Below, one piece after another: positions 1-64,000 of a stretch of 64,000 nucleotides of DNA (positions within the stretch are counted from its first letter, which is position 1; the number at the start of each line of letters is the position of its first letter). This stretch comes from Pirellulales bacterium (GTDB lineage: Bacteria; Planctomycetota; Planctomycetia; Pirellulales; UBA1268), in NCBI GenBank assembly GCA_018401745.1, contig JAGYJY010000015.1, positions 1 to 64,000 on the forward strand, given 5' to 3'. The notes beneath the pieces were generated by a model. It saw nothing but the letters and a program-made list of their open reading frames with translations. It did no database searches and had not been told where the DNA came from. Made by a program: the position numbers and the translations under genes.

Positions 1-539
1 GCTCGGCCAGCACATTCGGGAACAGGAACCGAGCAAGGCCGAGCGATAACAGCCCGCCGGTCACCGCGAGGGCCGTGAATCCCACCCCCATGAATGAACC
101 CAGGGCGATCGCGAGAAATCCACGGCGCTCGTCAGCTGCTGGGGCCGTCTTCGCCCCAGGGGGGCGGGTTGGCTTCGGGGGCACTGGCCGTGCGGGCTTT
201 GCCTTCGCGGAGGGCTTGGACCTGAGGTTGTGCAGACGCAGAAGCGGCCGGGGCCGCAGGCTTTTCAGCTGCCGGGGTCTCGCCAGACGATTTCTGGCGG
301 GCCATGTTCATGATCTCGGCCACGCTCGGCCGGCCACCACCCTGGCCCACGGCGGGCTCCAACGCAGGGTTTGGCTTAGACGCCGTATCGCTCGCCGGAG
401 TGGCTTCCGGGCCTGCAGGTGCTGGCGGTTCACCCACCACCGCGGCCGCTTCAGCGTCGCCCTCGGCAGCACCACCAGCCTTGCGGGCCCGTGCGGCCGC
501 GAGAATCTCCGCCACCGACATCTTCTTCCGATCAGCCAT
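1..539 (-). CDS. qcrA: Rieske iron-sulfur subunit of a cytochrome bc complex (N-terminal part; frame broken; runs off the window)
   Basis: The visible part is an Ala/Pro-rich N-terminal tail beginning MADRKKMSVAEILAAARA, followed by Arg-Arg and a hydrophobic helix (RRGFLAIALGSFMGVGF...) ending near FLFPNVLAE. This is the layout of the Rieske subunit of quinol-cytochrome c reductase: a twin-arginine-like pair, one membrane anchor, and then a 2Fe-2S domain, which would lie beyond the left edge. The start at 539 is preferred over 554 because AAGGTG lies just upstream. The tail and the helix are in different frames. Removing one base from the C6 run (G6 on the plus strand, 159-164) joins them. 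The cluster ligands are outside the window, so the name rests on the N-terminal architecture. Confidence 0.6.
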
Positions 540-1046
540 GCTGCTCACCTTCACGCTTGCCCGCGACCATCAAGCGACGCACACGTCAACACCTGTGAGC
601 CTTCGCTTCGGAAAAACGGTCGCACGAACAGTGAGTCCATAAAAACAGCTCGCTCGCCGCCGAAGCGACGGACAAGCACCGCGGCCTGAGCGCATCGGCC
701 TGAGGGCATTCGAAAATGCCCCGTCCATGTTGAGGCAGCGAACGCACCACGCACCCTGCTCTTCTCCATTGCGAGCATTTTCCCTGAAATCCTCGGGAAA
801 AAACGGGGTTTGTGATTTTTTTCACGAATTCCCAACCCTACCGGCCAACGCCGCACTGTCAACGTCAGCCCGGCTCGTTGAAGCGACCTGCTTTGCCCGG
901 CTCTCTTGTGTGAGAGCCCGCATGACCGCCACAATCAGCCCTGGAGTTGCAGGCACTGGCGAAAACCGCAGCATGGCGGCTCAGCTCCTGTGTCTCGCCA
1001 AGCCGGCAACATTTCCATGCCGTGTTTCTGAAGGAATCAAGCGATC
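540..1046. other. Divergent intergenic region between qcrA and purD
   Basis: About 500 bases with no convincing gene. It must hold the outward promoters of qcrA and purD. An imperfect inverted repeat (TTTTCCC...GGGAAAA) lies at about 778-801 with AT-richer sequence just after it. No conserved regulatory RNA was recognised. Confidence 0.5.
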
Positions 1047-2354
1047 GTGCCCCATTCAAAGCGTGTTCTTGTGGTCGGATCCGGGGGGCGTGAGCATGCG
1101 ATTGCCTGGAAACTCGCACGCGACGGGGCCGAGGTGTTGGTCGCACCGGGAAATGCCGGCACGGCCGAAGTCGGCAAAAATCTGCCGATTGCCGTGGATG
1201 ATATCGCCGGTCTACGAAGTGCCGCCGAAAAGCATGCCGTCGACCTGACGGTCGTTGGGCCTGAGGCGCCCCTGGTTGCCGGGATCGTCGATGCGTTTCA
1301 GGAACGCAAACTGCGGATTTTCGGGCCGACCGCTGATGCCGCCCAGCTCGAAGGCAGCAAGGCTTTCTGCAAAAAGGTGCTCCATCGAGGAGATGTTCCC
1401 ACTGCTGCCCATCGCGAGTTTCGCCGGGCAGCGGAGGCCCGAGAGTATCTTCAGGCACGGGAGGAGACGCCGCTGGTGGTGAAGGCCGACGGGCTTGCCG
1501 CCGGCAAAGGCGTGTTTGTCTGTTCCACTCGCGACGAAGCCGTGGCTGCCGTCGATTCGCTTGCGGAAAACGGGTGCCCCATCCTGATCGAGGAGCGGCT
1601 GGATGGCGTTGAGGTGAGCGTGATGGCCATCACCGACGGCCGCACGATCGTCACGCTTCCGCCACTCCAGGACCACAAAGCCGCCTACGACGGTGACCAG
1701 GGCCCCAACACCGGGGGCATGGGGGCCTACTGCCCTGCGCCCTTTGTCGACGCCACGATGCTCACGGAAATCGAAGAGCAGATCCTCGTCCCCACGATTC
1801 ATGCAATGAAGCGGGGCCGGACTCCCTTTCAGGGCCTGCTCTACGCTGGCCTGATGCTCACGGCACAAGGGCCGAAAGTGCTGGAGTTCAACGTCCGCTT
1901 CGGCGACCCAGAGTGTCAGCCGCTGATGGTGCTGCTGGAATCGAGTCTGCTGGAACTGCTCGACGCGGCGGTGGACTGTCGACTGGAGGATGTTGCCGCA
2001 CCCACGTGGCGTGCGGAGGCTGCCGTGGCGGTCGTGATGGCAGCGGAGGGCTATCCCGGGGCCTATCCGAGCGGCCATCCGATTCGTGGGCTCGACGACG
2101 CAGCAGCAGTGCCAGGTGTGCAGGTGTTTCAGGCAGGCACGAGGGTCGACAACGGAAAGATTGTGACGGCCGGGGGCCGAGTGCTGGCGGTGACCGGCAC
2201 GGCGGCAACATTGCCGCAGGCCAAACTCCAGGCCTACACCGGTGTGCGGGCTATCCGGTGGCTCGGTGGGTGGTGCCGCAAAGACATCGCCGATAAAGGT
2301 ATCAGCCGCGAGCGGCATCTCGCCTCGCAGGCCGAGGAGGTTGGCGGCAGATGA
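1047..2354 (+). CDS. purD: Phosphoribosylamine-glycine ligase (GAR synthetase)
   Basis: ATP-grasp enzyme that joins glycine to 5-phosphoribosylamine in de novo purine synthesis. The N-terminus VLVVGSGGREHAIAWKL is the family signature. The ATP-grasp core follows, with VVKADGLAAGKGVFVC, then LPPLQDHKAAYDGDQGPNTGG with MGAYCPAP, and EFNVRFGDPECQP. At 435 residues it is of normal length. The GTG start has AAGGA 11 bases upstream. Its stop overlaps the next gene by 4 bp, so the two are probably co-transcribed. Confidence 0.95.
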   Translation: MPHSKRVLVVGSGGREHAIAWKLARDGAEVLVAPGNAGTAEVGKNLPIAVDDIAGLRSAAEKHAVDLTVVGPEAPLVAGIVDAFQERKLRIFGPTADAAQLEGSKAFCKKVLHRGDVPTAAHREFRRAAEAREYLQAREETPLVVKADGLAAGKGVFVCSTRDEAVAAVDSLAENGCPILIEERLDGVEVSVMAITDGRTIVTLPPLQDHKAAYDGDQGPNTGGMGAYCPAPFVDATMLTEIEEQILVPTIHAMKRGRTPFQGLLYAGLMLTAQGPKVLEFNVRFGDPECQPLMVLLESSLLELLDAAVDCRLEDVAAPTWRAEAAVAVVMAAEGYPGAYPSGHPIRGLDDAAAVPGVQVFQAGTRVDNGKIVTAGGRVLAVTGTAATLPQAKLQAYTGVRAIRWLGGWCRKDIADKGISRERHLASQAEEVGGR

Positions 2355-3367
2355 AACTCCGGGCCGGTATCGTGGGGCTCGGTCGCAGCTGGGAGAGCCG
2401 ATACCTCCCAGCACTGCGGACGCTGGCCGACCGTTTCGAGGTCCGCGGCATCTGTGAAGAAGTGCCCCATCGGGCCGAGCGGGCCGCCCGCGAACTCGGT
2501 GCCATTGCCGTCGACGGCTACCGGGCCCTCGCCGCCCGCGACGACATCGACGTGATCCTCTGCCTTGCCGATCAGTGGTATGGAGTGACTCCGATCCTCG
2601 CGGCCTGCGACTTCGGGAAAGCGGTCTACTCCGCGATCTCCTTTCCCCTGGAGGCGGAAGAAGCCACGCTGCTCCGCGAACGCGTGGATACCAGCGGCAT
2701 CGCCTTTATGGCCGAACTTCCCCGCCGCCACGCCCCAGCCACGATTCGGCTCAAAGAGCTGATCGCAACACGGCTCGGCAAGCCCCGCCTGCTGTTTTGC
2801 CACCGCCGCGTTGCCGTTGGACAGCAGGATGGGCAGCAGGATGGCAGCGGCTCGCGAGACCGCAGTCGCGAGTCACGCGACCTGATGGAACTTGTCGACT
2901 GGTGCGGCTACGTTGCAGGCACCCCGCCGACGAGCGTGGTGGCGGTGCGTCATGCTGAGGCCGAAGCATCCGGCCACGACGACTACCAGATGATGAGCCT
3001 CGACTACTCGGCGAGCGGCCACGCTGGCGCAGGCTGCCTCGCCCAGATCAGCTGCGGCTACTACATCCCGCAGCAGTGGGAAGAGGCCGTCACCTTCCGC
3101 CCACCTGCCGCGCTCCAGGTCGCCTGCGAACATGGCATCGCGTTTGTTGATCTGCCGTCGTCGCTGGTCTGGTTTGACACGGCAGGCCGCCACATGGAGT
3201 CGCTGGAGAACGACCGACCCGTTGGCGAGATGATGCTCGCCCAGTTTCACCGGATGGTGACAAGCCTCGTCCGCCACGTCAGCGGTCTCGACGACACCCT
3301 GTTTGCCATGCAGGTCGTCTCAGCCGCCGCTGTCAGCCAACGCGAAGGCGTCCGCATGAGGCTTTGA
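2351..3367 (+). CDS. Gfo/Idh/MocA-family oxidoreductase
   Basis: A 338-residue protein with an N-terminal Rossmann fold (GIVGLGRSWESRYLPAL) and the usual layout of NAD(P)-dependent sugar or inositol dehydrogenases. The segment DVILCLADQWYGVTPILAAC, followed by GKAVYSAISFPLEAEE, corresponds to the family's strand-4 and EKP-loop region, but the loop lysine of the EKP motif is replaced (SFPLE). That makes catalysis uncertain. It overlaps purD by ATGA. The substrate cannot be read from the sequence. Confidence 0.75.
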   Translation: MKLRAGIVGLGRSWESRYLPALRTLADRFEVRGICEEVPHRAERAARELGAIAVDGYRALAARDDIDVILCLADQWYGVTPILAACDFGKAVYSAISFPLEAEEATLLRERVDTSGIAFMAELPRRHAPATIRLKELIATRLGKPRLLFCHRRVAVGQQDGQQDGSGSRDRSRESRDLMELVDWCGYVAGTPPTSVVAVRHAEAEASGHDDYQMMSLDYSASGHAGAGCLAQISCGYYIPQQWEEAVTFRPPAALQVACEHGIAFVDLPSSLVWFDTAGRHMESLENDRPVGEMMLAQFHRMVTSLVRHVSGLDDTLFAMQVVSAAAVSQREGVRMRL

Positions 3368-3403
3368 CCGGCCTCGCCTCTCCTGTTGGTGCTGAGCGGA
3401 TGA

Positions 3404-3600
3404 AACGGGACGGGTCCTCGGGTGCCGAAGGCACCTCGGCACCAGGCCGCTTCGCGGCGAGCCGTCCGCTGCGGATGAAACGGGACGGGTCCTCGGGTGC
3501 CGAAGGCACCTCGGCACAGCCGAGGCCGCTTCGCGGCCCGAAGACCCGTCCCGCTTGCGGCGGATGGCCTCGAGCGTTCGCCGACCCACCTCGCCTCTCC
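3404..3600. repeat. Family B cloverleaf repeats (one degenerate, one full copy) plus a fragment of family D
   Basis: A full 73-bp copy lies at 3481-3553. Its outer arms are CGGGACGGGTCCTCGGG and CCCGAAGACCCGTCCCG, enclosing three small hairpins: GGTGCC-GAA-GGCACC, CTCGGC-ACA-GCCGAG and GCCGC-TTC-GCGGC. A degenerate copy sits at about 3406-3470, and 3561-3600 resembles the start of family D in reverse. The block fills the gap between two convergent genes. Open reading frames here are by-products of the repeat. Confidence 0.8.
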
Positions 3601-3602
3601 AG

Positions 3603-4682
3603 CTAGTGCTGGGGCAACGCTTCGACGACCAGGTCGCCGACGGCGGCAGTGCCGTAGCCCATGCGGCCGGCGGCCTGGCTCTTCATCTTGGTGCCGGTGA
3701 CATGAGCCACGGCCTTCTCGATGCGAGCCGCAGCGGCGGGCTGGCCGGAATGCTCAAGCAGCATTGCCATCGCGTTGATCGCGGCGATCGGGTTGATCTG
3801 GTCCGTGCCGGTGTATTTCGGCGCGCTGCCTCCCATCGGCTCGAACATGCTCACGCCACCGGCGTCGGGGTTGAGGTTGCCGCCGGCAGCGACGCCCATG
3901 CCTCCCTGCAGAATGCCGGCGAGGTCGGTGATGATGTCGCCGAACATGTTGGTGGTCACGATCACGTCGTAGAAGTCGGGATTCTTGACCATCCACATGC
4001 AGCAGGCATCGACATGGTTGTAGTCGGTCTTCACGTCGGGATAGTCGCGGGCAACTTCTTGGAAGGTCCGCCACCAGAGGTCGTGGCCGAAGGTCAGCAC
4101 GTTGGTCTTGGCGACGAGCGTGAGCGTCTTCTTGGGGCTGTTGCGTTGGCGGGTGTATTCAAAGGCCCAGCGGATGCACCGCTCGCAACCTTTGCGGGTG
4201 TAGATCGCCTGCTGCACAGCCACCTCGTCGGGCGTGTCCTTCTTGAGGAAGCCACCGACGCCACAGTAGAGGTCTTCAGTGTTTTCCCGCACCACGACGA
4301 AGTCGATGTCGTCGGGGCCTCGACCAGCGAGCGGGGTTTCCACACCGGGAAGAAGCTTGACGGGCCGCAGGTTGATGTACTGATCGAGCTGAAACCGCAG
4401 CTGCAGCAGGAGCCCCTTCTCCAGCACGCCCGGAGGCACATCGGGATGGCCAATCGCACCGAGGAAAACCGCCTGCTTGGTCCTCAGGAGGTCGAGCCCT
4501 CCCTCGGGGATCAAATCGCCCGTGCGAAGGTAGCGGTCGCCGCCCCAGTCGAGCTCTTCGATCTCGTACGTGAAGCCCTCGAGCTTGGAAATCGCCTCGA
4601 GCACTTTGACGGCCTCGCGGGTGACTTCGGGGCCGGTTCCGTCTCCTGGAATCGTGGCGAGAGCGAGCGGACGGTCGGCCAT
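3603..4682 (-). CDS. Isopropylmalate/isocitrate dehydrogenase-family beta-decarboxylating dehydrogenase
   Basis: A 359-residue NAD-dependent beta-decarboxylating dehydrogenase. Visible are the N-terminal IPGDGTGPEV, the substrate-binding arginine stretch LQLRFQLDQYINLRPVKLL, the loop VVVRENTEDLYCGVGG, the metal-binding NMFGDIITDLAG, and EPMGGSAPKYTG. The family includes 3-isopropylmalate (leucine synthesis), isocitrate, tartrate and D-malate dehydrogenases. The LRPVKLLPGVETPL stretch resembles both LeuB and the tartrate/D-malate group, so no symbol is given. The start MADRPLAL at 4682 is chosen because AAGGA lies upstream and the 32-residue extension has no family match. It stands alone. Confidence 0.85.
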   Translation of the reverse strand: MADRPLALATIPGDGTGPEVTREAVKVLEAISKLEGFTYEIEELDWGGDRYLRTGDLIPEGGLDLLRTKQAVFLGAIGHPDVPPGVLEKGLLLQLRFQLDQYINLRPVKLLPGVETPLAGRGPDDIDFVVVRENTEDLYCGVGGFLKKDTPDEVAVQQAIYTRKGCERCIRWAFEYTRQRNSPKKTLTLVAKTNVLTFGHDLWWRTFQEVARDYPDVKTDYNHVDACCMWMVKNPDFYDVIVTTNMFGDIITDLAGILQGGMGVAAGGNLNPDAGGVSMFEPMGGSAPKYTGTDQINPIAAINAMAMLLEHSGQPAAAARIEKAVAHVTGTKMKSQAAGRMGYGTAAVGDLVVEALPQH

Positions 4683-4869
4683 GGAGGGATTTCCTTTCAA
4701 GCGAGGGCGATACGGAGACTCACAGTCGCTCAGAGCATGCCATCTCTGTCGCTCAACGCAACAAACACCCGGCATCACTGCGGGAGCGGGCGATTTTCGG
4801 GCGGCGACGGGGCATCAAAGCCAACCGCCACCATGGGTGGGGCAGACGCGGCGAACGATTAGTCAGGGC

Positions 4870-5184
4870 TCAGTTGTTGCTGAAATTCAAGCTCTTGGAC
4901 GACTTCCCGCCGAGTGGATTCTTGAGGAAAGTCCGGCGGCACTCGTCGCAGAGGTCAAATCGAAGCGTCCGCGTCACTTCTTCTTCCAGCATTTCGAGCT
5001 CCTGCTCGTCGATCCGTTGAAGCAGGTCCTGCACATCGTCGAGATGATCGAACTCATCGTCGCTGCCGCCGCACTCATCGCTGCTGTCGTCGATCGCCTG
5101 GAAGACGTCAATCTTGACGACGTGCCGAGGCTCGCAGCAGATGTCGATGGGCCGCTTGCACATGTCGCAGGAGTAATGAAGCAT
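4870..5184 (-). CDS. Small acidic protein with two Cys-x2-Cys pairs (zinc-ribbon-like)
   Basis: A 104-residue hypothetical. A CDMCKRPIDICC stretch lies near residues 6-17 and a CDECRRTF pair near residues 78-85, separated by a very acidic, helix-prone middle (DDSSDECGGSDDEFDHLDD...). The paired cysteines at each end suggest one bound zinc. I do not recognise the family and propose no function. Codon use matches the neighbours and the coding probability looks real. Confidence 0.6.
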   Translation of the reverse strand: MLHYSCDMCKRPIDICCEPRHVVKIDVFQAIDDSSDECGGSDDEFDHLDDVQDLLQRIDEQELEMLEEEVTRTLRFDLCDECRRTFLKNPLGGKSSKSLNFSNN

Positions 5185-5403
5185 GAAAAACTCCGCAAAG
5201 AAAAAGAGCGGTGAGCCAACCCACGACGATTCCGGGCGTCGCAGGAACTGTCACCGCATGCCTCGATTGTGACGCCGAGCTCGGGAACGTGCAATGAGCA
5301 GGCGGCTCATGGAATGCTGAAGTTTGTCAGGCCGCGTGACACTTTCGTAGACTCGAGAGCTGCGACGCACAAACTTCTTGACTCCAACCGTCAGGGCCGC
5401 GAG

Positions 5404-6096
5404 ATGTCAGTGAGTGCCATCACGCTCGGACCGACCCCGAATTTTTCGCCGACACCTTCCGCATTGAGCCTGAGTGTGCTCGTGCTCAACCGCTCGTTTG
5501 TGGCGGTGCATGTGGTCAACGTTCGCCGCGCGATCAGGCTTCTCTTTCGGCAGCTTGCCGAGGTCGTGCATGCTGAGGCAGGCCAGTATGCGGCCTATTC
5601 GCTCGAGAGCTGGCGTGAGCTCTCTCAACTTCGGGCCGAGTTCCGCGGAGAGGATGAGGGCGGGCAGCCAGGAGAGCACGACGACTGGGTGCGAGCGGTG
5701 GGCTACGACCTGCAGGCACCGCGTGTGATCCGGTTGACCGAGTGCGACCGCATGCCTCGCAGCGGGCTACGGTTCAATCGCCGGAACGTCTTCGCGCGGG
5801 ATGCCAACCGATGCCAATACTGTGGCGAGCACTTCCCGATGAGCGAGCTCTCGCTCGATCATGTGGTGCCTCGCAGCCGCGGCGGCACGACCACCTGGGA
5901 AAACATTGTCTGCGCGTGCGTGAAGTGCAACGTTCGCAAGGGCGGGCGGACGCCTCACGAAGCCCGTATGCAGCTGATTCGCCACCCAGAGCGGCCCAAG
6001 CGAAGCCCTCTGCTCGCCGTCAAACTTGGCAACCCCAAGTATGAGAGCTGGAAAAACTTTGTTGACCGCGCCTACTGGCTCGTCGACCTCAAGTAG
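5404..6096 (+). CDS. HNH endonuclease-domain protein
   Basis: About 230 residues. The C-terminal half carries an HNH nuclease module: CQYCGEHFPMSELSLDHVVP, then SRGGTTTWENIVCACVKCN, then RKGGRTPHEA. The two Cys-x2-Cys pairs would hold structural zinc, and DH...N...H supplies the metal-binding catalytic residues. The N-terminal half (VLVLNRSFVAVHVVNVRRAI) is typical of the free-standing housekeeping HNH proteins found in many bacteria. The ATG at 5404 is preferred over starts further upstream, which would add sequence unlike the family. Confidence 0.8.
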   Translation: MSVSAITLGPTPNFSPTPSALSLSVLVLNRSFVAVHVVNVRRAIRLLFRQLAEVVHAEAGQYAAYSLESWRELSQLRAEFRGEDEGGQPGEHDDWVRAVGYDLQAPRVIRLTECDRMPRSGLRFNRRNVFARDANRCQYCGEHFPMSELSLDHVVPRSRGGTTTWENIVCACVKCNVRKGGRTPHEARMQLIRHPERPKRSPLLAVKLGNPKYESWKNFVDRAYWLVDLK

Positions 6097-6106
6097 ACCG
6101 ACCCGC

Positions 6107-6254
6107 ACACAGCGGAGCTGCGGCTAACACAGCGGAGCTGCGGCTAACACAGCGGAGCTGCGGCTAACACAGCGGAGCTGCGGCTAACACAGCGGAGCTG
6201 CGGCTAACACAGCGGAGCTGCGGCTAACACAGCGGAGCTGCGGCTAACACAGCG
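6107..6254. repeat. Perfect 20-bp tandem repeat, seven copies, overlapping the ferredoxin stop codon
   Basis: The unit ACACAGCGGAGCTGCGGCTA repeats with no visible mismatch, with the conserved half-unit starting at 6111, 6131, 6151, 6171, 6191, 6211 and 6231. On the minus strand each unit contains CTGTGTTAG, which is also the last two codons and stop of the ferredoxin gene. The array therefore seems to have grown from that gene's 3' end. No spacers are present, so it is not a CRISPR. Confidence 0.95.
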
Positions 6255-6516
6255 GGTCTTTCTTCTCGGTGATCACCGCACACTCGGGAGACATCTCGGC
6301 GTTGAGGGCGGTGAAATCCTTCCACTCTTCAGGAAGGTTGTCCTCATGGAAGATGGCTTCAACCGGGCATTCGGGCACGCAGGCCTCGCAGTCGATGCAC
6401 TCATCGGGATGAATGTAGACCATCTGCTCGCCCTCGTAGAAGCACTCTACGGGGCACACCACCACACAGTCCGTGTATTTGCAGGCGAAGCAGGGTTCGG
6501 CGACGACATGGGTCAT
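6244..6516 (-). CDS. fdxA: Seven-iron ferredoxin ([3Fe-4S][4Fe-4S])
   Basis: A 90-residue electron carrier. The first cluster motif is [14 protein letters not shown] (C-x2-C-x4-C-x3-CP) and the second is [12 protein letters not shown] (C-x2-C-x2-C-x3-CP). The CKYTDC and CPVECFYEG contexts match the Azotobacter FdI-type seven-iron family, in which the second cysteine is usually not a ligand of the 3Fe cluster. The C-terminal tail ([14 protein letters not shown]) is also typical. The gene stands alone and its last codons lie inside a tandem repeat. Confidence 0.92.
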
Positions 6517-6792
6517 GTCTTGGTCTCTCCATCGGCAGATCGCAGAAACTCATCAGGATCGTAGGGAGGCGGCTGGGTGGTGTCAACGAGTTGGCTGAGG
6601 CGGATTCAGCCCTTCCTGCGTGAAAAGGCTGCCGTTTGCCGGCTCGTCGAGAACCGCCCTCGGCCCCCAACTGACGTTGGAAGACGATGATCCGCTCTCG
6701 TAGACTTCTGGTATCGGCTGAGGACTTCCTAGAACTTCATCTCGCGGTGTCTGGGGGCAGCCCGAAACGTGTGTCTGCCGAGGAACCTCATC

Positions 6793-6907
6793 GACTGTGG
6801 AGCACGTCTGCCACCGCAGGATGCGGCGACCGGCGCCCCCAAAACCTCGGCTATTTGGGGCGTCGCTTGAGTGGAAAAAGGTCATGGATGGCTTTTTCCA
6901 CGGACAG
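6793..6907 (+). repeat. Family A three-hairpin repeat, copy 1
   Basis: An intergenic copy. Hairpin 1 is CCGCA-GGA-TGCGG. Hairpin 2 is CCCCAAAA with loop CCTCGGC and arm TATTTGGGG. Hairpin 3 is GTGGAAAAAG around GTCATGGATGG and closes with CTTTTTCCAC. It ends 20 bp before the proposed sigma-factor start, so it lies in that gene's leader. Confidence 0.85.
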
Positions 6908-6927
6908 CAAAGGATCACGGTGACCTT

Positions 6928-7551
6928 GTGAGCCTCTCACCTCAGAAGACTGCGATTGAGCAGCGGGCTGTCGCCGATCGGCAGCTGGTGGAGGCCTGCT
7001 TGGCGCGTGGCGATGGCGACCGCGGCTGGGAGGCTCTGGTAGCCCAGTTTTCCGGTCTGGTGGCCCATGTGGTTTCGAAAACGGCCAGCTGCCGTCAGGT
7101 GCCGCTCTCGGCGGCCGACCGCGAAGACCTGGTGGCGGATGTCTTTTTGAGGTGCTTCGCAATGAGGCAGCCGTGCTGCGAGGATTTGCGGGCCGCTCCA
7201 GCCTGGCCGCCTACCTGACGGTGATTGCCCGCCGCGTGGCCGGCCGGCGGCTCCAGCAGCGGCCGCGGGTTTCTCCCGGAGAAACAGCTTCGTCGCTCCT
7301 CGGTGTCGATGCCGGGAGCTCGTGGGCCGGCAGCGGCCGACAGTGGGGCGGCTGGAAGGCGGGTGGAGCATCGCGACCAGGTTGCGGCGCTCCTGGAGAG
7401 CCTCGATGCCGACGAGGCCAAGATCGTGCGACTTTTCCACATCGAGGAGCGGAGCTACGGCGAGATCAGCCGCCTGCTCGGCATCCCGCTCGGCTCGGTG
7501 GGGCCGGTGCTCGCCAGGGCCCGCGCCAAGCTGCGTCGTCAGGCCGGCTAA
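6928..7551 (+). CDS. ECF-type RNA polymerase sigma factor, frame broken twice
   Basis: Read across frames, this gives a sigma-70 region-2 segment (LVEACLARGDGDRGWEALVAQFSGLV, then DREDLVADVFL; then LRNEAAVLRGFAGRSSLAAYLTVIARRVAGRRL) and a region-4 segment (DADEAKIVRLFHIEERSYGEISRLLG and SVGPVLARARAKLRRQ). The order matches planctomycete ECF sigma factors of about 200 residues. Frame is lost at the T5 run 7144-7148 (one base missing) and regained between about 7300 and 7370 (one base extra). No anti-sigma gene is adjacent. It is either a pseudogene or a gene carrying two sequencing errors. Confidence 0.7.
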
Positions 7552-7640
7552 CTGTTCAAGCGACGCCGCCCAAAGCCGAGGTTTGGGGGGGCGCCACTCG
7601 CCGCATCCTGCGGCGGCAGACTACGTCCACAGTCTGCTAC
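7552..7640 (-). repeat. Family A three-hairpin repeat, copy 2 (truncated)
   Basis: Starts at the base after the sigma-factor stop codon and runs in the opposite orientation to copy 1. Hairpin 2 (CCCAAA-GCCGAGG-TTTGGG), hairpin 1 (GCCGCA-TCC-TGCGGC) and a terminal GCAGAC...GTCTGC pair are present. Most of hairpin 3 is missing. Confidence 0.8.
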
Positions 7641-7709
7641 GAGGCCTTGTTGAGCGCTGGAGTCGTGGCCTGTTTTCGGCCACCTGTATTCGGCTTTTCG
7701 GTCAGTCGC

Positions 7710-8721
7710 TCAGTAGTTTGCCGGAGGTGGCGGACTTGGCGGTGGCTGTTGGCCCGGCTGTGGCGGCCCAATCATCAAGGACGGATCGGCCAGGTTGACC
7801 GGTTCGTAGCCTTCGTAGGCCGGCATCTGCCACAGCAGGCCCGGGTCGCCAGACGGGGTGTTGGTGGTCAGGCTCGCGATGTCGAGCTGGAAATCGATGC
7901 CGGAGGCTGGCCAGGAGACTTCGATGCTCCGCGGCAAAGCGGCACCGCTGTTTTGGTCGACGCGATGCTTGCTGGTGCGGACGCTCGCAAGCCGTTCGCC
8001 GCTAGGGCTGAAGAGATGCTGCTCAAGCACGAGGCCGGTCGTGCCGTCGAGCAGGGTTGACCGCTTCAGCTCGCCGGCGGACGACGCGATCAGACTGCGG
8101 ATCTCGATCCGTCCATCTGCCATGGGAAACGGTCCCTCGTGTCGGTCGTCAGGGCGAAACGACACGAGCCCCAAGAGTTCGGGCATCCAGTCGGCTTTCA
8201 AGGGGAGAATGCGGCGGGCCGACGACTCGGCGTACTCGTCATGCCGGCAGAACAGCAGCACGGGCGGTTCGTGGCGGCGAATCCAGAGCCAAAAAAGCTC
8301 GTCGTTGCTGCCGATGTCGAGTTCGCTGCCGGTCACCGACGTCTGGGCTCGCAGCCGGAAGCGACGCGGAGGCTCACAGGCTACCTGGGCAGAGAGTTTG
8401 GGAACCCCCGGTACGCTGAGCGTTGCCTGCGGGGCCATGTAGGTCCGCACACGAGCTGGTGTTGTCGTGAACGACCTGGATGATCTGGTCGAGGGTGGGA
8501 TTGGCAGGGAGCGTCCGCGGCAGGGGCAGCGTGCCAACCTGGTAGCCTTGCAGGTAGTTCGGGCAAGAAGCACCGCTGGTCGCGATGGCCAGGGCCAGGG
8601 TCGCGAACATCAGGCCTGCTGAGCCTGCCCTGCCACAACGAGCAGGGCGTGCCGGGGCCAATCCAACGGCGGCCGACACTGGCGGCGTCCTCGACGGAAG
8701 CACACGTCCCGGGTGACTCAT
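7710..8721 (-). CDS. Exported lipoprotein of unknown function, one frameshift
   Basis: The N-terminus has a hydrophobic stretch ending in a lipobox-like cysteine (LMFATLALAIATSGASC). The rest (SVPGVPKLSAQVACEPPRRF, then RLRAQTSVTGSELDIGSNDELFWLWIRR) resembles outer-membrane lipoproteins of the LolA/LolB-like fold seen in planctomycetes: a lipid-probe-like sheet with a Pro-rich tail (PPPSPPPPANY). The two parts are in different frames. One extra base near 8455 accounts for the break (DNT-ARVRTYMAP). It starts within the ATGA stop overlap of the upstream gene, so both are one operon. Function not established. Confidence 0.65.
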
Positions 8722-9233
8722 CTCAGGCAGCCTCCCCCGCCCAGAGCAGTGCCGTCAGCCGCGCCTCGAGGCCCTGTCGTTTCATCGCGTGACGGGGGCG
8801 TGATGGGAATCTGGTAGTCGGTTCCACGTCGTCGACAGTTCAGGGCCAACACGCCCGCTTCCGCAGGGCTGCTTGCAGTGCCTGCCTCGTCGACGTCGCC
8901 GGCGTCGATGATTTTGAGCACTCGTCGACGCACGAGCACGAGCGCGAGCAGATACCGCAGGGCCGCATCGGTCTGGTTGCCCTCGAGCTGCTCGAGCAGA
9001 TCGAGCAGGACGTCGACAGGCGCGAGCGTTGGCTTGGCATCCTCGGCAGGCATCGTCGACCGCCACCAGGCGAGGCTCGACTCAGGAGGGCCCTGCCAGG
9101 CATCGGCAGCGAGGTCGAGCCTGATGATCCCTCCGTCCTGACGAACGAGCGCGGAGTAGAACGGCTCGCCGGCGGTCAACGGCCGGTCGGTGCTGGCGCA
9201 GCGGGGTTGAGGCTTGTGGATGCGGTAGTCCAT
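8718..9233 (-). CDS. Conserved-looking planctomycete-type hypothetical protein
   Basis: About 171 residues from MDYRIHKPQPRCASTDRPLTAGEPFYSALV. The N-terminal half has one Cys and a QDGGIIRLDLAADAWQ stretch. The middle is helical (VDVLLDLLEQLEGNQTDAALRYLLALVLVRRRVLKI) and the tail is Gly-rich. I recognise the general look of a protein found beside the lipoprotein above but no domain with a known job. The ATG at 9233 is chosen because longer upstream forms read through non-conserved sequence. It overlaps the lipoprotein start by 4 bp. Confidence 0.6.
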   Translation of the reverse strand: MDYRIHKPQPRCASTDRPLTAGEPFYSALVRQDGGIIRLDLAADAWQGPPESSLAWWRSTMPAEDAKPTLAPVDVLLDLLEQLEGNQTDAALRYLLALVLVRRRVLKIIDAGDVDEAGTASSPAEAGVLALNCRRRGTDYQIPITPPSRDETTGPRGAADGTALGGGGCLR

Positions 9234-9390
9234 GGCGGGCGGAGGGTAGGGAAACCCACCTCCCGCAGCAAACCCGGTCGCCACCAGGATGCCTGGTGGT
9301 TCGGGGGGGCTGCGTAGGTATGGCAGGCAGTCTGCCCCCGATACTCGGCTGTTTGGCTTCAGCTTCGTGGCGTCGGCTGTTTGGCGTGGG

Positions 9391-10239
9391 CTATCGAGTG
9401 CCGAGCAGCTCTTCGATGAGGATCGCGAGCCCATCGGCATCGTTGGCTGCCGTGACCCGGTCGGCGGCGTCTTGCACCCGCTGATCTGCGTTGCCCATCG
9501 CCACGCCGAGGCCGGCGTTGCGAATCATTGGCAGATCGTTGACGTCGTCGCCGACCGCCCAGATGTCGGCAGCCGAAATGCCGCAGGCCCCCGCCAGCTG
9601 CTGGATTCCAGACCACTTGGTCACGCCAGCAGGCGCGATCTCGCAGAGGTAGCCGCGGTATCGCGGGCTGCGGATCACATGCACGCTCGTGGTCTTGGCA
9701 AAGGCTGCCGAAATCGCCGCCTCAAGTTCGAGCATTGCCTCCTTGGGCCCCATGCAGAAGGCAGCGAAGCTGTCTGCCGGCGGCTGCTGGTGGAGCGTTG
9801 GCGTCAGGCGGGCGAGCGATCGGTTGCGATCGAGGTAGCTGCGGAGCCCTTCGCTGCCGATTTCAAAGCCGCGGCAATGGAAATCGAAGCCGTCGCTGAA
9901 ACTGTCGGTGTAGACGACCGCCTCGTGGCCGGCTGCATCAATCAGCCTCAGCACGCCCCCAAGCACGCCGTCGGCGAAAGCCGCACGAAACTGCGTGGTG
10001 TGGTGTGTCGGATCTTTGATCAACGCCCCGGCCGTGGTGACCAGCGGCAGCGTCACGCCCAGTCGCTCAGCAACCCAGAGGGAATCGCGGTAGCGGCGAC
10101 CGGTTGCCAGCACCACCTGGATGCCGGCAGCGATGGCCTCTCCGACCGCGGCAGCGGTGCGGTCGGAGATGTCGTGCTGGGGCGTGGTGAGCGTGCCGTC
10201 GATGTCGATCGCGAGGAGCCGCGGAAGAGTGCCTGCCAT
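9391..10239 (-). CDS. HAD-superfamily hydrolase, Cof type
   Basis: A 282-residue phosphatase. Motif I is LLAIDIDGTLT, with the nucleophile Asp and the acid Asp. Motif II is VVLATGRRYRDS. The conserved lysine is in GVTKWSGIQQL, and motif IV is IWAVGDDVNDLPMIRNAGLGVAMGNA. This is the layout of Cof-type sugar- or cofactor-phosphatases with a large C2 cap. The start MAGTLPRLLAID places motif I at the usual position. It is divergent from the Rieske gene at 10325. Substrate unknown. Confidence 0.88.
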   Translation of the reverse strand: MAGTLPRLLAIDIDGTLTTPQHDISDRTAAAVGEAIAAGIQVVLATGRRYRDSLWVAERLGVTLPLVTTAGALIKDPTHHTTQFRAAFADGVLGGVLRLIDAAGHEAVVYTDSFSDGFDFHCRGFEIGSEGLRSYLDRNRSLARLTPTLHQQPPADSFAAFCMGPKEAMLELEAAISAAFAKTTSVHVIRSPRYRGYLCEIAPAGVTKWSGIQQLAGACGISAADIWAVGDDVNDLPMIRNAGLGVAMGNADQRVQDAADRVTAANDADGLAILIEELLGTR

Positions 10240-10324
10240 GGTCGATAGACTACCATCCGCAGGGGGTTGATCGCAGGCTAGGGCGCCGGCGACACCACAC
10301 CGCCCCTCCCTCGCTGAGACGACC

Positions 10325-10651
10325 ATGTCCGACACCGCCTTTCACCCTGTTGCCCGCGTTGGTGAGATTCCCGTTGGAGGCAGCAAAGTCTGTGAGGTGG
10401 CAGGGCGAATCGTGGCGGTTTTCAACGACGGCCAGCGGTATCACGCGATCGACGACCTCTGCCCGCACATGGGGGCCTCACTCGGGAGCGGCCCGATGAC
10501 CGAAGGCATGGTCACCTGCCCGTGGCATGCCTGGCGGTTTCGCCTTGAGGACGGCAGCTGGTGCGACAATCCGAACCTGAAGGTCGAGGTCTTCGAGGTC
10601 CGGGTTTCTGGCGATGTGATCGAAGCCAAGGTGACGCCGCCGCCGGCCTGA
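10325..10651 (+). CDS. Rieske-type 2Fe-2S ferredoxin (NirD-like)
   Basis: A 108-residue soluble protein that is one Rieske domain. The ligands are in CPHMGASL and CPWHAWRF (C-x-H ... C-x2-H). No membrane segment is seen. Proteins of this size act as electron carriers for oxygenases or as the small subunit of assimilatory nitrite reductase. No partner gene is adjacent, so the role is open. It converges on the MBL hydrolase gene. Confidence 0.88.
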   Translation: MSDTAFHPVARVGEIPVGGSKVCEVAGRIVAVFNDGQRYHAIDDLCPHMGASLGSGPMTEGMVTCPWHAWRFRLEDGSWCDNPNLKVEVFEVRVSGDVIEAKVTPPPA

Positions 10652-10658
10652 GACGGCC

Positions 10659-11345
10659 TCAGCCGATCGAGGTCGATTCGCCGACAGCCAGCACCCGCGG
10701 CTCTGCTGAGGTTCCCTGGCGAATCATCTCGGCCCAGGCCTGAGGGTCCTGCTCAATCGGTGGCCAGGTGCCGTAGTGGCACGGCAGCACCACCTCAGGG
10801 GCCAGCAGGCGGGTCGCTTCGACAGCGTCTTCGGGCCCCATCGTAAACACGTCGCCAATCGGCAGAATCGCCGCGTCGAGGCCCCCGCGGCCGATCCGTT
10901 CCATGTCGGAAAAGAGCGAGGTGTCGCCGGCCACGTAGAGCCGCACGCCGTCGATGTCGAGCAGGAAGCCGGCCGGGTTGCCGCCGTAGGAGCCGTCGGG
11001 GAGCCCCGAGGAGTGGAAGGCGATCTCCATCTTGGAGGTGCCGCCGGGGATCGCCACGCGTCCGCCATGGTTGCAGGGCTGGACATTGCCCACGCCCTGC
11101 TTGCCCAGCCACTGCGAGATTTCGAAGTTGCAGACAACCTGGGCCCGGTTCTGCTTGGCGATCGCTGCGGCATCGGCGATGTGATCGAAGTGGGCGTGGG
11201 TGATCAGAATCGCGCGACACTCAACATCCGCAGCCTTCATCGACGCGGTCGGGCAGTCGTCGAAGAAGGGATCGACCACGATCCGTCCGGCGGAGGTGTC
11301 GATGAGCCAGGTGGAGTGACCGGTCCAGGTGAGCGTGATCGGCAT
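10659..11345 (-). CDS. Metal-dependent hydrolase, UPF0173/MBL fold
   Basis: A 228-residue metallo-beta-lactamase-fold protein. The metal site is THAHFDHI (H-x-H-x-D-H), with further ligands in NHGG, AGDTSLF and the C-terminal LPCHYGTWPP. The start ITLTWTGHSTWLI and the overall length are those of the UPF0173 family. Its physiological substrate is not known. It lies 63 bp downstream of the isomerase-like gene on the same strand and may be co-transcribed with it. Confidence 0.88.
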   Translation of the reverse strand: MPITLTWTGHSTWLIDTSAGRIVVDPFFDDCPTASMKAADVECRAILITHAHFDHIADAAAIAKQNRAQVVCNFEISQWLGKQGVGNVQPCNHGGRVAIPGGTSKMEIAFHSSGLPDGSYGGNPAGFLLDIDGVRLYVAGDTSLFSDMERIGRGGLDAAILPIGDVFTMGPEDAVEATRLLAPEVVLPCHYGTWPPIEQDPQAWAEMIRQGTSAEPRVLAVGESTSIG

Positions 11346-11408
11346 GGCGGTTTTCCTCGGCGAGCGGTGGGTGCGACGCAGGCATCGTTGGCCATTGGCC
11401 GACGGTTT

Positions 11409-12491
11409 TCAAGTCGCGGCCGCCTGCAGGGCAAGGACGTGGAGGGCGAGCAGCCGCATGGCGAGGAGCTGGCCGACGGTGTGTTCGTCGAGTCGCGGCA
11501 GGTCGATCGAGAGTCGGCTGGGGAGGGGCGACCCCTCTCCGTCGCCACACCCCGGCGATGGCGATGGCGGTGGCAGGCTGCCCCGCCGCGGCTGGCTCAC
11601 GGTCAGGAGGCAGCTGTGCTGCAGGGGCGTTGCGAGCCCGCTTTCGGCCTCGGCGTCGCTTGCCCACCAGCGGGCAAGGGCTGTCGTCGCCGGGGCCAAC
11701 GTTGTGTCGAGCAACAGGCGGCCCGGCTGCGGGGCGGCAGCGACTGCCCACATGGCGGCGGCAAGCAGCAGCGGCGGATTGCTCTCGGGAGAGGCCTCCA
11801 CAAACCGTCGCAGCATCGCCACACCACCGCCGAGGAATCGCACCACGTCGATCCCTGCGAGCGAGGCGGTGATCAGCAGTGCGGGCGTAAACACATCCCC
11901 GCACGGTCCCGCTGCTGCTGTCAGCAGGAGGCTGGGGCAGGCGGCAATGGGACGGCCGAGGGCATCCTCCAGCTGGCCCGCTCGGAGCGGTCTCTCGACG
12001 GGAGCTGCTGAGCGTGCCGCGGGGTCACGTGCGACGATGCGGACCACTCCCCAGCGGTCGAGCAGGTCGTTGCCGCGAGCGGCCGCTTGCAGGTCGAGGA
12101 GGCCGGCAGTTCGATCGGGATCGGGAGGGCCGACGTCGAAGAACAGCCGGGGACGACCCCCCCGCTCGCCCCGCGAGAGCGCGTTGTGAAACGGATGGCA
12201 GCAGGTCTCGAAGAGCCCTTGGATGCCGTGGCCGAGCGGTTCGTCGCAGATCACGACCACGGCATCGACGGCCTCCCGCAGCTCCCGAGCGGTGGCCAAG
12301 GCCCGAAAGAGCTCGCTGCTGGTGCGATCTCGCATGTAGTCGTCAAGCAGCTGCTCCGGCCGAAGCCCAGCTGCGGCGTGCTCCCAGGAAAGCTGGCTGA
12401 GTCGTGCAAGCGGCTCGCTGGCGGCTGCTGCGAGCGGCCCAAGCAGCAGCGAGATCGGGTCTTCCGGTGGCTTGGGGCGGAGAACGCTCAT
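11409..12491 (-). CDS. Degenerate glucose-6-phosphate isomerase homologue
   Basis: Several stretches follow bacterial Pgi in order: HGIQGLFETCCHPFHNALSR with GERGGRPRLFF, LLDRWGVVRIVAR, GDVFTPALLITASLAGIDVV with RFLGGGVAMLRRF, and LPRLDEHTVGQLLAMRLLALHVL. The catalytic surroundings are altered. The GGS and EGNN(VD) regions are replaced, the Ser-Gly/Thr phosphate loop is not evident, and the protein ends where NPYGQPGVE-like sequence normally follows. Length is 360 residues, against about 450-550 in active enzymes. It may be a non-catalytic paralogue, a sugar-phosphate sensor, or a decaying gene. Confidence 0.55.
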   Translation of the reverse strand: MSVLRPKPPEDPISLLLGPLAAAASEPLARLSQLSWEHAAAGLRPEQLLDDYMRDRTSSELFRALATARELREAVDAVVVICDEPLGHGIQGLFETCCHPFHNALSRGERGGRPRLFFDVGPPDPDRTAGLLDLQAAARGNDLLDRWGVVRIVARDPAARSAAPVERPLRAGQLEDALGRPIAACPSLLLTAAAGPCGDVFTPALLITASLAGIDVVRFLGGGVAMLRRFVEASPESNPPLLLAAAMWAVAAAPQPGRLLLDTTLAPATTALARWWASDAEAESGLATPLQHSCLLTVSQPRRGSLPPPSPSPGCGDGEGSPLPSRLSIDLPRLDEHTVGQLLAMRLLALHVLALQAAAT

Positions 12492-12637
12492 GCGGGGTCG
12501 GTCGGCAAACAGTGGGTGGAGGCGCGGATTCCCTGAGCCACGATTGACGGCGCGGGGCCGCAGGGCAAAACTCCGCCAAGCGAATGACGATACCGTGTCT
12601 GCGGGCCGCCAGGCCTGCCCTGCTGAGGAGTTTGACC

Positions 12638-13844
12638 GTGAACGAACACGATCTGGTGCGGGAACTTGCGGAGAAAAACAACTCCAAGATCGTGATGCTC
12701 GTGGCAGACGGCCTCGGCGGGCTTCCCGAGCAGCCGGGCGGACTGACGGAACTGGAGACGGCCACGACCCCCAATCTCGATGCCCTGGCGAAGGCGGGTG
12801 TGCTCGGGTCGAGCGTGCCGGTGCTGCCTGGCATCACGCCGGGGTCCGGCCCCGGCCATCTCGGGCTCTTCGGCTACGATCCGCTGACCTTCAAAATCGG
12901 CCGTGGGGCCCTCGAGGCCACCGGCATTGGCTTTGAGCTGGGGCCAAATGATGTGGCCGCCCGCGGCAACTTCTGCACGCTCGGGGCCTGACGGCCTGAT
13001 CACCGATCGGCGGGCTGGCCGCATTCCCTCCGAGGAGAGTTTTCAGGTCGTTGAGAAGCTGCAGAAGCTGTCGATCCCTGGTGTGGAGGTCTTTGTCAAG
13101 CCGGTCAAGGAGCATCGCTTCGTGGTGGTCTTCCGCGGTGAAGGGCTCGACGGACGGGTGGCCGACACCGATCCCCAGGCGGTGGGTGTGGCTCCCCTTG
13201 CTGCGGAGCCGCTCGATGCTGCGGCGGCCCGCACGGCGGAAGTTGCTGCCGAGTTTGTCCGCCAGGCTCGTGAGATCCTTGCCCCCGAGCCGAAGGCCAA
13301 CGGGCTGACCCTCCGCGGCTTTGCCAGTCGGCCCGCCCTGCCGAGCTACGAGGAGCTCTACGGCCTGAAAGCCGCGGCGATTGCCGTCTATCCGATGTAC
13401 AAGGGGCTTGCCCGGCTGGTGGGGATGACGCTCGTCGGTGAGGCGAAGACGCTCGACGAGCAGATCGACGCCCTGGCTGGCTGCTGGAACGACTACGACT
13501 TCTTTTTTCTGCACTTCAAATACACCGACTCCACCGGTGAAGACGGCAATTTCGCCGCCAAGGTGGCACGCACGGAAGAACTCGATGCTGCCCTGCCGCG
13601 GATCACGGCCCTCAATCCGGATGTGCTGATCGTCACCGGTGACCATTCCACGCCGGCGAAGCTGGGCAGCCACTCCTGGCATCCGGTCCCGACCCTGCTC
13701 TCGGCCGACAGCTGCCGTACCGATGCCTGCGAGCGGTTTGGTGAGCGCGACTGCCTCAGTGGGGGGCTGGGGATGTTTCCGGCGAAGCATCTGATGCTGC
13801 TGGCGATGGCCCACGCTGGACGGTTCGGGAAGTTTGGTGCCTGA
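12638..13844 (+). CDS. apgM: Cofactor-independent phosphoglycerate mutase, archaeal type, one frameshift
   Basis: Glycolytic enzyme interconverting 2- and 3-phosphoglycerate, of the alkaline-phosphatase superfamily. Visible are [61 protein letters not shown], and then, in another frame, [19 protein letters not shown]. The C-terminus has [16 protein letters not shown] and [11 protein letters not shown] with SWHPVP. Deleting one G from the G4 run at 12983-12986 makes a single frame of about 401 codons. The GTG start at 12638 has GAGGAG 7 bases upstream. An essential-looking enzyme broken at a homopolymer suggests an assembly error. Confidence 0.88.
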
Positions 13845-15171
13845 GCAGCCTCGGCTCGAGCCAGATGGTGCGGTCGAGCACATCGCCGTCGTCGGTGGGA
13901 TCCACCACGAGCTCAAGCCAGCGGGCCTGATCGAGGGTGATGGCAATCTCCAGCGGTGGCTCACCGCCGCGGAGGATGCCGCTCTCAAACACCGTGCGGG
14001 CTGTCTGCCGGCTGGCTCCTGCGCGGATGCGGATAATCACGCTTCCCCCCTGCCCTGCGGAGTCGTCGACCGCCACGGCGGCAAGCAGCCCCTCGGCGGC
14101 GAACTCCGCAGGCAGCTGGTAGGCCACGCGGGCCGTAGCATGCAGGCCGAGGCCGGTGAACACCGGTCGGCTGCGTGCGGCCAAAGGCTGGCCCGTGAGT
14201 GTGGTGCGGGTTGTGATCGGCCATGCGGGGCCAAACTGCGGCGTCTGCTCGGCGTCTGCCGGCACCATCCACGCCACAGGCATCAGGTGCTCTCCCGTGG
14301 CCAGCAGGCCCGTCACGGCGTTCTGCGGGCAGCGGATCGATGCATCAGGCTGGTGGATCAACGCCGTGGGCCGCAGCACAAAGTCGCTGGGGCCGTCGAG
14401 GCTGGCGGCCTGTGGGTCAGCAGCTGGCTGCAGGCTTTCAACGGCGAGCCTCGAGCCATCCTGGAGGCCGACGATGGCCACGGTGTGCGCTCGCGGCCCG
14501 TCGAGGCTGCCCGGGGGGGCGGCTGGAGTCGTGATCGCCTGCACGCGGTGGAGCGGGATGGCGATGCTTTTGGCTGGCTTCAGGGGGACGGAATCGCTTG
14601 AGATGGCGATGCGGACAACGGCCGATCCGGCAGCAATCTCGACCGAGTGAGCGCGAAGGATGTCGCCGTTGGTGAGCCGGATGTGGAGCCAGGGCTCAGC
14701 CAAGCCGGCAGGTACGGATCCCGACGAGGCTGCCGAGGCCTGCCAGCCCTCGACGGAGGCCAGCGGGAGCCTGACACGGCCGAGCAGCGGACTCTCGACC
14801 ACGACCTCGTCGACGTTCCAGGCCACGAGGTCGCCCGCAACGATGCTGCCGTCTTTCAGGCGAAGCGATGGCCCAATCACCGCGGCTGGGCAACGGCCCC
14901 AGGAAAGCAGGCTGTCGGCGGCAACGTGCATGAGCCCATCAGTCGACCGCCACGTGCTGCCGTCGCTCCTCAGCGAGACCACGGCAACCTGCGGCGAGCT
15001 GCCCGACCGCAACTCAAGGCGGCCCGTCCGCGGCGGGAGAGCGTTGTCGGCTGCTGCTGCCCCGCTGGCGTGGATCGCCAGCACAACCGCCAGGCCGACG
15101 AGGGCAGCCATCCCGACGGCTGCTGGCCGCAGCATGTCTGGAAAGCGGTCGCGGTGTCGGGCGGGCCTCAT
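13756..15171 (-). CDS. Exported protein with C-terminal NPCBM-like domain
   Basis: About 471 residues. An N-terminal hydrophobic segment (PAAVGMAALVGLAVVLAIHASGAAAA) serves as signal peptide or anchor. A beta-rich region follows (LRLKDGSIVAGDLVAWNVDEVVVESP...). The C-terminal part, RPVFTGLGLHATARVAYQLP, then VAVDDSAGQGGSVIIRIRAG and ARWLELVVDPTDDGDVLDRTIW, matches the NPCBM module attached to planctomycete exported proteins. It is the last gene of the MoxR operon, overlapping the upstream stop by 4 bp. Its 3' end overlaps the convergent apgM by 89 bp, so the true stop may be earlier. Confidence 0.7.
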   Translation of the reverse strand: MRPARHRDRFPDMLRPAAVGMAALVGLAVVLAIHASGAAAADNALPPRTGRLELRSGSSPQVAVVSLRSDGSTWRSTDGLMHVAADSLLSWGRCPAAVIGPSLRLKDGSIVAGDLVAWNVDEVVVESPLLGRVRLPLASVEGWQASAASSGSVPAGLAEPWLHIRLTNGDILRAHSVEIAAGSAVVRIAISSDSVPLKPAKSIAIPLHRVQAITTPAAPPGSLDGPRAHTVAIVGLQDGSRLAVESLQPAADPQAASLDGPSDFVLRPTALIHQPDASIRCPQNAVTGLLATGEHLMPVAWMVPADAEQTPQFGPAWPITTRTTLTGQPLAARSRPVFTGLGLHATARVAYQLPAEFAAEGLLAAVAVDDSAGQGGSVIIRIRAGASRQTARTVFESGILRGGEPPLEIAITLDQARWLELVVDPTDDGDVLDRTIWLEPRLLRHQTSRTVQRGPSPAASDASPETSPAPH

Positions 15172-18045
15172 GGCGACGTGCCTCGCTTCCAGCCCGGCAG
15201 GAGGCCGTTGGCCGTTGTCAGCGAGAGGATGGCGGCCGCGGTGCCATACTCGGGGCACGAGGGGTCGGGCCAAGCGCCGTCGCTCCGCTGGGTGGCGAGC
15301 AGGTCTGCGGCAGTCGCGGCATACCACCGAGCCCAGGCGTCTGGGCCCGCCTGCCAGGTTGCGGCGGAACTGGCGAGGATGCCGTAGGCCGCGTAGCCAT
15401 CGGCAGGATCGGGCGAGATCGGATGCCTGAGCAGCCAGCCGCGGCCGGCAGCAAGCACCTCGACGGCGTCGGGAGAGCTGAGGCCAATCGCAACGAGCGC
15501 TGCGGCGGTGCGGGCTGCGGCACTCGGCCCCGCGGCCGCCTGATAGCGAAAACCGCCGTCAGCGTTTTGCAGACGCCGAAGATACCCAACGGCCTGATCG
15601 ATCGTCTGGTCAGACACAGCCAACCCCGCTGCCGCAGCAGCCTCAAGTGCGACCACCATGGCGGCCGTCACGGAGATGTCGGCGTCGGCTCGTCGCGGCT
15701 GGTAGCGCCAGCCGCCTTCGTCGTTTTGCGTCTGTTCGATTAGCCGGCATGCGCGTCGCAGCGTGTCGGTGATCTCGGGGCGGGCGGCTTCACCGGAAAG
15801 TTCGGCAAGGGCCTGAACGGCAAACGCATGCCCGTACATCGGACCGTTGGCGGAGGCCTCGTTGCCAGCGATCAAGCCATCACTTCCGGCACGGCCGATG
15901 AGAAAACCGATGGCCCGCTCGCTTGCCGCGGCATGTGGGCCCGCGAGGCCGGTGCTTCCCGTTGAGGCCAGCGCCAGAAGCCCATGAGCGGTCACCGCCA
16001 CACTCCCGCTGAATCGTTGCGAACCCCAGGAGCCGTCGGGCCGCTGCGCCGAGACGAGCCAGACCACGCCCCGCTCGACGGCCGCAGATGCGTCGCCTGC
16101 ATCGGGGGCCTCTGGCTGTCCGTGGAAAAAGCCATCCATGGCCTTTTCCGACTCAAGCAACGCCCCCAAACGCCGAGGTTTTGGGGGGACGCCGGTCGCC
16201 GCATCTTGCGGCGGCAGACGTGTTCCGCCGTCTGCGAGCGGGCTCTGCGAACTGTCGTCGGTGGCGACAGCCGCGATCAGGGTGAGCGACCATGAGACCG
16301 CCGCTGCAGCGACCGCGTCGATGGCAGCGTCGCACCGGTCTGTCTGCGAGGCCTGGTTGAGGAGGCGGCGGTAGTAGCCGGGAGTCGCCGCAGGATCTCG
16401 CGCCGCAGGCGGTGAACGACGCGGCATCTCCCTGGGGCCGCTGGTTTTGGGAACCCAAACGCTTCCGTTTTGGGGAGCTGCATCGGGGGGAGAGGACACC
16501 GCAGCTGCGGAGAGTGCCGCGGCGGGGCTCGCTCTCGACTGGCCGCCCTCAGCTGCCGTGCTGGCCGTCGCGGCCGAGGATGTGACGTCGGCTCCACCGG
16601 AGGCGGCTTGTATGGCGGTTGCCACCTGCTCGCTCTCTGTGCTCGTGTCCGCAGCGGCGGTGAGCGGCGATTGGCTGGCGGGCCCTGCGGGCTCGTCGGC
16701 AGTTGCCACCGGTTGCGCGAGCACCGCGAGCCGACGACGGGCGACGGCGGCCATGGAGCCTGCTGTGGGGCCGGAGAGTGGTGGCATACCGAGTGTGGCG
16801 GTGATGGCAGACAACGCGCGGACCGCACCGCCGAGCTGCTGGCTGGCAACGAAGAGACGGTTGTCGTTGAGGGCGGCGGCCAGGTCTCCACCAGTTAGCA
16901 GGAGAAGATCGGCAGCTGGAAGCACCCCTTCGCGAACCAGCAGGCTGTGGTCAGCGGTGATGCCTGCGGCAACGGCTCTCAGGTCGTTGGCAACGCCGCT
17001 CCGCCATGATCGGCCCGGCATACCGAGTTCGTCATGGGTGAGCCCGGCCGACTCCGCAGCCGCGTCGACGAGCAGCTGCTCGGCCACCGGCAGGGAGACT
17101 GCCGCCTCCGCAAGGCCGGCAGCGGCCTCGGCGGTCTCGACAAGACGGCTCAGCTCCCCCGCAACCTCGTCGCGGCTGGCACCAGCCGCAGCTTTGGCAG
17201 CGGCTCGGCCAAGGCCGCTCGCCAGCTGCTTCAGGATGACCGCAGGCCCGCCGGCGTCGCTGGCCAGCCAGCCAGCCTCGTCGGCGTCGCGGGCCAGCCT
17301 GCCGGCCTCGTCGGCGGAGGCGGCCGCCACCTGCTGCCAGCCGTTGCGGAGCTGGACGACCCGCCAATACAGGTCAAGCGTGGCTTCGGGCAGCGTGCGG
17401 CGCACGGGGGGCTCGCCGATGGTGGCTGGATCGCCGACAGCTGGCCGATGGTGGCTCTTTGAACTGCTTGGCAATCGCATCGTGCCAGCCTGCAGGGCCC
17501 TCCACGAGCAGCCAGGCCAGGCCGGCCCAGCCAACACCGGCCACCAGCAGGCTGATGGCTGCCGCCCGCACCTCCGGCTGCTGCCGAAGCCAGCGGCGCA
17601 GCGGCAGCGAGCCCAAGGCCTGTGCTGCGTCTGCGAGGGCCGCCTCACGGAGGCTCCGCTGGAGCGATCGTGTTTGAGCAGCAGGGACCACCGCCCGTGG
17701 AGGGGCCTTCAGTCCGACTGCTCGCGAGAGCCGTTCGCCGACTTCCGGAAACCCCCGCTCAAGCTGCCGGCAGATGGCCAGTCGCGGCGGACCTGCCCGG
17801 TGGCTGCGGAGCAGGCGGCCGGTGAGCCAGCTGCTGCAGGCAGCGACGAGCAGCCCGCCGATGCCGCCCCACGCCGCAGGAATCGTCACCAGCCAGCGGT
17901 CGACGCACGCCACGACAACGACCGCTGCGGCAAGCCCGCCGGCAAAGCTGCCAAGCGTTGCGAACCCATGGGCCAGGTCGAGGCTCAGGCTCAGCCGGTC
18001 GAGGCGGCGGTTGAGCAACGAGGCGGGAGGCAGATCGCGTGTCAT
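15168..18045 (-). CDS. Membrane protein with squalene-cyclase-like alpha/alpha-toroid repeats, one frameshift; contains a family A repeat
   Basis: Roughly 958 codons when two frames are joined near 17440-17480. The N-terminus has two hydrophobic helices (FAGGLAAAVVVVACVDRWLV and a following segment) and a third near ISLLVAGVGWAGLAWLLV. An Ala-rich helical middle follows. The C-terminal third carries prenyltransferase/squalene-oxidase motifs: QRPDGSWG, QNDEGGWRY, QNADGGFRY and QRSDGAWP. A family A repeat at 16116-16235 is read in frame and adds RLPPQDAATGVPPKPRRLG and ALLESEKAMDGFFHGQ just before the toroid. The gene starts in the ATGA overlap with the GATase-like gene. Members of this operon type are thought to work at the membrane with the MoxR ATPase; the substrate is unknown. 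Confidence 0.65.
16116..16235 (-). repeat. Family A three-hairpin repeat, copy 3, inside a coding region
   Basis: All three hairpins are present (GGAAAAAG...CTTTTCC-type arm, CCCCAAA...TTTGGGG arm, GCCGCA-TCT-TGCGGC) plus the terminal GCAGAC/GTCTGC pair. Read on the coding (minus) strand it has the orientation of copy 1 and contains no stop. The host protein continues in the same frame on both sides. Confidence 0.85.
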
Positions 18046-19567
18046 GGTGCATCTCGGGGCTGGGTGCGAACGACCGCGATGGCGGCGTGTCGTGCTGGCA
18101 GCAGCCAGCTGACTGCGGCCAGTAGGATCACCATGGCGAGCACCGCGGGATGATTCCAGACGGGTTGCAACCGCCGCTCGGCTGTCCGCTCGGCTGCGAA
18201 GACAACCGCCTGGCGGATCTCCCGACGCGTCGCGTCGGCGGACCTGACTGCCATGGTGAGTTCGGCTCCCATCCGCTGTCGCAGCCTCGGCTCGGCGACG
18301 AAGCGAATGGCCGACCGCCAGAAGGCATCCACATCATCGCTTGAGCCTGCGATCCGATACCGCCAGGTTTCAAAAAGCAAGGCAACAACGCGGCCGGTGG
18401 GGGTGTGGTCCACCAGCATGGCGGGCTGTTTCGCCGCCGCCCTTGCGACCGCTGGCGCGCCGCCGTGCTGAGCAGCAAGGGGGCGATGGCGGTGCCCCGT
18501 TGGGCAGCGATGCTCGCGGGCAAGAACACCTGGGCCTGCGTCTGTTGGATCGCCTGCAGGAGCGGAGCCAGCCAGCGAAAGCCATCAGCCGCCGCCGCTG
18601 CCCAGACGCGATGCCCACGTGTGGCGGGCTGCGGCAAGGATGACGCCGCCGGTGTGCACGGCAGCAAGACTCCCAGCGGCGATGCGGCCAGGTTGGCGAG
18701 ATCACTGCGGCCATCCAGGCTCCAGAGAACGCCCAAACCATCTTCCTCGGCGGCTTCCACCAGTGCCAGGGCCACAGCCGCAGGCAGGTCGCGCGGGTCA
18801 AAGGAGCCGAGCACAACCACATCGAACGCCGCTGCTGCCTGCCTCGAACGAGGCAGCTGCTCCACGGCAGCGGAATCGAGCAGGATCAGCGTCACCTCAA
18901 CCCCGGGTGTGCCGCGGAGCAGGCGGCTGAGGTGGCGGATCTCCCAGCGGGCTGAGGCATCGATCAGCAGAACCTGCAGCGGACGCTCGGCGACGCCGCA
19001 GACCGCCGGCACGGCGCGGGAAGTCAATGCGGTGGTGCTGTCAGACGATTGGCCGGCATGTCGAGCGAAGCACTGATGCACGCCCGCCTCGGCTGGCTGC
19101 CAGGTCAGCTCGGCCCGCCAGAGCCTCCCCTGCCCTGCGGCTGCGTCGGCTCTGAAAGGAGCGTCGACCGTCGGCTCAAGAGCCGCTCGATCGAGCAGCC
19201 TGCCGGCTTCGTCAACCAGTTCCACCATCGGCGGCCCGGCCGCTCGACGCGGTTTCCCGCTTTCCGCTTCCCAGGCAATCGCCTCAGCGGTGATTGGCTC
19301 TCCGGCCACGGCCACCGCTGGCATCACGAGATCGACCAGCTGCGGCGCTCGGCTGTTGGCTGCCTGTGCGGGCGACTGCGGCTGTTCGCGGTGCAGCCCA
19401 CCGAGCATCACCACCAGCATGACGACGACCGCAAGCCGCGATGCAGCTGCCTGCCAGGTGGAGGTAGCAGCCAGGATGGCAAGCACCACGACCGCCGCCG
19501 TGGCACCAACCACAGCTGGATCAAGCTGCCACGCGACCTGCCAGAGAAAGGCCACCGGTTCGTTCAT
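18042..19567 (-). CDS. Membrane protein with class-I glutamine-amidotransferase-like domain (MoxR operon), one frameshift
   Basis: Two N-terminal transmembrane helices (around AVVGATAAVVVLAILAA and LAVVVMLVVMLGG) are followed by a beta-rich stretch. An alpha/beta domain follows: RPLQVLLIDASARWEIRHLS, VTLILLDSA, FDVVVLGSFDPRDLP, EEDGLGVLW. This is the GATase1-like fold found beside BatA-type proteins, with no visible catalytic Cys-His-Glu triad. The last part (MLVDHTPTGRVVALLFETWR and YRIAGSSDDVDAFWRSAIRF, then a membrane helix WNHPAVLAMVILLAAVSWLL) is in a second frame. The break lies at about 18440-18480 in a GGC-rich tract. It overlaps its neighbours at both ends. Confidence 0.65.
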
Positions 19568-20717
19568 GCTGGCCCGTTCCCCGTCGCTGCCAGCGTGAGA
19601 CCCACGCCTCGAGGCCTGCGAAGACCAGGGCGACCAGCAGGCTTATGCCCGCCAGTGGAATACCTGTGGGGCCGGCATCAAGCCTGCCCTGCTGCTGCAG
19701 GTTCGCCGCTGATGCGGCTGCCGGCGCAACAGCGTCGAGGAGCCCACCAACAACGTCGAGGAACGACGGCCACGCAGCCAGATCGCTCCACGGGGCAGCT
19801 GAGTCGGAGAAGCCGCGCGTCGCCGGCAGGCTCCACGGCAGGCACGACACGGCGATCGTTCCCCGGCCGTATCGGCGAGCCACGAGCAGCGGGCTCGACG
19901 AATCGCTGGTTTCCAGCAGCGTCTGCGGTGGCGGCCGTGGCGGAGCCATGCCGATCGAAAGCAGGCTGTCGATCGGCTCAAGCACCGCATGCGTCTGGAT
20001 GGAAGGCCCAGGGAGCAGAGTCAGGCCGGGGCTGGAGGGAAACCGTGAGCGGATCGATGCCTTGAGGCCGGTGCGGAGGCCGCTGAGCTGCAGGTTTGCG
20101 GCCTCAGCGATCCAGGCGGCGAGCGGAGCCGACCCCGCTGCCATGCTCTCGTTGCCAAGGAGAATCACCAGCCCGCCTCCGCGGCTGGTCCACGCCGCAA
20201 GCCGCCGCTGCAGGGCCGGGGAAGGGACGACACCATCGGCAACGATCACCACGGCCGTGTCGGGGGGGAGCTGGCCTGAGGCCATGGCAGCAGACGATGT
20301 GCGGGCTGCCTGCCAGCTGGCGAGACGCCTGTCAGCAGCCGCTTCTGCCACCGCGTTGATCGCGGCGATCACCGCCTTGGAGGCACGGCCATCCGCGGAG
20401 TCGTCGAGCACGAGCACGCGGTGGGCAGCCGATGCCTCCGGCTGCAGGGCGTGCTGCCATGTCGGTCCGGCTGTTGCCACAACCGCCGCGACGAGCAGCA
20501 GCGTCTGCACAAGAGGCAGGAGTGCGACGGGCGGTCGCAGCCAGCGAGGCTGGCGACGGGCGGCCTCGAGCAGCAGCGATGTCGTGGCGAGGCCGACGGG
20601 CCTCATCGGCGGGCGTTGCCTGCGGGCGATCAGCCACGGCAGCACGGCAGCGGCGAGAAAGCCGAGCATGGCAGGGCTGCTGAAGGCGAGGGTGGCAAGT
20701 GCGACAGGCATGGTCAC
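19521..20717 (-). CDS. BatA-like membrane protein (aerotolerance-regulator N-terminal domain)
   Basis: 398 residues. The start (LAFSSPAMLGFLAAAVLPWLIARRQRPP) is the BatA N-terminal signature of two short helices with a Pro and an Arg-Arg turn. A second membrane segment (LLPLVQTLLLVAAVVATAGPTW) leads to an alpha/beta domain beginning RVLVLDDSADGRASKAVIAA, which looks like a von Willebrand A fold lacking a clear DxSxS metal site. A C-terminal helix (GISLLVALVFAGLEAWVSRW) re-enters the membrane. It follows moxR by 39 bp and overlaps the next gene by 47 bp. Confidence 0.75.
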   Translation of the reverse strand: MTMPVALATLAFSSPAMLGFLAAAVLPWLIARRQRPPMRPVGLATTSLLLEAARRQPRWLRPPVALLPLVQTLLLVAAVVATAGPTWQHALQPEASAAHRVLVLDDSADGRASKAVIAAINAVAEAAADRRLASWQAARTSSAAMASGQLPPDTAVVIVADGVVPSPALQRRLAAWTSRGGGLVILLGNESMAAGSAPLAAWIAEAANLQLSGLRTGLKASIRSRFPSSPGLTLLPGPSIQTHAVLEPIDSLLSIGMAPPRPPPQTLLETSDSSSPLLVARRYGRGTIAVSCLPWSLPATRGFSDSAAPWSDLAAWPSFLDVVGGLLDAVAPAAASAANLQQQGRLDAGPTGIPLAGISLLVALVFAGLEAWVSRWQRRGTGQHERTGGLSLAGRVAA

Positions 20718-20756
20718 CAGGGGAGCAGCCTCGGGAATCGATCACCAGCCATCGCG

Positions 20757-21752
20757 TCAGACGTTTCCGGTTTCCAGCAGCCGCTCCACCACGTGATCGG
20801 CAGTGATGCCCTCTGCCTCTGCTTCAAAGCTGAGCACAAGGCGATGCCTGAGCACGCCTGCGGCCAGCCTGCGGACGTCGCCCAACTCAGCGGCGGGGCG
20901 GCCCTCCATCGCGGCGGCTGCCTTGGCTGCCATCGCGAGGGCCTGGCTTGCGCGAGGTCCGCATCCCCAGCGGACAAGCCGCGGGAGCCAGGCGGGCGCT
21001 GCGGCATCGTCTGGCCGGCTCCGCCGCACCAGGTCGACGCAGGCAGCCAGGATGTGCTCAGCGATGGGCACGGCCCGGACGATTCGCATGGCCGCCCGCA
21101 GGGCATCGCGGGAGGCCACGGCCGCAATCGGAGGCAGCGGTTCACTGGTGGTGCGACGGACCACCTCCAGCTCCTCTTCACGCGATGGATAGCCGACGTC
21201 GATCATCAAGAGAAACCGGTCTCGCTGGCCTTCGGGGAGCGGGTAGGTGCCCTCCTGCTCGATCGGGTTTTGCGTGGCGAGTGTGACAAACGGTGTCGGC
21301 AGCAGGTGCCGCTTCCCACCGACGGTGACATGGCCCTCCTGCATCGCTTCGAGCAGGGCCGACTGTGTTTTCGGCGGAGAGCGGTTGATCTCGTCGGCGA
21401 GGAGCACCTCGGCAAACAGCGGGCCCGGCAGGAAGCGGGTGTGTCGAGAGCCGTCGGCAGGATTCTCCTCCAAGACGTCGGTGCCGGTGATGTCGGTGGG
21501 CATCAGATCTGGGGTGAACTGGATCCGGCCGAAGGAGAGCCCTAGGGCCTCGGCGAGCGACTTGACCATCAGTGTCTTGGCGACGCCCGGCACACCCTCC
21601 AGCAGGCAGTGGCCGCCGCAGAGCACACCGAGCAGCAGCCGGTGGAGAGTCTCCTGCTGACCAACGATCTGTGGGGCGACAGCCCGCATGACCTGATCGG
21701 CAAGCTGCGCGACCTCGGCGGTTGCTGGCTGGAGTGGTGCGGATGCGGACAT
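20757..21752 (-). CDS. moxR: MoxR-family AAA+ ATPase
   Basis: 331 residues with a complete AAA+ core. Walker A is EGVPGVAKTLMVKSLAEALG. Motifs typical of MoxR follow: RIQFTPDLMPTDITGTDVL. Walker B is LLADEINRSPPKTQSALLEA, sensor 1 is FVTLATQNPIEQEGTYPLPE, and a C-terminal lid contains RGPRASQALAMAAKA-like sequence (GCGPRASQALA). MoxR ATPases act as chaperones for the VWA/BatA-type proteins encoded beside them. It is preceded by the propeller gene with a 20-bp gap. No DUF58 gene lies between moxR and the BatA-like gene. Confidence 0.92.
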   Translation of the reverse strand: MSASAPLQPATAEVAQLADQVMRAVAPQIVGQQETLHRLLLGVLCGGHCLLEGVPGVAKTLMVKSLAEALGLSFGRIQFTPDLMPTDITGTDVLEENPADGSRHTRFLPGPLFAEVLLADEINRSPPKTQSALLEAMQEGHVTVGGKRHLLPTPFVTLATQNPIEQEGTYPLPEGQRDRFLLMIDVGYPSREEELEVVRRTTSEPLPPIAAVASRDALRAAMRIVRAVPIAEHILAACVDLVRRSRPDDAAAPAWLPRLVRWGCGPRASQALAMAAKAAAAMEGRPAAELGDVRRLAAGVLRHRLVLSFEAEAEGITADHVVERLLETGNV

Positions 21753-21772
21753 GCGAGAAGGAAGCTTGAGGC

Positions 21773-23886
21773 TCAGGGATGAAATCGATCGGCTGCGGTG
21801 ATGCCAAACACCTGAATAGACGCGTCGTCGCAGACCACCAGCTGCCCGTCGCTGGCGGCGAGGCTGACGCTGCGAGCGGGGCCGCGGCCCAAGGCGAGCG
21901 GCGGTGCGGCAGCTGCGAGTGTAGCTGGAGTGAGGATCAGAACCTGCCCACCCTGGGAAGCCGCTGCTGGCGACGGAGGGCTGTCGGTCGTCGTGGCCTG
22001 AGAGGCAACGGGCCAGAAGAGAAGGCCGTCGGCAAGCAGGGGGTCGCCCGCCAGCGGCAGGTCTGGCGTGGGGCGGCTGGCGAGGATGCTGCCGTCGGTG
22101 AGCGACAGCGACATGATGCGGCCGTCTTCAAAGGCCACGAGCTCGCTCCCGGTGAGCCCGACCAGCGACAGCCTCGCGGGGGCGAAAAACTGCCAGCGGA
22201 CCCGGCCCGAGCGGAGACCGAGGGCTGTCAGCTGCCGTCCGTCGGGGCTGCAGAAGACCAGCGTGCCGCAGGCGACCGCGGGAGCCTGCAATGCTGGCCG
22301 ACCAGCGGCGGCCGTCGGGGCTGGGGCGGAGGCGGCCGGCCCGCGGGCCCACACCAAGCTGCCTGCCTGGTCGACCGCCCACAACGACCCATCGTCGGCC
22401 AGCACGATCACCAGGTCTTCGGCCACGGCAACTGCCGGAGCCCGTGGCGAGCTCGCTTGAGGCCAGAGGCCATCCAGTGGCAGCTGCCAGAGCAGCTGCC
22501 CGTCAGCGAGGCGAAGCGCCATGAGCTCCGTCTCGGCTCCTCGCACGCAGACAAACGCGAGGGCTTCGCCACGGCCATTGAGGCTGCACACGGGTTCGCC
22601 CACCTCGCCTCCGTCTTCGTCGGAGAGCCGAGCCGTCCAGAGCAAACGTCCTTCAGCGGCGTCGCTGATATCAAGGCAGACCAGCACTCGGGCCGCAGGC
22701 ATGCCCGCCAGCGAAAGCAGCCGGCCAGCCTGCACGCACGGTGCCCATGCCGGCGCGATGGTCCTGTCACCCACAGGGGAAAGAGCCGGTCCGATACGGG
22801 GCCTCTGGCTGAGCTGCTCCAGGGCACCGCAGCATCGGCTAGCCGTCGAGCGTGGACGCCGCCCTGGGCGTGCCAGCAGACCAGCGGAGCGGTGCCGTCG
22901 GCGGTTGAGGTCAGTCGCGGGCGGACAGCGAAGACCGCGGCGTCGCGGTTGGCAGAGTGGGGAACAGGTCCGCCCCCGCGGGATGCGTCGCTTGGTTGGA
23001 ACAAGGCCCTGGCCGGCTTTTTCCACGGACCTTGGGGGAGCGGATGCTGCCAACGGAGGGAGAGCGAAACGGGTGGAGGCTCAGCCTCAGGGGGCATTGT
23101 GTCGTCTTCGCTGCGTGAGGGCTCGCCGCAGGCCCAGCCGAGAACCCTGGCGTCTGCTGCTGCGGCCTGTCGCCTGCAGGCGTCCTCGATGATGGCGGGG
23201 CGATCCATCAGCTGGGCCGTTGTCTCAGCCTGCCGCCAGGCCTCCTCCGCTGCCGAAGGCCAGCCTCGCTCCCAAGCGACATCGCCCGCAGCAAGCAGCG
23301 CCTGGCAGGCTGCCACGCCGCTGGGAGCCGTGCGGGCGAGTTCGAGGAGCCGCGGCCTGTCGCGGTGTGCTGCAGCAACCGCCACTTCGCCCTGGACCAC
23401 GGTTTCCTCGTGGAACTGGCGGCTGAGCGCGGCGGCGAGCTGTCGTCGCAACTGGGTCGTCAGACTGTCGAGCGGCAGGAGTTGGCTCGCAGCTGTGGGG
23501 TCGCCGCTGCCTGCTGGAGAGAGCTCGTCTGCAGCGACAAGCCAGGTGCGGTTCGACTGCCGCTGCCGCTCCTCAAGACGGTCAACGAGCTGGCGGGCCC
23601 GCGCGATCTCGTCGAGGGAGGCTGCAGCCTTGGTCTCGTCGGCCGCATGCCTGGCCGCTGCCCGCAGGCCCGCCGGGAGCCTGCCAAGCGATGGGAGAAC
23701 GGCCGCCCCCGAGGGCGACTGCTCACCAAAGGCCGCAGCCCCGCTGGTGGCCAGGCCCGCCACCAGCACCGCCAGGCGGCCCCAGCGTGCTCTTCCCTGA
23801 GGCCGTCGATCATCACGAGAGCGCACCAGCCGAGCCGCCGTGGCGGGGCTGCTTCCCGAGCGGAAGAGGGCTGTGTCTAAAGGCAT
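21773..23886 (-). CDS. Exported PQQ-like beta-propeller protein, one frameshift; contains a family A fragment
   Basis: About 704 codons when two frames are joined near 22820-22850. The N-terminus has a hydrophobic export signal (LAVLVAGLATSGAAAFG) and a helical region with TPR-like spacing (RLLELARTAPSGVAACQALL, then AAEEAWRQAETTAQL). The C-terminal part has repeated propeller blades with W-x-x-D/A patterns: GRLLWTARLSDEDGG, ADGQLLWQLPLDG, DDGSLWAVDQAGSLVWARG, SGRVRWQFFAPARL. This is the PQQ-like repeat fold; cofactor binding is not implied. A family A fragment at 22985-23031 is read in frame (PWKKPARALFQPSDA). First gene of the MoxR operon, divergent from tatC. Confidence 0.65.
22985..23031 (+). 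repeat. Family A repeat fragment (hairpin 3), inside a coding region
   Basis: Matches the hairpin-3 part of copy 1 base for base at most positions: GCGTCGCTTG, then TTGGAACAAGGCCCTGG, then CCGGCTTTTTCCACGGAC. Hairpins 1 and 2 are not recognisable. It lies within the propeller gene without introducing a stop. Confidence 0.65.
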
Positions 23887-23952
23887 CACGTGATGGAGTA
23901 TAAATCGTTTGGCCGGGAAGCCGGCCGACCGCATCCTGTTCCTGGACGACCC

Positions 23953-24960
23953 ATGGCCCGCACGCACGACGACGATCTGTTTCAGAGCTCGACGATGACC
24001 TTCGGCGAGCACCTCGAGGAGCTGCGGGCCTGCCTGATCCGGGCCTCGATCGGCCTGCTCTTTGGCGTGGTGATCGGGTTTTTTATCGGCCGCGATGTGG
24101 TCCATCTGATCGAGCAGCCGCTGCGGAGGGCCCTTGGCGACTACTACATCAATCAGTCGGAGAAGGTGGTCGAGGAGTGGGAGCCGCGGACGCCGGGAGC
24201 GGCTGGGATTCCCTACACCAAGGAGGAAATGACCGACGCGATCACCAGGCTCGGCCTGTCGTTTGAGGTGCGAGAGATTCACACAAGCAGGCTAGGACTG
24301 TCGCCGGACGAGGTGCACAGTGAGGACGGCCGGTTTCCCCTGGGCGAGCTTGTGCCAGTGGTGCTCTGGCAGCCCCTCGCCCGTGACGCGCGGGTCAACA
24401 TCACGACGCTCAGCGCCCAAGAAGCCTTTGGCATCTACGTCAAAGCCGCGCTGGTGGTGGGGATCGTGCTGTCGAGCCCCTGGATCTTCTATCAGCTGTG
24501 GAACTTTGTGGCGGCTGGCCTCTACCCGCATGAGAAGCGGTATGTGCACGTCTTCCTGCCGGCGAGCACAGGCCTCTTTTTCGCCGGCGTCGCCCTCGCG
24601 TTTTTCTTTGTTTTCGACTTCGTGTTGGCCTACCTGCTGGCCTTTAACGAGTGGCTTGGGCTCGATCCAGATCCCCGCATTACCGAATGGCTGAGCTTCG
24701 TGCTCCTGCTCCCGATCGGGTTCGGGCTCGGCTTTCAGCTGCCGCTGGTGATGCTCTTCTTGGAGCGGATCGGCATTCTCGAGGCGTCGGCGTATGCCGC
24801 CCAGTGGCGGACGGCGGTTGTCGCCATCTTCATCGTGGCGGCGATCCTCACGCCGGCCGACCCCTACAGCATGCTCTTCCTGGCGGTGCCGTTGTGCGTG
24901 CTCTACTTCGGTGGCTTGGGGCTGTGCCTCTGGCTTCCGCGGCCGTCCGAAGCGGCCTGA
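23953..24960 (+). CDS. tatC: Sec-independent protein translocase subunit TatC with a large first periplasmic loop
   Basis: 335 residues. It opens with the cytoplasmic signature MTFGEHLEELRACLIRASIG, has six predicted helices, and shows conserved SAQEAFGIYVKAALVVGIVL, SSPWIFYQLWNFVAAGLYPH, EKRYVH and LTPADPYSMLFLAVPL. TatC is normally about 240-260 residues. The extra length lies between helix 1 and helix 2, a mostly hydrophilic stretch of about 80 residues (NQSEKVVEEWEPRTPGAAGI...). TatC forms the receptor for twin-arginine signals, consistent with the Rieske protein seen at the window's left edge. The start at 23953 (MARTHDDD) is preferred to 23890. Confidence 0.92.
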   Translation: MARTHDDDLFQSSTMTFGEHLEELRACLIRASIGLLFGVVIGFFIGRDVVHLIEQPLRRALGDYYINQSEKVVEEWEPRTPGAAGIPYTKEEMTDAITRLGLSFEVREIHTSRLGLSPDEVHSEDGRFPLGELVPVVLWQPLARDARVNITTLSAQEAFGIYVKAALVVGIVLSSPWIFYQLWNFVAAGLYPHEKRYVHVFLPASTGLFFAGVALAFFFVFDFVLAYLLAFNEWLGLDPDPRITEWLSFVLLLPIGFGLGFQLPLVMLFLERIGILEASAYAAQWRTAVVAIFIVAAILTPADPYSMLFLAVPLCVLYFGGLGLCLWLPRPSEAA

Positions 24961-24974
24961 GGTTCGCTCGGCTC

Positions 24975-25484
24975 TCAGCTGGCCACGAAGGCGAACCAGT
25001 AGAAGATCCAGCCCGTCAGCGAGGTGAGCACCAGATCGGCCGCGGCGAGCCTGCCCATCAGGCGGTGCCGTCGACTGTGGTCGGCCGGCTCGGGCGGCGT
25101 GGGGAATCGTCGCAGCGCCTCCCAGACCACCCAGATCCAGAGCACCACGGTCGAGATGGCAAACACCAGGTGCACGCTCAGCACCGTCCACACGCCGCTC
25201 GGCCACCACGGGCTGGCGACGGCTCTCGGCTTCCAGCCGCTCACCAGACGCATGTCGACCTCGAAGACGACGATCGCCACCAGCAGGGCCGCAGCGATCA
25301 CGAGCTGAGCCCGCTTGTGCCAGCGATACCGCTTTCGCCGGGCCAGCTGAACACTCCAGGCCAGCAGAGGGATCACGGCAAACAGGGCGACAAACACCAG
25401 GTCGGTGCCCAGCGAAGCCCGTGACCCGAGAAAACCGTTGATGCCCGGCAGGGATGCGGCGGGCGGGGCTGTCGATGCTTGCAC
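24975..25484 (-). CDS. DUF420-family membrane protein
   Basis: 169 residues with four predicted helices: GTDLVFVALFAVIPLLAW, HKRAQLVIAAALLVAIVVF, SVHLVFAISTVVLWIWVVW and AAADLVLTSLTGWIFYWF. Histidines sit near the helix ends (WHKRAQ, SVHLVF, DHSRRHRLMGR). This is the DUF420 pattern, often found beside haem-copper oxidase genes and suspected to help their assembly. No oxidase genes are in this window, so that role is inferred from the family. It converges on tatC with a 14-bp gap. Confidence 0.8.
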   Translation of the reverse strand: MQASTAPPAASLPGINGFLGSRASLGTDLVFVALFAVIPLLAWSVQLARRKRYRWHKRAQLVIAAALLVAIVVFEVDMRLVSGWKPRAVASPWWPSGVWTVLSVHLVFAISTVVLWIWVVWEALRRFPTPPEPADHSRRHRLMGRLAAADLVLTSLTGWIFYWFAFVAS

Positions 25485-25668
25485 GCGGCGGATCCTGACC
25501 TGCGGGGACGCGTGCCGGGCCGAAAGGCCGCGAGGCGACCAGCCTCAACCGTCACACACGCTGTCAGTTTGTAGCACCTGCCGATGGCTCGTGGGAGCCG
25601 TCGACGTGGTGCTGCGGCATTGCGGCCGGCGGACTGACGACCGTACAACACCCCTGCGGTTCCCCTCC

Positions 25669-25754
25669 GGCCGAGTGGCGAAACTGGCAGACGCACGGGA
25701 CTTAAAATCCCGTATTCCGAAAGGAGTGTGCGGGTTCGATCCCCGCCTCGGCCA
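25669..25754 (+). tRNA. tRNA-Leu (anticodon UAA)
   Basis: The acceptor arms GGCCGAG (25669-25675) and CTCGGCC (25747-25753) pair perfectly, with discriminator A at 25754. The anticodon stem CGGGA/TCCCG encloses CTTAAAA, giving anticodon TAA at 25703-25705. A long variable arm (ATTCCGAAAGGAGTG) marks a class II tRNA, and the T loop is GTTCGAT. The 3' CCA is not encoded. Confidence 0.95.
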
Positions 25755-26261
25755 TTCTGGCACCGGTTTGGGCTTGATCTGCGGCAAGGCTCCGCGGTAC
25801 TCCCCCTGCCCTCGCTTGTTCGTGAGGAGCATCATGCCGCTCGAGACAGTGCCGTCAGACACCATGTCACGCATCACCCCACCGATCATGCCCCCGCCGC
25901 TGGACGCCGAACGCCACAGGTCGGTGAACCGTTCGGGGTGTGTCTCTGGGAGGTGTGAGGGGCCGGCGGTCTGGCTCCCTTGGTGCGTGGCTCCCTTGTG
26001 GGTCTTTCTGCCGATTGTGGGCAGCCTGCTCGCGGGGGCTGTGCGACGGCCCGCGGTGGCGAGTGGGCCCCCGCAGCCTGTGGCCGACGGTCAGTCCAGC
26101 CAGCGAGCTGATGACCGCCGGTCTTGTGCCGATTCCGCCTTTGGTCGACATCGAACCGCAGTGAACGTTTGCGGTGGAGTGGCGGCGGGACCGGTCTGGG
26201 GCTAGGTTTGCCTAGAACTCGGCGCGCTGCCGAGTCGACGTCCGCCGGAGATGCCTGACGC
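25755..26261. other. Region without a convincing gene between tRNA-Leu and the chemoreceptor
   Basis: About 500 bases. One open frame from 25834 to 26205 would encode about 123 residues with a single hydrophobic stretch (WLPWCVAPLWVFLPIVGSLLAGA). It has a poor ribosome-binding context and no recognisable family, so it is not called. The end of the region must contain the chemoreceptor promoter. Confidence 0.4.
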
Positions 26262-28289
26262 ATGTCGCTCCGCTCGAAGATTTCCCTGACGACAACGCTG
26301 CTGGTGCTGGCAGCGGTGGTGGTGACCACGCTGCTGCAAACGATTGCAGGCCGCCAGGCTGTGCTTGAGCAGGCTCGGGTCGGCGGTGATGAGATTGCCG
26401 ACCTTCTCTCCCGAGCCACGGGCTTTGCGGAAGACGTGCCCACGTTGGTTGAGGAGGAAATCGCCGAGCAGATGAAGGTGGAGGCCACGCTGGCTGCCCA
26501 CCTGGTGGCCCTTGGCGAGGAGGCGGGCCTGCCGCCTGAGCGGATTCAGAAGGCCCTTGCCGAGACCGCGGGCCGCTTCGGTTTGGAGATCCTGGCCACC
26601 GACGAAGAGGGGTTCGCCTACCTGACAACGGCCGACATCGGCGACTTTCGCTTCAGCAATGATCCCCAGGCCCAGCCGCAGGCACATGTCTTCCACCGGC
26701 TCCTTGAGGGCGAGGCGGCGGCGGTCGTGCAGGAAGCGCGGACCCGGGAAATCGACGATCGTGTCTTCAAATACGTCGGAGTGGGCGGGATCGACAAGCC
26801 GCGGATCGTGCAGGTGGGGATCGAGGCCTTCTTTCTGGAACGGCTGGAAGAAAACCTGGGCCTGACGAGGCTGGTCTCAGAACTTGCTGGTGGCCAGGTG
26901 GAAGAGGTTCAGATTTTCGATGACCAGCTCGTGGCCAAGGTCAGCCGGCGGATCGGCGGTGGAGGTCTGCCTGGCGAACGTGGGGCTGCACTGAGCGATG
27001 CCGATGCCGACCTGCTGCAGGAGGCCATTGGCAGCGGCCGTCCCGTAGGCCGCTTCACAGGGCTCGCCTATCGGGTTGCGGCGCCGGTGCGGAGGGTCGA
27101 TGGCCGTTCGAGCGGTGCCGTGCTGGTCTCGGTCTCCACTGAGGCGAGCCGGGATGTGCTCATCTGGCAGGGGGCGGCGGCCATTGCGTCGGCGATGGTG
27201 ATTGGCATTCCCGGCGTCTTGGCCTCGCTCTGGCTGGCCCGGTCGATCACGAGCCCGGTGCGACAGGCTGTCGAGGTGGCTGAGTCGATTGCTGCAGGAG
27301 ACCTGACGCCGAAGACGGTGGCGTCGAACACCCTGGAGATCGACCGTCTTCTCGGAGCCCTCGACACCATGACGCGAGCACTGGGAAGCCTGATGGGCCG
27401 GATCAAGGCTGCTGGTGAGCGTCTCTCGAGCGTCGAGGCCGACGCGGCGGAAGCGCTCACGAGGCAGGACCGCAGCGTGCGGAGCTTCAGCGAAAGCGCC
27501 GCTGAAGTGTCGGCGGCAGTCAGTCAGATTTCTGCGACCAGCGAGCAGCTGCTGGCCAGCACCAGTCGGGTCACCCAGGTGTCGCGGGAGGCGGCCGGCG
27601 TGGCCGATGCCGGCCGTGACGGCCTGCTCTCGATGACTGAATCGATGCAGAAGCTTGACGAGGCAATGAATGCCTTCACCCGCAAGCTTTCCACGATCAG
27701 CCAGCGGGCGGCAGGCATCACTTCGGTGGTGACCACGATCGCCAAAGTGGCCGACCAGACCAACCTGCTCTCGGTCAACGCCACCATCGAAGCGGAAAAA
27801 GCGGGCGAGAGCGGCCGTGGTTTCCGGATCGTCGCCCAGGAGATCCGGCGACTCGCGGACCAGACCGCCCTGGCCACTAAGGATATTGAGCGGATGGTCC
27901 GCGATATGCAGGCAGCCGTGTCGAGCGGCACGATGGAGATGGACCGGTTTCGGGGCGAGGTCGGCCAGCGGATCGGTGAGGTCGCCGATGTAAGCGAGCA
28001 GCTGGGCCGTGTGATCGAGCCTGTGCAGACCGTCACGCAGGCGCTCGAGCATGTGCACGAGGGCATGCAGGCCCAGTCGGAGGGTGCCCGGCAGATCCGA
28101 GACACAATCGAAAACCTGACCGAGGGCGCCGGGGCGTCATCCGCGTCGATGGCGGTGTTTGCCGGTTCGCTCGATGCCCTGCGGCGGGCGATCCGAGAAC
28201 TCAACGTGGAGGCGTCGCGGTTCCGCACCGACGGGCATGACGAGGTTTCTGCTGCCGAGCCGGAGACGTTTACGCAAGCGCAACGGTGA
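26262..28289 (+). CDS. WspA-like methyl-accepting chemotaxis protein
   Basis: 675 residues. Helix 1 (LTTTLLVLAAVVVTTLLQTI), a periplasmic sensor of about 280 residues, helix 2 (GAAAIASAMVIGIPGVLASLW), a HAMP linker (ARSITSPVRQAVEVAESIAA), then a long coiled coil. The signalling tip reads VADQTNLLSVNATIEAEKAG, followed by SGRGFRIVAQEIRRLADQTA and ATKDIERMVRDMQAAVSSG. The IEAEKAGE form and the trailing EMDRF segment resemble WspA-type receptors, which feed a c-di-GMP surface-response pathway rather than flagellar control. No che or wsp partner genes are adjacent. Confidence 0.85.
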   Translation: MSLRSKISLTTTLLVLAAVVVTTLLQTIAGRQAVLEQARVGGDEIADLLSRATGFAEDVPTLVEEEIAEQMKVEATLAAHLVALGEEAGLPPERIQKALAETAGRFGLEILATDEEGFAYLTTADIGDFRFSNDPQAQPQAHVFHRLLEGEAAAVVQEARTREIDDRVFKYVGVGGIDKPRIVQVGIEAFFLERLEENLGLTRLVSELAGGQVEEVQIFDDQLVAKVSRRIGGGGLPGERGAALSDADADLLQEAIGSGRPVGRFTGLAYRVAAPVRRVDGRSSGAVLVSVSTEASRDVLIWQGAAAIASAMVIGIPGVLASLWLARSITSPVRQAVEVAESIAAGDLTPKTVASNTLEIDRLLGALDTMTRALGSLMGRIKAAGERLSSVEADAAEALTRQDRSVRSFSESAAEVSAAVSQISATSEQLLASTSRVTQVSREAAGVADAGRDGLLSMTESMQKLDEAMNAFTRKLSTISQRAAGITSVVTTIAKVADQTNLLSVNATIEAEKAGESGRGFRIVAQEIRRLADQTALATKDIERMVRDMQAAVSSGTMEMDRFRGEVGQRIGEVADVSEQLGRVIEPVQTVTQALEHVHEGMQAQSEGARQIRDTIENLTEGAGASSASMAVFAGSLDALRRAIRELNVEASRFRTDGHDEVSAAEPETFTQAQR

Positions 28290-28325
28290 GCTGTGCTGCC
28301 CCCTTCCACGGAGCCAGTCGTGTGC

Positions 28326-28875
28326 TCAGCGATAGGTCGCTTGCACGGGTGGTTTGCCAGCCACGGCGCCTGAACGCTCGGGCAGATGCTTGGCCACCAT
28401 GTCGATCCAGAGGGGAGCCGACTGGCCGGTGTAGCCAGAGTCTTTGAAGACTGCGGTGCCTTCCTGGTCAATCAGCACCACGCTCGGAAATGAGCGAATG
28501 CCGTAGGTGTGGCAGACACGTGAGCGGGCAACGCGGACCTCTCGGGAGATGCCGACCTGTGGCATGTCGATCTCCAGCAGCACCACGTTGGCCTCTGCCC
28601 AGTCGCGGAAGCTCGCTGCTCTTGAGAACACTCGCCTCCAGCGTCTTGCAGTGTGGGCACCAGTCGCTGCCGGTGAAGATCGTCAGGATCGGCTTGCCCG
28701 TGGTGTGCGACTGCTCAAGGGCGGATTCCAGCGAATCGTGCCAGACAAGCTCATCCGCCATGCATGTCGGAGCAAGGCCAGAGGGAGTTGCAAAGACCGA
28801 GGTGACGGCCAACAACGCGGCGGTCAGCAGGGTCGTCAGACGGAGTGTGTGGACACAACAAATACGCGACGGCAT
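28326..28875 (-). CDS. Exported thioredoxin-like protein, one frameshift
   Basis: About 182 codons. A signal peptide (LRLTTLLTAALLAVTSVFA) is followed by a thioredoxin fold with the redox site FTGSDWCPHCKTLEASVL. In a second frame come FRDWAEANVVLLEIDMPQVG and the cis-proline region YGIRSFPSVVLIDQEGTAVF. Removing one base at 28609-28614 joins them (SSE-FRDWAEA). The W-C-P-H-C motif and DUF255-like spacing suggest a periplasmic thiol-disulfide protein. It converges on the chemoreceptor gene. Confidence 0.8.
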
Positions 28876-29063
28876 ACATGGGCCTCCCTGCCACAGATCG
28901 GTTCTCTGAACAAGATCGGATCCTTGAAGAACCGATCGCGAGCCATCGCAGTCGCGCCCGCGGGAACCAACCTACCGGCCGATCCGGCCCCTGTAAAATT
29001 GCCCAGCCTTCCCATCTTCTCAGCTTCCTTGTGGTGCCGCTGAGGGCAGGTCGGGAAGCGGGC

Positions 29064-29102
29064 AAAAAAAAACGCTGCCCACCGTTTCCGGCGGGCAGCG
29101 CT
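29064..29102 (-). terminator. Rho-independent terminator after the porin gene
   Basis: On the minus strand, CGCTGCCC and GGGCAGCG form a GC-rich stem extended by the inner CGCC/GGTG pairs around GGAAAC. A run of nine T follows directly. It begins about 33 bases after the porin stop codon. Confidence 0.9.
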
Positions 29103-29134
29103 GACGCCTCGAGGATCGAGACTCTCTCGTGTTC

Positions 29135-30601
29135 TTAGAACTGCCAGATGATGTCGCAGCCACCGTAGAACTGGCTGTTCTTTTCATTCAGCCGACCGTA
29201 AGGCATGGTGCCTTCACCGCCATTGCCGCGATCGATCCAGCCCTCGTCGGCTGAGAACCAGTCGTATCGCAGTTCGGGGCGGATGATCACGTTGCTGCCA
29301 ACCAAGTAGTTGAGACCCCAGGTCATCGCCCACAGGTTACCTGCGTAGCCACCAACTCCCGGCGATCCATCACGCAGACCCGACACGACGCGGTATCCGT
29401 TGTTATCACGGAACCACTCGAGTCGCATGCCACCGATCAGTGAGTCGGTGAAGTTGTAGAACAGGTACTGATTCACGCCGTACCAGTACGCTGAACCCGG
29501 CTGGTTGCCCTGAGGAGCGTAAAACCCGTCCGGGCCAGCAGCATTCTGCAGGGCCGGATCATTCGCGTACGCAGCGTAACCAAAGTCACTCTGGTACACG
29601 TAGGTCAGCTTGTCGGTAAACTCGTTGGTGTACACGACGCTGGTGACGGTACGATTCCCAATGAAATCGTTGCCGCTCAAGGGATCCACACCGCCATTCG
29701 CCTCATTGCCACTGGAGTTGGCAAGCGTGAGTGCCTGACTTCCATCAGCGCTTGAGAAGGTGATGGCTCCCAGAAAAGCAGCATTGCTGTTCTGGCCCGT
29801 GCCCGGGTTCGCCGGGGTCGGCAGACCGATGTCCCAGTTATCCCAGCCGTTGGTCACACCACCGATGATCGTCAGCTGATCATTCGGCACCCACGTACCC
29901 AGCACACCCGTGTGGGTGAAGGGCTCGCCATACTGCATCGTGTAGGCGTGGGTGTAGAAGAAGTTACCGGTCGCCGGCACCACTTCGTAACCGATCAAGG
30001 TGTAGAAGTGACCGAACTTGACATTCAACTCCTGGGTACCGACCTCGCCATACAGCTGTGGCATGGCCAAGCCGTAGTAGCGTCCGGAGTTCCAGGCACT
30101 GTCGAGCCCACCAGCAACGGTGTACAGAAAGTCTGTGCCGTAGAGCAGGTCAACGCGGCCACCAAGGCTCAGCTCATCTTCCTTCAGCACACGCTCGTTG
30201 ATGAGGTAGAGCTGATTCATCTGGGCCTGCCAGGCACGATCGTTAAACGTGATCGGGCCGTTCCAGTCAGCACCCCACGCATTCGCACCGATTCCAACGT
30301 CAACGAAACCGTAGGTTTCGATGCCTCGTTTTTTCAGGAAGTCGGTCTCGAGGTAGCGAGTCGCCCCCTCCTCGAAAGCCGCTTCCTGCGGAGCGGCTGC
30401 TCGCAGCTGATAGACATCTTCGTCGGGCACCCCGGCACGTGGCATCAGAGTGACGGGCGGCACTGCGTCTTCAACAGGTGCCGGCGCTTCAGCCTGCGCG
30501 TAGTAGTCGTAGTTGCCGAACTGATCGGCTCCACTGGCGGGTGCGGCGGCCACAAGGCCTGCGGCGACCCACGCTGGCAGCGTAAACTTCATGAACTTCA
30601 T
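29135..30601 (-). CDS. Outer-membrane beta-barrel porin, BBP2-like
   Basis: 488 residues. A signal peptide (MKFMKFTLPAWVAAGLVAAAPASGA) leads to a short variable region and then a beta-barrel of alternating aromatic strands: GIETYGFVDVGIGANAWG, MNQLYLINERVLKEDELSLG, VKFGHFYTLIGYEVVPATGN, FFYTHAYTMQYGEPFTHTGV, VIIRPELRYDWFSADEG, and a final strand ending in aromatic Phe (FYGGCDIIWQF). The GHFYTLIGYE and FTHTG segments are typical of planctomycete BBP2-type porins. The start at 30601 has GGGAG about 11 bases upstream. A strong terminator and a long leader suggest a highly expressed single gene. Confidence 0.85.
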   Translation of the reverse strand: MKFMKFTLPAWVAAGLVAAAPASGADQFGNYDYYAQAEAPAPVEDAVPPVTLMPRAGVPDEDVYQLRAAAPQEAAFEEGATRYLETDFLKKRGIETYGFVDVGIGANAWGADWNGPITFNDRAWQAQMNQLYLINERVLKEDELSLGGRVDLLYGTDFLYTVAGGLDSAWNSGRYYGLAMPQLYGEVGTQELNVKFGHFYTLIGYEVVPATGNFFYTHAYTMQYGEPFTHTGVLGTWVPNDQLTIIGGVTNGWDNWDIGLPTPANPGTGQNSNAAFLGAITFSSADGSQALTLANSSGNEANGGVDPLSGNDFIGNRTVTSVVYTNEFTDKLTYVYQSDFGYAAYANDPALQNAAGPDGFYAPQGNQPGSAYWYGVNQYLFYNFTDSLIGGMRLEWFRDNNGYRVVSGLRDGSPGVGGYAGNLWAMTWGLNYLVGSNVIIRPELRYDWFSADEGWIDRGNGGEGTMPYGRLNEKNSQFYGGCDIIWQF

Positions 30602-30893
30602 GGTATGGCGAGCTCCCAATCCGTAGGTAAAAACCGAGGATGCTTCCTGTGCATCCTCCCGAGACGTCGCGTCGGGAACTGCTGCTGTCGCCTGTCCTCC
30701 CGCCAAGGGCAGACCGGACAAACCGCACACTCCGGACACACGGAGAATCTCGGCGAATCCGTTGCCGTCGGTACGAAATGTTTTTTCCTGCCCGCAAAGT
30801 CGTCGCGACCACCACGACCGGAGCGGGTGCAGCGGTTTCCGACGGGGAGATAGGAAAGCTGCGGGCGTGGTGACGGCTGGAAGGAGCGGCAGC
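30602..30893 (-). promoter_or_regulatory. Upstream region of the porin gene
   Basis: About 290 bases with no gene, between the ftsY stop and the porin start on the same strand. It holds two small hairpins (GGATGC...GCATCC at about 30637-30655 and CCCGA...TCGGG at about 30658-30676) and an AT-rich TTTTTT tract near 30781-30786. It probably contains the porin promoter and 5' leader, but no exact promoter was fixed. Confidence 0.4.
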
Positions 30894-31922
30894 TCACGCA
30901 GGGCTGTCAGCAAAACTGCCAGCCAGCAGGGCGTCGAGATACCGCTGCGGCTCAAAAACGGCCAGGTCGTCGGCCTTCTCGCCGAGCCCCACAAACTTCA
31001 CCGGAAGCTTGAAGGTCTCGGTGACAGGAACCACGACCCCGCCCCGAGCCGAGCCGTCGAGCTTTGCCAGTACGATGCCGGTGCAGCCGGCCGCTTCCGA
31101 GAAGCCTTTGGCCTGCGAGAGCGCGTTTTGGCCCGCTGTGGCGTCGATCACCAGGAGCACCTCGTGCGGGGCTTCCGGGATCAGCTTGGCGATCACTCGG
31201 CGGATCTTGCCGAGCTCCTGCATCAGATTCGACTGGGTCTGGAGCCTGCCGGCAGTGTCGATGATGCAGATGTCGAAGCTGCCCTCGATCGCCCGGGCCA
31301 CAGCCCGATGGGCCACGCTGGCCGGATCAGCACCCTGATCGGAACGCACGATCTCCGCTCCGATCCGGGAGGCCCACATCGAGAGCTGCTCCACGGCAGC
31401 GGCCCGGAACGTGTCGCCAGCCCCCAGCACGACACGACGGCCCTCCTTGACGAAACGATTGGCGAGCTTGGCGATGGAGGTGGTCTTCCCAGAGCCATTG
31501 ACGCCCGTCACCAGAATCACCGTCGGCCCGCTGTCGGCTGCGGCGAGCGGGGCGTCGGTCTGATGGAGACGTTCGGCAAGCGTCGTGCGGATCGAATCGA
31601 GCACGCTCTCTGGGTCGACGACACGAGCCCGCTGCTTGGCGTAGACATCTTTGACGATCGCTTCGGCTGCCGTGGGGCCCATGTCGGTCCGCACCAGCGC
31701 CCGCCGCAGATCGGAGAGAAACGATTCGTCGACGAGCCGGCCTTCCTGCTTAAACAGGTCGCGGACGTCGGTGTTGAGCACCTGAACCGTTTTCTTGAGC
31801 CCCGCGCGAAAACGATCGAGCAGCCCGCCTTCGCTGCCGGAAGACGCCTCTGCAGGCTTGGGAGCGTCGGCAGCCGGGGTTGTGTCTGGCTTCTCAGAAC
31901 CACGGAAGCGAAACAAAGCCAT
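30894..31922 (-). CDS. ftsY: Signal recognition particle receptor FtsY
   Basis: 342 residues. A short charged N-terminal region, a helical N domain (LLDRFRAGLKKTVQVL) and a G domain. G1 is LVTGVNGSGKTTSIAKLA, followed by LGAGDTFRAAAVEQL. G3 is DTAGRLQ, then IDATAGQNALSQAKGF. G4 is LAKLDGSARGG, and the closing motif is FVGLGEKADDLAVF. FtsY docks SRP-ribosome complexes at the membrane. It starts 3 bp after the nusB stop, so it is in the same transcript. Confidence 0.96.
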   Translation of the reverse strand: MALFRFRGSEKPDTTPAADAPKPAEASSGSEGGLLDRFRAGLKKTVQVLNTDVRDLFKQEGRLVDESFLSDLRRALVRTDMGPTAAEAIVKDVYAKQRARVVDPESVLDSIRTTLAERLHQTDAPLAAADSGPTVILVTGVNGSGKTTSIAKLANRFVKEGRRVVLGAGDTFRAAAVEQLSMWASRIGAEIVRSDQGADPASVAHRAVARAIEGSFDICIIDTAGRLQTQSNLMQELGKIRRVIAKLIPEAPHEVLLVIDATAGQNALSQAKGFSEAAGCTGIVLAKLDGSARGGVVVPVTETFKLPVKFVGLGEKADDLAVFEPQRYLDALLAGSFADSPA

Positions 31923-31925
31923 CGT

Positions 31926-32390
31926 TCAGGTCCTCTCGGCTGGGGGAGCGGCAGCAGCGGATGCGGGGCCGGTGGAGCCGGTGCGGTCGGCAATCAGTTT
32001 TGCCAGAATGCCTGCGACGAATCGTGGTGACGACTCCGCGCCATACCGTTTGGCCAGTTCCACGGCCTCGTCTGCGGCGACGGCGGGTGGCACGTCGGTG
32101 TGCAGAATCTCAAAAGTTGCCATCCGCAGCAGGCTGCGATCGACGACCGTCATCCGCGAAAGCCGCCAGTTTTCAGCCCTTCCTTCGATGGCCGCATCGA
32201 CAGTTTCGAGGTGCTGCCGGACTCCGTCGACGAGGCTCTCGCAAAACTCGATCAGCGGGGCTGCCCGCAGCCGGCCCGCGATGAACCGCGCGAGAAACAT
32301 TTCGTCGACCGGCGTCACGAGATCGAGCTGGTAGAGCGCTTGAAGGGCCACCTCGCGGGCACGCCGTCGGGAAGGAATCGCAGCTGTCAT
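31926..32390 (-). CDS. nusB: Transcription antitermination protein NusB
   Basis: 154 residues. The N-terminal RRAREVALQALYQLDL is the family signature, followed by the helical bundle FCESLVDGVRQHLETVDAAI, SRMTVVDRSLLRMATFEILH and DEAVELAKRYGAESSPRFVA with GILAKL. NusB binds BoxA RNA with NusE during rRNA transcription. The ATG at 32390 is chosen as the one that places the signature correctly. It follows ribH, a common bacterial pairing. Confidence 0.95.
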   Translation of the reverse strand: MTAAIPSRRRAREVALQALYQLDLVTPVDEMFLARFIAGRLRAAPLIEFCESLVDGVRQHLETVDAAIEGRAENWRLSRMTVVDRSLLRMATFEILHTDVPPAVAADEAVELAKRYGAESSPRFVAGILAKLIADRTGSTGPASAAAAPPAERT

Positions 32391-32456
32391 GCACTGGGGC
32401 TCAGGGGAAAGGAGACGGGGCACGAGGGACGCAGAGGCTACGGTTGGCAGATGCTC

Positions 32457-33014
32457 TCAGACGGCCGGGCGGACGCTGTCCGATCCTGCGTCTGCCGGCA
32501 CAAGGTTTGGCAGCAGGCGAAGCATGGCGAGGGTTGCCTCGGCAGCTTCAACCCCCTTATTGCCGTGAGTCCCGCCGGCGCGGGCAGCCGCCTGCTCAGG
32601 GGTTTCACAGGTGAGCACGCCAAAGGTGATCGGAATCCCCCACTGCCGGGCGGCCTGCTCGATCCCGGTGGCCACAGCGGTGGCGAGGTGGCGGTCGTGA
32701 GTGGTTTCTCCCTTGATGATCGCACCAAGACAGATCACCGCCGCATAACGGCCTGTGGCTGCCAGGCGATCAGCAGCGAGCGGAAGTTCAAAACTCCCCG
32801 GCACCCAGGCCACATCGATCGCGTCTGCAGCGATGGCGGCACGTCGGAGCGTCAAGACCGCAGCCGTCAGGAGCTGCCGCGTGACGGGCTCGTTGAAGCG
32901 GGAGACGACGAGGCCAACGCGGGTGGACGCGGCGAGGGGGGCTTCCTCGAACGTTTGGCATTCCAGCGGGCCCACGTCGTCGGTGTGGTTTTCAGGGACC
33001 TTCTGATACGTCAT
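32457..33014 (-). CDS. ribH: 6,7-dimethyl-8-ribityllumazine synthase
   Basis: 185 residues with an N-terminal extension of about 25 over the usual length. Family motifs are [46 protein letters not shown] (with the catalytic His) and [20 protein letters not shown] followed by NKGVEAAEA. It performs the penultimate step of riboflavin synthesis and forms icosahedral or pentameric shells. It begins 10 bp after rho and leads into nusB and ftsY. Confidence 0.95.
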
Positions 33015-33024
33015 GCCGGCATTC

Positions 33025-34428
33025 CTACGACTTGAGGCTGGCGAGAAACTGCGCGTTGGACTGGGTTTTCGCCAGGCGGTTGACCAGCAGTTCCATCGCG
33101 TCTGCGGGATTCATCTCGCCGAGGACCCGTCGCAGCACGCAGATCCGTCGATACTCATCCGGGTCGAGCAGCATCTCCTCGCGGCGGGTTCCAGAGCGGT
33201 TGATGTCGATCGCAGGCCAGATCCGCTTGTCGACGAGCCGCCGGTCGAGCACGATCTCGAGATTGCCCGTGCCCTTAAACTCCTCGAAGATCACCTCGTC
33301 CATGCGGCTGCCGGTGTCGACGAGGGCTGTGGCCAAGATCGTCAGTGAGCCCCCCTCCTCCACCTTGCGGGCGCTGCCAAAAAATCGCTTGGGCCGCTGG
33401 AGGGCCCCTGCGTCGACGCCGCCGGAGAGAATCTTTCCAGAACTGGGCACCTCGGAGTTCCAGGCCCGCGCCAGCCGCGTGATCGAGTCGAGGAAGATCA
33501 CCACGTCGCGGCCATATTCCACAAGCCGCTTCGCCTTCTCGATCACCATCTCCGAGACCTGGATATGCCGGGCCGCATTCTCGTCGAAGGTGGAGCTGAT
33601 CACCTCGCATGAGGGCCCCTTCACCTGCCGCTCCATGTCGGTGACTTCCTCTGGCCGTTCGTCGATCAGGAGCATGATGACGTAGGCTTCGGGGTAGTTG
33701 GCGAGCACCGCCTTCGCCAGCTTTTGCAGGAGGATTGTTTTGCCTGCCCGCGGCGGGCTCACAATCAGGCCTCGCTGACCGAAGCCGATCGGCACGATCA
33801 GGTCGACGACGCGGGTGGAGAGCTCGTCGGCCGTGGTCTCCATCGTGATCTGGCGATCCGGGTGGAGCGGCGTGAGGTCATCGAAGAAAACGCGACTCGA
33901 CAGCTTCGCAGGGTCGTCACCGTTGATTGCCTCGACGCGGAGCAGGGCAAAGTAGCGTTCGCTCTCTTTGGGTGGCCGGATCTGTCCAGCCACGCTCGTG
34001 CCATTCCGCAGGCCGAAGCGACGGATCTGGCTTGGAGAGACATAGATGTCGTCTGGGCAGGAGAGGTAGTGGTAGTCGGGGCTGCGGAGAAAGCCGAAGC
34101 CATCGGGAAGGATCTCCAGCGTGCCTTCGCCAAACATCAGCCCGTTGAGCTTGACCCGCTCTTTCAAGATCCGAAACACCAGCTCGTGCTTCTTGACGCC
34201 AGTGACGTCGCCACCGCATTCCTTGCGAGCGAGTTCGATCAGTTCTGGCATCGACATCCGCTGCAGCGACGAGATGTAGGTGTCGCCTCGCTTGAGGGCT
34301 TCGTAGCGATCGCGCGGCTCAAGGCCGTCGTTTTTCACCTCTTCGGCGATTTCTTCAGCGATGGAAAGAGGCTCCCGTTCGTCCACAAGCGGCTGCTGTG
34401 GCAACGGGTCAGAGTCAGGACGTGTCAT
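33025..34428 (-). CDS. rho: Transcription termination factor Rho
   Basis: 467 residues. An N-terminal Rho helical domain ([19 protein letters not shown]), an RNA-binding cold-shock-like domain ([20 protein letters not shown]), then the hexameric ATPase core. The P-loop is [18 protein letters not shown], with [53 protein letters not shown] and [13 protein letters not shown]. The end, [16 protein letters not shown], is typical. Preceded by coaE (187-bp gap, space for its own promoter) and followed closely by ribH. Confidence 0.97.
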
Positions 34429-34615
34429 GAGGGGTGCCCGGGACAGGTGGGAGGCACGACGCGACAGCGGTCACGGTGACCGCCCAGGAAATGATCAGGG
34501 AAGAGAAGGCGGGGTGGGCAGGGAGGCGTGTGGCAGACCGCATCGAAGCCGCACCGCTGGGCAGACATGCTCTTCACGAGCGGGATCCCCCAAGAGCCAA
34601 CCATTCGGCCGGCCG

Positions 34616-35263
34616 TCAGTGTGGCAGGCCGGTGCGAAAGCTTCGCCAGATACGGTCGACCTGCTCGTGAGTATAGGAGATCGCCGAAGAGGTATCCACG
34701 GTGGCGATTCTGGCGGGGCTCACCGCCGACCGCAGGCCACCGGCAGGCATCCGCCGCATCCAGGCAGCGTCTCGCCAGGCGATCGAATCGGCGGGCCAGC
34801 CCCGCTGCACGAGCCGTTGTCGCCGGACCTGATCGTCACAGACCACCTCAATGACGCGGTCGCAGCGGTCTGCCCAGCCCGTCTGCACCAGCAGCGGCAC
34901 ATCGAGGATGACCACCAGCTCGTCGATGGCGTTGCCAGCTGCTGTGCGGTGTTTGGCGATTGAGGCTTCGATCTGCCCACGCACAACGGGATGCACGATC
35001 GCTTCGAGGGCTGCAAGGGCTGCCGCGTGGCGTGCGTCGGGCCCAAAGACTGCAGAGGCAAGCGTGGGGCGATCGACTCGACCGGCGTCGTTGAGAAACC
35101 CACGGCCAAAGTGGTCGGCAATCGCTTCGCGGACCGGCTGAGTTTGCAGCGCGTCGTGAGCCAGCCGATCGGCATCGATCACGGCGGCGCCGTGCTCACC
35201 CAGCCGTGAGGCCACCGTGCTCTTGCCGGCGGCAATCCGGCCGGCCAGGCCAACCAGGATCAC
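34616..35263 (-). CDS. coaE: Dephospho-CoA kinase
   Basis: 215 residues. Last step of coenzyme A synthesis. The P-loop is VGLAGRIAAGKSTVA, followed by IDADRLAHDAL and VDRPTLASAVFG. VVILDVPLLVQTGWADRCDR is the EVPLLFE-equivalent, with RLVQRGWPADSI next. The GTG start overlaps the polA stop (GTGA) and has a G-rich ribosome-binding site, so translation is probably coupled. Confidence 0.93.
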   Translation of the reverse strand: MILVGLAGRIAAGKSTVASRLGEHGAAVIDADRLAHDALQTQPVREAIADHFGRGFLNDAGRVDRPTLASAVFGPDARHAAALAALEAIVHPVVRGQIEASIAKHRTAAGNAIDELVVILDVPLLVQTGWADRCDRVIEVVCDDQVRRQRLVQRGWPADSIAWRDAAWMRRMPAGGLRSAVSPARIATVDTSSAISYTHEQVDRIWRSFRTGLPH

Positions 35264-37998
35264 GAGCCGCCCCCCTTGTCGCAGGCGTCCCAGTTCTCGC
35301 CGTCGTGGACCGACACCTCCAGCGGCACTGAGAGCTGCATCGCGGAGAGCATGGCCCGCTCCACGAGGCTGCGGATCTCGGCAACCTCGTCGCCAGGGCA
35401 TTCCAGCACCAGCTCGTCATGGATCTGAAGCACCATGCGGCCAGCATGATGCCGGGAGGTGAGCTCGCGATTGACCGCGAGCATCGCCAGCTTGATCAGA
35501 TCGGCCGCTGAGCCCTGGACAACGGTGTTGATCGCGGTCCGCTCAGGAAGCGTGAGCGCGAAGCCGCCTGAGGCCTTGCGACGGGCTTCCCGCGGCCGCA
35601 CGCCCTCGATCGTCCGCCGGCGGCCCAGGAGGGTGGTCACACCGCCATCGCGGCGGCAGTCGTCGAGGACGGTGTCGATGAAGGATGCCGCGCCCGCGAA
35701 TGTCCGGAAGTAGGTTTCGATAAAGGCAGAGGCTTCCAGTTGCGTAATCGAGAGGGCCTTGGCCAGCCCGAAGCCACTCTGGCCGTAGAGAATGCCAAAG
35801 TTGACCGCTTTGGCAGCCCGCCGCATCTCAGCCGTGATCGCGTCCGCAGGCTCGCTGAAGACTGCCATGGCGGTTCGCGTGTGGATGTCGTCGCCTGCTT
35901 CAAATGCCGATCGCATCGCAGCATCGCCCGAGAGGTGGGCGAGCACTCGCAGCTCGATCTGCGAGTAGTCGGCGGCCACAAACCGCCAGCCTGATTCGCA
36001 TGGCAGAAACGCTGCCCGGATTTCCCGGCCTTCGCGGGTGCGGACGGGGATGTTTTGCAGGTTGGGATTGCTGGAGGAGAGCCGGCCTGTGGCCGTGACC
36101 GTCTGGTTGAAGGATGCGTGGATGCGACTGGTGGAGGGATCGACAAGCTGCGGAAGCGAGTCGACGTAGGTGCTTTTGAGCTTGGAAAACTGGCGGTGCT
36201 CCAGCAGCTTCCGCGGGAGCGGGTGTCGATCGGCCAGCTCTTCGAGGACCTCTGCATCGGTGCTCGGGCCGGTCTTCGTCCGCTTGATCACTGGCAGGCC
36301 GAGCTCGTCAAAGAGCACCTGCCGCACCTGCACCGGCGAACTGATCAGGAAAGGATGGCCGGCGAGCTGCGTGATCTCATCTTCGAGGCCTGCGAGTCTG
36401 GCCGCGTAGGTCTGGGAGAGCCGCGCAAGGGTAGGCGTGTCGACGCGAACGCCGCGGAGTTCCATGTCGGCCAGCACGGCGACCAGCGGCATCTCTACGC
36501 TGGTGAAGAGCTCGCTGAGGCCCGCAGCCTCCAGGGCCTCACGCATTGGGACCTGCCACGGCCAGCACGGCCGTCGCCACAGCGGCGGCTTCTTCCGGCG
36601 TGCTGGTGGCATCGGCTGCGCGGAAGCCCTGCTGGGGCTGGAACGTGATGCCTCTGGGCGATGTCGGCAAGGCTGTAGCTGCGCTGGCCCGCGTCGAGGA
36701 GGTAGGCAGCCACGAGCGTGTCAAAACAGGGCTCTGCACACCGGAGGCCGAACCCACTGCCCACCACCAGCTGCCGCTTGAGGTCATGGGCATGCACGGT
36801 GACGGAGGGATCGGCCAGGCAGCGGCGAAGGGCATCGATTTCCGGCCCCGGTGTGGTGAAGCGATCCGCAGGGAGCCAGACAACTCAGGGGAGACTCAGG
36901 GCCTCCAGGGGCGACGCAGACCAGGCCGCTCGCTGCGCCCACGGGGCGGGCATCGGCGGCAACCGCGGCCACCGCGATGCGACCTGTGGCCATGGCTGCC
37001 TCCACCAGTGTCGCCACGTCCGCTCCGGTCGCTGGCTGCTGCGGAGGTTCCAGCGGAAACAGCGGAGAACCCTCCGGGGGCCGCTGGGGGGCTGCAGCAC
37101 TCGCCGTGCCTGGGGCTGCGGCCAGCTTTCGCTCGGCTTCGGCGACGAGGCTCTTGAAGCCCATCTCTTTGAGAAAGGCCACAACGTCGTCGACCGGAGG
37201 GGCGGCCACGCGGCCATCCTCCCAGGGAATCTCGCAGGGCATATCGAGATGCAGGCGGACGAGCTCGCGACTGGCCCGGGCAGTGTCGGCATACTCCTGC
37301 AGGTTGTGCGATCGCTTCTTGCCAGCGACCTTGGCGGCGTTGGCGAGCACCTCGTCGAGCGTGCCGTACTGCTGCAAGAGTTGGGAGGCAATCTTCGGCC
37401 CGATCAGCGGCACGCCCGGCACATTGTCGACGCTGTCGCCGACGAGCGAGAGAAAGTCGACAACCTGCTCGGGAGCGATCCCCCACTCGGCCAGCAGATC
37501 GTCGCTGCCAAACTCCTTGCCGTTGCGGAGGTTGTAGAGCTGCACCTGGTCGCTGAGGAGCTGGCGGGCGTCTTTGTCGCTCGTGGCGAGGATGCAGCGG
37601 CCGCCGGCTGCCGCCGTGCGAGTGGCAAGGGTGGCGAGCACGTCGTCGGCCTCGAAGCCGGCCTGTTCCAGCAGAGGCACTCGCATCACCTGCACCAGCC
37701 GCCGCACAAGCGGGATCTGCGGCACGAGATCGGCGGGCATCTCGCTGCGGGTCGCCTTGTAGGCCTCGAAGGCCTCATGCCGAAAGGTCGGCCCAGCGGC
37801 ATCCATCCCGCAGAAGAGGTAGTCGGGCTTGCGGCTGGTGATGATGTCGATGAGGTCGCGGGCAAAGCCATAGACCGCCGACACCGGCTCACCCTGTGGC
37901 GAGGTCATCTCGGGAAGTGCGTGAAAGAGCTGGTAGATCCGCGACAGCGTATCGACCACCCACACAGTGCGTCCGGTGAGATCAGGGGTGGTTGTCAT
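35260..37998 (-). CDS. polA: DNA polymerase I, with three apparent +1 frameshifts in the middle domain
   Basis: About 911 codons. The N-terminal 5'-3' exonuclease domain is clear: ATSDKDARQLLSDQVQLYN and VVDFLSLVGDSVDNVPGVPL. The C-terminal polymerase follows: GRLSSSNPNLQNIPVRT, FVAADYSQIELRVLAHLSG, RRAAKAVNFGILYGQSGFGL (motif B) and RMVLQIHDELVLE (motif C). Between them, the inactive proofreading-like domain (VHAHDLKRQL, FDTLVAAYLLDAGQRSYSLAD) is spread over three frames. Breaks lie near 36871-36885, 36640-36655 and 36548-36556. Each looks like one extra base and together they restore frame. Followed by coaE with a 4-bp overlap. Confidence 0.88.
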
Positions 37999-38028
37999 GC
38001 CGTGCGTTGCCTAGGCCGCGGCGAAGAG

Positions 38029-38958
38029 TCAGTCACCGCTGGGCGGCTCGTATTCAAAGTCTTTCCATTTCATGGCCCGCCGGAAGGGCTCGATCCGCAG
38101 CACCACCTCGCCGTTTTGAAAGAGCCTGACGGTGCCGTTGGTTTCACTGACGGTGACGGCAACGCTCTTGGTGCGGCGAGTGATCGCCGCGGCGGCCCAG
38201 TGACGCGCTCCGAGGCCCTTGGCCACCGAAACGCTCTCGGCCGACGCATCAATGTAGCGGGCCGCTGCCTCCACGGTGCCGTCCGCGTTGACGATGAAGG
38301 CGCCGTCGAGCTGGGCAATCTCCTTGATGCCCTCGCGGACGCGAGAATCGGTCAGCTTCCGCTCGACACGGTTGTAGCCTCGCACGGGATCAAATCCCGT
38401 GGCATGGCTCGACTGCATCACATGCCGACTGTCGCCCACGACAAACAGCGTGCCGACCGGCTTGCCCTCGCGGCCCTCGCGGCCGATCTCCACCGCGATG
38501 TCGACAACGAGCTTGAGGGTTTCCAGCGGGACTTTCGTTTCCAGGTTGCGAAGGTCTCGGCTGGTCAGCTGACCGAGGTGTTCTTCCAGTCGCAACACAC
38601 TCAGCGAGTCGAGCGACCCGGCTTCGAAGCCGCTGTAGAGGGCGACCACATTAGCCTCTGGGGCGATCAACTCCGCGGCCACGCACTCCAGCAGCGCCTG
38701 GGTGAGCCGCTCCTGCACCGGCATGCCGGCTACGTCCAGCAACACCGACTGCAGGCCCGCAGAAGCGACACCATCAAGGTCGTCTTGATCGTCGGCCGCC
38801 ACCAGCACTGGAATCCCTTTGGTTGCCTGCCGCAGCTGTTCCCAGTCGAGCTTGCGGTCGATCAGCAGCAGCACAGCATCTGCCGCGGTCTGTTCGTAGA
38901 GACGAACGCCCGCGGCAAGAAAATGCTCGAGATGTCGCTTCAGGCTGTGAGCCATCAT
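38029..38958 (-). CDS. Diadenylate cyclase (DisA_N/DAC domain) with an N-terminal extension
   Basis: 309 residues. The C-terminal half is a DAC domain, which makes cyclic di-AMP from two ATP. Visible are GTLFVVGDSRHVMQSSHATG, the DGA motif in AQLDGAFIVNADGTV, and the RHxAA motif as LGARHWAAAAITRRTKSVAV with TVSETNGTVRLFQNG. The canonical RHRAA has Trp in place of the second Arg. The first 150 residues are alpha/beta (DAVLLLIDRKLDWEQL, IPVLVAADD) and unassigned. No membrane helix is seen, unlike CdaA. The start is the first of two adjacent ATGs. It lies 30 bp ahead of polA. Confidence 0.8.
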   Translation of the reverse strand: MMAHSLKRHLEHFLAAGVRLYEQTAADAVLLLIDRKLDWEQLRQATKGIPVLVAADDQDDLDGVASAGLQSVLLDVAGMPVQERLTQALLECVAAELIAPEANVVALYSGFEAGSLDSLSVLRLEEHLGQLTSRDLRNLETKVPLETLKLVVDIAVEIGREGREGKPVGTLFVVGDSRHVMQSSHATGFDPVRGYNRVERKLTDSRVREGIKEIAQLDGAFIVNADGTVEAAARYIDASAESVSVAKGLGARHWAAAAITRRTKSVAVTVSETNGTVRLFQNGEVVLRIEPFRRAMKWKDFEYEPPSGD

Positions 38959-39122
38959 GGTCCGCTTCCACCGGACGTCGGCCGGTGCGGATCGTCTGGA
39001 CAGCCCTACAACCCAAGCCCCGGACGGCGTGAGGGAAGCGTATGCCGACGCAGGGCGGGCATCAAGGGAGCATGCAGCCACCGCCGGCCGGGTTTCCCGT
39101 GGCTCACCGGACGAGCACGGGC

Positions 39123-40916
39123 TCAAACAGGTCGACATCCTCCGCCAGCATCAGCGTCGCGGTTGGGAATCGCCTTCATCGGTCCGTGGAAGGCGGCAAT
39201 GCTGCCCTCGTGGACCGTTCCCCAGACCCGCTCCTGATAGACCGTCAGGGCATGCAGGGCGTGGCCCATGGGGCCGATCTTCCATTCCCGGTTAGGGTCG
39301 CTGGCCAGCGCCCGGGCCAGGAACGAGGTGGCCTGCACGATGCGCGGGTGGTAGAGCATCGGCTGATCGACCGAGGCGACAAGCCACTCCAGGATGTGAC
39401 CGGTCGTCTGCACCTTGCGATCGATGTCATCGGCCCGGTCGGCGGGATATTTAAACCACTCGGTGCTAAAGGATCCATCGGGATTCTGCAGCTTCGAGAG
39501 GGCAAAGACCTGATATTCCCGAACAAACTTGTCGGCCCGTGCAAAGGCACCGTTGAGCGAGCCCGTCGCCTCACGTCGCCGCTGGCAGGCGTAGGAGAGG
39601 GCAAAGAGCCGGTGCGTGCCGCCGCAGGCAGCCGTGCGAACCGGCTGGGCCAGCTCTTCGTCGACGAGCCGCTCAAGGGTCCAGGTGTCGCCTTCCCTGC
39701 TCGTCCACATCTCGTCGGTCTGCAGGTAGTGCGACAGCGCGATCAGGCTGAAAGTCAGCTCCACGCCCGAGCGGCAGCAGAGTTTCTCCTGCTCGACGAG
39801 GTCAGCCACGGTGTAGTCGCGGCCCTGGAGCTTCAGCGGCGACTCTTTGGCCACCCGGCACTGGGCCAGAATAGCGAGGTATTGGGCAAGGTGGCCCTGG
39901 ACGCCGTAGCCGATCAGGCCCGTCGGCAGGTCGCCCGCTGGCACCAGCATCACCTGCCCGCGGCAGCGGCCGCCCATGTTCATCCAGCCGATCGAGTTGA
40001 CCAGGGTTCCAGAGTGTCCGACCCGCAGCTGCGATGGAATGCCGAAAGCGATAAAGCCGTGCATCACCTCCCAGGGGGTGTTGTCGACGGTGCTCAGCGG
40101 ACGCTTCTTGTAGCGGTCGAGCGTCCGCTCGACCTGTCGCTGGAGAAGGGCAAACTCCCGTGTTTTCGGCGGTGGGGCGGCCGACGGCGGCTGCAGCGGC
40201 TTGCGCGGCCGGCTGGCGGCACTGGACGGCTCCTCGCTCTCGCTGCCATTGTCGGCACGGTCGGTGGCCACAATCCGAGGGGCCGAAGGAGCTGCTGAGA
40301 TGGGCGGCGACTGCGACTCTGTGGAAGCTTCGGCGTCGGCAGTGCCGTCGCTCGCCATGTCGTCATTTGCAGGCGAACTCTCGCCGCCGATCGTTGCGGA
40401 GTCGTCTGAAGCGACGAGCGTGCGAGCAGACCCGGCAACACGTCCAGCCAGCTGCTTCACCTCGTCCCAGCTGGTGCGAGGCCAGACGAGCCCCGCGCCT
40501 GCCGCACGCAGCTGTTCGTCGGCGTCGCCAGCGGTGTCGGAGGCTGCCGGCAGGTCGTCTCCGCTGGTTTCCGCAGTCGGAGCAGCGTCGTCCGATGCCC
40601 CATCAGCGGCTGCAGAAGGATCGGCTGGAGGCGGATCTGGCTGGGGCGCCGGAATAAAGGTGCGAGGACTCCTCGGCGGCACGGTTTCTTCAGGAGTGCT
40701 TGAGCCTCGACTGAAGAGGTTGTCGAACAAGCGGCGTGGACCGGACCTGGCGACTCGGATGCCTTCGCCAGGCGGATCGGTCTCGGGGAGCGTGCTTTGC
40801 CCGCGGCTCACTGCTGCGATCACAACCCCCACCAGCAGCAGGGCCAGCGGCTGCGCGAGACGACGGGGAGTTGGAAGCGGCGAAGGGGAGCGTCCGTCTG
40901 CGGGGCGAAGAAACAT
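39123..40916 (-). CDS. Exported planctomycete-type protein with a helical toroid-like C-terminal domain
   Basis: 597 residues. A signal anchor (PLALLLVGVVIAAVSRGQS) is followed by about 200 residues of Pro/Ser/Ala/Asp-rich linker. A conserved-looking domain then begins ALLQRQVERTLDRYKKRPLS, with EVMHGFIAFGIPSQLRVG, SIGWMNMGGRCRGQVML, LFALSYACQRRREATGSLNG and QNPDGSFSTEWFKYP. The QNPDGSFS element and helix spacing recall alpha/alpha-toroids of the cyclase type, but no catalytic site is visible. Function unknown. It runs into the cyclase gene after 164 bp. Confidence 0.65.
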   Translation of the reverse strand: MFLRPADGRSPSPLPTPRRLAQPLALLLVGVVIAAVSRGQSTLPETDPPGEGIRVARSGPRRLFDNLFSRGSSTPEETVPPRSPRTFIPAPQPDPPPADPSAAADGASDDAAPTAETSGDDLPAASDTAGDADEQLRAAGAGLVWPRTSWDEVKQLAGRVAGSARTLVASDDSATIGGESSPANDDMASDGTADAEASTESQSPPISAAPSAPRIVATDRADNGSESEEPSSAASRPRKPLQPPSAAPPPKTREFALLQRQVERTLDRYKKRPLSTVDNTPWEVMHGFIAFGIPSQLRVGHSGTLVNSIGWMNMGGRCRGQVMLVPAGDLPTGLIGYGVQGHLAQYLAILAQCRVAKESPLKLQGRDYTVADLVEQEKLCCRSGVELTFSLIALSHYLQTDEMWTSREGDTWTLERLVDEELAQPVRTAACGGTHRLFALSYACQRRREATGSLNGAFARADKFVREYQVFALSKLQNPDGSFSTEWFKYPADRADDIDRKVQTTGHILEWLVASVDQPMLYHPRIVQATSFLARALASDPNREWKIGPMGHALHALTVYQERVWGTVHEGSIAAFHGPMKAIPNRDADAGGGCRPV

Positions 40917-41210
40917 GAGAGACTCAAGTCGGTGCGGGACGGCGGCATGGGAACGGCTTGGACACGCACCGCGAACGGCTTGCTCGGCAGCAGCACGGCC
41001 CGTGATGCCTGCGGAAGAATGGCTCCGCAGACTTCCACCACGTATGCCCGGTCTATCGACCAAGAGGGCCTGTGAAACTGTGCCAGCGCCGCCGACGGCC
41101 GACTCTCTCGCCAGAGCGCCCCGCACCGATAATCGGCAGAGCTTGCCCGACCGTGATCCTCGGCCGTGCGTCGTGGCGGAGAGTTCAACCGTCTCAGCAG
41201 GCCGAGCCCC

Positions 41211-41367
41211 GAAGAAAGGCCGCGGAAAGCTTTTTCCACGGACAGTTCGCAGACTGTGGAACACGTCTGCCGCCGCAGGATGCGGCGACCGGCGACCCCA
41301 AAAACCTCGGCTTTTTGGGGCTTCGCTTGAGTGGAAAAAGGCCATGGATGGCTTTTTCCACGGACAG
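41211..41367 (+). repeat. Family A three-hairpin repeat, copy 5 (full) preceded by a hairpin-3 fragment
   Basis: The full copy is 41249-41367: GCAGAC...GTCTGC pair, CCGCA-GGA-TGCGG, ACCCCAAAAA-CCTCGGC-TTTTTGGGG, and GTGGAAAAAGG...CTTTTTCCAC. A second hairpin-3-like piece with the same CCACGGACAG end lies at 41211-41245. The repeat ends directly against the stop codon of the HEAT lipoprotein gene, which occupies 41368-41370. Confidence 0.88.
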
Positions 41368-42087
41368 CTAGAACAGCTGCCGGATCGTTTCAGCCATGGT
41401 CGGCTGCGTGTCGCGGGCTTCAGGATCGGCCGCCCACGCTCGCCATGCGTTGACATCGTTGCCCAGGTCGCGGCCGCTCACCTGCCTCAACGAGTCAACC
41501 GCGCGATACTGCACCGCCGGATCGGGGTCTTCAAGAGCCCTTGCGAGCACCGCGATGGCAGCGGTGTCGCCCGTCTCGCCGAGGGCCCGAACGGCACGTA
41601 GACGGACGTCGATCTCTTCGTCGGTCTCCATGCAGCTGGCAAGCATCGCAATGGCTTCTTTGCCTCGTTTGCCACAGGCATCGCAGGCGGTCATCCGGAC
41701 CCGCGAGTCGGGGTCGCGGAGTCCGCCCTCACGGATCGCATTGGCGGCGGGGGTGTCAAAGTCTGCGGCGATCTCCAGGATCGAGCACCGCACGCGAGGA
41801 TCGTGTTCTTCCAGCAGGGTCTGGATCAGCCCCTGCGAAAACTGCACTTCAGCTGTGGTGCCAGCCTCCATGGCTTCCCGAGCTTCTTTTTTCAGGGCCG
41901 AGATCCGCTGGTCCGCGGTGTAGCCATACCGGGCAATCTGCTTCTCGGTGGACTCCGCGCTTCCCCAAGGCAGCCAGCCTGCGCAGCCAGTGGTGCTTGC
42001 CAGGATCACCACGATGCTGATCGCGTGGAGGGCCCTCGGCGTGATCGGAGTGATCGTGGTGTGCCGAAAAAGATCAGAGGCTGACAT
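41368..42087 (-). CDS. HEAT-repeat lipoprotein
   Basis: 239 residues. A membrane segment ends in a lipobox (ISIVVILASTTGCAGW). The rest consists of HEAT/PBS-lyase-like helical pairs: EEHDPRVRCSILEIAADFDT, LRDPDSRVRMTACDACGKRG, TDEEIDVRLRAVRALGETGD and LEDPDPAVQYRAVDSLRQVS. Such repeats usually bind proteins. It is probably tethered in the periplasm. The start at 42087 gives the lipobox a normal distance from the N-terminus. Confidence 0.8.
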   Translation of the reverse strand: MSASDLFRHTTITPITPRALHAISIVVILASTTGCAGWLPWGSAESTEKQIARYGYTADQRISALKKEAREAMEAGTTAEVQFSQGLIQTLLEEHDPRVRCSILEIAADFDTPAANAIREGGLRDPDSRVRMTACDACGKRGKEAIAMLASCMETDEEIDVRLRAVRALGETGDTAAIAVLARALEDPDPAVQYRAVDSLRQVSGRDLGNDVNAWRAWAADPEARDTQPTMAETIRQLF

Positions 42088-42335
42088 CGGACAGTGACCC
42101 CGCGCTGCTAGGGTGACGGGAGCAAACCTGCTCCGGCGGTTTTTTCGAGGCCGGACGGTAGCGTCTCCTGGCGGACTCGGCCAGACCAATCCAGAGGCGG
42201 CTCGGGGGCATGTCGTAGGAGCAATGCGTGGCATGAGCAAGGCAGGCGTTCCTCGCGAGAAAGCGGCTGCTCAACGCCGCCACGGCCTCCCGCTTCAGGC
42301 GGCAGCCGTGCGGCGGAACCGCCCTATTCCGGGCG

Positions 42336-43484
42336 ATGCTGGTGGCCCTTCTGGTCGCTGCTCTTCGGCTGCCGTCGGCAGCGGCTGAGGATCTCACCGG
42401 CAGCAGGGTGCAGGTGACGTTCGAGGCCGAAGCCGGCGACAGTGACGCGGGCCGGCAGCGGACATGCGAGGGGCAGGTGCTGGTGGAGGCCCTCGATGGG
42501 GGGCTGCTCGTGGAGGAAGACGACGGCCAGTTGCAGCTGATTCCGGCGGCCCGTCGCGGGGAGGTGCAGAGGCTGCCGGAGGAGGCGATGCCGACGCCGG
42601 CGGAGGTGGGTCGCAAACTGCTTGCCGACTTGCCCGCTGGGTTTCAGCTGCTCACCACCAGGCACTACTGCATCTGCTTTGACACCTCCCGGGAATACGC
42701 CAGCTGGGTGGGAGCGGTGTTTGAGCGGCTCCGCAGCGGCTTTGCCACCTACTTTCGCCGCGATGGCCTGGAACTGACAGCTCCGCCCCGGCCGCTGGTG
42801 GTGGTGATCTTCGCCGACCGCCGCCGGTATCTCGAGCATGCGGAACCGACACTTGGCACCGCCTCGTCGAACGTGATCGGCTACTACAACCTGATGAGCA
42901 ACCGGGTCACAACCTACGACCTCACCGGCAGCGACCTGCTCCGCGGCCGCATGGGGGGGCGGCAGTCGGTTGGCCAGGCGATTGCCTCAAGCCCCGCTGC
43001 TGCAGCGCTGGTTGCCACACTGGTGCACGAGGCCACCCACCAACTGGCCTTCAACACCGGTCTTCATCAGCGGCTTGCCCCGATTCCCGTCTGGCTCAGC
43101 GAGGGAGTGGCGATGTATTTCGAAACGCCCGACCTGCGGGCCACCAGCGGCTGGCGGGGCATCGGCATGGTCAATCAGCAGCGGCTGGCCCGCTGGCGAG
43201 AGTCCCACCGCCGCGAGCTTCTCGCCCGGATTCTGGTCGACGATGAGGTATTTCGAGATCCTGCGACCGCCCTCGATGCCTACGCGGAGGCCTGGGGGCT
43301 CGCGTTCTTTCTGCTGAAAACCCGCCGCAAGGAGTCGGCCGACTACCTCGCCAGGCTCGGCCGGCGGGGGCCTGTGAGCGACGATTCTCCCCAGCAGCGG
43401 CTGGCCGATTTCGAGGCAGCCTTCGGCGGCGATGTGGAGTCGCTTGAACCGGCCCTCGTGCGGTTCCTTTCCCAGCTGCGGTAG
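42336..43484 (+). CDS. DUF1570-type exported zinc-peptidase-like protein
   Basis: 382 residues. An N-terminal hydrophobic signal (MLVALLVAALRLPSAAA) is followed by a beta-rich stretch. A metzincin-like domain then has LVATLVHEATHQLAFNTGLH, where HEATH is an HExxH zinc site, and PIPVWLSEGVAMYFETPD, which supplies the downstream Glu. The order VHEATHQL...WLSEGVAMYFE is the DUF1570/peptidase-MA pattern frequent in planctomycetes. Target unknown. It is divergent from the HEAT lipoprotein. Confidence 0.85.
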   Translation: MLVALLVAALRLPSAAAEDLTGSRVQVTFEAEAGDSDAGRQRTCEGQVLVEALDGGLLVEEDDGQLQLIPAARRGEVQRLPEEAMPTPAEVGRKLLADLPAGFQLLTTRHYCICFDTSREYASWVGAVFERLRSGFATYFRRDGLELTAPPRPLVVVIFADRRRYLEHAEPTLGTASSNVIGYYNLMSNRVTTYDLTGSDLLRGRMGGRQSVGQAIASSPAAAALVATLVHEATHQLAFNTGLHQRLAPIPVWLSEGVAMYFETPDLRATSGWRGIGMVNQQRLARWRESHRRELLARILVDDEVFRDPATALDAYAEAWGLAFFLLKTRRKESADYLARLGRRGPVSDDSPQQRLADFEAAFGGDVESLEPALVRFLSQLR

Positions 43485-43669
43485 CCGCGGCGAATGGGCA
43501 GAGTCTGACGGTCGCACGGGCAGGTGGGGTTTTGTCAACGTCCAGCCTGCCGGCCGCCGATTCAGTCCACGGCGGAGAGCAGGTCCGCGGGGCGTTGGGC
43601 AGGCGGTCGAACACGACCGTATGCTCAACGAGGCATTGGGAAGGCGACAAGACTCCAGGGGGTCGGACG

Positions 43670-45157
43670 ATGGCGACAGTGAGCAGATCGGATCAGACGG
43701 CCAAGCTGCTGCAGATCGTGCTGATCATCACGGTGGCGCTGTTGTTTGTGCTGGCAGTGCTGTGCTACTTCGTGTTTGCGTCTCGCTCGGATGCGATGGC
43801 GCAGCTCGACGATGCCAAGCAGCAGCTCAGCACGGCCCAGCAGGAGCGGACCCAGCAGCAAACCGCGGCCACGGAGCTTAAGAGAATCCTCGGCTTCCCT
43901 GAAAACAAGCCGATCGATGAGATCACCACCGAAACCAACGAGGCCTTCGGCAGCGACTACGGAGACTTTCAGGCCGATGCCGGAAACTACACGGCCCTGG
44001 CCGCTCGGCTGCTGGACGAACTGCGTCGCAAAGACGACGACTTGCTGAAAGCAAAGACGGATCTGCAGGCCGCCGAGAAGGGTCGTCAGGATGCCGAACA
44101 GGCTCGCAACGATGCCAAGACCGCAGCCGACCGCGATCTTCAGGCTCGCGAACAGCAGTTTGCCAGCAACGAGGCCGACTTTAACCAGCGGCGGGCAGCC
44201 TTCGAGCAGCAGCAGCAGCAGCTCAGGCAGGCCCAGCAGGCCGCCCAGGATGAGTCGACCGCCTTCAAGGACGTGATGGAAACGCTTGCTCAGGGCGAGA
44301 AACTGCTCTCCTCACAGTACCGCGAACGGTATCGAGAAGCTGCTTCAGCCGGCCCGACCGCGCAGGTGCGGCTGCTCTACGACCAGCTCAACGATCAGAC
44401 CGGTGAGATTACAAAGAAGAATCGACTTGTGGCTGCGCTGGGGGCTGCCAGCCAGGATGTGCAGGATTATCTGCTGAGGTCGCTGCCGCAGGCCGACCGT
44501 GTGGATCGCTACGACGGTCGCATCGTGTCGATTGATGAGGTGAATAACACCGTTGAGATTGCCGTGCCGGCCACCGCTGGCCTCCGCCCAGGCCTCGTGT
44601 TTCGCGTGTTCTCCGGTGGCGATTTGACCCCGCTCTGGTCAGCAGGCAAGGGAACGGTGGAGGTGGTCTCCTCGCGAGCAGGCCGTGTCGTTGCTCGGAT
44701 TCGTGATGAGGCGATGCGGAATCCGATCATCGTCGGAGACGGCCTGGCCACGCCCCTCTGGAGCCCAGGCATGCCGATGGACGTGGTGATCGTTGGCCTG
44801 GTGCAGTTCGACGACGACAAGCAAGACGATTCCGATGATCTCAAAGCCGTCGTGGAGCGGCTTGGTGGCCGGGTTTCTTCTGATGTGGAAGCCTCCACAA
44901 CGCTGCTGGTCGATGCAGGGCGGCCCGTATCGCGGGGCGGCGATGATTCCCGCGAGCCCATCTTCCGTCCGCAGGATGAGAAGCGGCGGAACGAGCAGAT
45001 CGATCAGGCACGGCGGCTGGGCATTCGCACCGTTGGCCTGGATGTGTTCCTCGACTGGCTTGGCATGGACCGCCAGACCATGCAGAGTGGCCAGGCTGTG
45101 GATATCCCCGGTCGCCGGTTAAGCCGTGAGGATGCCTCGGCGTCGGTTGCCCCGTGA
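43670..45157 (+). CDS. Membrane-anchored coiled-coil protein with C-terminal BRCT-like domain
   Basis: 495 residues. One helix (LLQIVLIITVALLFVLAVLCYFVF) anchors the protein. A long Gln/Ala-rich coiled coil follows (residues about 40-245; DAKQQLSTAQQERTQQQTAA, FEQQQQQLRQAQQAAQDEST). A beta domain comes next (RIVSIDEVNNTVEIAVPATA, GLRPGLVFRVFSGGD). The end, LKAVVERLGGRVSSDVEAST and then EQIDQARRLGIRTVGLDVFL with DWLG, has the spacing and Trp of a BRCT fold. A BRCT-like module on a membrane protein is unusual. AGGGGG precedes the ATG at 43670. Confidence 0.72.
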   Translation: MATVSRSDQTAKLLQIVLIITVALLFVLAVLCYFVFASRSDAMAQLDDAKQQLSTAQQERTQQQTAATELKRILGFPENKPIDEITTETNEAFGSDYGDFQADAGNYTALAARLLDELRRKDDDLLKAKTDLQAAEKGRQDAEQARNDAKTAADRDLQAREQQFASNEADFNQRRAAFEQQQQQLRQAQQAAQDESTAFKDVMETLAQGEKLLSSQYRERYREAASAGPTAQVRLLYDQLNDQTGEITKKNRLVAALGAASQDVQDYLLRSLPQADRVDRYDGRIVSIDEVNNTVEIAVPATAGLRPGLVFRVFSGGDLTPLWSAGKGTVEVVSSRAGRVVARIRDEAMRNPIIVGDGLATPLWSPGMPMDVVIVGLVQFDDDKQDDSDDLKAVVERLGGRVSSDVEASTTLLVDAGRPVSRGGDDSREPIFRPQDEKRRNEQIDQARRLGIRTVGLDVFLDWLGMDRQTMQSGQAVDIPGRRLSREDASASVAP

Positions 45158-45298
45158 CCGAACGCTCGCACCGCTCGCCGGCGGTTGCTTGCACCTGCCG
45201 CTGCTGCCAGCCACAATCCGCCCAGTTGGGAAATCTGGTCGATGGGGCTGCCGCTCGTGGGCTGACGGTGCCATCGACCACCTCTGGGAGTGAGAGCG

Positions 45299-46830
45299 AT
45301 GGCATCGATCTGGCGGTTGACGGCGGCCTTGGCGGTTGGAGTGGTGTTCCTTGCTGGCTTTTCAGCGACGTCGCCCCGTGCTGACGCGGCTGAAGCAGAG
45401 GAGTTCGTTTCCATCTTCGACGGGACGACACTCGAGGGCTGGGAAGGCAAGAGCGAGTTCTGGTCGGTTGCCGACGGGGCGATCGTTGGCCAGACCACTG
45501 CCGAAAACCCCACTGACGGCAACACCTTCATCTTCTGGCGGCAGGGCGAGCTCGACGACTTCGAGCTCCGGCTCTCCTACCGCATCACCGGTGGCAACAG
45601 TGGTATTCAGTATCGCAGCCGCGACTTTGGCGACTTCGTCGCTGGCGGCTATCAGGCGGACATCGATTCTGGCACCACCTACTCCGGCATCAACTACGAG
45701 GAGCGAGGCCGGGGCATTCTCGTCACCCGTGGAAAGAGGATCGAGATCGCTGCCGACGGCACGAAGACTGAAGGCGAAGCGATCGGAGAGAGCGACACCC
45801 TGCAGGCCACCATCAAGCAGGGCGACTGGAACGACTACAGGATCGTCGCAGAGGGGCCGCGGCTGCGGCACTACATCAACGGGCAGTTGATGAGTGAAGT
45901 GATTGACCATCAGGAAGCCGCGCGGGCCGAGCAGGGCATCCTCGCCCTGCAGCTGCATGCTGGCCCGCCGATGAAAGTCGAGTTCAAAGACATCCGCCTC
46001 AAGCGGCTCTCGCTTGCCGACGGACGCAAGAAAGTAGTTTTCGTGGCGGGCCGCCCCAGCCACGCTCCGGGCGAACACGAGTTTCGGGCGGGCTCGCTGC
46101 TGATGGCAAAGTGCCTTGAGGAAAGCTGCCCACAGGTGGTCACCGCCGTCTACGGTGGCGGCTGGCCGACTGATCCAACCGCCTTCGACAACGCCGACGC
46201 GATCCACTTCTTCGCTGATGGCGGCGGCGGCCATCCGGTGATCCAGCGAAACCGGCTGACGGAGATCGCGGCCTTGGCGAAGCGGGGGTGGGCATCGCCT
46301 GCCTGCACTATGCGGTGGAGGTTCCGCCCGAAAAGGGAGGCGCTGAGTTTCTCGACATGATCGGTGGCTTCTTCGAGACCCACTGGTCGGTCAACCCACA
46401 CTGGATGCTCGCCTCGACGCAGCTCGCCGACGGCCATCCGATCACCCGGGGCGTGGAGCCCTTTGAGATTCAGGATGAGTGGTATTACCACATGCGATTT
46501 CGTGATGGCGATGACCGTGTTGTGCCGATCCTCACCGCTGTCCCTCCCGATGCCACCCGCGAGCGTCCCGACGGCCCCCACAGCAACAACCCAACCGTGC
46601 GGGCCAATAAGGGAGCTCGTGAGGTGCTCGCCTGGGCCTACGATCGCCCCGACGGCGGTCGGGGTTTCGGCTGCACCGGCGCCCACTTCCACCGCAACTT
46701 CAGCAGCGAGCAGTTTCGCAAACTGATCCTCAACGCCATTGTCTGGACAGCAGGCCTTGACGTGCCCGAGTCGGGGATCGTCTCGCAGATTTCAGACGAC
46801 GAACTCGCAGCGAACCTCGACCCCAAATAG
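45299..46830 (+). CDS. DUF1080-ThuA fusion protein, one frameshift
   Basis: About 510 codons. A signal peptide (LTAALAVGVVFLAGFSATSP), then a DUF1080 (3-keto-disaccharide hydrolase) domain: FVSIFDGTTLEGWEGKSEFW, GNSGIQYRSRDFGDFVAGGY, GDWNDYRIVAEGPRLRHYIN. From about residue 245 comes a ThuA-like GATase-fold domain (KKVVFVAGRPSHAPGEHEFR; then IACLHYAVEVPPEKGGAEFL, HPITRGVEPFEIQDEWYYHM). One base is missing in the G5 run 46284-46288. This fusion is common in planctomycetes and is linked to exported sugar breakdown. GGGAG lies 8 bases before the ATG. Confidence 0.85.
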
Positions 46831-46896
46831 CCAAACGGTTTCAACACCGTCAACGCATTTTCACCGACGCTTCGCACACCTCAAGGAGATAGGAAC

Positions 46897-47265
46897 ATGC
46901 CCACGCTCACCGTTGAAGGCATCGGCAGTTTTGAAGTCCCGGCCGGCAAACGGCTCGTCAACGCTCTGGTTGATGAGTGCGGCGTCGACCAGCTTCACGC
47001 CTGCGGTGGCCATGCCCGCTGCACCACCTGTCGCGTTGAGTTTGTCGAGGGTGAGCCTGCCAAGATCACCAAGGCAGAGCAGGATGTGCTTGAGGCAAAG
47101 GGGCTTGCTGGCACGCCTGGCGTGCGGCTCTCCTGCCAGATCCTCTGCGAAGGAGACATGACGGTGCGGGCGACGAGCCGGCTTGCTGGTTCCGGCCGAC
47201 AGGATGCGGGAGGCCGCCCTGCGGATCAGCTGCAGCCTGATCCGGCTGAATGGCTCGAGCGGTAA
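46897..47265 (+). CDS. Plant-type 2Fe-2S ferredoxin
   Basis: 122 residues. The binding loop LHACGGHARCTTCRVEFVEG has three of the four cysteines (C-x5-C-x2-C) and LSCQILCEGDMTV supplies the fourth. This is the beta-grasp (YfaE/chloroplast) type. The last 25 residues are a loose Gly/Pro-rich tail that runs toward the repeat region. It follows the DUF1080-ThuA gene by 66 bp on the same strand and could be co-transcribed, although no functional link is evident. Confidence 0.9.
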   Translation: MPTLTVEGIGSFEVPAGKRLVNALVDECGVDQLHACGGHARCTTCRVEFVEGEPAKITKAEQDVLEAKGLAGTPGVRLSCQILCEGDMTVRATSRLAGSGRQDAGGRPADQLQPDPAEWLER

Positions 47266-47272
47266 GAACGCT

Positions 47273-47820
47273 CGGGCCAAGCCCGGGCTGATTCGCCGAG
47301 CGCCCGGGGGGGCCGCTCGGGGTGAGCCCGGGCTGATGAGCCGAACGTCCGGGGTCGCTCGGGGTGAGCCCAGGCCGATTCGCCGAGCGTTCGCTTCGCC
47401 ATCCTGGCTTCGCTCACTCGTGCATTCTCGCTTTCGCCCTCCGGGCTGCGCTCGACTGCAAGGCCGGCTCATTCGGCCCGGGCTCACCCCTCGCTTACGG
47501 GTTTAAGGGCGGCCTGTCCGCCGCAGGAGCGGCGGTCAGCGGTCGTCAAAAACCTTGGCTTTTTGACCGGCCGCTCTAGCCTGCGAAGGCCAGGATGGCT
47601 TCGCAGGCGTGAAGCGAGTGCGCTCGACTGCAAGGCCGGCTCATTCGGCCCGGGCTCACCCCTCGCTTAAGGTTTGAAGCGAGACGGCCTGTCCGCCGCA
47701 GGAGCGGCGGTCAGCGGCCGGGGGGCGCGCAAGCGGGACGGGTCTTCGGGTGCCGCAGGCACCTCGGCTTCGCCGAGGCCGCTTCGCGGCCCGAGGACCC
47801 GTCCCGTTCCCTCACCCTTC
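47273..47820. repeat. Composite repeat locus: family C, three-hairpin (112-bp type) unit, family B
   Basis: From left to right: three copies of the 42-bp family C unit (about 47273-47400), its conserved tail ending GGCCCGGGCTCACCCCTCGC, one 112-bp-type three-hairpin unit at 47511-47618 (with GTCAAAAA-CCTTGGC-TTTTTGAC), a second partial tail and hairpin 1 (47619-47723), and a perfect family B cloverleaf at 47734-47806. It fills the convergent gap after the ferredoxin gene. Confidence 0.85.
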
Positions 47821-47825
47821 GCTCA

Positions 47826-47960
47826 TTGACAGAAAAGTGGAGGCTCGGCGGGTCGGCGAACGCTCGAGGAGCATAAAGGCCTATCTTGGCCAGCGACGAG
47901 ACTTTTGCCGCCTGCCGAGCCGGACCACCCGCGCGCGGTCTCCCTTCCACCCGCGCGCGG
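47826..47960. repeat. Family D repeat, copy 1
   Basis: Begins TTGACAGAA and continues GGAGGCTCGGCGGGTCGGCG, then AACGCTCGAGGAG. It ends CCGCCTGCCGAGCCGGACCA, followed by two CACCCGCGCGCGGTCTCC-like units. GGCTCGGC and GCCGAGCC form an inverted pair. The whole segment matches 60538-60700 closely. It lies just beyond the 3' end of the minus-strand TIM-barrel gene. Confidence 0.8.
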
Positions 47961-47970
47961 TCTCCTGTGC

Positions 47971-48810
47971 TCATTCTTCGTGCGACGTGGCTCTTTCCAG
48001 GAATGCGGCGGTGCGGGCGGCTTCTTCGGCCCAGCGGTGGGAGTGGCGGGGGAGTTCGGCGTGCAGGCCGCCGGTGTAGCCGGCCGACTGCAGGGCACGC
48101 AAGAGTGGGGGGAAGTCGATCACACCTGTCCCGAGCGGCAGATGCTCGTGGATGCAGGGCCGCATGTCGTCGAGGTGGACGTTCACGAGCTGCTCGGTGC
48201 GGTCGCGGAGCGTGTCGGCCAGCGGCCACTCCCCCATACACTCCATGTGGCCGAGGTCGATTGTCAGGCGGAGCTGCTCGGGGGTGCCTAGGCGGTCTCT
48301 CAGCTGATCGAAGCGGGTGAGGCTGTCGATAAACATGCCGGGCTCGGGCTCAAAGCCCAGCGGCATGCTGTGGCTGGCGGCATGGTCGAGCACCGGCTGG
48401 AGGCTCTCGGTCAGTCGATCCCAGAGCTCGCGTTCGCCGCCCGCATCGCGGACCACGCCGCTCCAGAGTGAGACGCAGGCAGCTTTGAGGTCTGCGGCGA
48501 GGTCGATCGCCCGGCAGAGAAAATCGATCCGCCGTCGGCAATCGTCGGGGCTCGTCGAGAGCAGCGTCGGCTCATGCTTGCGAAGCGGGTCGAGGAGATG
48601 GCGGGCACCCGTTTCCACCACGCAGGCCAGCGACCGTTCCTCGAGCACCTGCTGCCAGGCAGCCACCTCGCGAGCAAACCCGACGTCGTACGGGTTGAGC
48701 AGGTGACGGTCGGGGGTGATCGCGAGCGAACGGTAGCCGAGGTCGGCAAGGTGGCCTGCCGCAACAAGCGGATCACCGTCGATGCTGTTGGTGCTCCAGC
48801 CTGGGAGCAT
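47971..48810 (-). CDS. Sugar-phosphate isomerase/epimerase-like TIM-barrel protein
   Basis: 279 residues of the xylose-isomerase/AP-endonuclease-2 barrel fold. Metal-site candidates follow the family order: the Glu of LGFEPEPGMF, the Asp and His of LTIDLGHMECMGE, VNVHLDDMRPCIHEHLPLG (His/Asp), and the C-terminal Glu of GGLHAELPRHS. The N-terminus (STNSIDGDPLVAAGHLADLG) is also typical. It lies 36 bp downstream of a UbiA-family gene and two genes from another barrel, so a shared pathway is likely. Substrate unknown. Confidence 0.82.
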   Translation of the reverse strand: MLPGWSTNSIDGDPLVAAGHLADLGYRSLAITPDRHLLNPYDVGFAREVAAWQQVLEERSLACVVETGARHLLDPLRKHEPTLLSTSPDDCRRRIDFLCRAIDLAADLKAACVSLWSGVVRDAGGERELWDRLTESLQPVLDHAASHSMPLGFEPEPGMFIDSLTRFDQLRDRLGTPEQLRLTIDLGHMECMGEWPLADTLRDRTEQLVNVHLDDMRPCIHEHLPLGTGVIDFPPLLRALQSAGYTGGLHAELPRHSHRWAEEAARTAAFLERATSHEE

Positions 48811-48846
48811 GGCTTTTCCTCGCCGGTGGCTTGGAGCGGCAGACGA

Positions 48847-49803
48847 TCAGGTCGGTGGGATCAGCCGTCGGCCTGCCAGGAACGGAATCAGGAGCATGAA
48901 GGAGACAATCGCCCACGACTCGCCGCAGGGGGCCAGCACCAGCGCCGCATCGAGCGTGATGATCGACATGATCGCATTGCCCACTGCCCGCTGCACCAGC
49001 ACAGGCTGCCGGGAGATGATCCCCATCACACACCGATACACAACCGACGCTGTGAGCACCCCCCACAGCAGCAGCCAGTTGTCGAGACCGGCCCGAGCGA
49101 GCCAGAGTGAGCCCCCCTGCCCGACCAGCCAAACCGTGTAGCCCGCTGCAATCGCCAGCCCGCAGACCATCACCGCCGTCGACATCACCAGCCAGCGGCG
49201 GCTGCTGAGGGTCGCCTCGTAGCGGGCGAAGAGGGTGATACCCACGACGTAGATACCCATGCCGGCAACGGGCAGCCACTCTGCTGCTTCGTTGGGCCCG
49301 CCGGCTGCCGTCATGCCCAGCAGCCAGTTGAGGCTGCGGCAGCTTCCCATCACCAGCGGGCCTGCAGCGGTGGGCTTGGCATGGCGATCGTAGAGGTAGA
49401 CCGCCGCAGCGAGTGCCGCAGCAACGCCGGCGACTGCCGGATGCCCACTGAGGACCGCAGCGGTGATGCCCGCGGCCACACCACCTGCGGCTGTCAGCCA
49501 GCCCACAAATGCGGCCGTTGCCGGAGCGATCTGGCCACGTGGCAAAGGCCGTTCGGGCCGCTCCACAGCGTCGAGTTCCTGATCAAACACATCATTGAGC
49601 ACCATGCCCGCTGCATACAGCAGCAGCGAGGCTGCGGCGACGGCCCAGAAGGCTGCCGGCGGAGCCGCCACGCTCTCCGGCCGTGCAATCACCAGCCAGC
49701 CGGCCAGCACATCGGCAACGGCCGTGGCATGATTCGGCAGCCGCAGCAGCCGGAGCCAGGCGACCACCACGCTGCCGCGTTGCTGTGCCACCGCCGTGCT
49801 CAT
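48847..49803 (-). CDS. UbiA-family prenyltransferase-like membrane protein
   Basis: 318 residues with about eight helices. The first Asp-rich motif is GMVLNDVFDQELDAVERPER (N-D-x3-D-x4-D), as in UbiA enzymes that bind prenyl diphosphate through Mg2+. The second is AVYLYDRHAKPTAAGPLVMG, where only one Asp is conserved. Helices such as AAFWAVAAASLLLYAAG and WAIVSFMLLIPFLAG are clear. The gene sits between two TIM-barrel genes, overlapping the upstream one by ATGA. EboC-type UbiA proteins also lie beside TIM-barrel genes, but other Ebo genes are missing here. Confidence 0.82.
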   Translation of the reverse strand: MSTAVAQQRGSVVVAWLRLLRLPNHATAVADVLAGWLVIARPESVAAPPAAFWAVAAASLLLYAAGMVLNDVFDQELDAVERPERPLPRGQIAPATAAFVGWLTAAGGVAAGITAAVLSGHPAVAGVAAALAAAVYLYDRHAKPTAAGPLVMGSCRSLNWLLGMTAAGGPNEAAEWLPVAGMGIYVVGITLFARYEATLSSRRWLVMSTAVMVCGLAIAAGYTVWLVGQGGSLWLARAGLDNWLLLWGVLTASVVYRCVMGIISRQPVLVQRAVGNAIMSIITLDAALVLAPCGESWAIVSFMLLIPFLAGRRLIPPT

Positions 49804-50672
49804 GAACCGACCGTCTCCACGATGCCGAGCAGATACTCGCGGGCGGCGCGGGCGGCCTCATCAGGCCGATCGCGATAGGGATAGAGCTCAACGGTCACCC
49901 ATAACTCTGGCGTGTGGGCAGCGATCGCGGCAAGCACGCCCGCGAAGTCGATGGCCCCCTCTCCCGGCACCAGATGATGATGCACCCGCGTGGCGGCGAT
50001 ATCCTCCACGTGGTAGTGGCGGGTGTGCTTCACGAGCTGCGGAATCCAGCTCGCGGGGTCGTCTTCCACGCAGTAGGCATGACCGACATCAAAGTTCAGG
50101 CCGAGCGACGGATGGTCCACCCGCTCGGCAAACTCAAGAAACTGCTCAAACGTCTCGATCAGCAGGCCAGGCTCTGGCTCGACCAGCAGGGCCACCTCGG
50201 TTTCCGCAGCCACCTCCAGCACCGGCATGATCTCTTCGTAGAAGATGTCCGTTGCCTCGGCCCGCGTCTGCCCCGGCTGAATCTCGCCACCCGGCTCCGT
50301 CGAGATCGACGACGCTCCCAGGTCTGCGGCAAGCCGCAGGGCCCGCTTGGTGTGCTCGCGGCGAATCGCCCGGTAGTGCGGATCGGGATCGGTCCAGCCC
50401 GGATGCCAGTAGGGCTGCCTGGGGTCCGCGACTGCGTTCATCATGAACGCATTGATGTTGGAGATGACGAGGCCGTGCTTCGCCAGGCTCTGGCGAATCG
50501 CTTCCTTCTGCACGTCGAGCAGACCCGCCGGCCAGGCATGGGGCACATCGGCGAGCAGTTCGATGCCGGCATAGCCAAGCCCCGCCACCTGAGCGATCGC
50601 AGAGTCGACCGTCACGTCGAGGTAGGCGTTGGAACTGAAAGCAAGCCGGCTGGCGAAATCGTCACGATTCAA
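49800..50672 (-). CDS. Sugar-phosphate isomerase/epimerase-like TIM-barrel protein
   Basis: 290 residues, a second xylose-isomerase-like barrel. It begins RLAFSSNAYLDVTVDSAIAQ and GLGYAGIELLADVPHAW. Metal-site candidates are the Glu of VALLVEPEPGLLIE, the Asp and His of LGLNFDVGHAYCVEDD, the HYHVEDIAATRVHHHLVPGE stretch, and the Glu of VTVELYPYRD. The set resembles a divalent-metal sugar isomerase or epimerase. First gene of the three-gene unit; the ATGA overlap with the UbiA gene implies coupled translation. Confidence 0.82.
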   Translation of the reverse strand: MNRDDFASRLAFSSNAYLDVTVDSAIAQVAGLGYAGIELLADVPHAWPAGLLDVQKEAIRQSLAKHGLVISNINAFMMNAVADPRQPYWHPGWTDPDPHYRAIRREHTKRALRLAADLGASSISTEPGGEIQPGQTRAEATDIFYEEIMPVLEVAAETEVALLVEPEPGLLIETFEQFLEFAERVDHPSLGLNFDVGHAYCVEDDPASWIPQLVKHTRHYHVEDIAATRVHHHLVPGEGAIDFAGVLAAIAAHTPELWVTVELYPYRDRPDEAARAAREYLLGIVETVGS

Positions 50673-50756
50673 GGAAAGTCCCCCTCAATACCAAGTGTCT
50701 CGGTGCGTTCAGAGTCTACCTTTCCCAGGACTTGCGACCATGCCTCGCGGCTGTTT

Positions 50757-50930
50757 CCCTGTGGGCCGCTCGGGGTGAGCCCGGGGCCGCCCCTCCGGAC
50801 GCTCGCTGCGGGCCCTCCAGGCCCTCGCTCGCTCGGAGATCCGCTTCGCTTCGGCCCTCCGGGCGTCGCTCGCTCCTCTACGCCGGAGGGTCAGCCCCGG
50901 GCTCACCCCTCGCTTACGGGTTTTAAGGAC
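50757..50930. repeat. Divergent family C-like inverted repeat
   Basis: GGGCCGCTCGGGGTGAGCCC near 50760 and GCCCCGGGCTCACCCCTCGC near 50894 are the two arms seen in family C, with a different interior rich in GCTCGCTCGG and GGCCCTCCAGG hairpins. It leads straight into the 112-bp array. Confidence 0.7.
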
Positions 50931-51306
50931 GGCCTGTCCGCCGCAGGAAGCGGCGGCCTGCGGCCGGTCAGAAACCTTGGCTTTCTGACTGGTCGCGTTA
51001 GCCTGCGAAGGCCAGGAAGGCTTCGCAGGCGTGAAGCGAGCCGGCCTGTCCGCCGCAGGAAGCGGCGGCCTGCGGCCGGTCAGAAACCTTGGCTTTCTGA
51101 CTGGTCGCGTTAGCCTGCGAAGGCCAGGAAGGCTTCGCAGGCGTGAAGCGAGCCGGCCTGTCCGCCGCAGGAAGCGGCGACCTGCGGCCGGTCAGAAACC
51201 TTGGCTTTCTGACTGGTCGCGTTAGCCTGCGAAGGTCAAGAAGGCTTCGCAGGCGTGAAGCGAGCCGGCCTGTCCGCCGCAGGAAGCGGCGGCCTGCGGC
51301 CGGTCA
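50931..51306. repeat. 112-bp tandem array of three-hairpin units (3.3 copies)
   Basis: GGCCTGTCCGCCGCAGGAAG recurs at 50931, 51043, 51155 and 51267, exactly 112 bases apart, with only a few substitutions. Each unit holds CCGC-type hairpin 1, GTCAGAAA-CCTTGGC-TTTCTGAC, and CCTGCGAAG-GCCAGGAAGG-CTTCGCAGG. The fourth copy stops after hairpin 1. As 112 is not a multiple of three, the open frames that cross it change register in each unit and are not genes. Confidence 0.93.
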
Positions 51307-51314
51307 GGGATTGA

Positions 51315-51475
51315 ACGGGACGGGTCTTCGGGTGCCGGAGGCGGATTGAACGGGACGGGTCTTCGGGTGCCGGAGGCACCTCGGCAAAGCCGAGGCCGCT
51401 TTGCGGCCCGAGGACCCGTCCCGCTTGCGCGTGTATCCGCTTTGCGGCCCGAGGACCCATCCCGCTTGCGGGTGT
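51315..51475. repeat. Family B cloverleaf repeats (one full, two partial)
   Basis: The full copy is 51351-51423, with arms CGGGACGGGTCTTCGGG and CCCGAGGACCCGTCCCG and three inner hairpins. A left-arm fragment lies at 51316-51341 and a right-arm fragment at about 51430-51456. Together with the array before it, this fills the gap before the ABC permease 3' end. Confidence 0.85.
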
Positions 51476-51543
51476 ATCTCCCGGGCGTCGCTTGCGCATG
51501 GAGGCCTGAGGGTCCCCGGGACGCTGCCGTGAAGCTGCTCTGC

Positions 51544-52362
51544 TTAGCTTGAGGCGCTGCGGTATCTGTTGATGGCGGCCTGGAAGGTGAGGCGGGAGAG
51601 GCCGAGCATGACAGCGGCAGCCACAACGGCGGCGATGATCAGTCGCACGTCGCCGGTGCCGATGGGGAGCGCCAGGCTGCGGGCCGGCACGTTGACCACG
51701 AGCAGGATCGGCAGCACGAAGGTGCAAACCATCCGCAGAGGTCCGCCCCACGGCCCCGTGTAGATCTCAGCGGGATAGCGAGAAAAGTTGGTGATGTAGA
51801 ACCAGAAGTCGTAGAGGCCTTGGTTGCGACCCATCAGGATCGTGGCGGCGGCGAGCATCACGATGAAGCCGTAGAGAATCGCCACACCGCAGGCGAGCAT
51901 CAACGGGTAGAGCACCCAGGCGGCAGTCGTTGGCGCGGTGTCGAGTCTCGACACACCCCAGGCGACGAGGGCTACGCCCACGAGCCCATTGGCGAAGGCA
52001 GAAAACTTGACTCGATGCATCGAGAGCAGAAACTGGGCATCGATCGGCTTCACCAGCGTGGTGTCGAGACCGCCGGTGCGGACCATCTCGGCAAACTCTT
52101 CAGCGCTCGGCATGAAAAAGGCCTGCACAATCGCGTTGATGATCAGGCCTGTGCCGAGAAACACGAAGAACGGTGGCTTCGTCCAGCCGCTGCCCGCACC
52201 GATTTCCGAGGTGTAGGAAAACACCAGCAGGTAGAAGGCGATGTTCATCGCCATCCAGCCGAGGCTCGTCACGCACTCAAGCACAAAGTTGAGGCGAAAC
52301 GTCATGTCGCGAATAAGGCTGGCCACGACGAAGGTGCCGAAGATCTGGAAGTAGCGAACCAT
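51544..52362 (-). CDS. ABC-2 type transporter permease (first of two)
   Basis: About 272 residues with six predicted helices (for example SLGWMAMNIAFYLLVFSY, FFVFLGTGLIINAIVQAFF, WVLYPLMLACGVAILYGFIV, IIAAVVAAAVMLGLSRL). GLDTTLVKPIDAQFLLSMHR is the coupling region typical of the COG3694-like permeases. The ATG at 52362 has GGAGG upstream and lies 7 bp after the neighbouring stop, which is better than a TTG at 52380. With the next two genes it forms a complete exporter. Confidence 0.85.
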   Translation of the reverse strand: MVRYFQIFGTFVVASLIRDMTFRLNFVLECVTSLGWMAMNIAFYLLVFSYTSEIGAGSGWTKPPFFVFLGTGLIINAIVQAFFMPSAEEFAEMVRTGGLDTTLVKPIDAQFLLSMHRVKFSAFANGLVGVALVAWGVSRLDTAPTTAAWVLYPLMLACGVAILYGFIVMLAAATILMGRNQGLYDFWFYITNFSRYPAEIYTGPWGGPLRMVCTFVLPILLVVNVPARSLALPIGTGDVRLIIAAVVAAAVMLGLSRLTFQAAINRYRSASS

Positions 52363-52369
52363 CGCCTGC

Positions 52370-53242
52370 TCAGCCTCCAAACGCGCTGTAGCGGCGGGTG
52401 CCGCGGAGGAAGGCGATCCGGCAGGCGACCGCGGCGACCACCACCCACACCGCTTCTACCAGCAGCCCGGAGACCAGCTCCTGGCCTTGGATCTTCCCCA
52501 GCCAAACCGCACAGGGGAAATACGCCGTGTACTGAAACGGCAGCAGCTGCACGAGATCTCCGAGGCTGTAGCCGGAGCTTGAGAGCGTGATCGAGTCGAG
52601 CATGTCTAGGGGAAACATGTGCCCGGAGAGCAGATACTGAGCGAGCATGTAGACAAAGATCAGGCTGGAGACTTCGAGCACCCAGAAGCCGAGCATGCCG
52701 AGGGTTGCTTCCAGAAAAAATCCCAGCAGAAACGACATCACGAGCGTGGCCAGGAAGGCCGCGATCGTGGGCACCTCCGGCAGCGGCGGAAAGAACCCTC
52801 GACAGAGGAAAAACATCAGCCCGAAGGGAGCCGCCGCGATGGCAAAGTAGACGAGCTTGTGGGCGACGCGGGCTGCCATCAGGAAGCCGACGTAGTCGAT
52901 CGGCTGCACGAGATACTTCTTCACCGAGCCGTCGCGAACGCTGCGGGCGATGCCACCGGCAAGCCCGGGCATGCTCGAGAACGACCGGGCCATCATCGTC
53001 AGCAGGTAGTAGGCGACGAAGTCGTTGCGGGAATAGCCCGCAATCAACTCGGAGCCGGCCGCGGAAAAGACGGCCGTCCAGAGGAAGATCTGTGTCACGA
53101 TCGGCAGAAACCGAAACAGCGTGCCGACGAAGAAGTCGCCGCGATGCGCCAGCCTGTCTGCCACGTTGATCGAGAGCATCGTGGTCCAGCCGTGCCAGCT
53201 CGGCAGCAGCTGCTGCCACGAGAACGTCGCCATGCCGCTCAT
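52370..53242 (-). CDS. ABC-2 type transporter permease (second of two)
   Basis: 290 residues with six predicted helices (LFRFLPIVTQIFLWTAVF, KLVYFAIAAAPFGLMFFL, FLATLVMSFLLGFFLEATLG, LVEAVWVVVAAVACRIAFL). GSVKKYLVQPIDYVGFLMAA is the conserved cytoplasmic loop of COG4587-like permeases. It begins in a 4-bp overlap with the ATPase gene. The two permeases are homologous in layout and probably form a heterodimer. Cargo unknown. Confidence 0.85.
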   Translation of the reverse strand: MSGMATFSWQQLLPSWHGWTTMLSINVADRLAHRGDFFVGTLFRFLPIVTQIFLWTAVFSAAGSELIAGYSRNDFVAYYLLTMMARSFSSMPGLAGGIARSVRDGSVKKYLVQPIDYVGFLMAARVAHKLVYFAIAAAPFGLMFFLCRGFFPPLPEVPTIAAFLATLVMSFLLGFFLEATLGMLGFWVLEVSSLIFVYMLAQYLLSGHMFPLDMLDSITLSSSGYSLGDLVQLLPFQYTAYFPCAVWLGKIQGQELVSGLLVEAVWVVVAAVACRIAFLRGTRRYSAFGG

Positions 53243-54291
53243 GCCTGTCCCCCGCTCGCCGTTTCGGCCAAGGCATACTCGTCGCGGCCCGCCCGAAAGA
53301 GGTCGGCAATCACATCCTCCAGAGGCACATCCTCGACGGTGACATCGAGCACCGACTCACCGGCGAGAATCCGGGGGAGGGTTTCGGCGATCCGCTCGCG
53401 ATCGATTCGCAGCCGCACCTGGGGGCCGTCCCGTTCGCAGGGATATCCCCAGCCAGCGATGGTGGTCTCCGACGGCGGCTGCTCGAAGTCGAGGGTCACG
53501 ATCTTGTGGGTTGTGAAGCGGTCGATAATCTCGGTGAGCGTGCCGTCGTAGAGGATCCGGCCGTGCGTGATCACCACCACCCGCCGGCAGAGGGCAGCCA
53601 CATCCTTCATGTAGTGGGTTGTCAGCAGGACCGTGGTGCCCCGTTCGGTCTGCACCTTCCGCAGAAAGCCGTGGATCGAGTGCTGGGCCACAACATCAAG
53701 GCCGATGGTTGGCTCGTCGAGCAGCAGCACCTCCGGCTCGTGCAACAGCGCCGCGATCAGTTCGAGCTTCATCCTCTCACCGAGCGAGAGCTCCCGCACG
53801 GGCTGGTGAATCAGCCGGCCCACGTCGAGCAGTTCGACCAGTTCGTCGCGGGTCTGCTCAAATCGCTGGCGATCGAGGCGGTAGATCACCTGGTGCAGGC
53901 GAAAGCTCTCCGCAGCCGGCAGGTCCCACCAGAGCTGGTTTTTCTGGCCCATCACCAGGGCAAAGCGTCGCCGGAAGTCGTCGTGCCGCTGCCAGGGCAC
54001 ATGGCCAAGCACCGTGGCCGCGCCTGTGGTGGGGGTGATGATCCCTGCGAGGAGCTTCAAGAACGTCGTCTTGCCGGCCCCATTGGGCCCCAGGATCGCG
54101 ACAAACTCGCCGGGCTCCACCGTCAGTGACACGCCCCGCAAGGCCTCGACCGTGCGGCTTTTGCGATGAAAGAGCCCCCGGATGCTGCTCGCCAGGCCTT
54201 CTTGCTTGTCGGCCACACGGTAGTGCTTGGCCAGGCCATGCACGTCAATCACTGGCGAAAGGCTGCGGGAGTCGCTGCTGGAGGAGGTCAT
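53239..54291 (-). CDS. ABC exporter ATP-binding protein
   Basis: 350 residues. Walker A is VAILGPNGAGKTTFLKLLAG, the Q-loop is FALVMGQKNQLWWDLPA, the signature is VRELSLGERMKLELIAALLH (LSLGE in place of LSGGQ), Walker B is EVLLLDEPTIGLDVVAQHSI, and the H-loop is TTVLLTTHYMKDVAALC. The KNQLWWDLP stretch and the LSLGERMK form are typical of the COG4586 ATPases that partner COG4587/COG3694 permeases. A C-terminal domain of about 90 residues follows. The start at 54291 is directly downstream of a TATACT. Confidence 0.92.
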   Translation of the reverse strand: MTSSSSDSRSLSPVIDVHGLAKHYRVADKQEGLASSIRGLFHRKSRTVEALRGVSLTVEPGEFVAILGPNGAGKTTFLKLLAGIITPTTGAATVLGHVPWQRHDDFRRRFALVMGQKNQLWWDLPAAESFRLHQVIYRLDRQRFEQTRDELVELLDVGRLIHQPVRELSLGERMKLELIAALLHEPEVLLLDEPTIGLDVVAQHSIHGFLRKVQTERGTTVLLTTHYMKDVAALCRRVVVITHGRILYDGTLTEIIDRFTTHKIVTLDFEQPPSETTIAGWGYPCERDGPQVRLRIDRERIAETLPRILAGESVLDVTVEDVPLEDVIADLFRAGRDEYALAETASGGQA

Positions 54292-54299
54292 GGCGAAGC

Positions 54300-54305
54300 A
54301 GTATA
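54300..54305 (-). promoter_or_regulatory. Candidate -10 box of the ABC exporter operon
   Basis: TATACT on the minus strand ends 8 bases before the ATG at 54291, so a transcript would begin at or next to the start codon (leaderless). The -35 region is weak and no ribosome-binding site is visible. Confidence 0.35.
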
Positions 54306-54357
54306 GGCCCCAGCGAGCAAACACCAGTATCATCCGTTCGCTTCGTACAGGATCATC

Positions 54358-54867
54358 ATGCACCTCCCATCGTTTCGTATTGGCCTCGGCCACGACACCC
54401 ACCGGCTGGAGCCGGGAGGGCCACTCATGCTCGGTGGCCTCGCCATCGACCATGACCGCCGCGCCGTTGGCCACAGCGACGCGGACGTGCTCCTGCACGC
54501 GATTACCGACGCGATTCTGGGGGCGGCCGCCCTGGGCGACATTGGCGAGCTGTTTCCCGACACCGACCCGGCCAACAAGGGCCGCGATTCGGCTGAAATG
54601 CTTGCCACCGCTGCCGCCCGGCTTGCGTCGGCCGGCTGGACGATCGCCAACCTGGATTGCGTGATCTTTGCCCAACGGCCGAAAATCCTGCCGCATCGCG
54701 AGCGGATGCGGGAGCGGGTTGCTGCGATCCTCGGCCTGGCTGTCGATCAGGTCGGGCTGAAGGCGAAGACCGGTGAGGCTGTGGGGCCTATTGGCGAGCA
54801 GCTGGCGATCGCCGCTGAGTGCGTCGCCCTGATCACGCCGGCTGGCGGTGACAGCCCACCGGCATGA
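54358..54867 (+). CDS. ispF: 2-C-methyl-D-erythritol 2,4-cyclodiphosphate synthase
   Basis: 169 residues. MEP-pathway enzyme of isoprenoid synthesis. Motifs are IGLGHDTHRLEPGGPLMLGG (zinc Asp/His), VGHSDADVLLHAITDAILGA, LGDIGELFPDTDPANKGRDS and NLDCVIFAQRPKILPHRERM. The C-terminal KAKTGEAVGPIGEQLAIAAE corresponds to the family's KATTTE...GEGIAA segment. AGGAT precedes the ATG. It is divergent from the exporter operon and followed by cysS. Confidence 0.94.
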   Translation: MHLPSFRIGLGHDTHRLEPGGPLMLGGLAIDHDRRAVGHSDADVLLHAITDAILGAAALGDIGELFPDTDPANKGRDSAEMLATAAARLASAGWTIANLDCVIFAQRPKILPHRERMRERVAAILGLAVDQVGLKAKTGEAVGPIGEQLAIAAECVALITPAGGDSPPA

Positions 54868-54873
54868 GCCGTG

Positions 54874-54911
54874 CCCTTGCCACCCAACACAGCCCTTGCC
54901 ACCCAACACAA
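54874..54911. repeat. 18-bp direct repeat between ispF and cysS
   Basis: CCCTTGCCACCCAACACA occurs at 54874-54891 and 54894-54911, separated by two bases. No element is recognised around it. Confidence 0.85.
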
Positions 54912-54977
54912 TGGATTCCAACCTGAGCTTCGGGCCGTCCGATGACGGGCCGCTTGAATGATGTGGAGAGACGAGCG

Positions 54978-56567
54978 ATGAGCACCAACGACGCCACAAC
55001 ACCCCCTGCCGAGGCCGCGGGCCTTCCGGCCATCCAGGTCTACAACACCCTCTCCCGCGAGAAGGAGCCGATGGTCACGGTGCAGCCGGGCCGCGTCGGC
55101 ATGTATCTCTGCGGGCCGACGGTTTACAAGCCGAGCCACATCGGCCATATGGTCGGCCCGGTGATCTTCGACACCGTCAAGCGGCACCTCTCCTATTCTG
55201 GCTGGCAGGTGACCTGGGTGGTCAACATCACCGACGTCGACGACAAGCTGATCGCCGAGAGCAGCCGTCGCGGGATCTCGATGACGGCGCTCGCCGAGGA
55301 GATGACCGCGGACTACCTCGAGAATCTTGCGGCACTCGGTGTCACGAGCATCGATGAGATGCCCAAGGCCACCGATCACATCGATACGATCATCAGCTTT
55401 ATCGAAGGCCTGATCAGCAAGGGCTTTGCCTACGCCAGCGACGGCGACGTCTATTTTGATGTGCAGAAGGATGCCGACTACGGCAAGCTCACCAACCGTT
55501 CGGTGGACGCGATGCAGGGCGAGGGAGGTTCGACCGCCGACCGCAAGCGGTCCGCAGCCGACTTTGCCCTCTGGAAGAAGGCCAAGGACGGCGAGCCCAG
55601 CTGGGACAGCCCCTGGGGCCCTGGTCGCCCGGGCTGGCACATCGAATGCTCGGCAATGAGCGAAGCCATTCTCGGCAACCACTTCGATATCCATGGCGGT
55701 GGGCTCGATCTCGTCTTTCCGCATCACGAAAACGAGATTGCCCAGAGCGAATCGCTGCACGGCTGCCCGATGGCGAGCTACTGGATGCACAACGGCCTGA
55801 TGCAAGCTTCCGGAGCTTCCGGCAAGGTCGGAGGGCGGCCGCGAGACGCCGATGACGGAGAGGCCGCGAGCGTTGAGGCTCAGACGGCTGCCAAGATTTC
55901 CAAGTCGACCGGCGCCGAACCGTTTAAGCAGCTGCTCGCCCGGCATGAGCCCGAGGCGATTCGGATGCTGCTGCTCTCCACGCACTACCGCAGCCCGATC
56001 CACTTTGGCGAGGAGCCTCTGGCCGAGAGCGGGCGGGCCCTCGAGGCCTTTCGCAGGCTGTTTGCCCGCAGCGAACGGATCAGCGGGACCTCGTTTTACA
56101 ACCTCCCCTGCCGCACCCGCCGCGAAGGCGACACGCAAATCGCGGCTGCCGGCGACGAGGCAGCCGCCCTGCGGACGAGGTTCCTGGCTGCCATGGACGA
56201 CGACTTTAACACCGCCGTCGCAATCGCCTCACTCTTCGACTACGTCCGTGTCGTCAACAAATACATCGATCAGCACCAGCTCGAAGCCACGAAGCCTGAG
56301 GCCGAGCTGGCCAGACTGGCGGCCCTGATGCGCACGCTGCGGGAACTGACCGGTGTGCTCGGACTGTTTCTCGAAGCTCCCCAGGCTGACGGCGGTGCCG
56401 ACGAAGCGCTCGTTGCCGGGCTGATGGAACTCGTGATTGAAATCCGAGCCAACGCCCGCAAGGCGAAAGATTTTGCGACCGCCGACCTCGTGCGTGATCG
56501 GCTCGGAAGCCTCAGCATCGTGTTGGAAGACCGGGCAGACGGCACCGGCTGGTCGCGAAAGGCCTGA
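54978..56567 (+). CDS. cysS: Cysteinyl-tRNA synthetase
   Basis: 529 residues. Class I synthetase: MYLCGPTVYKPSHIGHMVGP holds the zinc Cys and the HIGH motif, WVVNITDVDDKLIAESSRRG follows, then PGWHIECSAMSEAILGNHFD and FPHHENEIAQSESLHGCP carry further zinc ligands, and the KMSKS equivalent is AAKISKSTGAEPFKQLL. An insert of about 30 residues (ASGASGKVGGRPRDADDGEA...) lies between YWMHNGLM and KISKS. The ATG at 54978 has GGAGAG upstream. It probably forms a unit with ispF. Confidence 0.95.
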   Translation: MSTNDATTPPAEAAGLPAIQVYNTLSREKEPMVTVQPGRVGMYLCGPTVYKPSHIGHMVGPVIFDTVKRHLSYSGWQVTWVVNITDVDDKLIAESSRRGISMTALAEEMTADYLENLAALGVTSIDEMPKATDHIDTIISFIEGLISKGFAYASDGDVYFDVQKDADYGKLTNRSVDAMQGEGGSTADRKRSAADFALWKKAKDGEPSWDSPWGPGRPGWHIECSAMSEAILGNHFDIHGGGLDLVFPHHENEIAQSESLHGCPMASYWMHNGLMQASGASGKVGGRPRDADDGEAASVEAQTAAKISKSTGAEPFKQLLARHEPEAIRMLLLSTHYRSPIHFGEEPLAESGRALEAFRRLFARSERISGTSFYNLPCRTRREGDTQIAAAGDEAAALRTRFLAAMDDDFNTAVAIASLFDYVRVVNKYIDQHQLEATKPEAELARLAALMRTLRELTGVLGLFLEAPQADGGADEALVAGLMELVIEIRANARKAKDFATADLVRDRLGSLSIVLEDRADGTGWSRKA

Positions 56568-56598
56568 GGCGGGCAGACGCGACAAGCAGGCGTGTGGG

Positions 56599-57706
56599 CT
56601 ATCGCTTGGAAATGGCCCGATAGCGGCGGAATCGCACAAACGCTGCAGCACCCAGGCCGGTGGCCAGCAGGGCCCAGCTGTGAGGCTCCGGCACAGGCGT
56701 CGGGGCCGTCACCGCCAGCGACAGCATGTTTTGCGAGAGGCCGCCACCATTGTCGGAGATCAGCAGCAGGCTCTGCAGCCCGCTGTCGAGCGTCGGGCCG
56801 TAGGTCATTCCCTCGAAGTTGGACTGGGTGCCAAAGTCGTCTTCCCACAGCAGCGTCTTGCTCAGGGGCGTGAAGCCGCCGGCATCGATGGTGGCAAAGG
56901 CCGAGACGTCGGTGGCGGTGCTGGTGTCGACGTACGTAAAGCCGTGAGCGGAACGTGGGCACGAACGCCCCGCCAAGCTCCCGCTCAAGCACCAGAAGCT
57001 CGGTGCTGCTCCAGGGCAGGATTTCGACCACTCCGCTCCGCTCTGCGGAGATAAAAGGATTCATCGCCGTGATCGGGTCGGTGCGGTAGCCCCATTGGCC
57101 TACGGCGGTCAGACTGCCGTCGAACTGCTGGATCCGCACCCAGCTCCCGGTCGTCGTCGTCGACAAGGGACCGTCGGGCACGAGCGCCTCTTCGTTGGCA
57201 GTCCACAGCCCGCCTGCCCCCCAGGCCAGCGATTCCAGGCCCATGTTGCTCTGCACGTTCGACGGCTGATAGATCGCCGGCACGGCCACACTTCCCAGCG
57301 TGTTGCCGCTGGTGTCGAACTCCGTGATCGTGGAGCTCACCTCATCTGCAATGAACACGCTGCTCGTCGTCGCCCGGTAGGTGATCCCTTCAGAGTCGCT
57401 GCCCATGCCGGCTGCGGCAATGCTGCCCGTCACGCTCGGCGACCCGGTCAGGCGGCCTGTCGCGGTGTCGACAACGGCGGTGATCTCCCAGATCGACGCT
57501 GCCCCGTTGTCACCCACGGCGTAGTAGGTCGAACCGCCTACATAGGTAATGCCACTGAGCTCCGCAGCCCCGGTCGCTCCCGACGACACCGCCACGACCC
57601 CCTGCCCTGGATCCGTCACCACAGGGGCCGCGCGGCCGGTCTGCCCAAGCCCCAGCAGTGAGATCAAAGCAACGATGAGTGGCGTGGTGAGCGACTGGCG
57701 ACCCAT
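56599..57706 (-). CDS. Exported PEP-CTERM protein with esterase-like/phytase-like propeller domain, one frameshift
   Basis: About 368 codons. A signal peptide (LIVALISLLGLGQTGRAAP) leads to a beta-propeller-like domain: AAELSGITYVGGSTYYAVGD, GSDSEGITYRATTSSVFIAD, NMGLESLAWGAGGLWTANEE, FISAERSGVVEILPWSSTEL. In a second frame come SAHGFTYVDTSTATDVSAFA and SNFEGMTYGPTLDSGLQSLL, then the sorting tail VPEPHSWALLATGLGAAAFV with RFRRYR. The pattern fits the esterase-like activity of phytase family. One extra base near 56954-56960 explains the break. The tail predicts processing by an exosortase encoded elsewhere. Confidence 0.8.
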
Positions 57707-57926
57707 GCTGAACGTTCTCCGGAAATCCTCGTCGCCCGTGTCTGCAGTGGCGGGCGTCGCGTCATCGAGAATGTGAGCAAATCGTGTGCCGGGCGAGGCT
57801 GGTTCTCGCAGGCGACTGGAAAGCTGCGGTTTCGTGAGGATTCCGAGGCATGACGGCGGGCGGCACTGGCGGGGGCTGGCCGGGGGTCACCGATTTGGTG
57901 GCACGAAAATGGTGAGACAAGTGGGG

Positions 57927-58230
57927 TCGCTCGGGGTGAGCCCAGGCCGATGAGCCGAGCGTTCGGGGCCGCTCGGGGTGAGCCCAAGCCGATGAGCCGA
58001 GCGTTCGGGGCCGCTCGGGGTGAGCCCAAGCCGATTCGCCGAGCGTTCGGGGTCGCTCGGGGTGAGCCCAAGCCGATTCGCCGAGCGTTCGCTTCGCCAT
58101 CCTGGCTTCGCTCACTCGTGCATTCTCGCTTTCGCCCTCCGGGCTGCGCTCGACTGCAAGGCCGGCTCATTCGGCCCGGGCTCACCCCTCGCTTAAGGTT
58201 TTAAAGGGCGGCCTGTCCGACGCTGCGCGT
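57927..58230. repeat. Family C: four 42-bp tandem units plus conserved tail, then hairpin-1 module
   Basis: CGCTCGGGGTGAGCCCA recurs every 42 bases (57928, 57970, 58012, 58054). A conserved tail runs to the closing arm CGGCTCATTCGG, then CCCGGGCTCACCCCTCGC, which is an imperfect reverse complement of the unit's GGGTGAGCCCAAGCCGATGA arm. A GGCCTGTC-CGACGC-TGC-GCGTCG-type hairpin follows. Confidence 0.88.
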
Positions 58231-58295
58231 CGGTCTGCGGCCGGGGCGGCGGCGGAGGGGCTCGTGGGCAGCGGGGGGCGCGGGTGTTGCGCAAG

Positions 58296-58458
58296 CGGGA
58301 CGGGTCTGCGGGTGCCGCAGGCTACCTCGGCTGTGCCGAGGCCGCTGTGCGGCCCGAGGACCCGTCCCGTTCAGGCATGCGCAAGCGGGACGGGTCTGCG
58401 GGTGCCGCAGGCACCTCGGCTGTGCCGAGGCCGCTGTGCGGCCCGAGGACCCGTCCCG
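58296..58458. repeat. Two family B cloverleaf repeats
   Basis: Copies at 58296-58369 and 58386-58458, nearly identical except for one extra T in the first. Arms are CGGGACGGGTCTGCGGG and CCCGAGGACCCGTCCCG. Inner hairpins are GGTGCC-GCA-GGCACC, CTCGGC-TGT-GCCGAG and GCCGC-TGT-GCGGC. Confidence 0.9.
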
Positions 58459-58563
58459 TTCAAATCGCCTTCGCCCGCTGTTTGAGGATGGATCTGTCCG
58501 CCGCGGTCTGCGGCCACGGGCAGGCGGGGCCCGGGGAAGCGCGAGCGGGACGTGCGCTGAGGC

Positions 58564-60502
<1,939 letters not shown>

Positions 60503-60537
60503 TTCAATCACCCCCGTGAGGGCATCCCCTTCTCGTC

Positions 60538-60705
60538 CTTGACAGAACTGGTGAGGCTCGGCGGGTCGGCGAACGCTCGCGGAGCGTTTGGCCTATCCTG
60601 GCCCAGCGACGCGACTTTTGCCGCCTGCCGAGCCGGACCATCCGCGCGCGGTCTCCTCACCACCCGCCCGCGGTCTCCTCACCACCCGCGGGCGGTCTCT
60701 TTCCG
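60538..60705. repeat. Family D repeat, copy 2
   Basis: Closely matches 47826-47942, from TTGACAGAA through GAGGCTCGGCGGGTCGGC to GCCGCCTGCCGAGCCGGACC, followed by three rather than two CACCCGCxCGCGGTCTCC units. It again lies just beyond the 3' end of a minus-strand gene. Confidence 0.82.
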
Positions 60706-60743
60706 CTCGCTCGGTGCGTGGGCAAGGCTGGCTTCCTCGGGCT

Positions 60744-62168
60744 TTACAGCGTTTTGAGGTATTCGAGGACAGCCTGTTTTTCTTCTTCGCTGAGCATGTC
60801 GGGAAAGGTGTGGCCAGCGGCGGACTTGCCGGGCTTGCTGGTGTCGAAGTGCCGGCGGCGTTCGGCCGGTGGCATCCGCTCCTGGGGCATGGCGTCGAAA
60901 GTGGTCACCTCCAGGCCGACCTGCGTCTGGTCATAGCCTGTCGGCGTTCGCTTCCAGACGGCCGGCCGCTCGTCTGGATGCAGCAGGTGCCAGAGTGTGG
61001 GCACAGAGCCGTTGTGTAGATACGGTGCCGTGGCCCAGATGCCGTCGAGCGGCGGGGCGACGTAGCCCTCCGGTTCGGCCAAGCCGCCGTCGTCGCCGTA
61101 GTGCCCAAACCAACTCTCGTTGAGGTCACGGCGGTTGCGAGCGGCGAGCGCGTCGTACCGCACGCGGTCGGTGCCGATCTCATCGATGGGAATGATTCGC
61201 TCGGGATAGGTGTCTGCCGACGCTGCGTAGGTGCCGTGGCACTCGCTGCAGCTCTTTTCAAATACAACCCTTCCCTGCTCGGCACGTGACGCGTCGATTG
61301 CCCACGGCCACGTTGGCGGCTCAAGCGAGTCGATCCAGGCCTCGATACTGCGAAAGTCGTCTTCCCATTCGCGAAACTTCTCCGGCCCGTTTTCTTTGAC
61401 AAGCAGAAACTGCATCAGCATGCGATGGCCAGCAGGGGCAAATCCGTCGGCATAGAGTCGCTGTTTTTTCTTCACGTGCCACCAGGCCGGCGCATCCATG
61501 TCGTGGTGGGGCATGTCGAGCAGGGGCGGCTTGGAGAGGATCGTCAGGTCCCGGTCGCGGTGGTGCATCAGTGCCATCCCAAACACCACGGCATTGGTCG
61601 TGCCGGCCGTCGTTCCCAACGGCAGCAACAGCGACCCAACGTCCATGTGCCCAAGTGGCTTTCGCTGGCGAATCTTGACCAGACGGACATCTTCGGTGAG
61701 CGTCTCCAAGGCGTAGGTCGAGTTGGGCACACCAGGAATCACGCGACCGGCCACCTGCCCCTGATGGCAGGCCAGGCAGCTCATGGTCCAGGAGCCATCC
61801 GCGCCAACGACATACTGCAGCGACCGGGAAGGATCCTCGGGAGCTGGCGTGAGCCCATACCGCTCCATCGCCATCAGCCGTCGCTCGGCAGGCGTCGCCT
61901 CGAATGCCCGGCTCCGAAGTGGCTCCTCCCACACCTGGGGAAGTGCGTCGAAGATCTCCTGATCGAGGTCCGCAGGAAGGTAGGCCTTCGACCGGAGGAG
62001 CCGATATCCCTCCGCGGCCTCGGGAGCGGCTGGCTCGCCATCAGCTGAGGACGCAACCGCGTTGCCGTTGCCCACGCCACCGGCCGTTGGGAGCAGACAC
62101 GCGACGAGCAAGGCCCACACGCAGGTCGCTCCAGCAGCCAGCCGCCGTTGGCGTCTTCGGCATTTCAC
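60744..62168 (-). CDS. Exported dihaem cytochrome c
   Basis: 474 residues. A signal peptide (AAGATCVWALLVACLLPTAG) and two haem attachment sites, MSCLACHQGQVAGRV (near residue 130) and KSCSECHGTYAAS (near residue 310). The region EGYVAPPLDGIWATAPYLHN, with GSVPTLWHLL, is the conserved loop of dihaem peroxidase/thiol-oxidase-like cytochromes. The final segment (GKSAAGHTFPDMLSEEEKQAVLEYLKTL) is cytochrome-like too. It acts in the periplasm as an electron carrier or peroxidase-like enzyme. It is divergent from mgtE. Confidence 0.88.
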   Translation of the reverse strand: MKCRRRQRRLAAGATCVWALLVACLLPTAGGVGNGNAVASSADGEPAAPEAAEGYRLLRSKAYLPADLDQEIFDALPQVWEEPLRSRAFEATPAERRLMAMERYGLTPAPEDPSRSLQYVVGADGSWTMSCLACHQGQVAGRVIPGVPNSTYALETLTEDVRLVKIRQRKPLGHMDVGSLLLPLGTTAGTTNAVVFGMALMHHRDRDLTILSKPPLLDMPHHDMDAPAWWHVKKKQRLYADGFAPAGHRMLMQFLLVKENGPEKFREWEDDFRSIEAWIDSLEPPTWPWAIDASRAEQGRVVFEKSCSECHGTYAASADTYPERIIPIDEIGTDRVRYDALAARNRRDLNESWFGHYGDDGGLAEPEGYVAPPLDGIWATAPYLHNGSVPTLWHLLHPDERPAVWKRTPTGYDQTQVGLEVTTFDAMPQERMPPAERRRHFDTSKPGKSAAGHTFPDMLSEEEKQAVLEYLKTL

Positions 62169-62341
62169 TCCAGCAGCCCTCAGATTTCGGCGTACGATTG
62201 GTCGATCAAGAAAGCGTGTGCGAGCAGCCTTGCTCCACCCGGGAGTCTAGCGCTGCGGTCAAAACTCGACAACGAAACGTGGCTGCCCCAGAGCAATCCT
62301 GGCGGTGGCACACTCTCCTCCACCAGGTAGAACCTGCGGCC

Positions 62342-63682
62342 ATGAGCTCAGCCAACCCCATCCTGCTTCCCGAACTCCGCAGCATGATCACCGAGGGTGA
62401 TGTGCAAGGGCTTCGTGAAGTCGCTCAGGAGCTTCATCCGGCAACGGTAGCGGAGTTCTCGGAAGGGCTTGAGCCGGCAGAGATCTGGGCACTGCTCGAC
62501 AGTGTGCCTGTCGACCGCCAGGCCGAAATCTTTCCGTACTATCCGATGCCCGAGCAGGTGGCGCTGCTGGAAACGGCCGAGCGACCAAAGGCAGGACTGC
62601 TGCTTGAGTCGATGGCGTCTGACAACCGCGACGACGTGCTGAGGGAGCTCGACGAAGAACTCGTCGAAGAGATTCTACCCTTTGTGGCCAAGGCTGAGCG
62701 GCAGAGCATCCGGATGCTCCTCTCCTGCCCGGAGGACTCTGCCGGCTCGCTGATGACCACTGAGTATGCCTCACTGCCGGCGGGGATCACGGCAGGCGAG
62801 GCAATGTCTCGGTTGCGGGCCCAGGCGCCCGATAGCGAGTCGATCTACTACATCTACGTGCTCGATGCCGATCGCCACCTCGTCGGCTTCGTCTCGCTGC
62901 GGGATCTGATCCTGGCGCGGCCGACGGCCCTCGTTCGGGACCTGATGGAATCCGAGCCGATTCGCGTGCGGCTCGACGAGTCACGCGAGCAGGTGGTGCA
63001 GAAACTTGCCCGCTTCGACTTCCTCGCGATTCCGGTGGTCGACGATGAGAACCGGCTCGTGGGCATCGTGACGCACGACGACGTGCTCGATGCGATCCGG
63101 GAAGATGCGACCGACGACGCCCACATGATCGCCGCCATTTCACCGCTTGGTGAGGGGTATCTCGAGGCTGGGGTCACATCGATGACCTGGAAGCGGGGCG
63201 TCTGGCTGACCATTCTCTTTGCCACAGGGGCCATCACCGCGATGCTCCTGGCGCGAGCGCCGATTCAGCACGCCTGGCTGATCGCCTTCCTTCCGCTGGT
63301 GGTCGCCAGCGGCGGCAACTCGGGCAATCAGTCGGCCACCCTCGTGATCACGGCGCTCTCCACGGGCGACTGCACACTTGGGGACTGGCCACGGATCCTC
63401 CGCCGCGAGGTGGTGCTGGGCCTGCTGCTCGGTTGCCTGCTGGCGGTGCCGGGCTACGTGCTCGCGGCCTTCTATGCGCCGAACCTGGTCGATGCCCTTG
63501 TGATTCCCGTCACCATCCTGGGGGTGGTCATGATGGGCACGATGGTCGGTTCGGTCTTGCCGCTGGTGTTTCGCTCGATCGGGCTCGATCCCGCGTTGAT
63601 GAGCAACCCATTCGTGTCGGCGATCGTGGATGTGGTTGGCATCCTGATCTACATGGGGATTGGGATGCTGCTGCTGCAGTAG
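62342..63682 (+). CDS. mgtE: MgtE-type magnesium transporter
   Basis: 446 residues. An N-terminal superhelical domain (LREVAQELHPATVAEFSEGL, FPYYPMPEQVALLET), paired CBS domains (SPEDSAGSLMTTEY-like SCPEDSAGSLMTTEYASLPA, YYIYVLDADRHLVGFVSLRD, DFLAIPVVDDENRLVGIVTH with DDVLDAIREDATDD), and five helices. The pore signature is LPLVVASGGNSGNQSATLVI, and NPFVSAIVDVVGILIYMGIG ends the protein. MgtE lets Mg2+ in and is gated by the CBS domains. The ATG at 62342 fits the family start. Confidence 0.95.
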   Translation: MSSANPILLPELRSMITEGDVQGLREVAQELHPATVAEFSEGLEPAEIWALLDSVPVDRQAEIFPYYPMPEQVALLETAERPKAGLLLESMASDNRDDVLRELDEELVEEILPFVAKAERQSIRMLLSCPEDSAGSLMTTEYASLPAGITAGEAMSRLRAQAPDSESIYYIYVLDADRHLVGFVSLRDLILARPTALVRDLMESEPIRVRLDESREQVVQKLARFDFLAIPVVDDENRLVGIVTHDDVLDAIREDATDDAHMIAAISPLGEGYLEAGVTSMTWKRGVWLTILFATGAITAMLLARAPIQHAWLIAFLPLVVASGGNSGNQSATLVITALSTGDCTLGDWPRILRREVVLGLLLGCLLAVPGYVLAAFYAPNLVDALVIPVTILGVVMMGTMVGSVLPLVFRSIGLDPALMSNPFVSAIVDVVGILIYMGIGMLLLQ

Positions 63683-63701
63683 CACGCTGCTGCCGACCGG
63701 C

Positions 63702-64000
63702 TCAGGGCTGCTCGAAGCCGGCTGGGAGTGCTTCGCCTCTCTTGGCAGCGGCTGCCCGCGTGGTAATCGCCAGCGACGCTTCTGCTCCTTCGCCGCGAAT
63801 CACATAGACCAGTTTGCCATCGGGATTGGCCTTGCCGAGGATCGTTCTCAGGATGGCAGCGACCGGCTGGTCCTGTTGGTCAAGATCAAACGACTGATTC
63901 TTGGTGATCCCTTCGAGCTGCAGGTCAGCACCGAGAATCTCCATCGGGATGTCGGTCTCGGCGGAGAGCATTTCAATCGATTTTTCCAGCGTGTCTCTCG
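63702..64000 (-). CDS. C-terminal part of a hypothetical protein with STN-like segment (truncated by the window edge)
   Basis: The visible 99 codons read TLEKSIEMLSAETDIPMEIL, GADLQLEGITKNQSFDLDQQ, DQPVAAILRTILGKANPDGK and LVYVIRGE, then an Ala-rich tail. The beta-alpha-beta pattern with IPMEIL...ITKNQSFDLDQQDQPVAAILRTIL resembles the small STN/secretin-type domain found in planctomycete exported proteins. The frame stays open to the right edge, so the start lies outside. It converges on mgtE. Confidence 0.55.
   Translation of the reverse strand, partial: RDTLEKSIEMLSAETDIPMEILGADLQLEGITKNQSFDLDQQDQPVAAILRTILGKANPDGKLVYVIRGEGAEASLAITTRAAAAKRGEALPAGFEQP

Follow-up and report, generated by a model that had tools for sequence, protein, structure and literature searches.

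Dispersed intergenic repeats are usually discussed relative to genes, and strong orientation with replication is a property of polar motifs of ~ 8 nt such as KOPS and Chi. BIME and REP sequences are described as intergenic, palindromic, and mosaic, with variable copy number (PMC2817692, PMC6006769), and the REP units as short (20–40 nt) and tagged at the end by GTAG or CGTC (PMC3733652). The REP tandem arrays (GI–GIII) of P. fluorescens SBW25 comprise five forward arrays at ~ 2 Mb and six reverse arrays at ~ 4 Mb (PMC3116915). For the IS200/IS605 elements IS608 and ISDra2, insertion is coupled to replication via the lagging-strand template (PMC6006769).

We analyzed a window comprising positions 1–64,000 of contig C14 in a 2.88-Mb draft genome (28 contigs, 74% complete), in which four sites carry composite repeats headed by a hairpin that we call C. 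Like BIME and REP sequences, the C composites are intergenic, palindromic, mosaic, and variable in copy number, but their modules measure 70–150 nt instead of 20–40 nt, and they keep one fixed order without alternation and an orientation that goes with GC skew. No GTAG or CGTC terminal tag was seen when the ends of the main modules (70–150 nt) were read by eye. With REPINs and their RAYTs they share dispersed non-autonomous hairpins, and the SBW25 arrays, the nearest precedent found, are a case of replichore-like polarity; those are 11 arrays in two regions, whereas C occupies 83 places over 18 contigs. As in IS200/IS605, orientation is tied to replication, with GC skew as the proxy (82/83), yet the C element contains no transposase gene, and several C carriers have no detected Y1 transposase, which sets C apart from both systems. 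KOPS and Chi are likewise strongly oriented, but C, a hairpin of 150 nt followed by a nested tail, turns over between species. We found no report of such a family in the open-licence literature, as far as its accessible text goes.

Module composition and order

The modules are designated u (42-nt unit), H and K (the two loop types of the C hairpin), e (the 3' end of C), g or y (short hairpin), T (two-hairpin module), B or b (the GGGACGGGTC..GACCCGTCCC hairpin), D (hairpin), and r (22-nt repeat). In this notation, Site 1 (47269–47965) reads u u u H e g T e g B D r r, Site 2 (50766–51477) reads K e gT gT gT g B with additional truncated B pieces, Site 3 (57925–58461) reads u u u u H e y B B, and Site 4 (59998–60699) reads u u H e y b e y b D r r r (Table 1). 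The 167-nt C query aligns to 47353–47520 of Site 1 at 98%. A first-pass annotation of the window had described a shared left-to-right order of C, hairpin module(s), and B, with D at two of the loci and copy numbers that differ; we found the modules in that order at all four loci, D at Sites 1 and 4, and differing site readings, with variable copy number also seen over the composite sites of the genome. ThiC, which is encoded between two of the four sites, shares 87% identity with its counterpart in a Planctomycetota bacterium, 79% with that of Botrimarina, and 77% with that of Rhodopirellula, the latter two being distant named genera; the host is accordingly taken to be a planctomycete, probably of the Pirellulales. 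Elsewhere in the window (6107–6255), at least seven copies of a 20-nt unit, ACACAGCGGAGCTGCGGCTA, lie head to tail.

Table 1. Repeat modules located in the window
Feature	Positions	Strand	Evidence
Site 1, three u units into C hairpin of H type (H 47353–47496)	47269–47496	+	sequence reading, repeat mapping, module queries
Site 1, g then T (together the three-hairpin module of the first-pass annotation)	47508–47618	+	module queries, folding
Site 1, partial second C 3' end (e) and g	47619–47720	+	repeat mapping, module queries
Site 1, B hairpin	47727–47810	+	module queries; fold z -5.9
Site 1, D hairpin and two 22-nt repeats (r)	47827–47965	+	module queries
Site 2, C hairpin of K type	50766–50915	+	fold z -4.5; orthologous K hairpin in G003
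Site 2, three 112-nt g-T units and last g	50928–51302	+	repeat mapping, module queries
Site 2, B hairpin (51344–51427) with truncated B pieces on either side	51309–51477	+	repeat mapping, module queries
Site 3, u units and C hairpin of H type (H 58051–58194)	57925–58194	+	sequence reading, repeat mapping, C query
Site 3, short hairpin y and two B hairpins	58200–58461	+	module queries
Site 4, u units and C hairpin of H type (H 60040–60183)	59998–60183	+	C query; fold z -3.6
Site 4, y-b, then second e-y-b	60190–60507	+	repeat mapping, module queries
Site 4, D hairpin and three 22-nt repeats (r)	60540–60699	+	module queries; site empty in G003 and G002
Solo pair of B hairpins without C, adjoining a reversed D-like piece (3568–3602)	3403–3557	+	repeat mapping, module queries

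Genome matches were scored for 40 of 103 first-look candidate repeats, and sub-module queries were run over 45 stretches of the same genome, the window, and 56 short loci, all picked around already known matches and together covering part of the genome (about a third plus the short loci). The scored matches of a single module numbered as many as 64 across the genome, and the five modules that were folded were all stable, at 3.0–5.9 s.d. below dinucleotide shuffles, so that the modules are not chance sequences. The survey found 92 clusters, 71 of which hold at least two module classes and are referred to as composite sites. Their grammar runs from repeated 42-nt units through the C hairpin and the short hairpin to the two-hairpin module (which is optional), B, D, and the 22-nt repeats, with C leading in nearly all 71 and missing in just two.

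The preferred order claimed for the four loci extends to the 71 composite sites, where only T and B are free relative to each other (12:6). By first occurrence, u precedes H in 50:0 sites, e precedes g in 65:0, H precedes B in 61:0, and B precedes D in 21:0; the exceptions are one each for H-e, H-g, H-T, and g-B, and two for D-r. Copies per composite site range from 0–4 for u, 0–3 for T, 0–2 for both B and D, and 0–5 for r. The tail is nested, since D occurs with B in 21/21 sites, B with g in 60/63, and g with e in 65/66, and the composites have a sharp 5' edge and a variable 3' end. Strand agreement within sites was complete for the 466 oriented modules (466/466, the near-palindromic B not counted). 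The likeness to enterobacterial BIMEs proposed in the first-pass annotation is therefore partial: the mosaic build, intergenic position, fixed order, variable copy number, and larger modules stand, while the alternation of BIMEs is missing and Y1/RAYT was not detected in several carriers. This fixed grammar bears on the assembly of mosaic repeats, a long-standing question that could be tested across congeners.

Copies of D without C were observed at C6:159673, C6:367540, and C6:367639, and, from the match table only, at C4:132997 and C9:28488, and each of them runs counter to the C polarity of its contig. Among the C sites with called flanking genes, 54/55 are intergenic; the exception is a spurious short e match inside a gene (C7:94037), which was kept in the gene contexts (n = 55) given below.

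Folding gave C as a branched hairpin of ~ 150 nt, with a long stem bearing inner hairpins. Across 35 C copies from four genomes, double changes that keep pairing were seen in 15/37 pairs, and in 15 K-type copies the number of compensatory cells was 17, compared with a mean of 4.7 after shuffling (0/500 shuffles reach this value; slid controls gave 0–3), although these covariation and mismatch counts share ancestry and are non-independent. On the sense strand, A.C mismatches were more common than G.T (G.U), with 26 vs 8 and 10 vs 3 cells in alignments A1 and A2, which makes a sense RNA unlikely. The better candidate for the folding molecule is DNA, or the antisense strand. The C alignment has an invariant core, CTTCGCTCACTCG, and the same motif served to select most of the copies. 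Rfam searches at gathering score over the window returned a single tRNA and no match for the modules, and a search at E ≤ 1 over 47200–61000 gave nothing credible, only implausible sub-threshold matches.

Orientation with GC skew

The most striking property of C is one on which the first-pass annotation was silent, namely its orientation with replication-linked GC skew. The C 3'-end motif occurs at 83 places in the genome, 15 forward and 68 reverse, while the same motif read backwards, as a control, gave 0 and 0. We found that 82/83 places lie on the G-rich strand of their own contig, with agreement on 18/18 contigs, and that within each contig all copies are co-oriented, save one of ten on C4. 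Skew was taken as the repeat-masked GC skew of 46 stretches, and its sign was compared with the majority C orientation per contig, the two matching on all 18 motif-bearing contigs (contig sign test, 7.6e-6 two-sided). Contig C21 has the weakest skew (-0.0099, mixed, with 4/11 stretches positive), yet all 15 of its C copies agree. The sole reversed copy of the 83 is at C4:37653, where the surrounding skew is negative, so that no local inversion is evident. By the usual bacterial rule the G-rich strand is the leading strand, and we infer by this convention that it is so here.

Transcription does not account for this polarity. Flanking genes of the C sites (n = 55) run both against C in 18 cases, both along C in 13, convergently in 12, and divergently in 12, and with our own gene-calling script, used in place of a standard caller, gene direction was balanced at 366 with the skew and 346 against it. 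The majority gene strand agrees with C orientation on only 10/18 contigs. Skew at third codon positions (GC3), averaged over both gene strands, agrees with C on 18/18 contigs. The C family thus ignores gene direction and follows replication-linked skew. The polarity is also specific to the C composites, given that 6/13 copies of E, a control family of intergenic hairpins from this genome, go with the skew within the surveyed stretches. Copies of E occur within the window in both orientations, at 6793–6908, 7556–7634, 16115–16232, and 41252–41368.

Distribution and turnover among relatives

The C query matched 27 of 59 genomes searched, our own included, and all of the matches fall in a single taxonomic family. 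Within that family, 27/36 genomes match and 9/36 do not, and no match to the C query was found in 23 genomes from other families of the order. The stretches of relatives used for orientation were chosen around listed matches, and the copies counted are part of each genome's set. Among the matches listed, C copies follow the skew in 32/32 cases (21/21 contigs) in the congener G003, matches < 40 bits not being counted, and in 17/18 cases in G006, of another genus, where one match ≤ 40 bits was dropped (17/19 with it). In two further genera, the corresponding count among the matches listed is 20/27 in G035 (four such matches dropped), with inverted pairs at some sites, and 20/30 in G033 (matches < 60 bits not in the count), with no significant bias; neighbors in G033 point the same way in 5 cases and different ways in 8. 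Polarity is therefore strong in this genus and in one other genome (G006), and weak elsewhere. A universal polarity in the family was considered and is not supported; in three g8 genomes, motif places on shared contigs are mixed in direction.

Orthologous sites in congeners, the states of which were read by eye from sequences and match gaps, served for the comparison of presence and absence proposed earlier. Sites 1 and 4 are both empty in G003, which carries a D-like element at Site 3 and, at Site 2, only a K-type C oriented as in the window. G002 has an empty Site 4 and, at Site 3, a C that is again in the same orientation. The nearest congener, G001, whose assembly breaks at repeats and leaves most of the tested stretch uncovered, has a K-type C at Site 1 where the window has H; the far side of this site lies on a different contig, where B, D, and r are seen. 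These empty or differently filled sites indicate that elements are gained and lost, and swap loops, at shared positions. D-like elements fill some shared intergenic sites in G002 and G003 (loci L336, L338, and L287), which suggests shared insertion hot spots.

The 48 copies of the H core hardly differ from one another (pairwise identity 0.995 on average, median 1.000), while the six other module classes measured have mean pairwise identities of 0.937–0.948. This points to a recent burst or to homogenization, and replacement or conversion at old sites, as the K loop in G001 would indicate, may explain part of the uniformity. An IS200/IS605-type element would have a fixed target at its left end and no duplication; the left flank of C often ends in TGGG or TGGGG, and the empty sites are too diverged for mapping of the joint. 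No target-site duplication, such as a MITE of a DDE transposon would leave, was seen by eye in the C flanks, and the 3' ends vary.

Proposed mobility at the replication fork and alternative readings

The common direction of these hairpin strings hints that a mobile element coupled to the replication fork is involved. We favor, at a probability of roughly 45%, the reading of C as a non-autonomous element that moves as single-stranded DNA coupled to the fork. Insertion at the fork by way of single-stranded DNA would fit the near-uniformity of the copies, the sites that are empty in relatives, the hairpin build, and an orientation that is almost absolute. Composites headed by C would then form a genome-wide non-coding family mobilized in step with replication, presumably by an enzyme acting on single-stranded DNA, and entry of C into one strand of the fork would give the same direction all along a replichore, so that orientation would be set by insertion rather than by selection. 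C would keep its sharp 5' edge and carry a nested downstream tail of g or y, then B, then D and r, and the tandem units u, T, B, and r may expand or shrink afterwards. Against fork-coupled mobility stand the weaker orientation in G035 and the lack of significant bias in G033 among the matches listed, the reversed copy on C4, the mixed skew of C21, the solo D copies that point the opposite way, and the outcome of the Y1_Tnp and Y2_Tnp profile searches, which pointed to no mobilizing enzyme.

The main rival is a polar chromosomal signal, in which a protein would read C directionally in segregation, fork restart, or recombination control, comparable to KOPS or Chi, and mis-oriented copies would be lost. 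Near-absolute polarity at the 83 places of this genome and, among the matches listed, the 32 copies of G003 would fit such a signal, as would the conserved, covarying structure and the invariant core, although the motif of that core also picked most of the copies. However, the length of the C copies and their turnover among congeners speak against it, as does the weak polarity in G033, and any function would be dispensable in the 9/36 genomes of the family without a C match; we consider this reading unlikely. The C family is a clean natural record of either single-strand fork-coupled mobility or a polar chromosome signal, and the two could be separated by experiment.

Rather less probable is that C composites are of the REP/BIME/REPIN kind and are mobilized by a RAYT (Y1 transposase). 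Intergenic hairpin mosaics would be expected of such a system, Y1 enzymes use the lagging-strand template (PMC6006769), polar REP tandem arrays are reported in SBW25 (PMC3116915), and our genome has two neighboring Y1_Tnp genes (C17:16380–16724 and 18186–18482). Yet seven module queries gave no match in C17:9001–25000 around both genes, orientation never alternates within sites, and Y1_Tnp (PF01797) was not detected in C-bearing G001, G002, G003, G014, G023, and G030, drafts that are 82–97% complete and in which absence is no proof. RAYT/Y1 was rejected as the driver because the Y1 genes of this genome lie away from the repeats and none was detected in several carriers.

Strand-biased loss, in which C would insert both ways and one hairpin orientation would be deleted in lagging-strand synthesis, is very unlikely: stable hairpins in all five folded modules would favor it, but C is nearly self-complementary and would expose similar hairpins either way, the hairpins of family E in the same genome lack polarity, and 82/83 demands near-complete loss. 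Transcription terminators or 3'-UTR structures would explain stable hairpins that by eye are often near stop codons, but are highly improbable when C orientation is independent of flanking genes and 12/55 sites lie between divergent genes. Just as improbable is a structured RNA encoded by C, which the real covariation would suit but which has no Rfam match at gathering score, only implausible ones below it, and a sense strand on which G.U is rarer than A.C, opposite to the expectation for a sense RNA; C might conceivably encode an antisense RNA.

For fork-coupled mobility, an enzyme beyond the known Y1 and Y2 families is proposed, because Y1 was not detected in several carriers and Y2 does not track the repeat. 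It is possible, and we advance it tentatively, that the C composites form a new replication-polarized class, in which a branched hairpin would enter one fork strand without known Y1 (RAYT) or Y2 enzymes and carry nested hairpins in fixed order throughout the genus. If so, the intergenic DNA of the genus would hold a near-perfect map of replication direction. The IS91/Y2 type of driver had been considered on account of the sharp 5' and variable 3' ends, and was rejected for lack of correlation with the repeat: Y2_Tnp (PF04986) was not detected in C-bearing G002, G009, G010, G018, and G022, and is present in G004, which lacks C. Many PF04986 matches in the taxonomic family f1 are short, aligning to just the start or the end of the model, and look like decayed fragments.

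Follow-up and report, generated by a model that had tools for sequence, protein, structure and literature searches.

The tandem array of 112-bp units and the dispersed repeat of ~117 bp that we term family A were found to be one repeat, in which three hairpins follow each other in fixed order. Both occur in the window, the 64,000 nt of contig JAGYJY010000015.1 (C14) that were analyzed here as a whole, from the Pirellulales bacterium MAG GCA_018401745.1 (2.88 Mb, 74% complete). The repeat is a real, covarying three-hairpin repeat that runs through the GTDB family of its host and is restricted to it. On the best reading it is a new mobile hairpin element of REP/MITE-like kind that spans the family, and we put at about two in three the probability that it is a lineage-specific, non-autonomous element of this kind, ~105-120 bp long, kept as three hairpins on one strand and mobilised in trans.

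The array (50930-51307, plus strand) has a period of 112 and contains 3.4 copies with a 98% match. Family A was represented in the host MAG by about 40 full copies and the 112-bp type by about 22 full units, with many single modules in addition. A search of the host genome with the 112-bp unit recovered family A copies, with 74% identity across 86-90 positions and E values of about 2e-6 to 1e-5, which indicates a relationship beyond shared palindromy, and the two types could be aligned through their loops and linkers. An earlier note on this DNA had proposed that they form a single structured repeat with the same order of hairpins, related loops and matching linkers around different stems. Each of these points was confirmed, and the hairpins quoted there were present in the first array unit, in the single 112-type unit and in three of the family A elements (Table 1). 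The two families are not unrelated by descent, given that relatives carry the same element together with intermediates between family A and the 112-bp type. The form seen in the 112-bp arrays is derived, having lost its left terminus and multiplied in tandem within clusters of other palindromes; in the host genome the array had no direct stop-codon linkage.

Table 1. Copies of the repeat in the window and the hairpins of the first array unit.
Feature	Coordinates	Strand	Remarks
112-bp unit 1 of array (B-type element)	50930..51041	+	
112-bp unit 2 of array	51042..51153	+	
112-bp unit 3 of array	51154..51265	+	
Partial unit ending the array (module 1, hairpin 1)	51266..51307	+	
Hairpin 1, unit 1	50939..50955	+	CGCCGC-AGGAA-GCGGCG; GGA loop near-invariant family-wide
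Hairpin 2, unit 1	50960..50996	+	GCGGCCGGTCAGAAA-CCTTGGC-TTTCTGACTGGTCGC, 15 pairs including G.T
Hairpin 3, unit 1	51001..51030	+	GCCTGCGAA-G-GCCA-GGA-TGGC-TTCGCAGGC
Single 112-type unit	47510..47618	+	different hairpin-2 stem (GTCAAAAA/TTTTTGAC)
Lone module 1	47685..47721	+	hairpin 1 only
Family A element	6793..6908	+	
Family A element	41252..41368	+	right end adjoins TAG stop of HEAT-repeat gene 41368-42240 (-)
3' end of preceding family A copy	41215..41245	+	tandem remnant, spacer TTCG
Family A element	16115..16232	-	in frame within 826-aa ORF 15168-17648 (-)
Degenerate family A element	7552..7639	-	hairpin 3 lost, both ends retained

The in-frame family A copy at 16115-16232 sits upstream of a squalene-hopene-cyclase-like domain in its ORF and adds about 39 residues, which is reminiscent of coding palindromic elements.

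Conservation within the repeat was concentrated in the loops, which were near-invariant (GGA in hairpin 1, CCTYGGC in hairpin 2 and GGCCATGGATGGCC in hairpin 3), with stems that varied on both sides. The near-invariant positions of a set of 187 copies (GGA, CCT.GGC and GGCCA.GGA in hairpins 1, 2 and 3, respectively) were likewise the loops. Both strands of both families folded far better than shuffled sequences (z -3.9 to -7.2), and the two strands folded about equally well. In a joint alignment of 45 copies from the host genome the 34 proposed pairs were formed in 92% of cells, and 17 of them had changes on both sides, in agreement with the earlier proposal of changed but still pairing stems. 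The covariation score of these 45 copies was 0.309, versus 0.146 when shuffled and 0.05-0.10 when slid, a contrast which partly represents one A-versus-B replacement counted many times, so that relatives were needed for a test of covariation.

For that test we used 187 distinct copies (mean identity 0.69) and a home-made analogue of R-scape, consisting of a G-test with APC, 150 simulations and an exponential tail fit, with a tree-based null in which each branch's inferred substitutions were re-placed at random positions. Covariation beyond phylogenetic expectation was observed: seven pairs were significant (E below 0.05), all seven of them stem pairs, and none of about 5,000 other pairs reached significance. 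A structure-blind MAFFT alignment gave four significant pairs, each at positions of the same structure, and the RNAalifold structure of this alignment included three of the four. The hairpin 3 stems of relatives included GTGGAAAAAG, GTGGACAAAG, GCATGCAGGG, GCTGCGAAG, GAGGCAGGG and others, always around GGCCATGGATGGCC or a close variant. Strand folding of a dispersed bacterial repeat can here be argued from tree-controlled covariation over many subfamilies and 12 genera, beyond palindromy, and the repeat offers a test bed for stem change under loop retention.

A search of relatives with a covariance model built here (R1) detected the repeat in 32 of the 36 genomes sampled from the host's GTDB family, and gave no match in the 161 genomes that were taken from the order's other families. 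A first R1 search at a looser threshold gave 32 genomes in 12 genera. Nearly every record with a short loop pattern was a Planctomycetota MAG, in several cases with the label Planctomycetaceae or Pirellulales, and no element was present in any of the four non-planctomycete matches to this pattern. Plasmids, phages and viral contigs, checked as carriers, gave no true match. Only a tRNA reached the gathering score in an Rfam search, in which the repeat gave sub-threshold matches, and a known Rfam family was rejected on these scores. We found no earlier description of this repeat in the literature available for searching. R1 can be used for annotating it in freshwater planctomycete MAGs.

The ends of the repeat have features of a mobile element. 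Family A copies start with NTAG-CAGRCTGTGGA and finish with CCACGGACAG-NTAG, which are imperfect inverted termini; these terminal inverted repeats (imperfect GCAGRCTGTGGA / GCTGTCCGTGGA) were observed in full copies and in internally deleted copies, and were absent from the 112-bp arrays. The internally deleted copies, 62 to about 105 bp long, retain both ends. The tetranucleotides at the ends were mainly CTAG, TTAG and CGAG. Of 128 copies, 20 had the same 4-mer on the left and right flanks, where chance would give 10.3 (p 4e-4), and the first positions of the two 4-mers agreed in 81 copies against 55. One side was usually decayed, and such agreement is what a 4-bp duplication in partial decay would leave. 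Full-length elements have a decayed, degenerate YTAG flanking repeat of ~4 bp. TTAG was common at both ends, whereas CTAA was absent among the common left tags and observed twice at the right, and by this asymmetry the target seems to be read with orientation. CTAG is strongly depleted in the host genome (177 sites in roughly 0.7 Mb of fetched stretches), and 31% of the remaining CTAGs there were stop codons of coding-like ORFs.

In copies of relatives from several genera (e.g. L189:4790-4893 and L105:1501-1604) the left terminus reads CTGTGGATAAA on the plus strand, and the minus strand there has a perfect DnaA-box-like TTATCCACA; other genera have TGTGGAAAA or TGTGGAACA.

Past mobility was shown by presence and absence between close relatives. 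The host copy L065:14961 was missing at the orthologous site of the related genome G001, and the G001 copies at C469 and C108:8199 were missing from the host genome. The empty site of L065:14961 in G001 was clean yet had no exact duplication, and the flanks of empty and filled sites were too diverged between the two genomes for an exact junction. A CTAG at the host site of the C469 copy may be an excision scar. Several other copies were shared by relatives at orthologous sites, so much of the copy set may be old and immobile.

A large portion of the family A copies (26 of 38) adjoined a coding-like stop codon at one end, compared to 1.2% of random positions and to 31% of the CTAGs in the genome. 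Genes were identified for this purpose from their ORF length and codon-position GC rather than from annotation. The abutting end was the right one in 20 cases and the left one in 6 within the host and G001, and in relatives 36 copies abutted at the right only versus 4 at the left only (p 2e-7). TAG, TAA and TGA were all represented among these stops, and the window holds one case, beside the HEAT-repeat gene (Table 1). A palindromic CTAG target would not be expected to give an orientation bias, so target choice alone cannot explain the one seen here. The repeat is a test case for whether cells tolerate hairpins placed right behind stop codons or benefit from them.

Several known systems resemble the repeat in part. 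Bacterial MITEs of the Correia, RUP and ERIC/IRU type are about 100-130 bp long and non-coding, with imperfect terminal inverted repeats and a TA-containing flanking duplication. The repeat resembles them in length, in its non-coding nature, in its termini and in the internally deleted forms that retain their ends, and possibly in its decayed flanking repeat. Unlike these MITEs it has no partner transposase family that we could find, and compared to a simple MITE its internal hairpins are more tightly kept and its orientation beside stop codons is strongly biased. Bcr1 of Bacillus (PMC2267715) is likewise a family scattered between genes, with features of a mobile element and a predicted fold that is conserved, while the repeat differs in its many stem replacements and in tree-controlled covariation over 12 genera of one family. 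With REPs and REPINs of the GTAG class it has in common short extragenic hairpins in many copies, a TAG-containing end tag, lineage-specific families, and termini that supply TAG stops to flanking ORFs, as GTAG REP termini often do (PMC3733652). However, a GTAG REP is a single palindrome of 20-40 bp with an unpaired GTAG or CGTC tag, whereas the repeat has three hairpins in fixed order with conserved loops over ~105-120 bp, its stems being exchanged from one subfamily to the next, and has a decayed 4-bp flanking repeat and no Y1/RAYT association.

These observations are best accommodated by the mobile, REP/MITE-like reading. A trans-acting enzyme, possibly not encoded in every host, would recognise the folded hairpins and their loops and insert the element at YTAG-like sites. 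The stems would drift while pairing holds, a drift we propose is tolerated because the fold and loops are what the enzyme recognises. Copies in 3'-UTR orientation would then persist, either as harmless insertions or by serving, like REPs, as 3' hairpins of mRNAs. Recognition of the folded strand and an enzyme in trans are the steps that we infer. A further version, which we put forward tentatively and consider rather doubtful, is that the identity of the element lies in fold and loops, not in sequence, and that either a host recombinase or an enzyme class with no link so far to repeats of this kind has moved it into stop-codon sites, in genomes without several common transposase families.

The candidate enzymes bear directly on whether the repeat could instead be a REP or REPIN of the GTAG class mobilised by a RAYT. 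Its TAG-containing tags at both ends and the stop codons it lends to neighbouring ORFs fit such an origin, as do two near-identical Y1/RAYT-like transposase genes in the host genome (L063 8074-8859 and 10141-10728, contig C17). However, the palindrome that flanks these genes is another one (GAAAAAGGTGTCAGGAACCTTTTTC), and they make up a REP system of their own within the host genome; Y1 was absent from seven genomes with 20 to 67 or more copies (G021, G034, G032, G001, G023, G030 and G015), and no significant R1 match was found near any fetched Y1 locus of the GTDB family. We consider this origin very improbable, and a RAYT was rejected as the main mobiliser since Y1 is missing from most high-copy genomes and Y1 loci are not flanked by the repeat. 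IS4/IS5, IS630 and IS110 were also rejected for lack of fit to copy number: among 17 genomes tested, IS110 was observed in none, IS630 only in G021, and IS4/IS5-type DDE_Tnp_1 in six, being absent from G000, G001, G003, G008, G009, G015, G021 and G034. A scan for an autonomous element with the same termini found none in the whole host genome (a MAG 74% complete) or in ~1.07 Mb of fetched sequence; everything it returned was a chance match or a copy of the repeat that was truncated or internally deleted. Incomplete MAGs or lost enzymes are possible explanations for the missing mobiliser, and the repeat is a test bed for what moves hairpin repeats without a RAYT.

The earlier note had attributed the paired stems to selection on a folded RNA or single-stranded DNA, as in REP-type elements or an uncharacterised structured RNA; the fold, its covariation and the REP/MITE-like kind were upheld, while RNA selection was not established and a RAYT-type REP was not supported. 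Were the repeat a structured 3'-UTR RNA element (an mRNA stabiliser, translation or termination signal), its minus strand would lie in the mRNA of the upstream gene straight after the stop, and RNA selection would maintain the hairpins. The abutment of right ends to TAG, TAA or TGA and the strong orientation bias agree with this, and ribosome stalling has been reported for E. coli REPs that lie within 15 nt of a stop codon (PMC12306157). Against it, fewer than half of the copies adjoin a stop, and non-Watson-Crick departures counted on the tree were nearly strand-symmetric (G.T 128 versus A.C 94 on the plus strand, p 0.027), where RNA from the upstream gene would give an excess of A.C. The wobble counts show a weak preference for the plus strand, which on internal branches only (25 versus 15) was not significant. 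A well-kept RNA is expected to give a much stronger wobble skew than this, and most copies may simply be decaying. The A/U tracts in hairpin 3 of family A are replaced in other subfamilies, so what the family conserves is not intrinsic termination, and an intrinsic terminator (GC stem with U tract) was rejected. Overall we regard a 3'-UTR RNA element as unlikely. A titrating RNA of the CsrA/Rsm type, suggested by the plus-strand GGA motifs of loops 1 and 3, is the least probable of the alternatives. RsmW was the best sub-threshold Rfam match on the plus strand of the array and the second for a single copy, but at chance level (18-22 bits versus a cut-off of 52); CsrA was encoded in 17 of 17 genomes tested, yet is equally present in genomes without the repeat and hence not discriminating; some subfamilies have ACGAT in loop 1, and the plus strand is antisense to the abutting gene.

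Covariation could also arise without selection, if quasi-palindrome template switching homogenised the arms of a DNA palindrome. RNA hairpins have been reported to arise and persist through such switching (PMC8794818), and the near strand symmetry of the mispairs is compatible with it. As a full explanation we judge it quite improbable, as loops stayed near-invariant over 12 genera while stems varied. By a second report the process also inverts the spacer (PMC8604942), yet inverted loops were observed in 0 of 181 scorable hairpins 2 and 0 of 160 scorable hairpins 1, and it leaves the orthologous insertions, the conserved linkers and the stop-codon abutment unexplained. Template switching may nevertheless be the mutational route of stem change.

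Other repeats were observed in the window. A second palindromic repeat occurs at 47727-47810, 51344-51424, 58286-58462, 60252-60335, 60423-60506 and 3396-3557, with a possible cloverleaf fold in which an outer GGGACGGGTC/GACCCGTCCC stem encloses three hairpins; its inner stems vary between copies and still pair. Tandem 42-bp units (CGCTCGGGGTGAGCCC..) at 47269-47390, 57923-58091 and 59998-60080 share their intergenic clusters with the 112-bp elements. A perfect 20-bp tandem repeat (ACACAGCGGAGCTGCGGCTA; 6107-6255, 7.4 copies, 100% identity) is located just before a minus-strand reading frame that, judged by eye, is cysteine-rich and ferredoxin-like.
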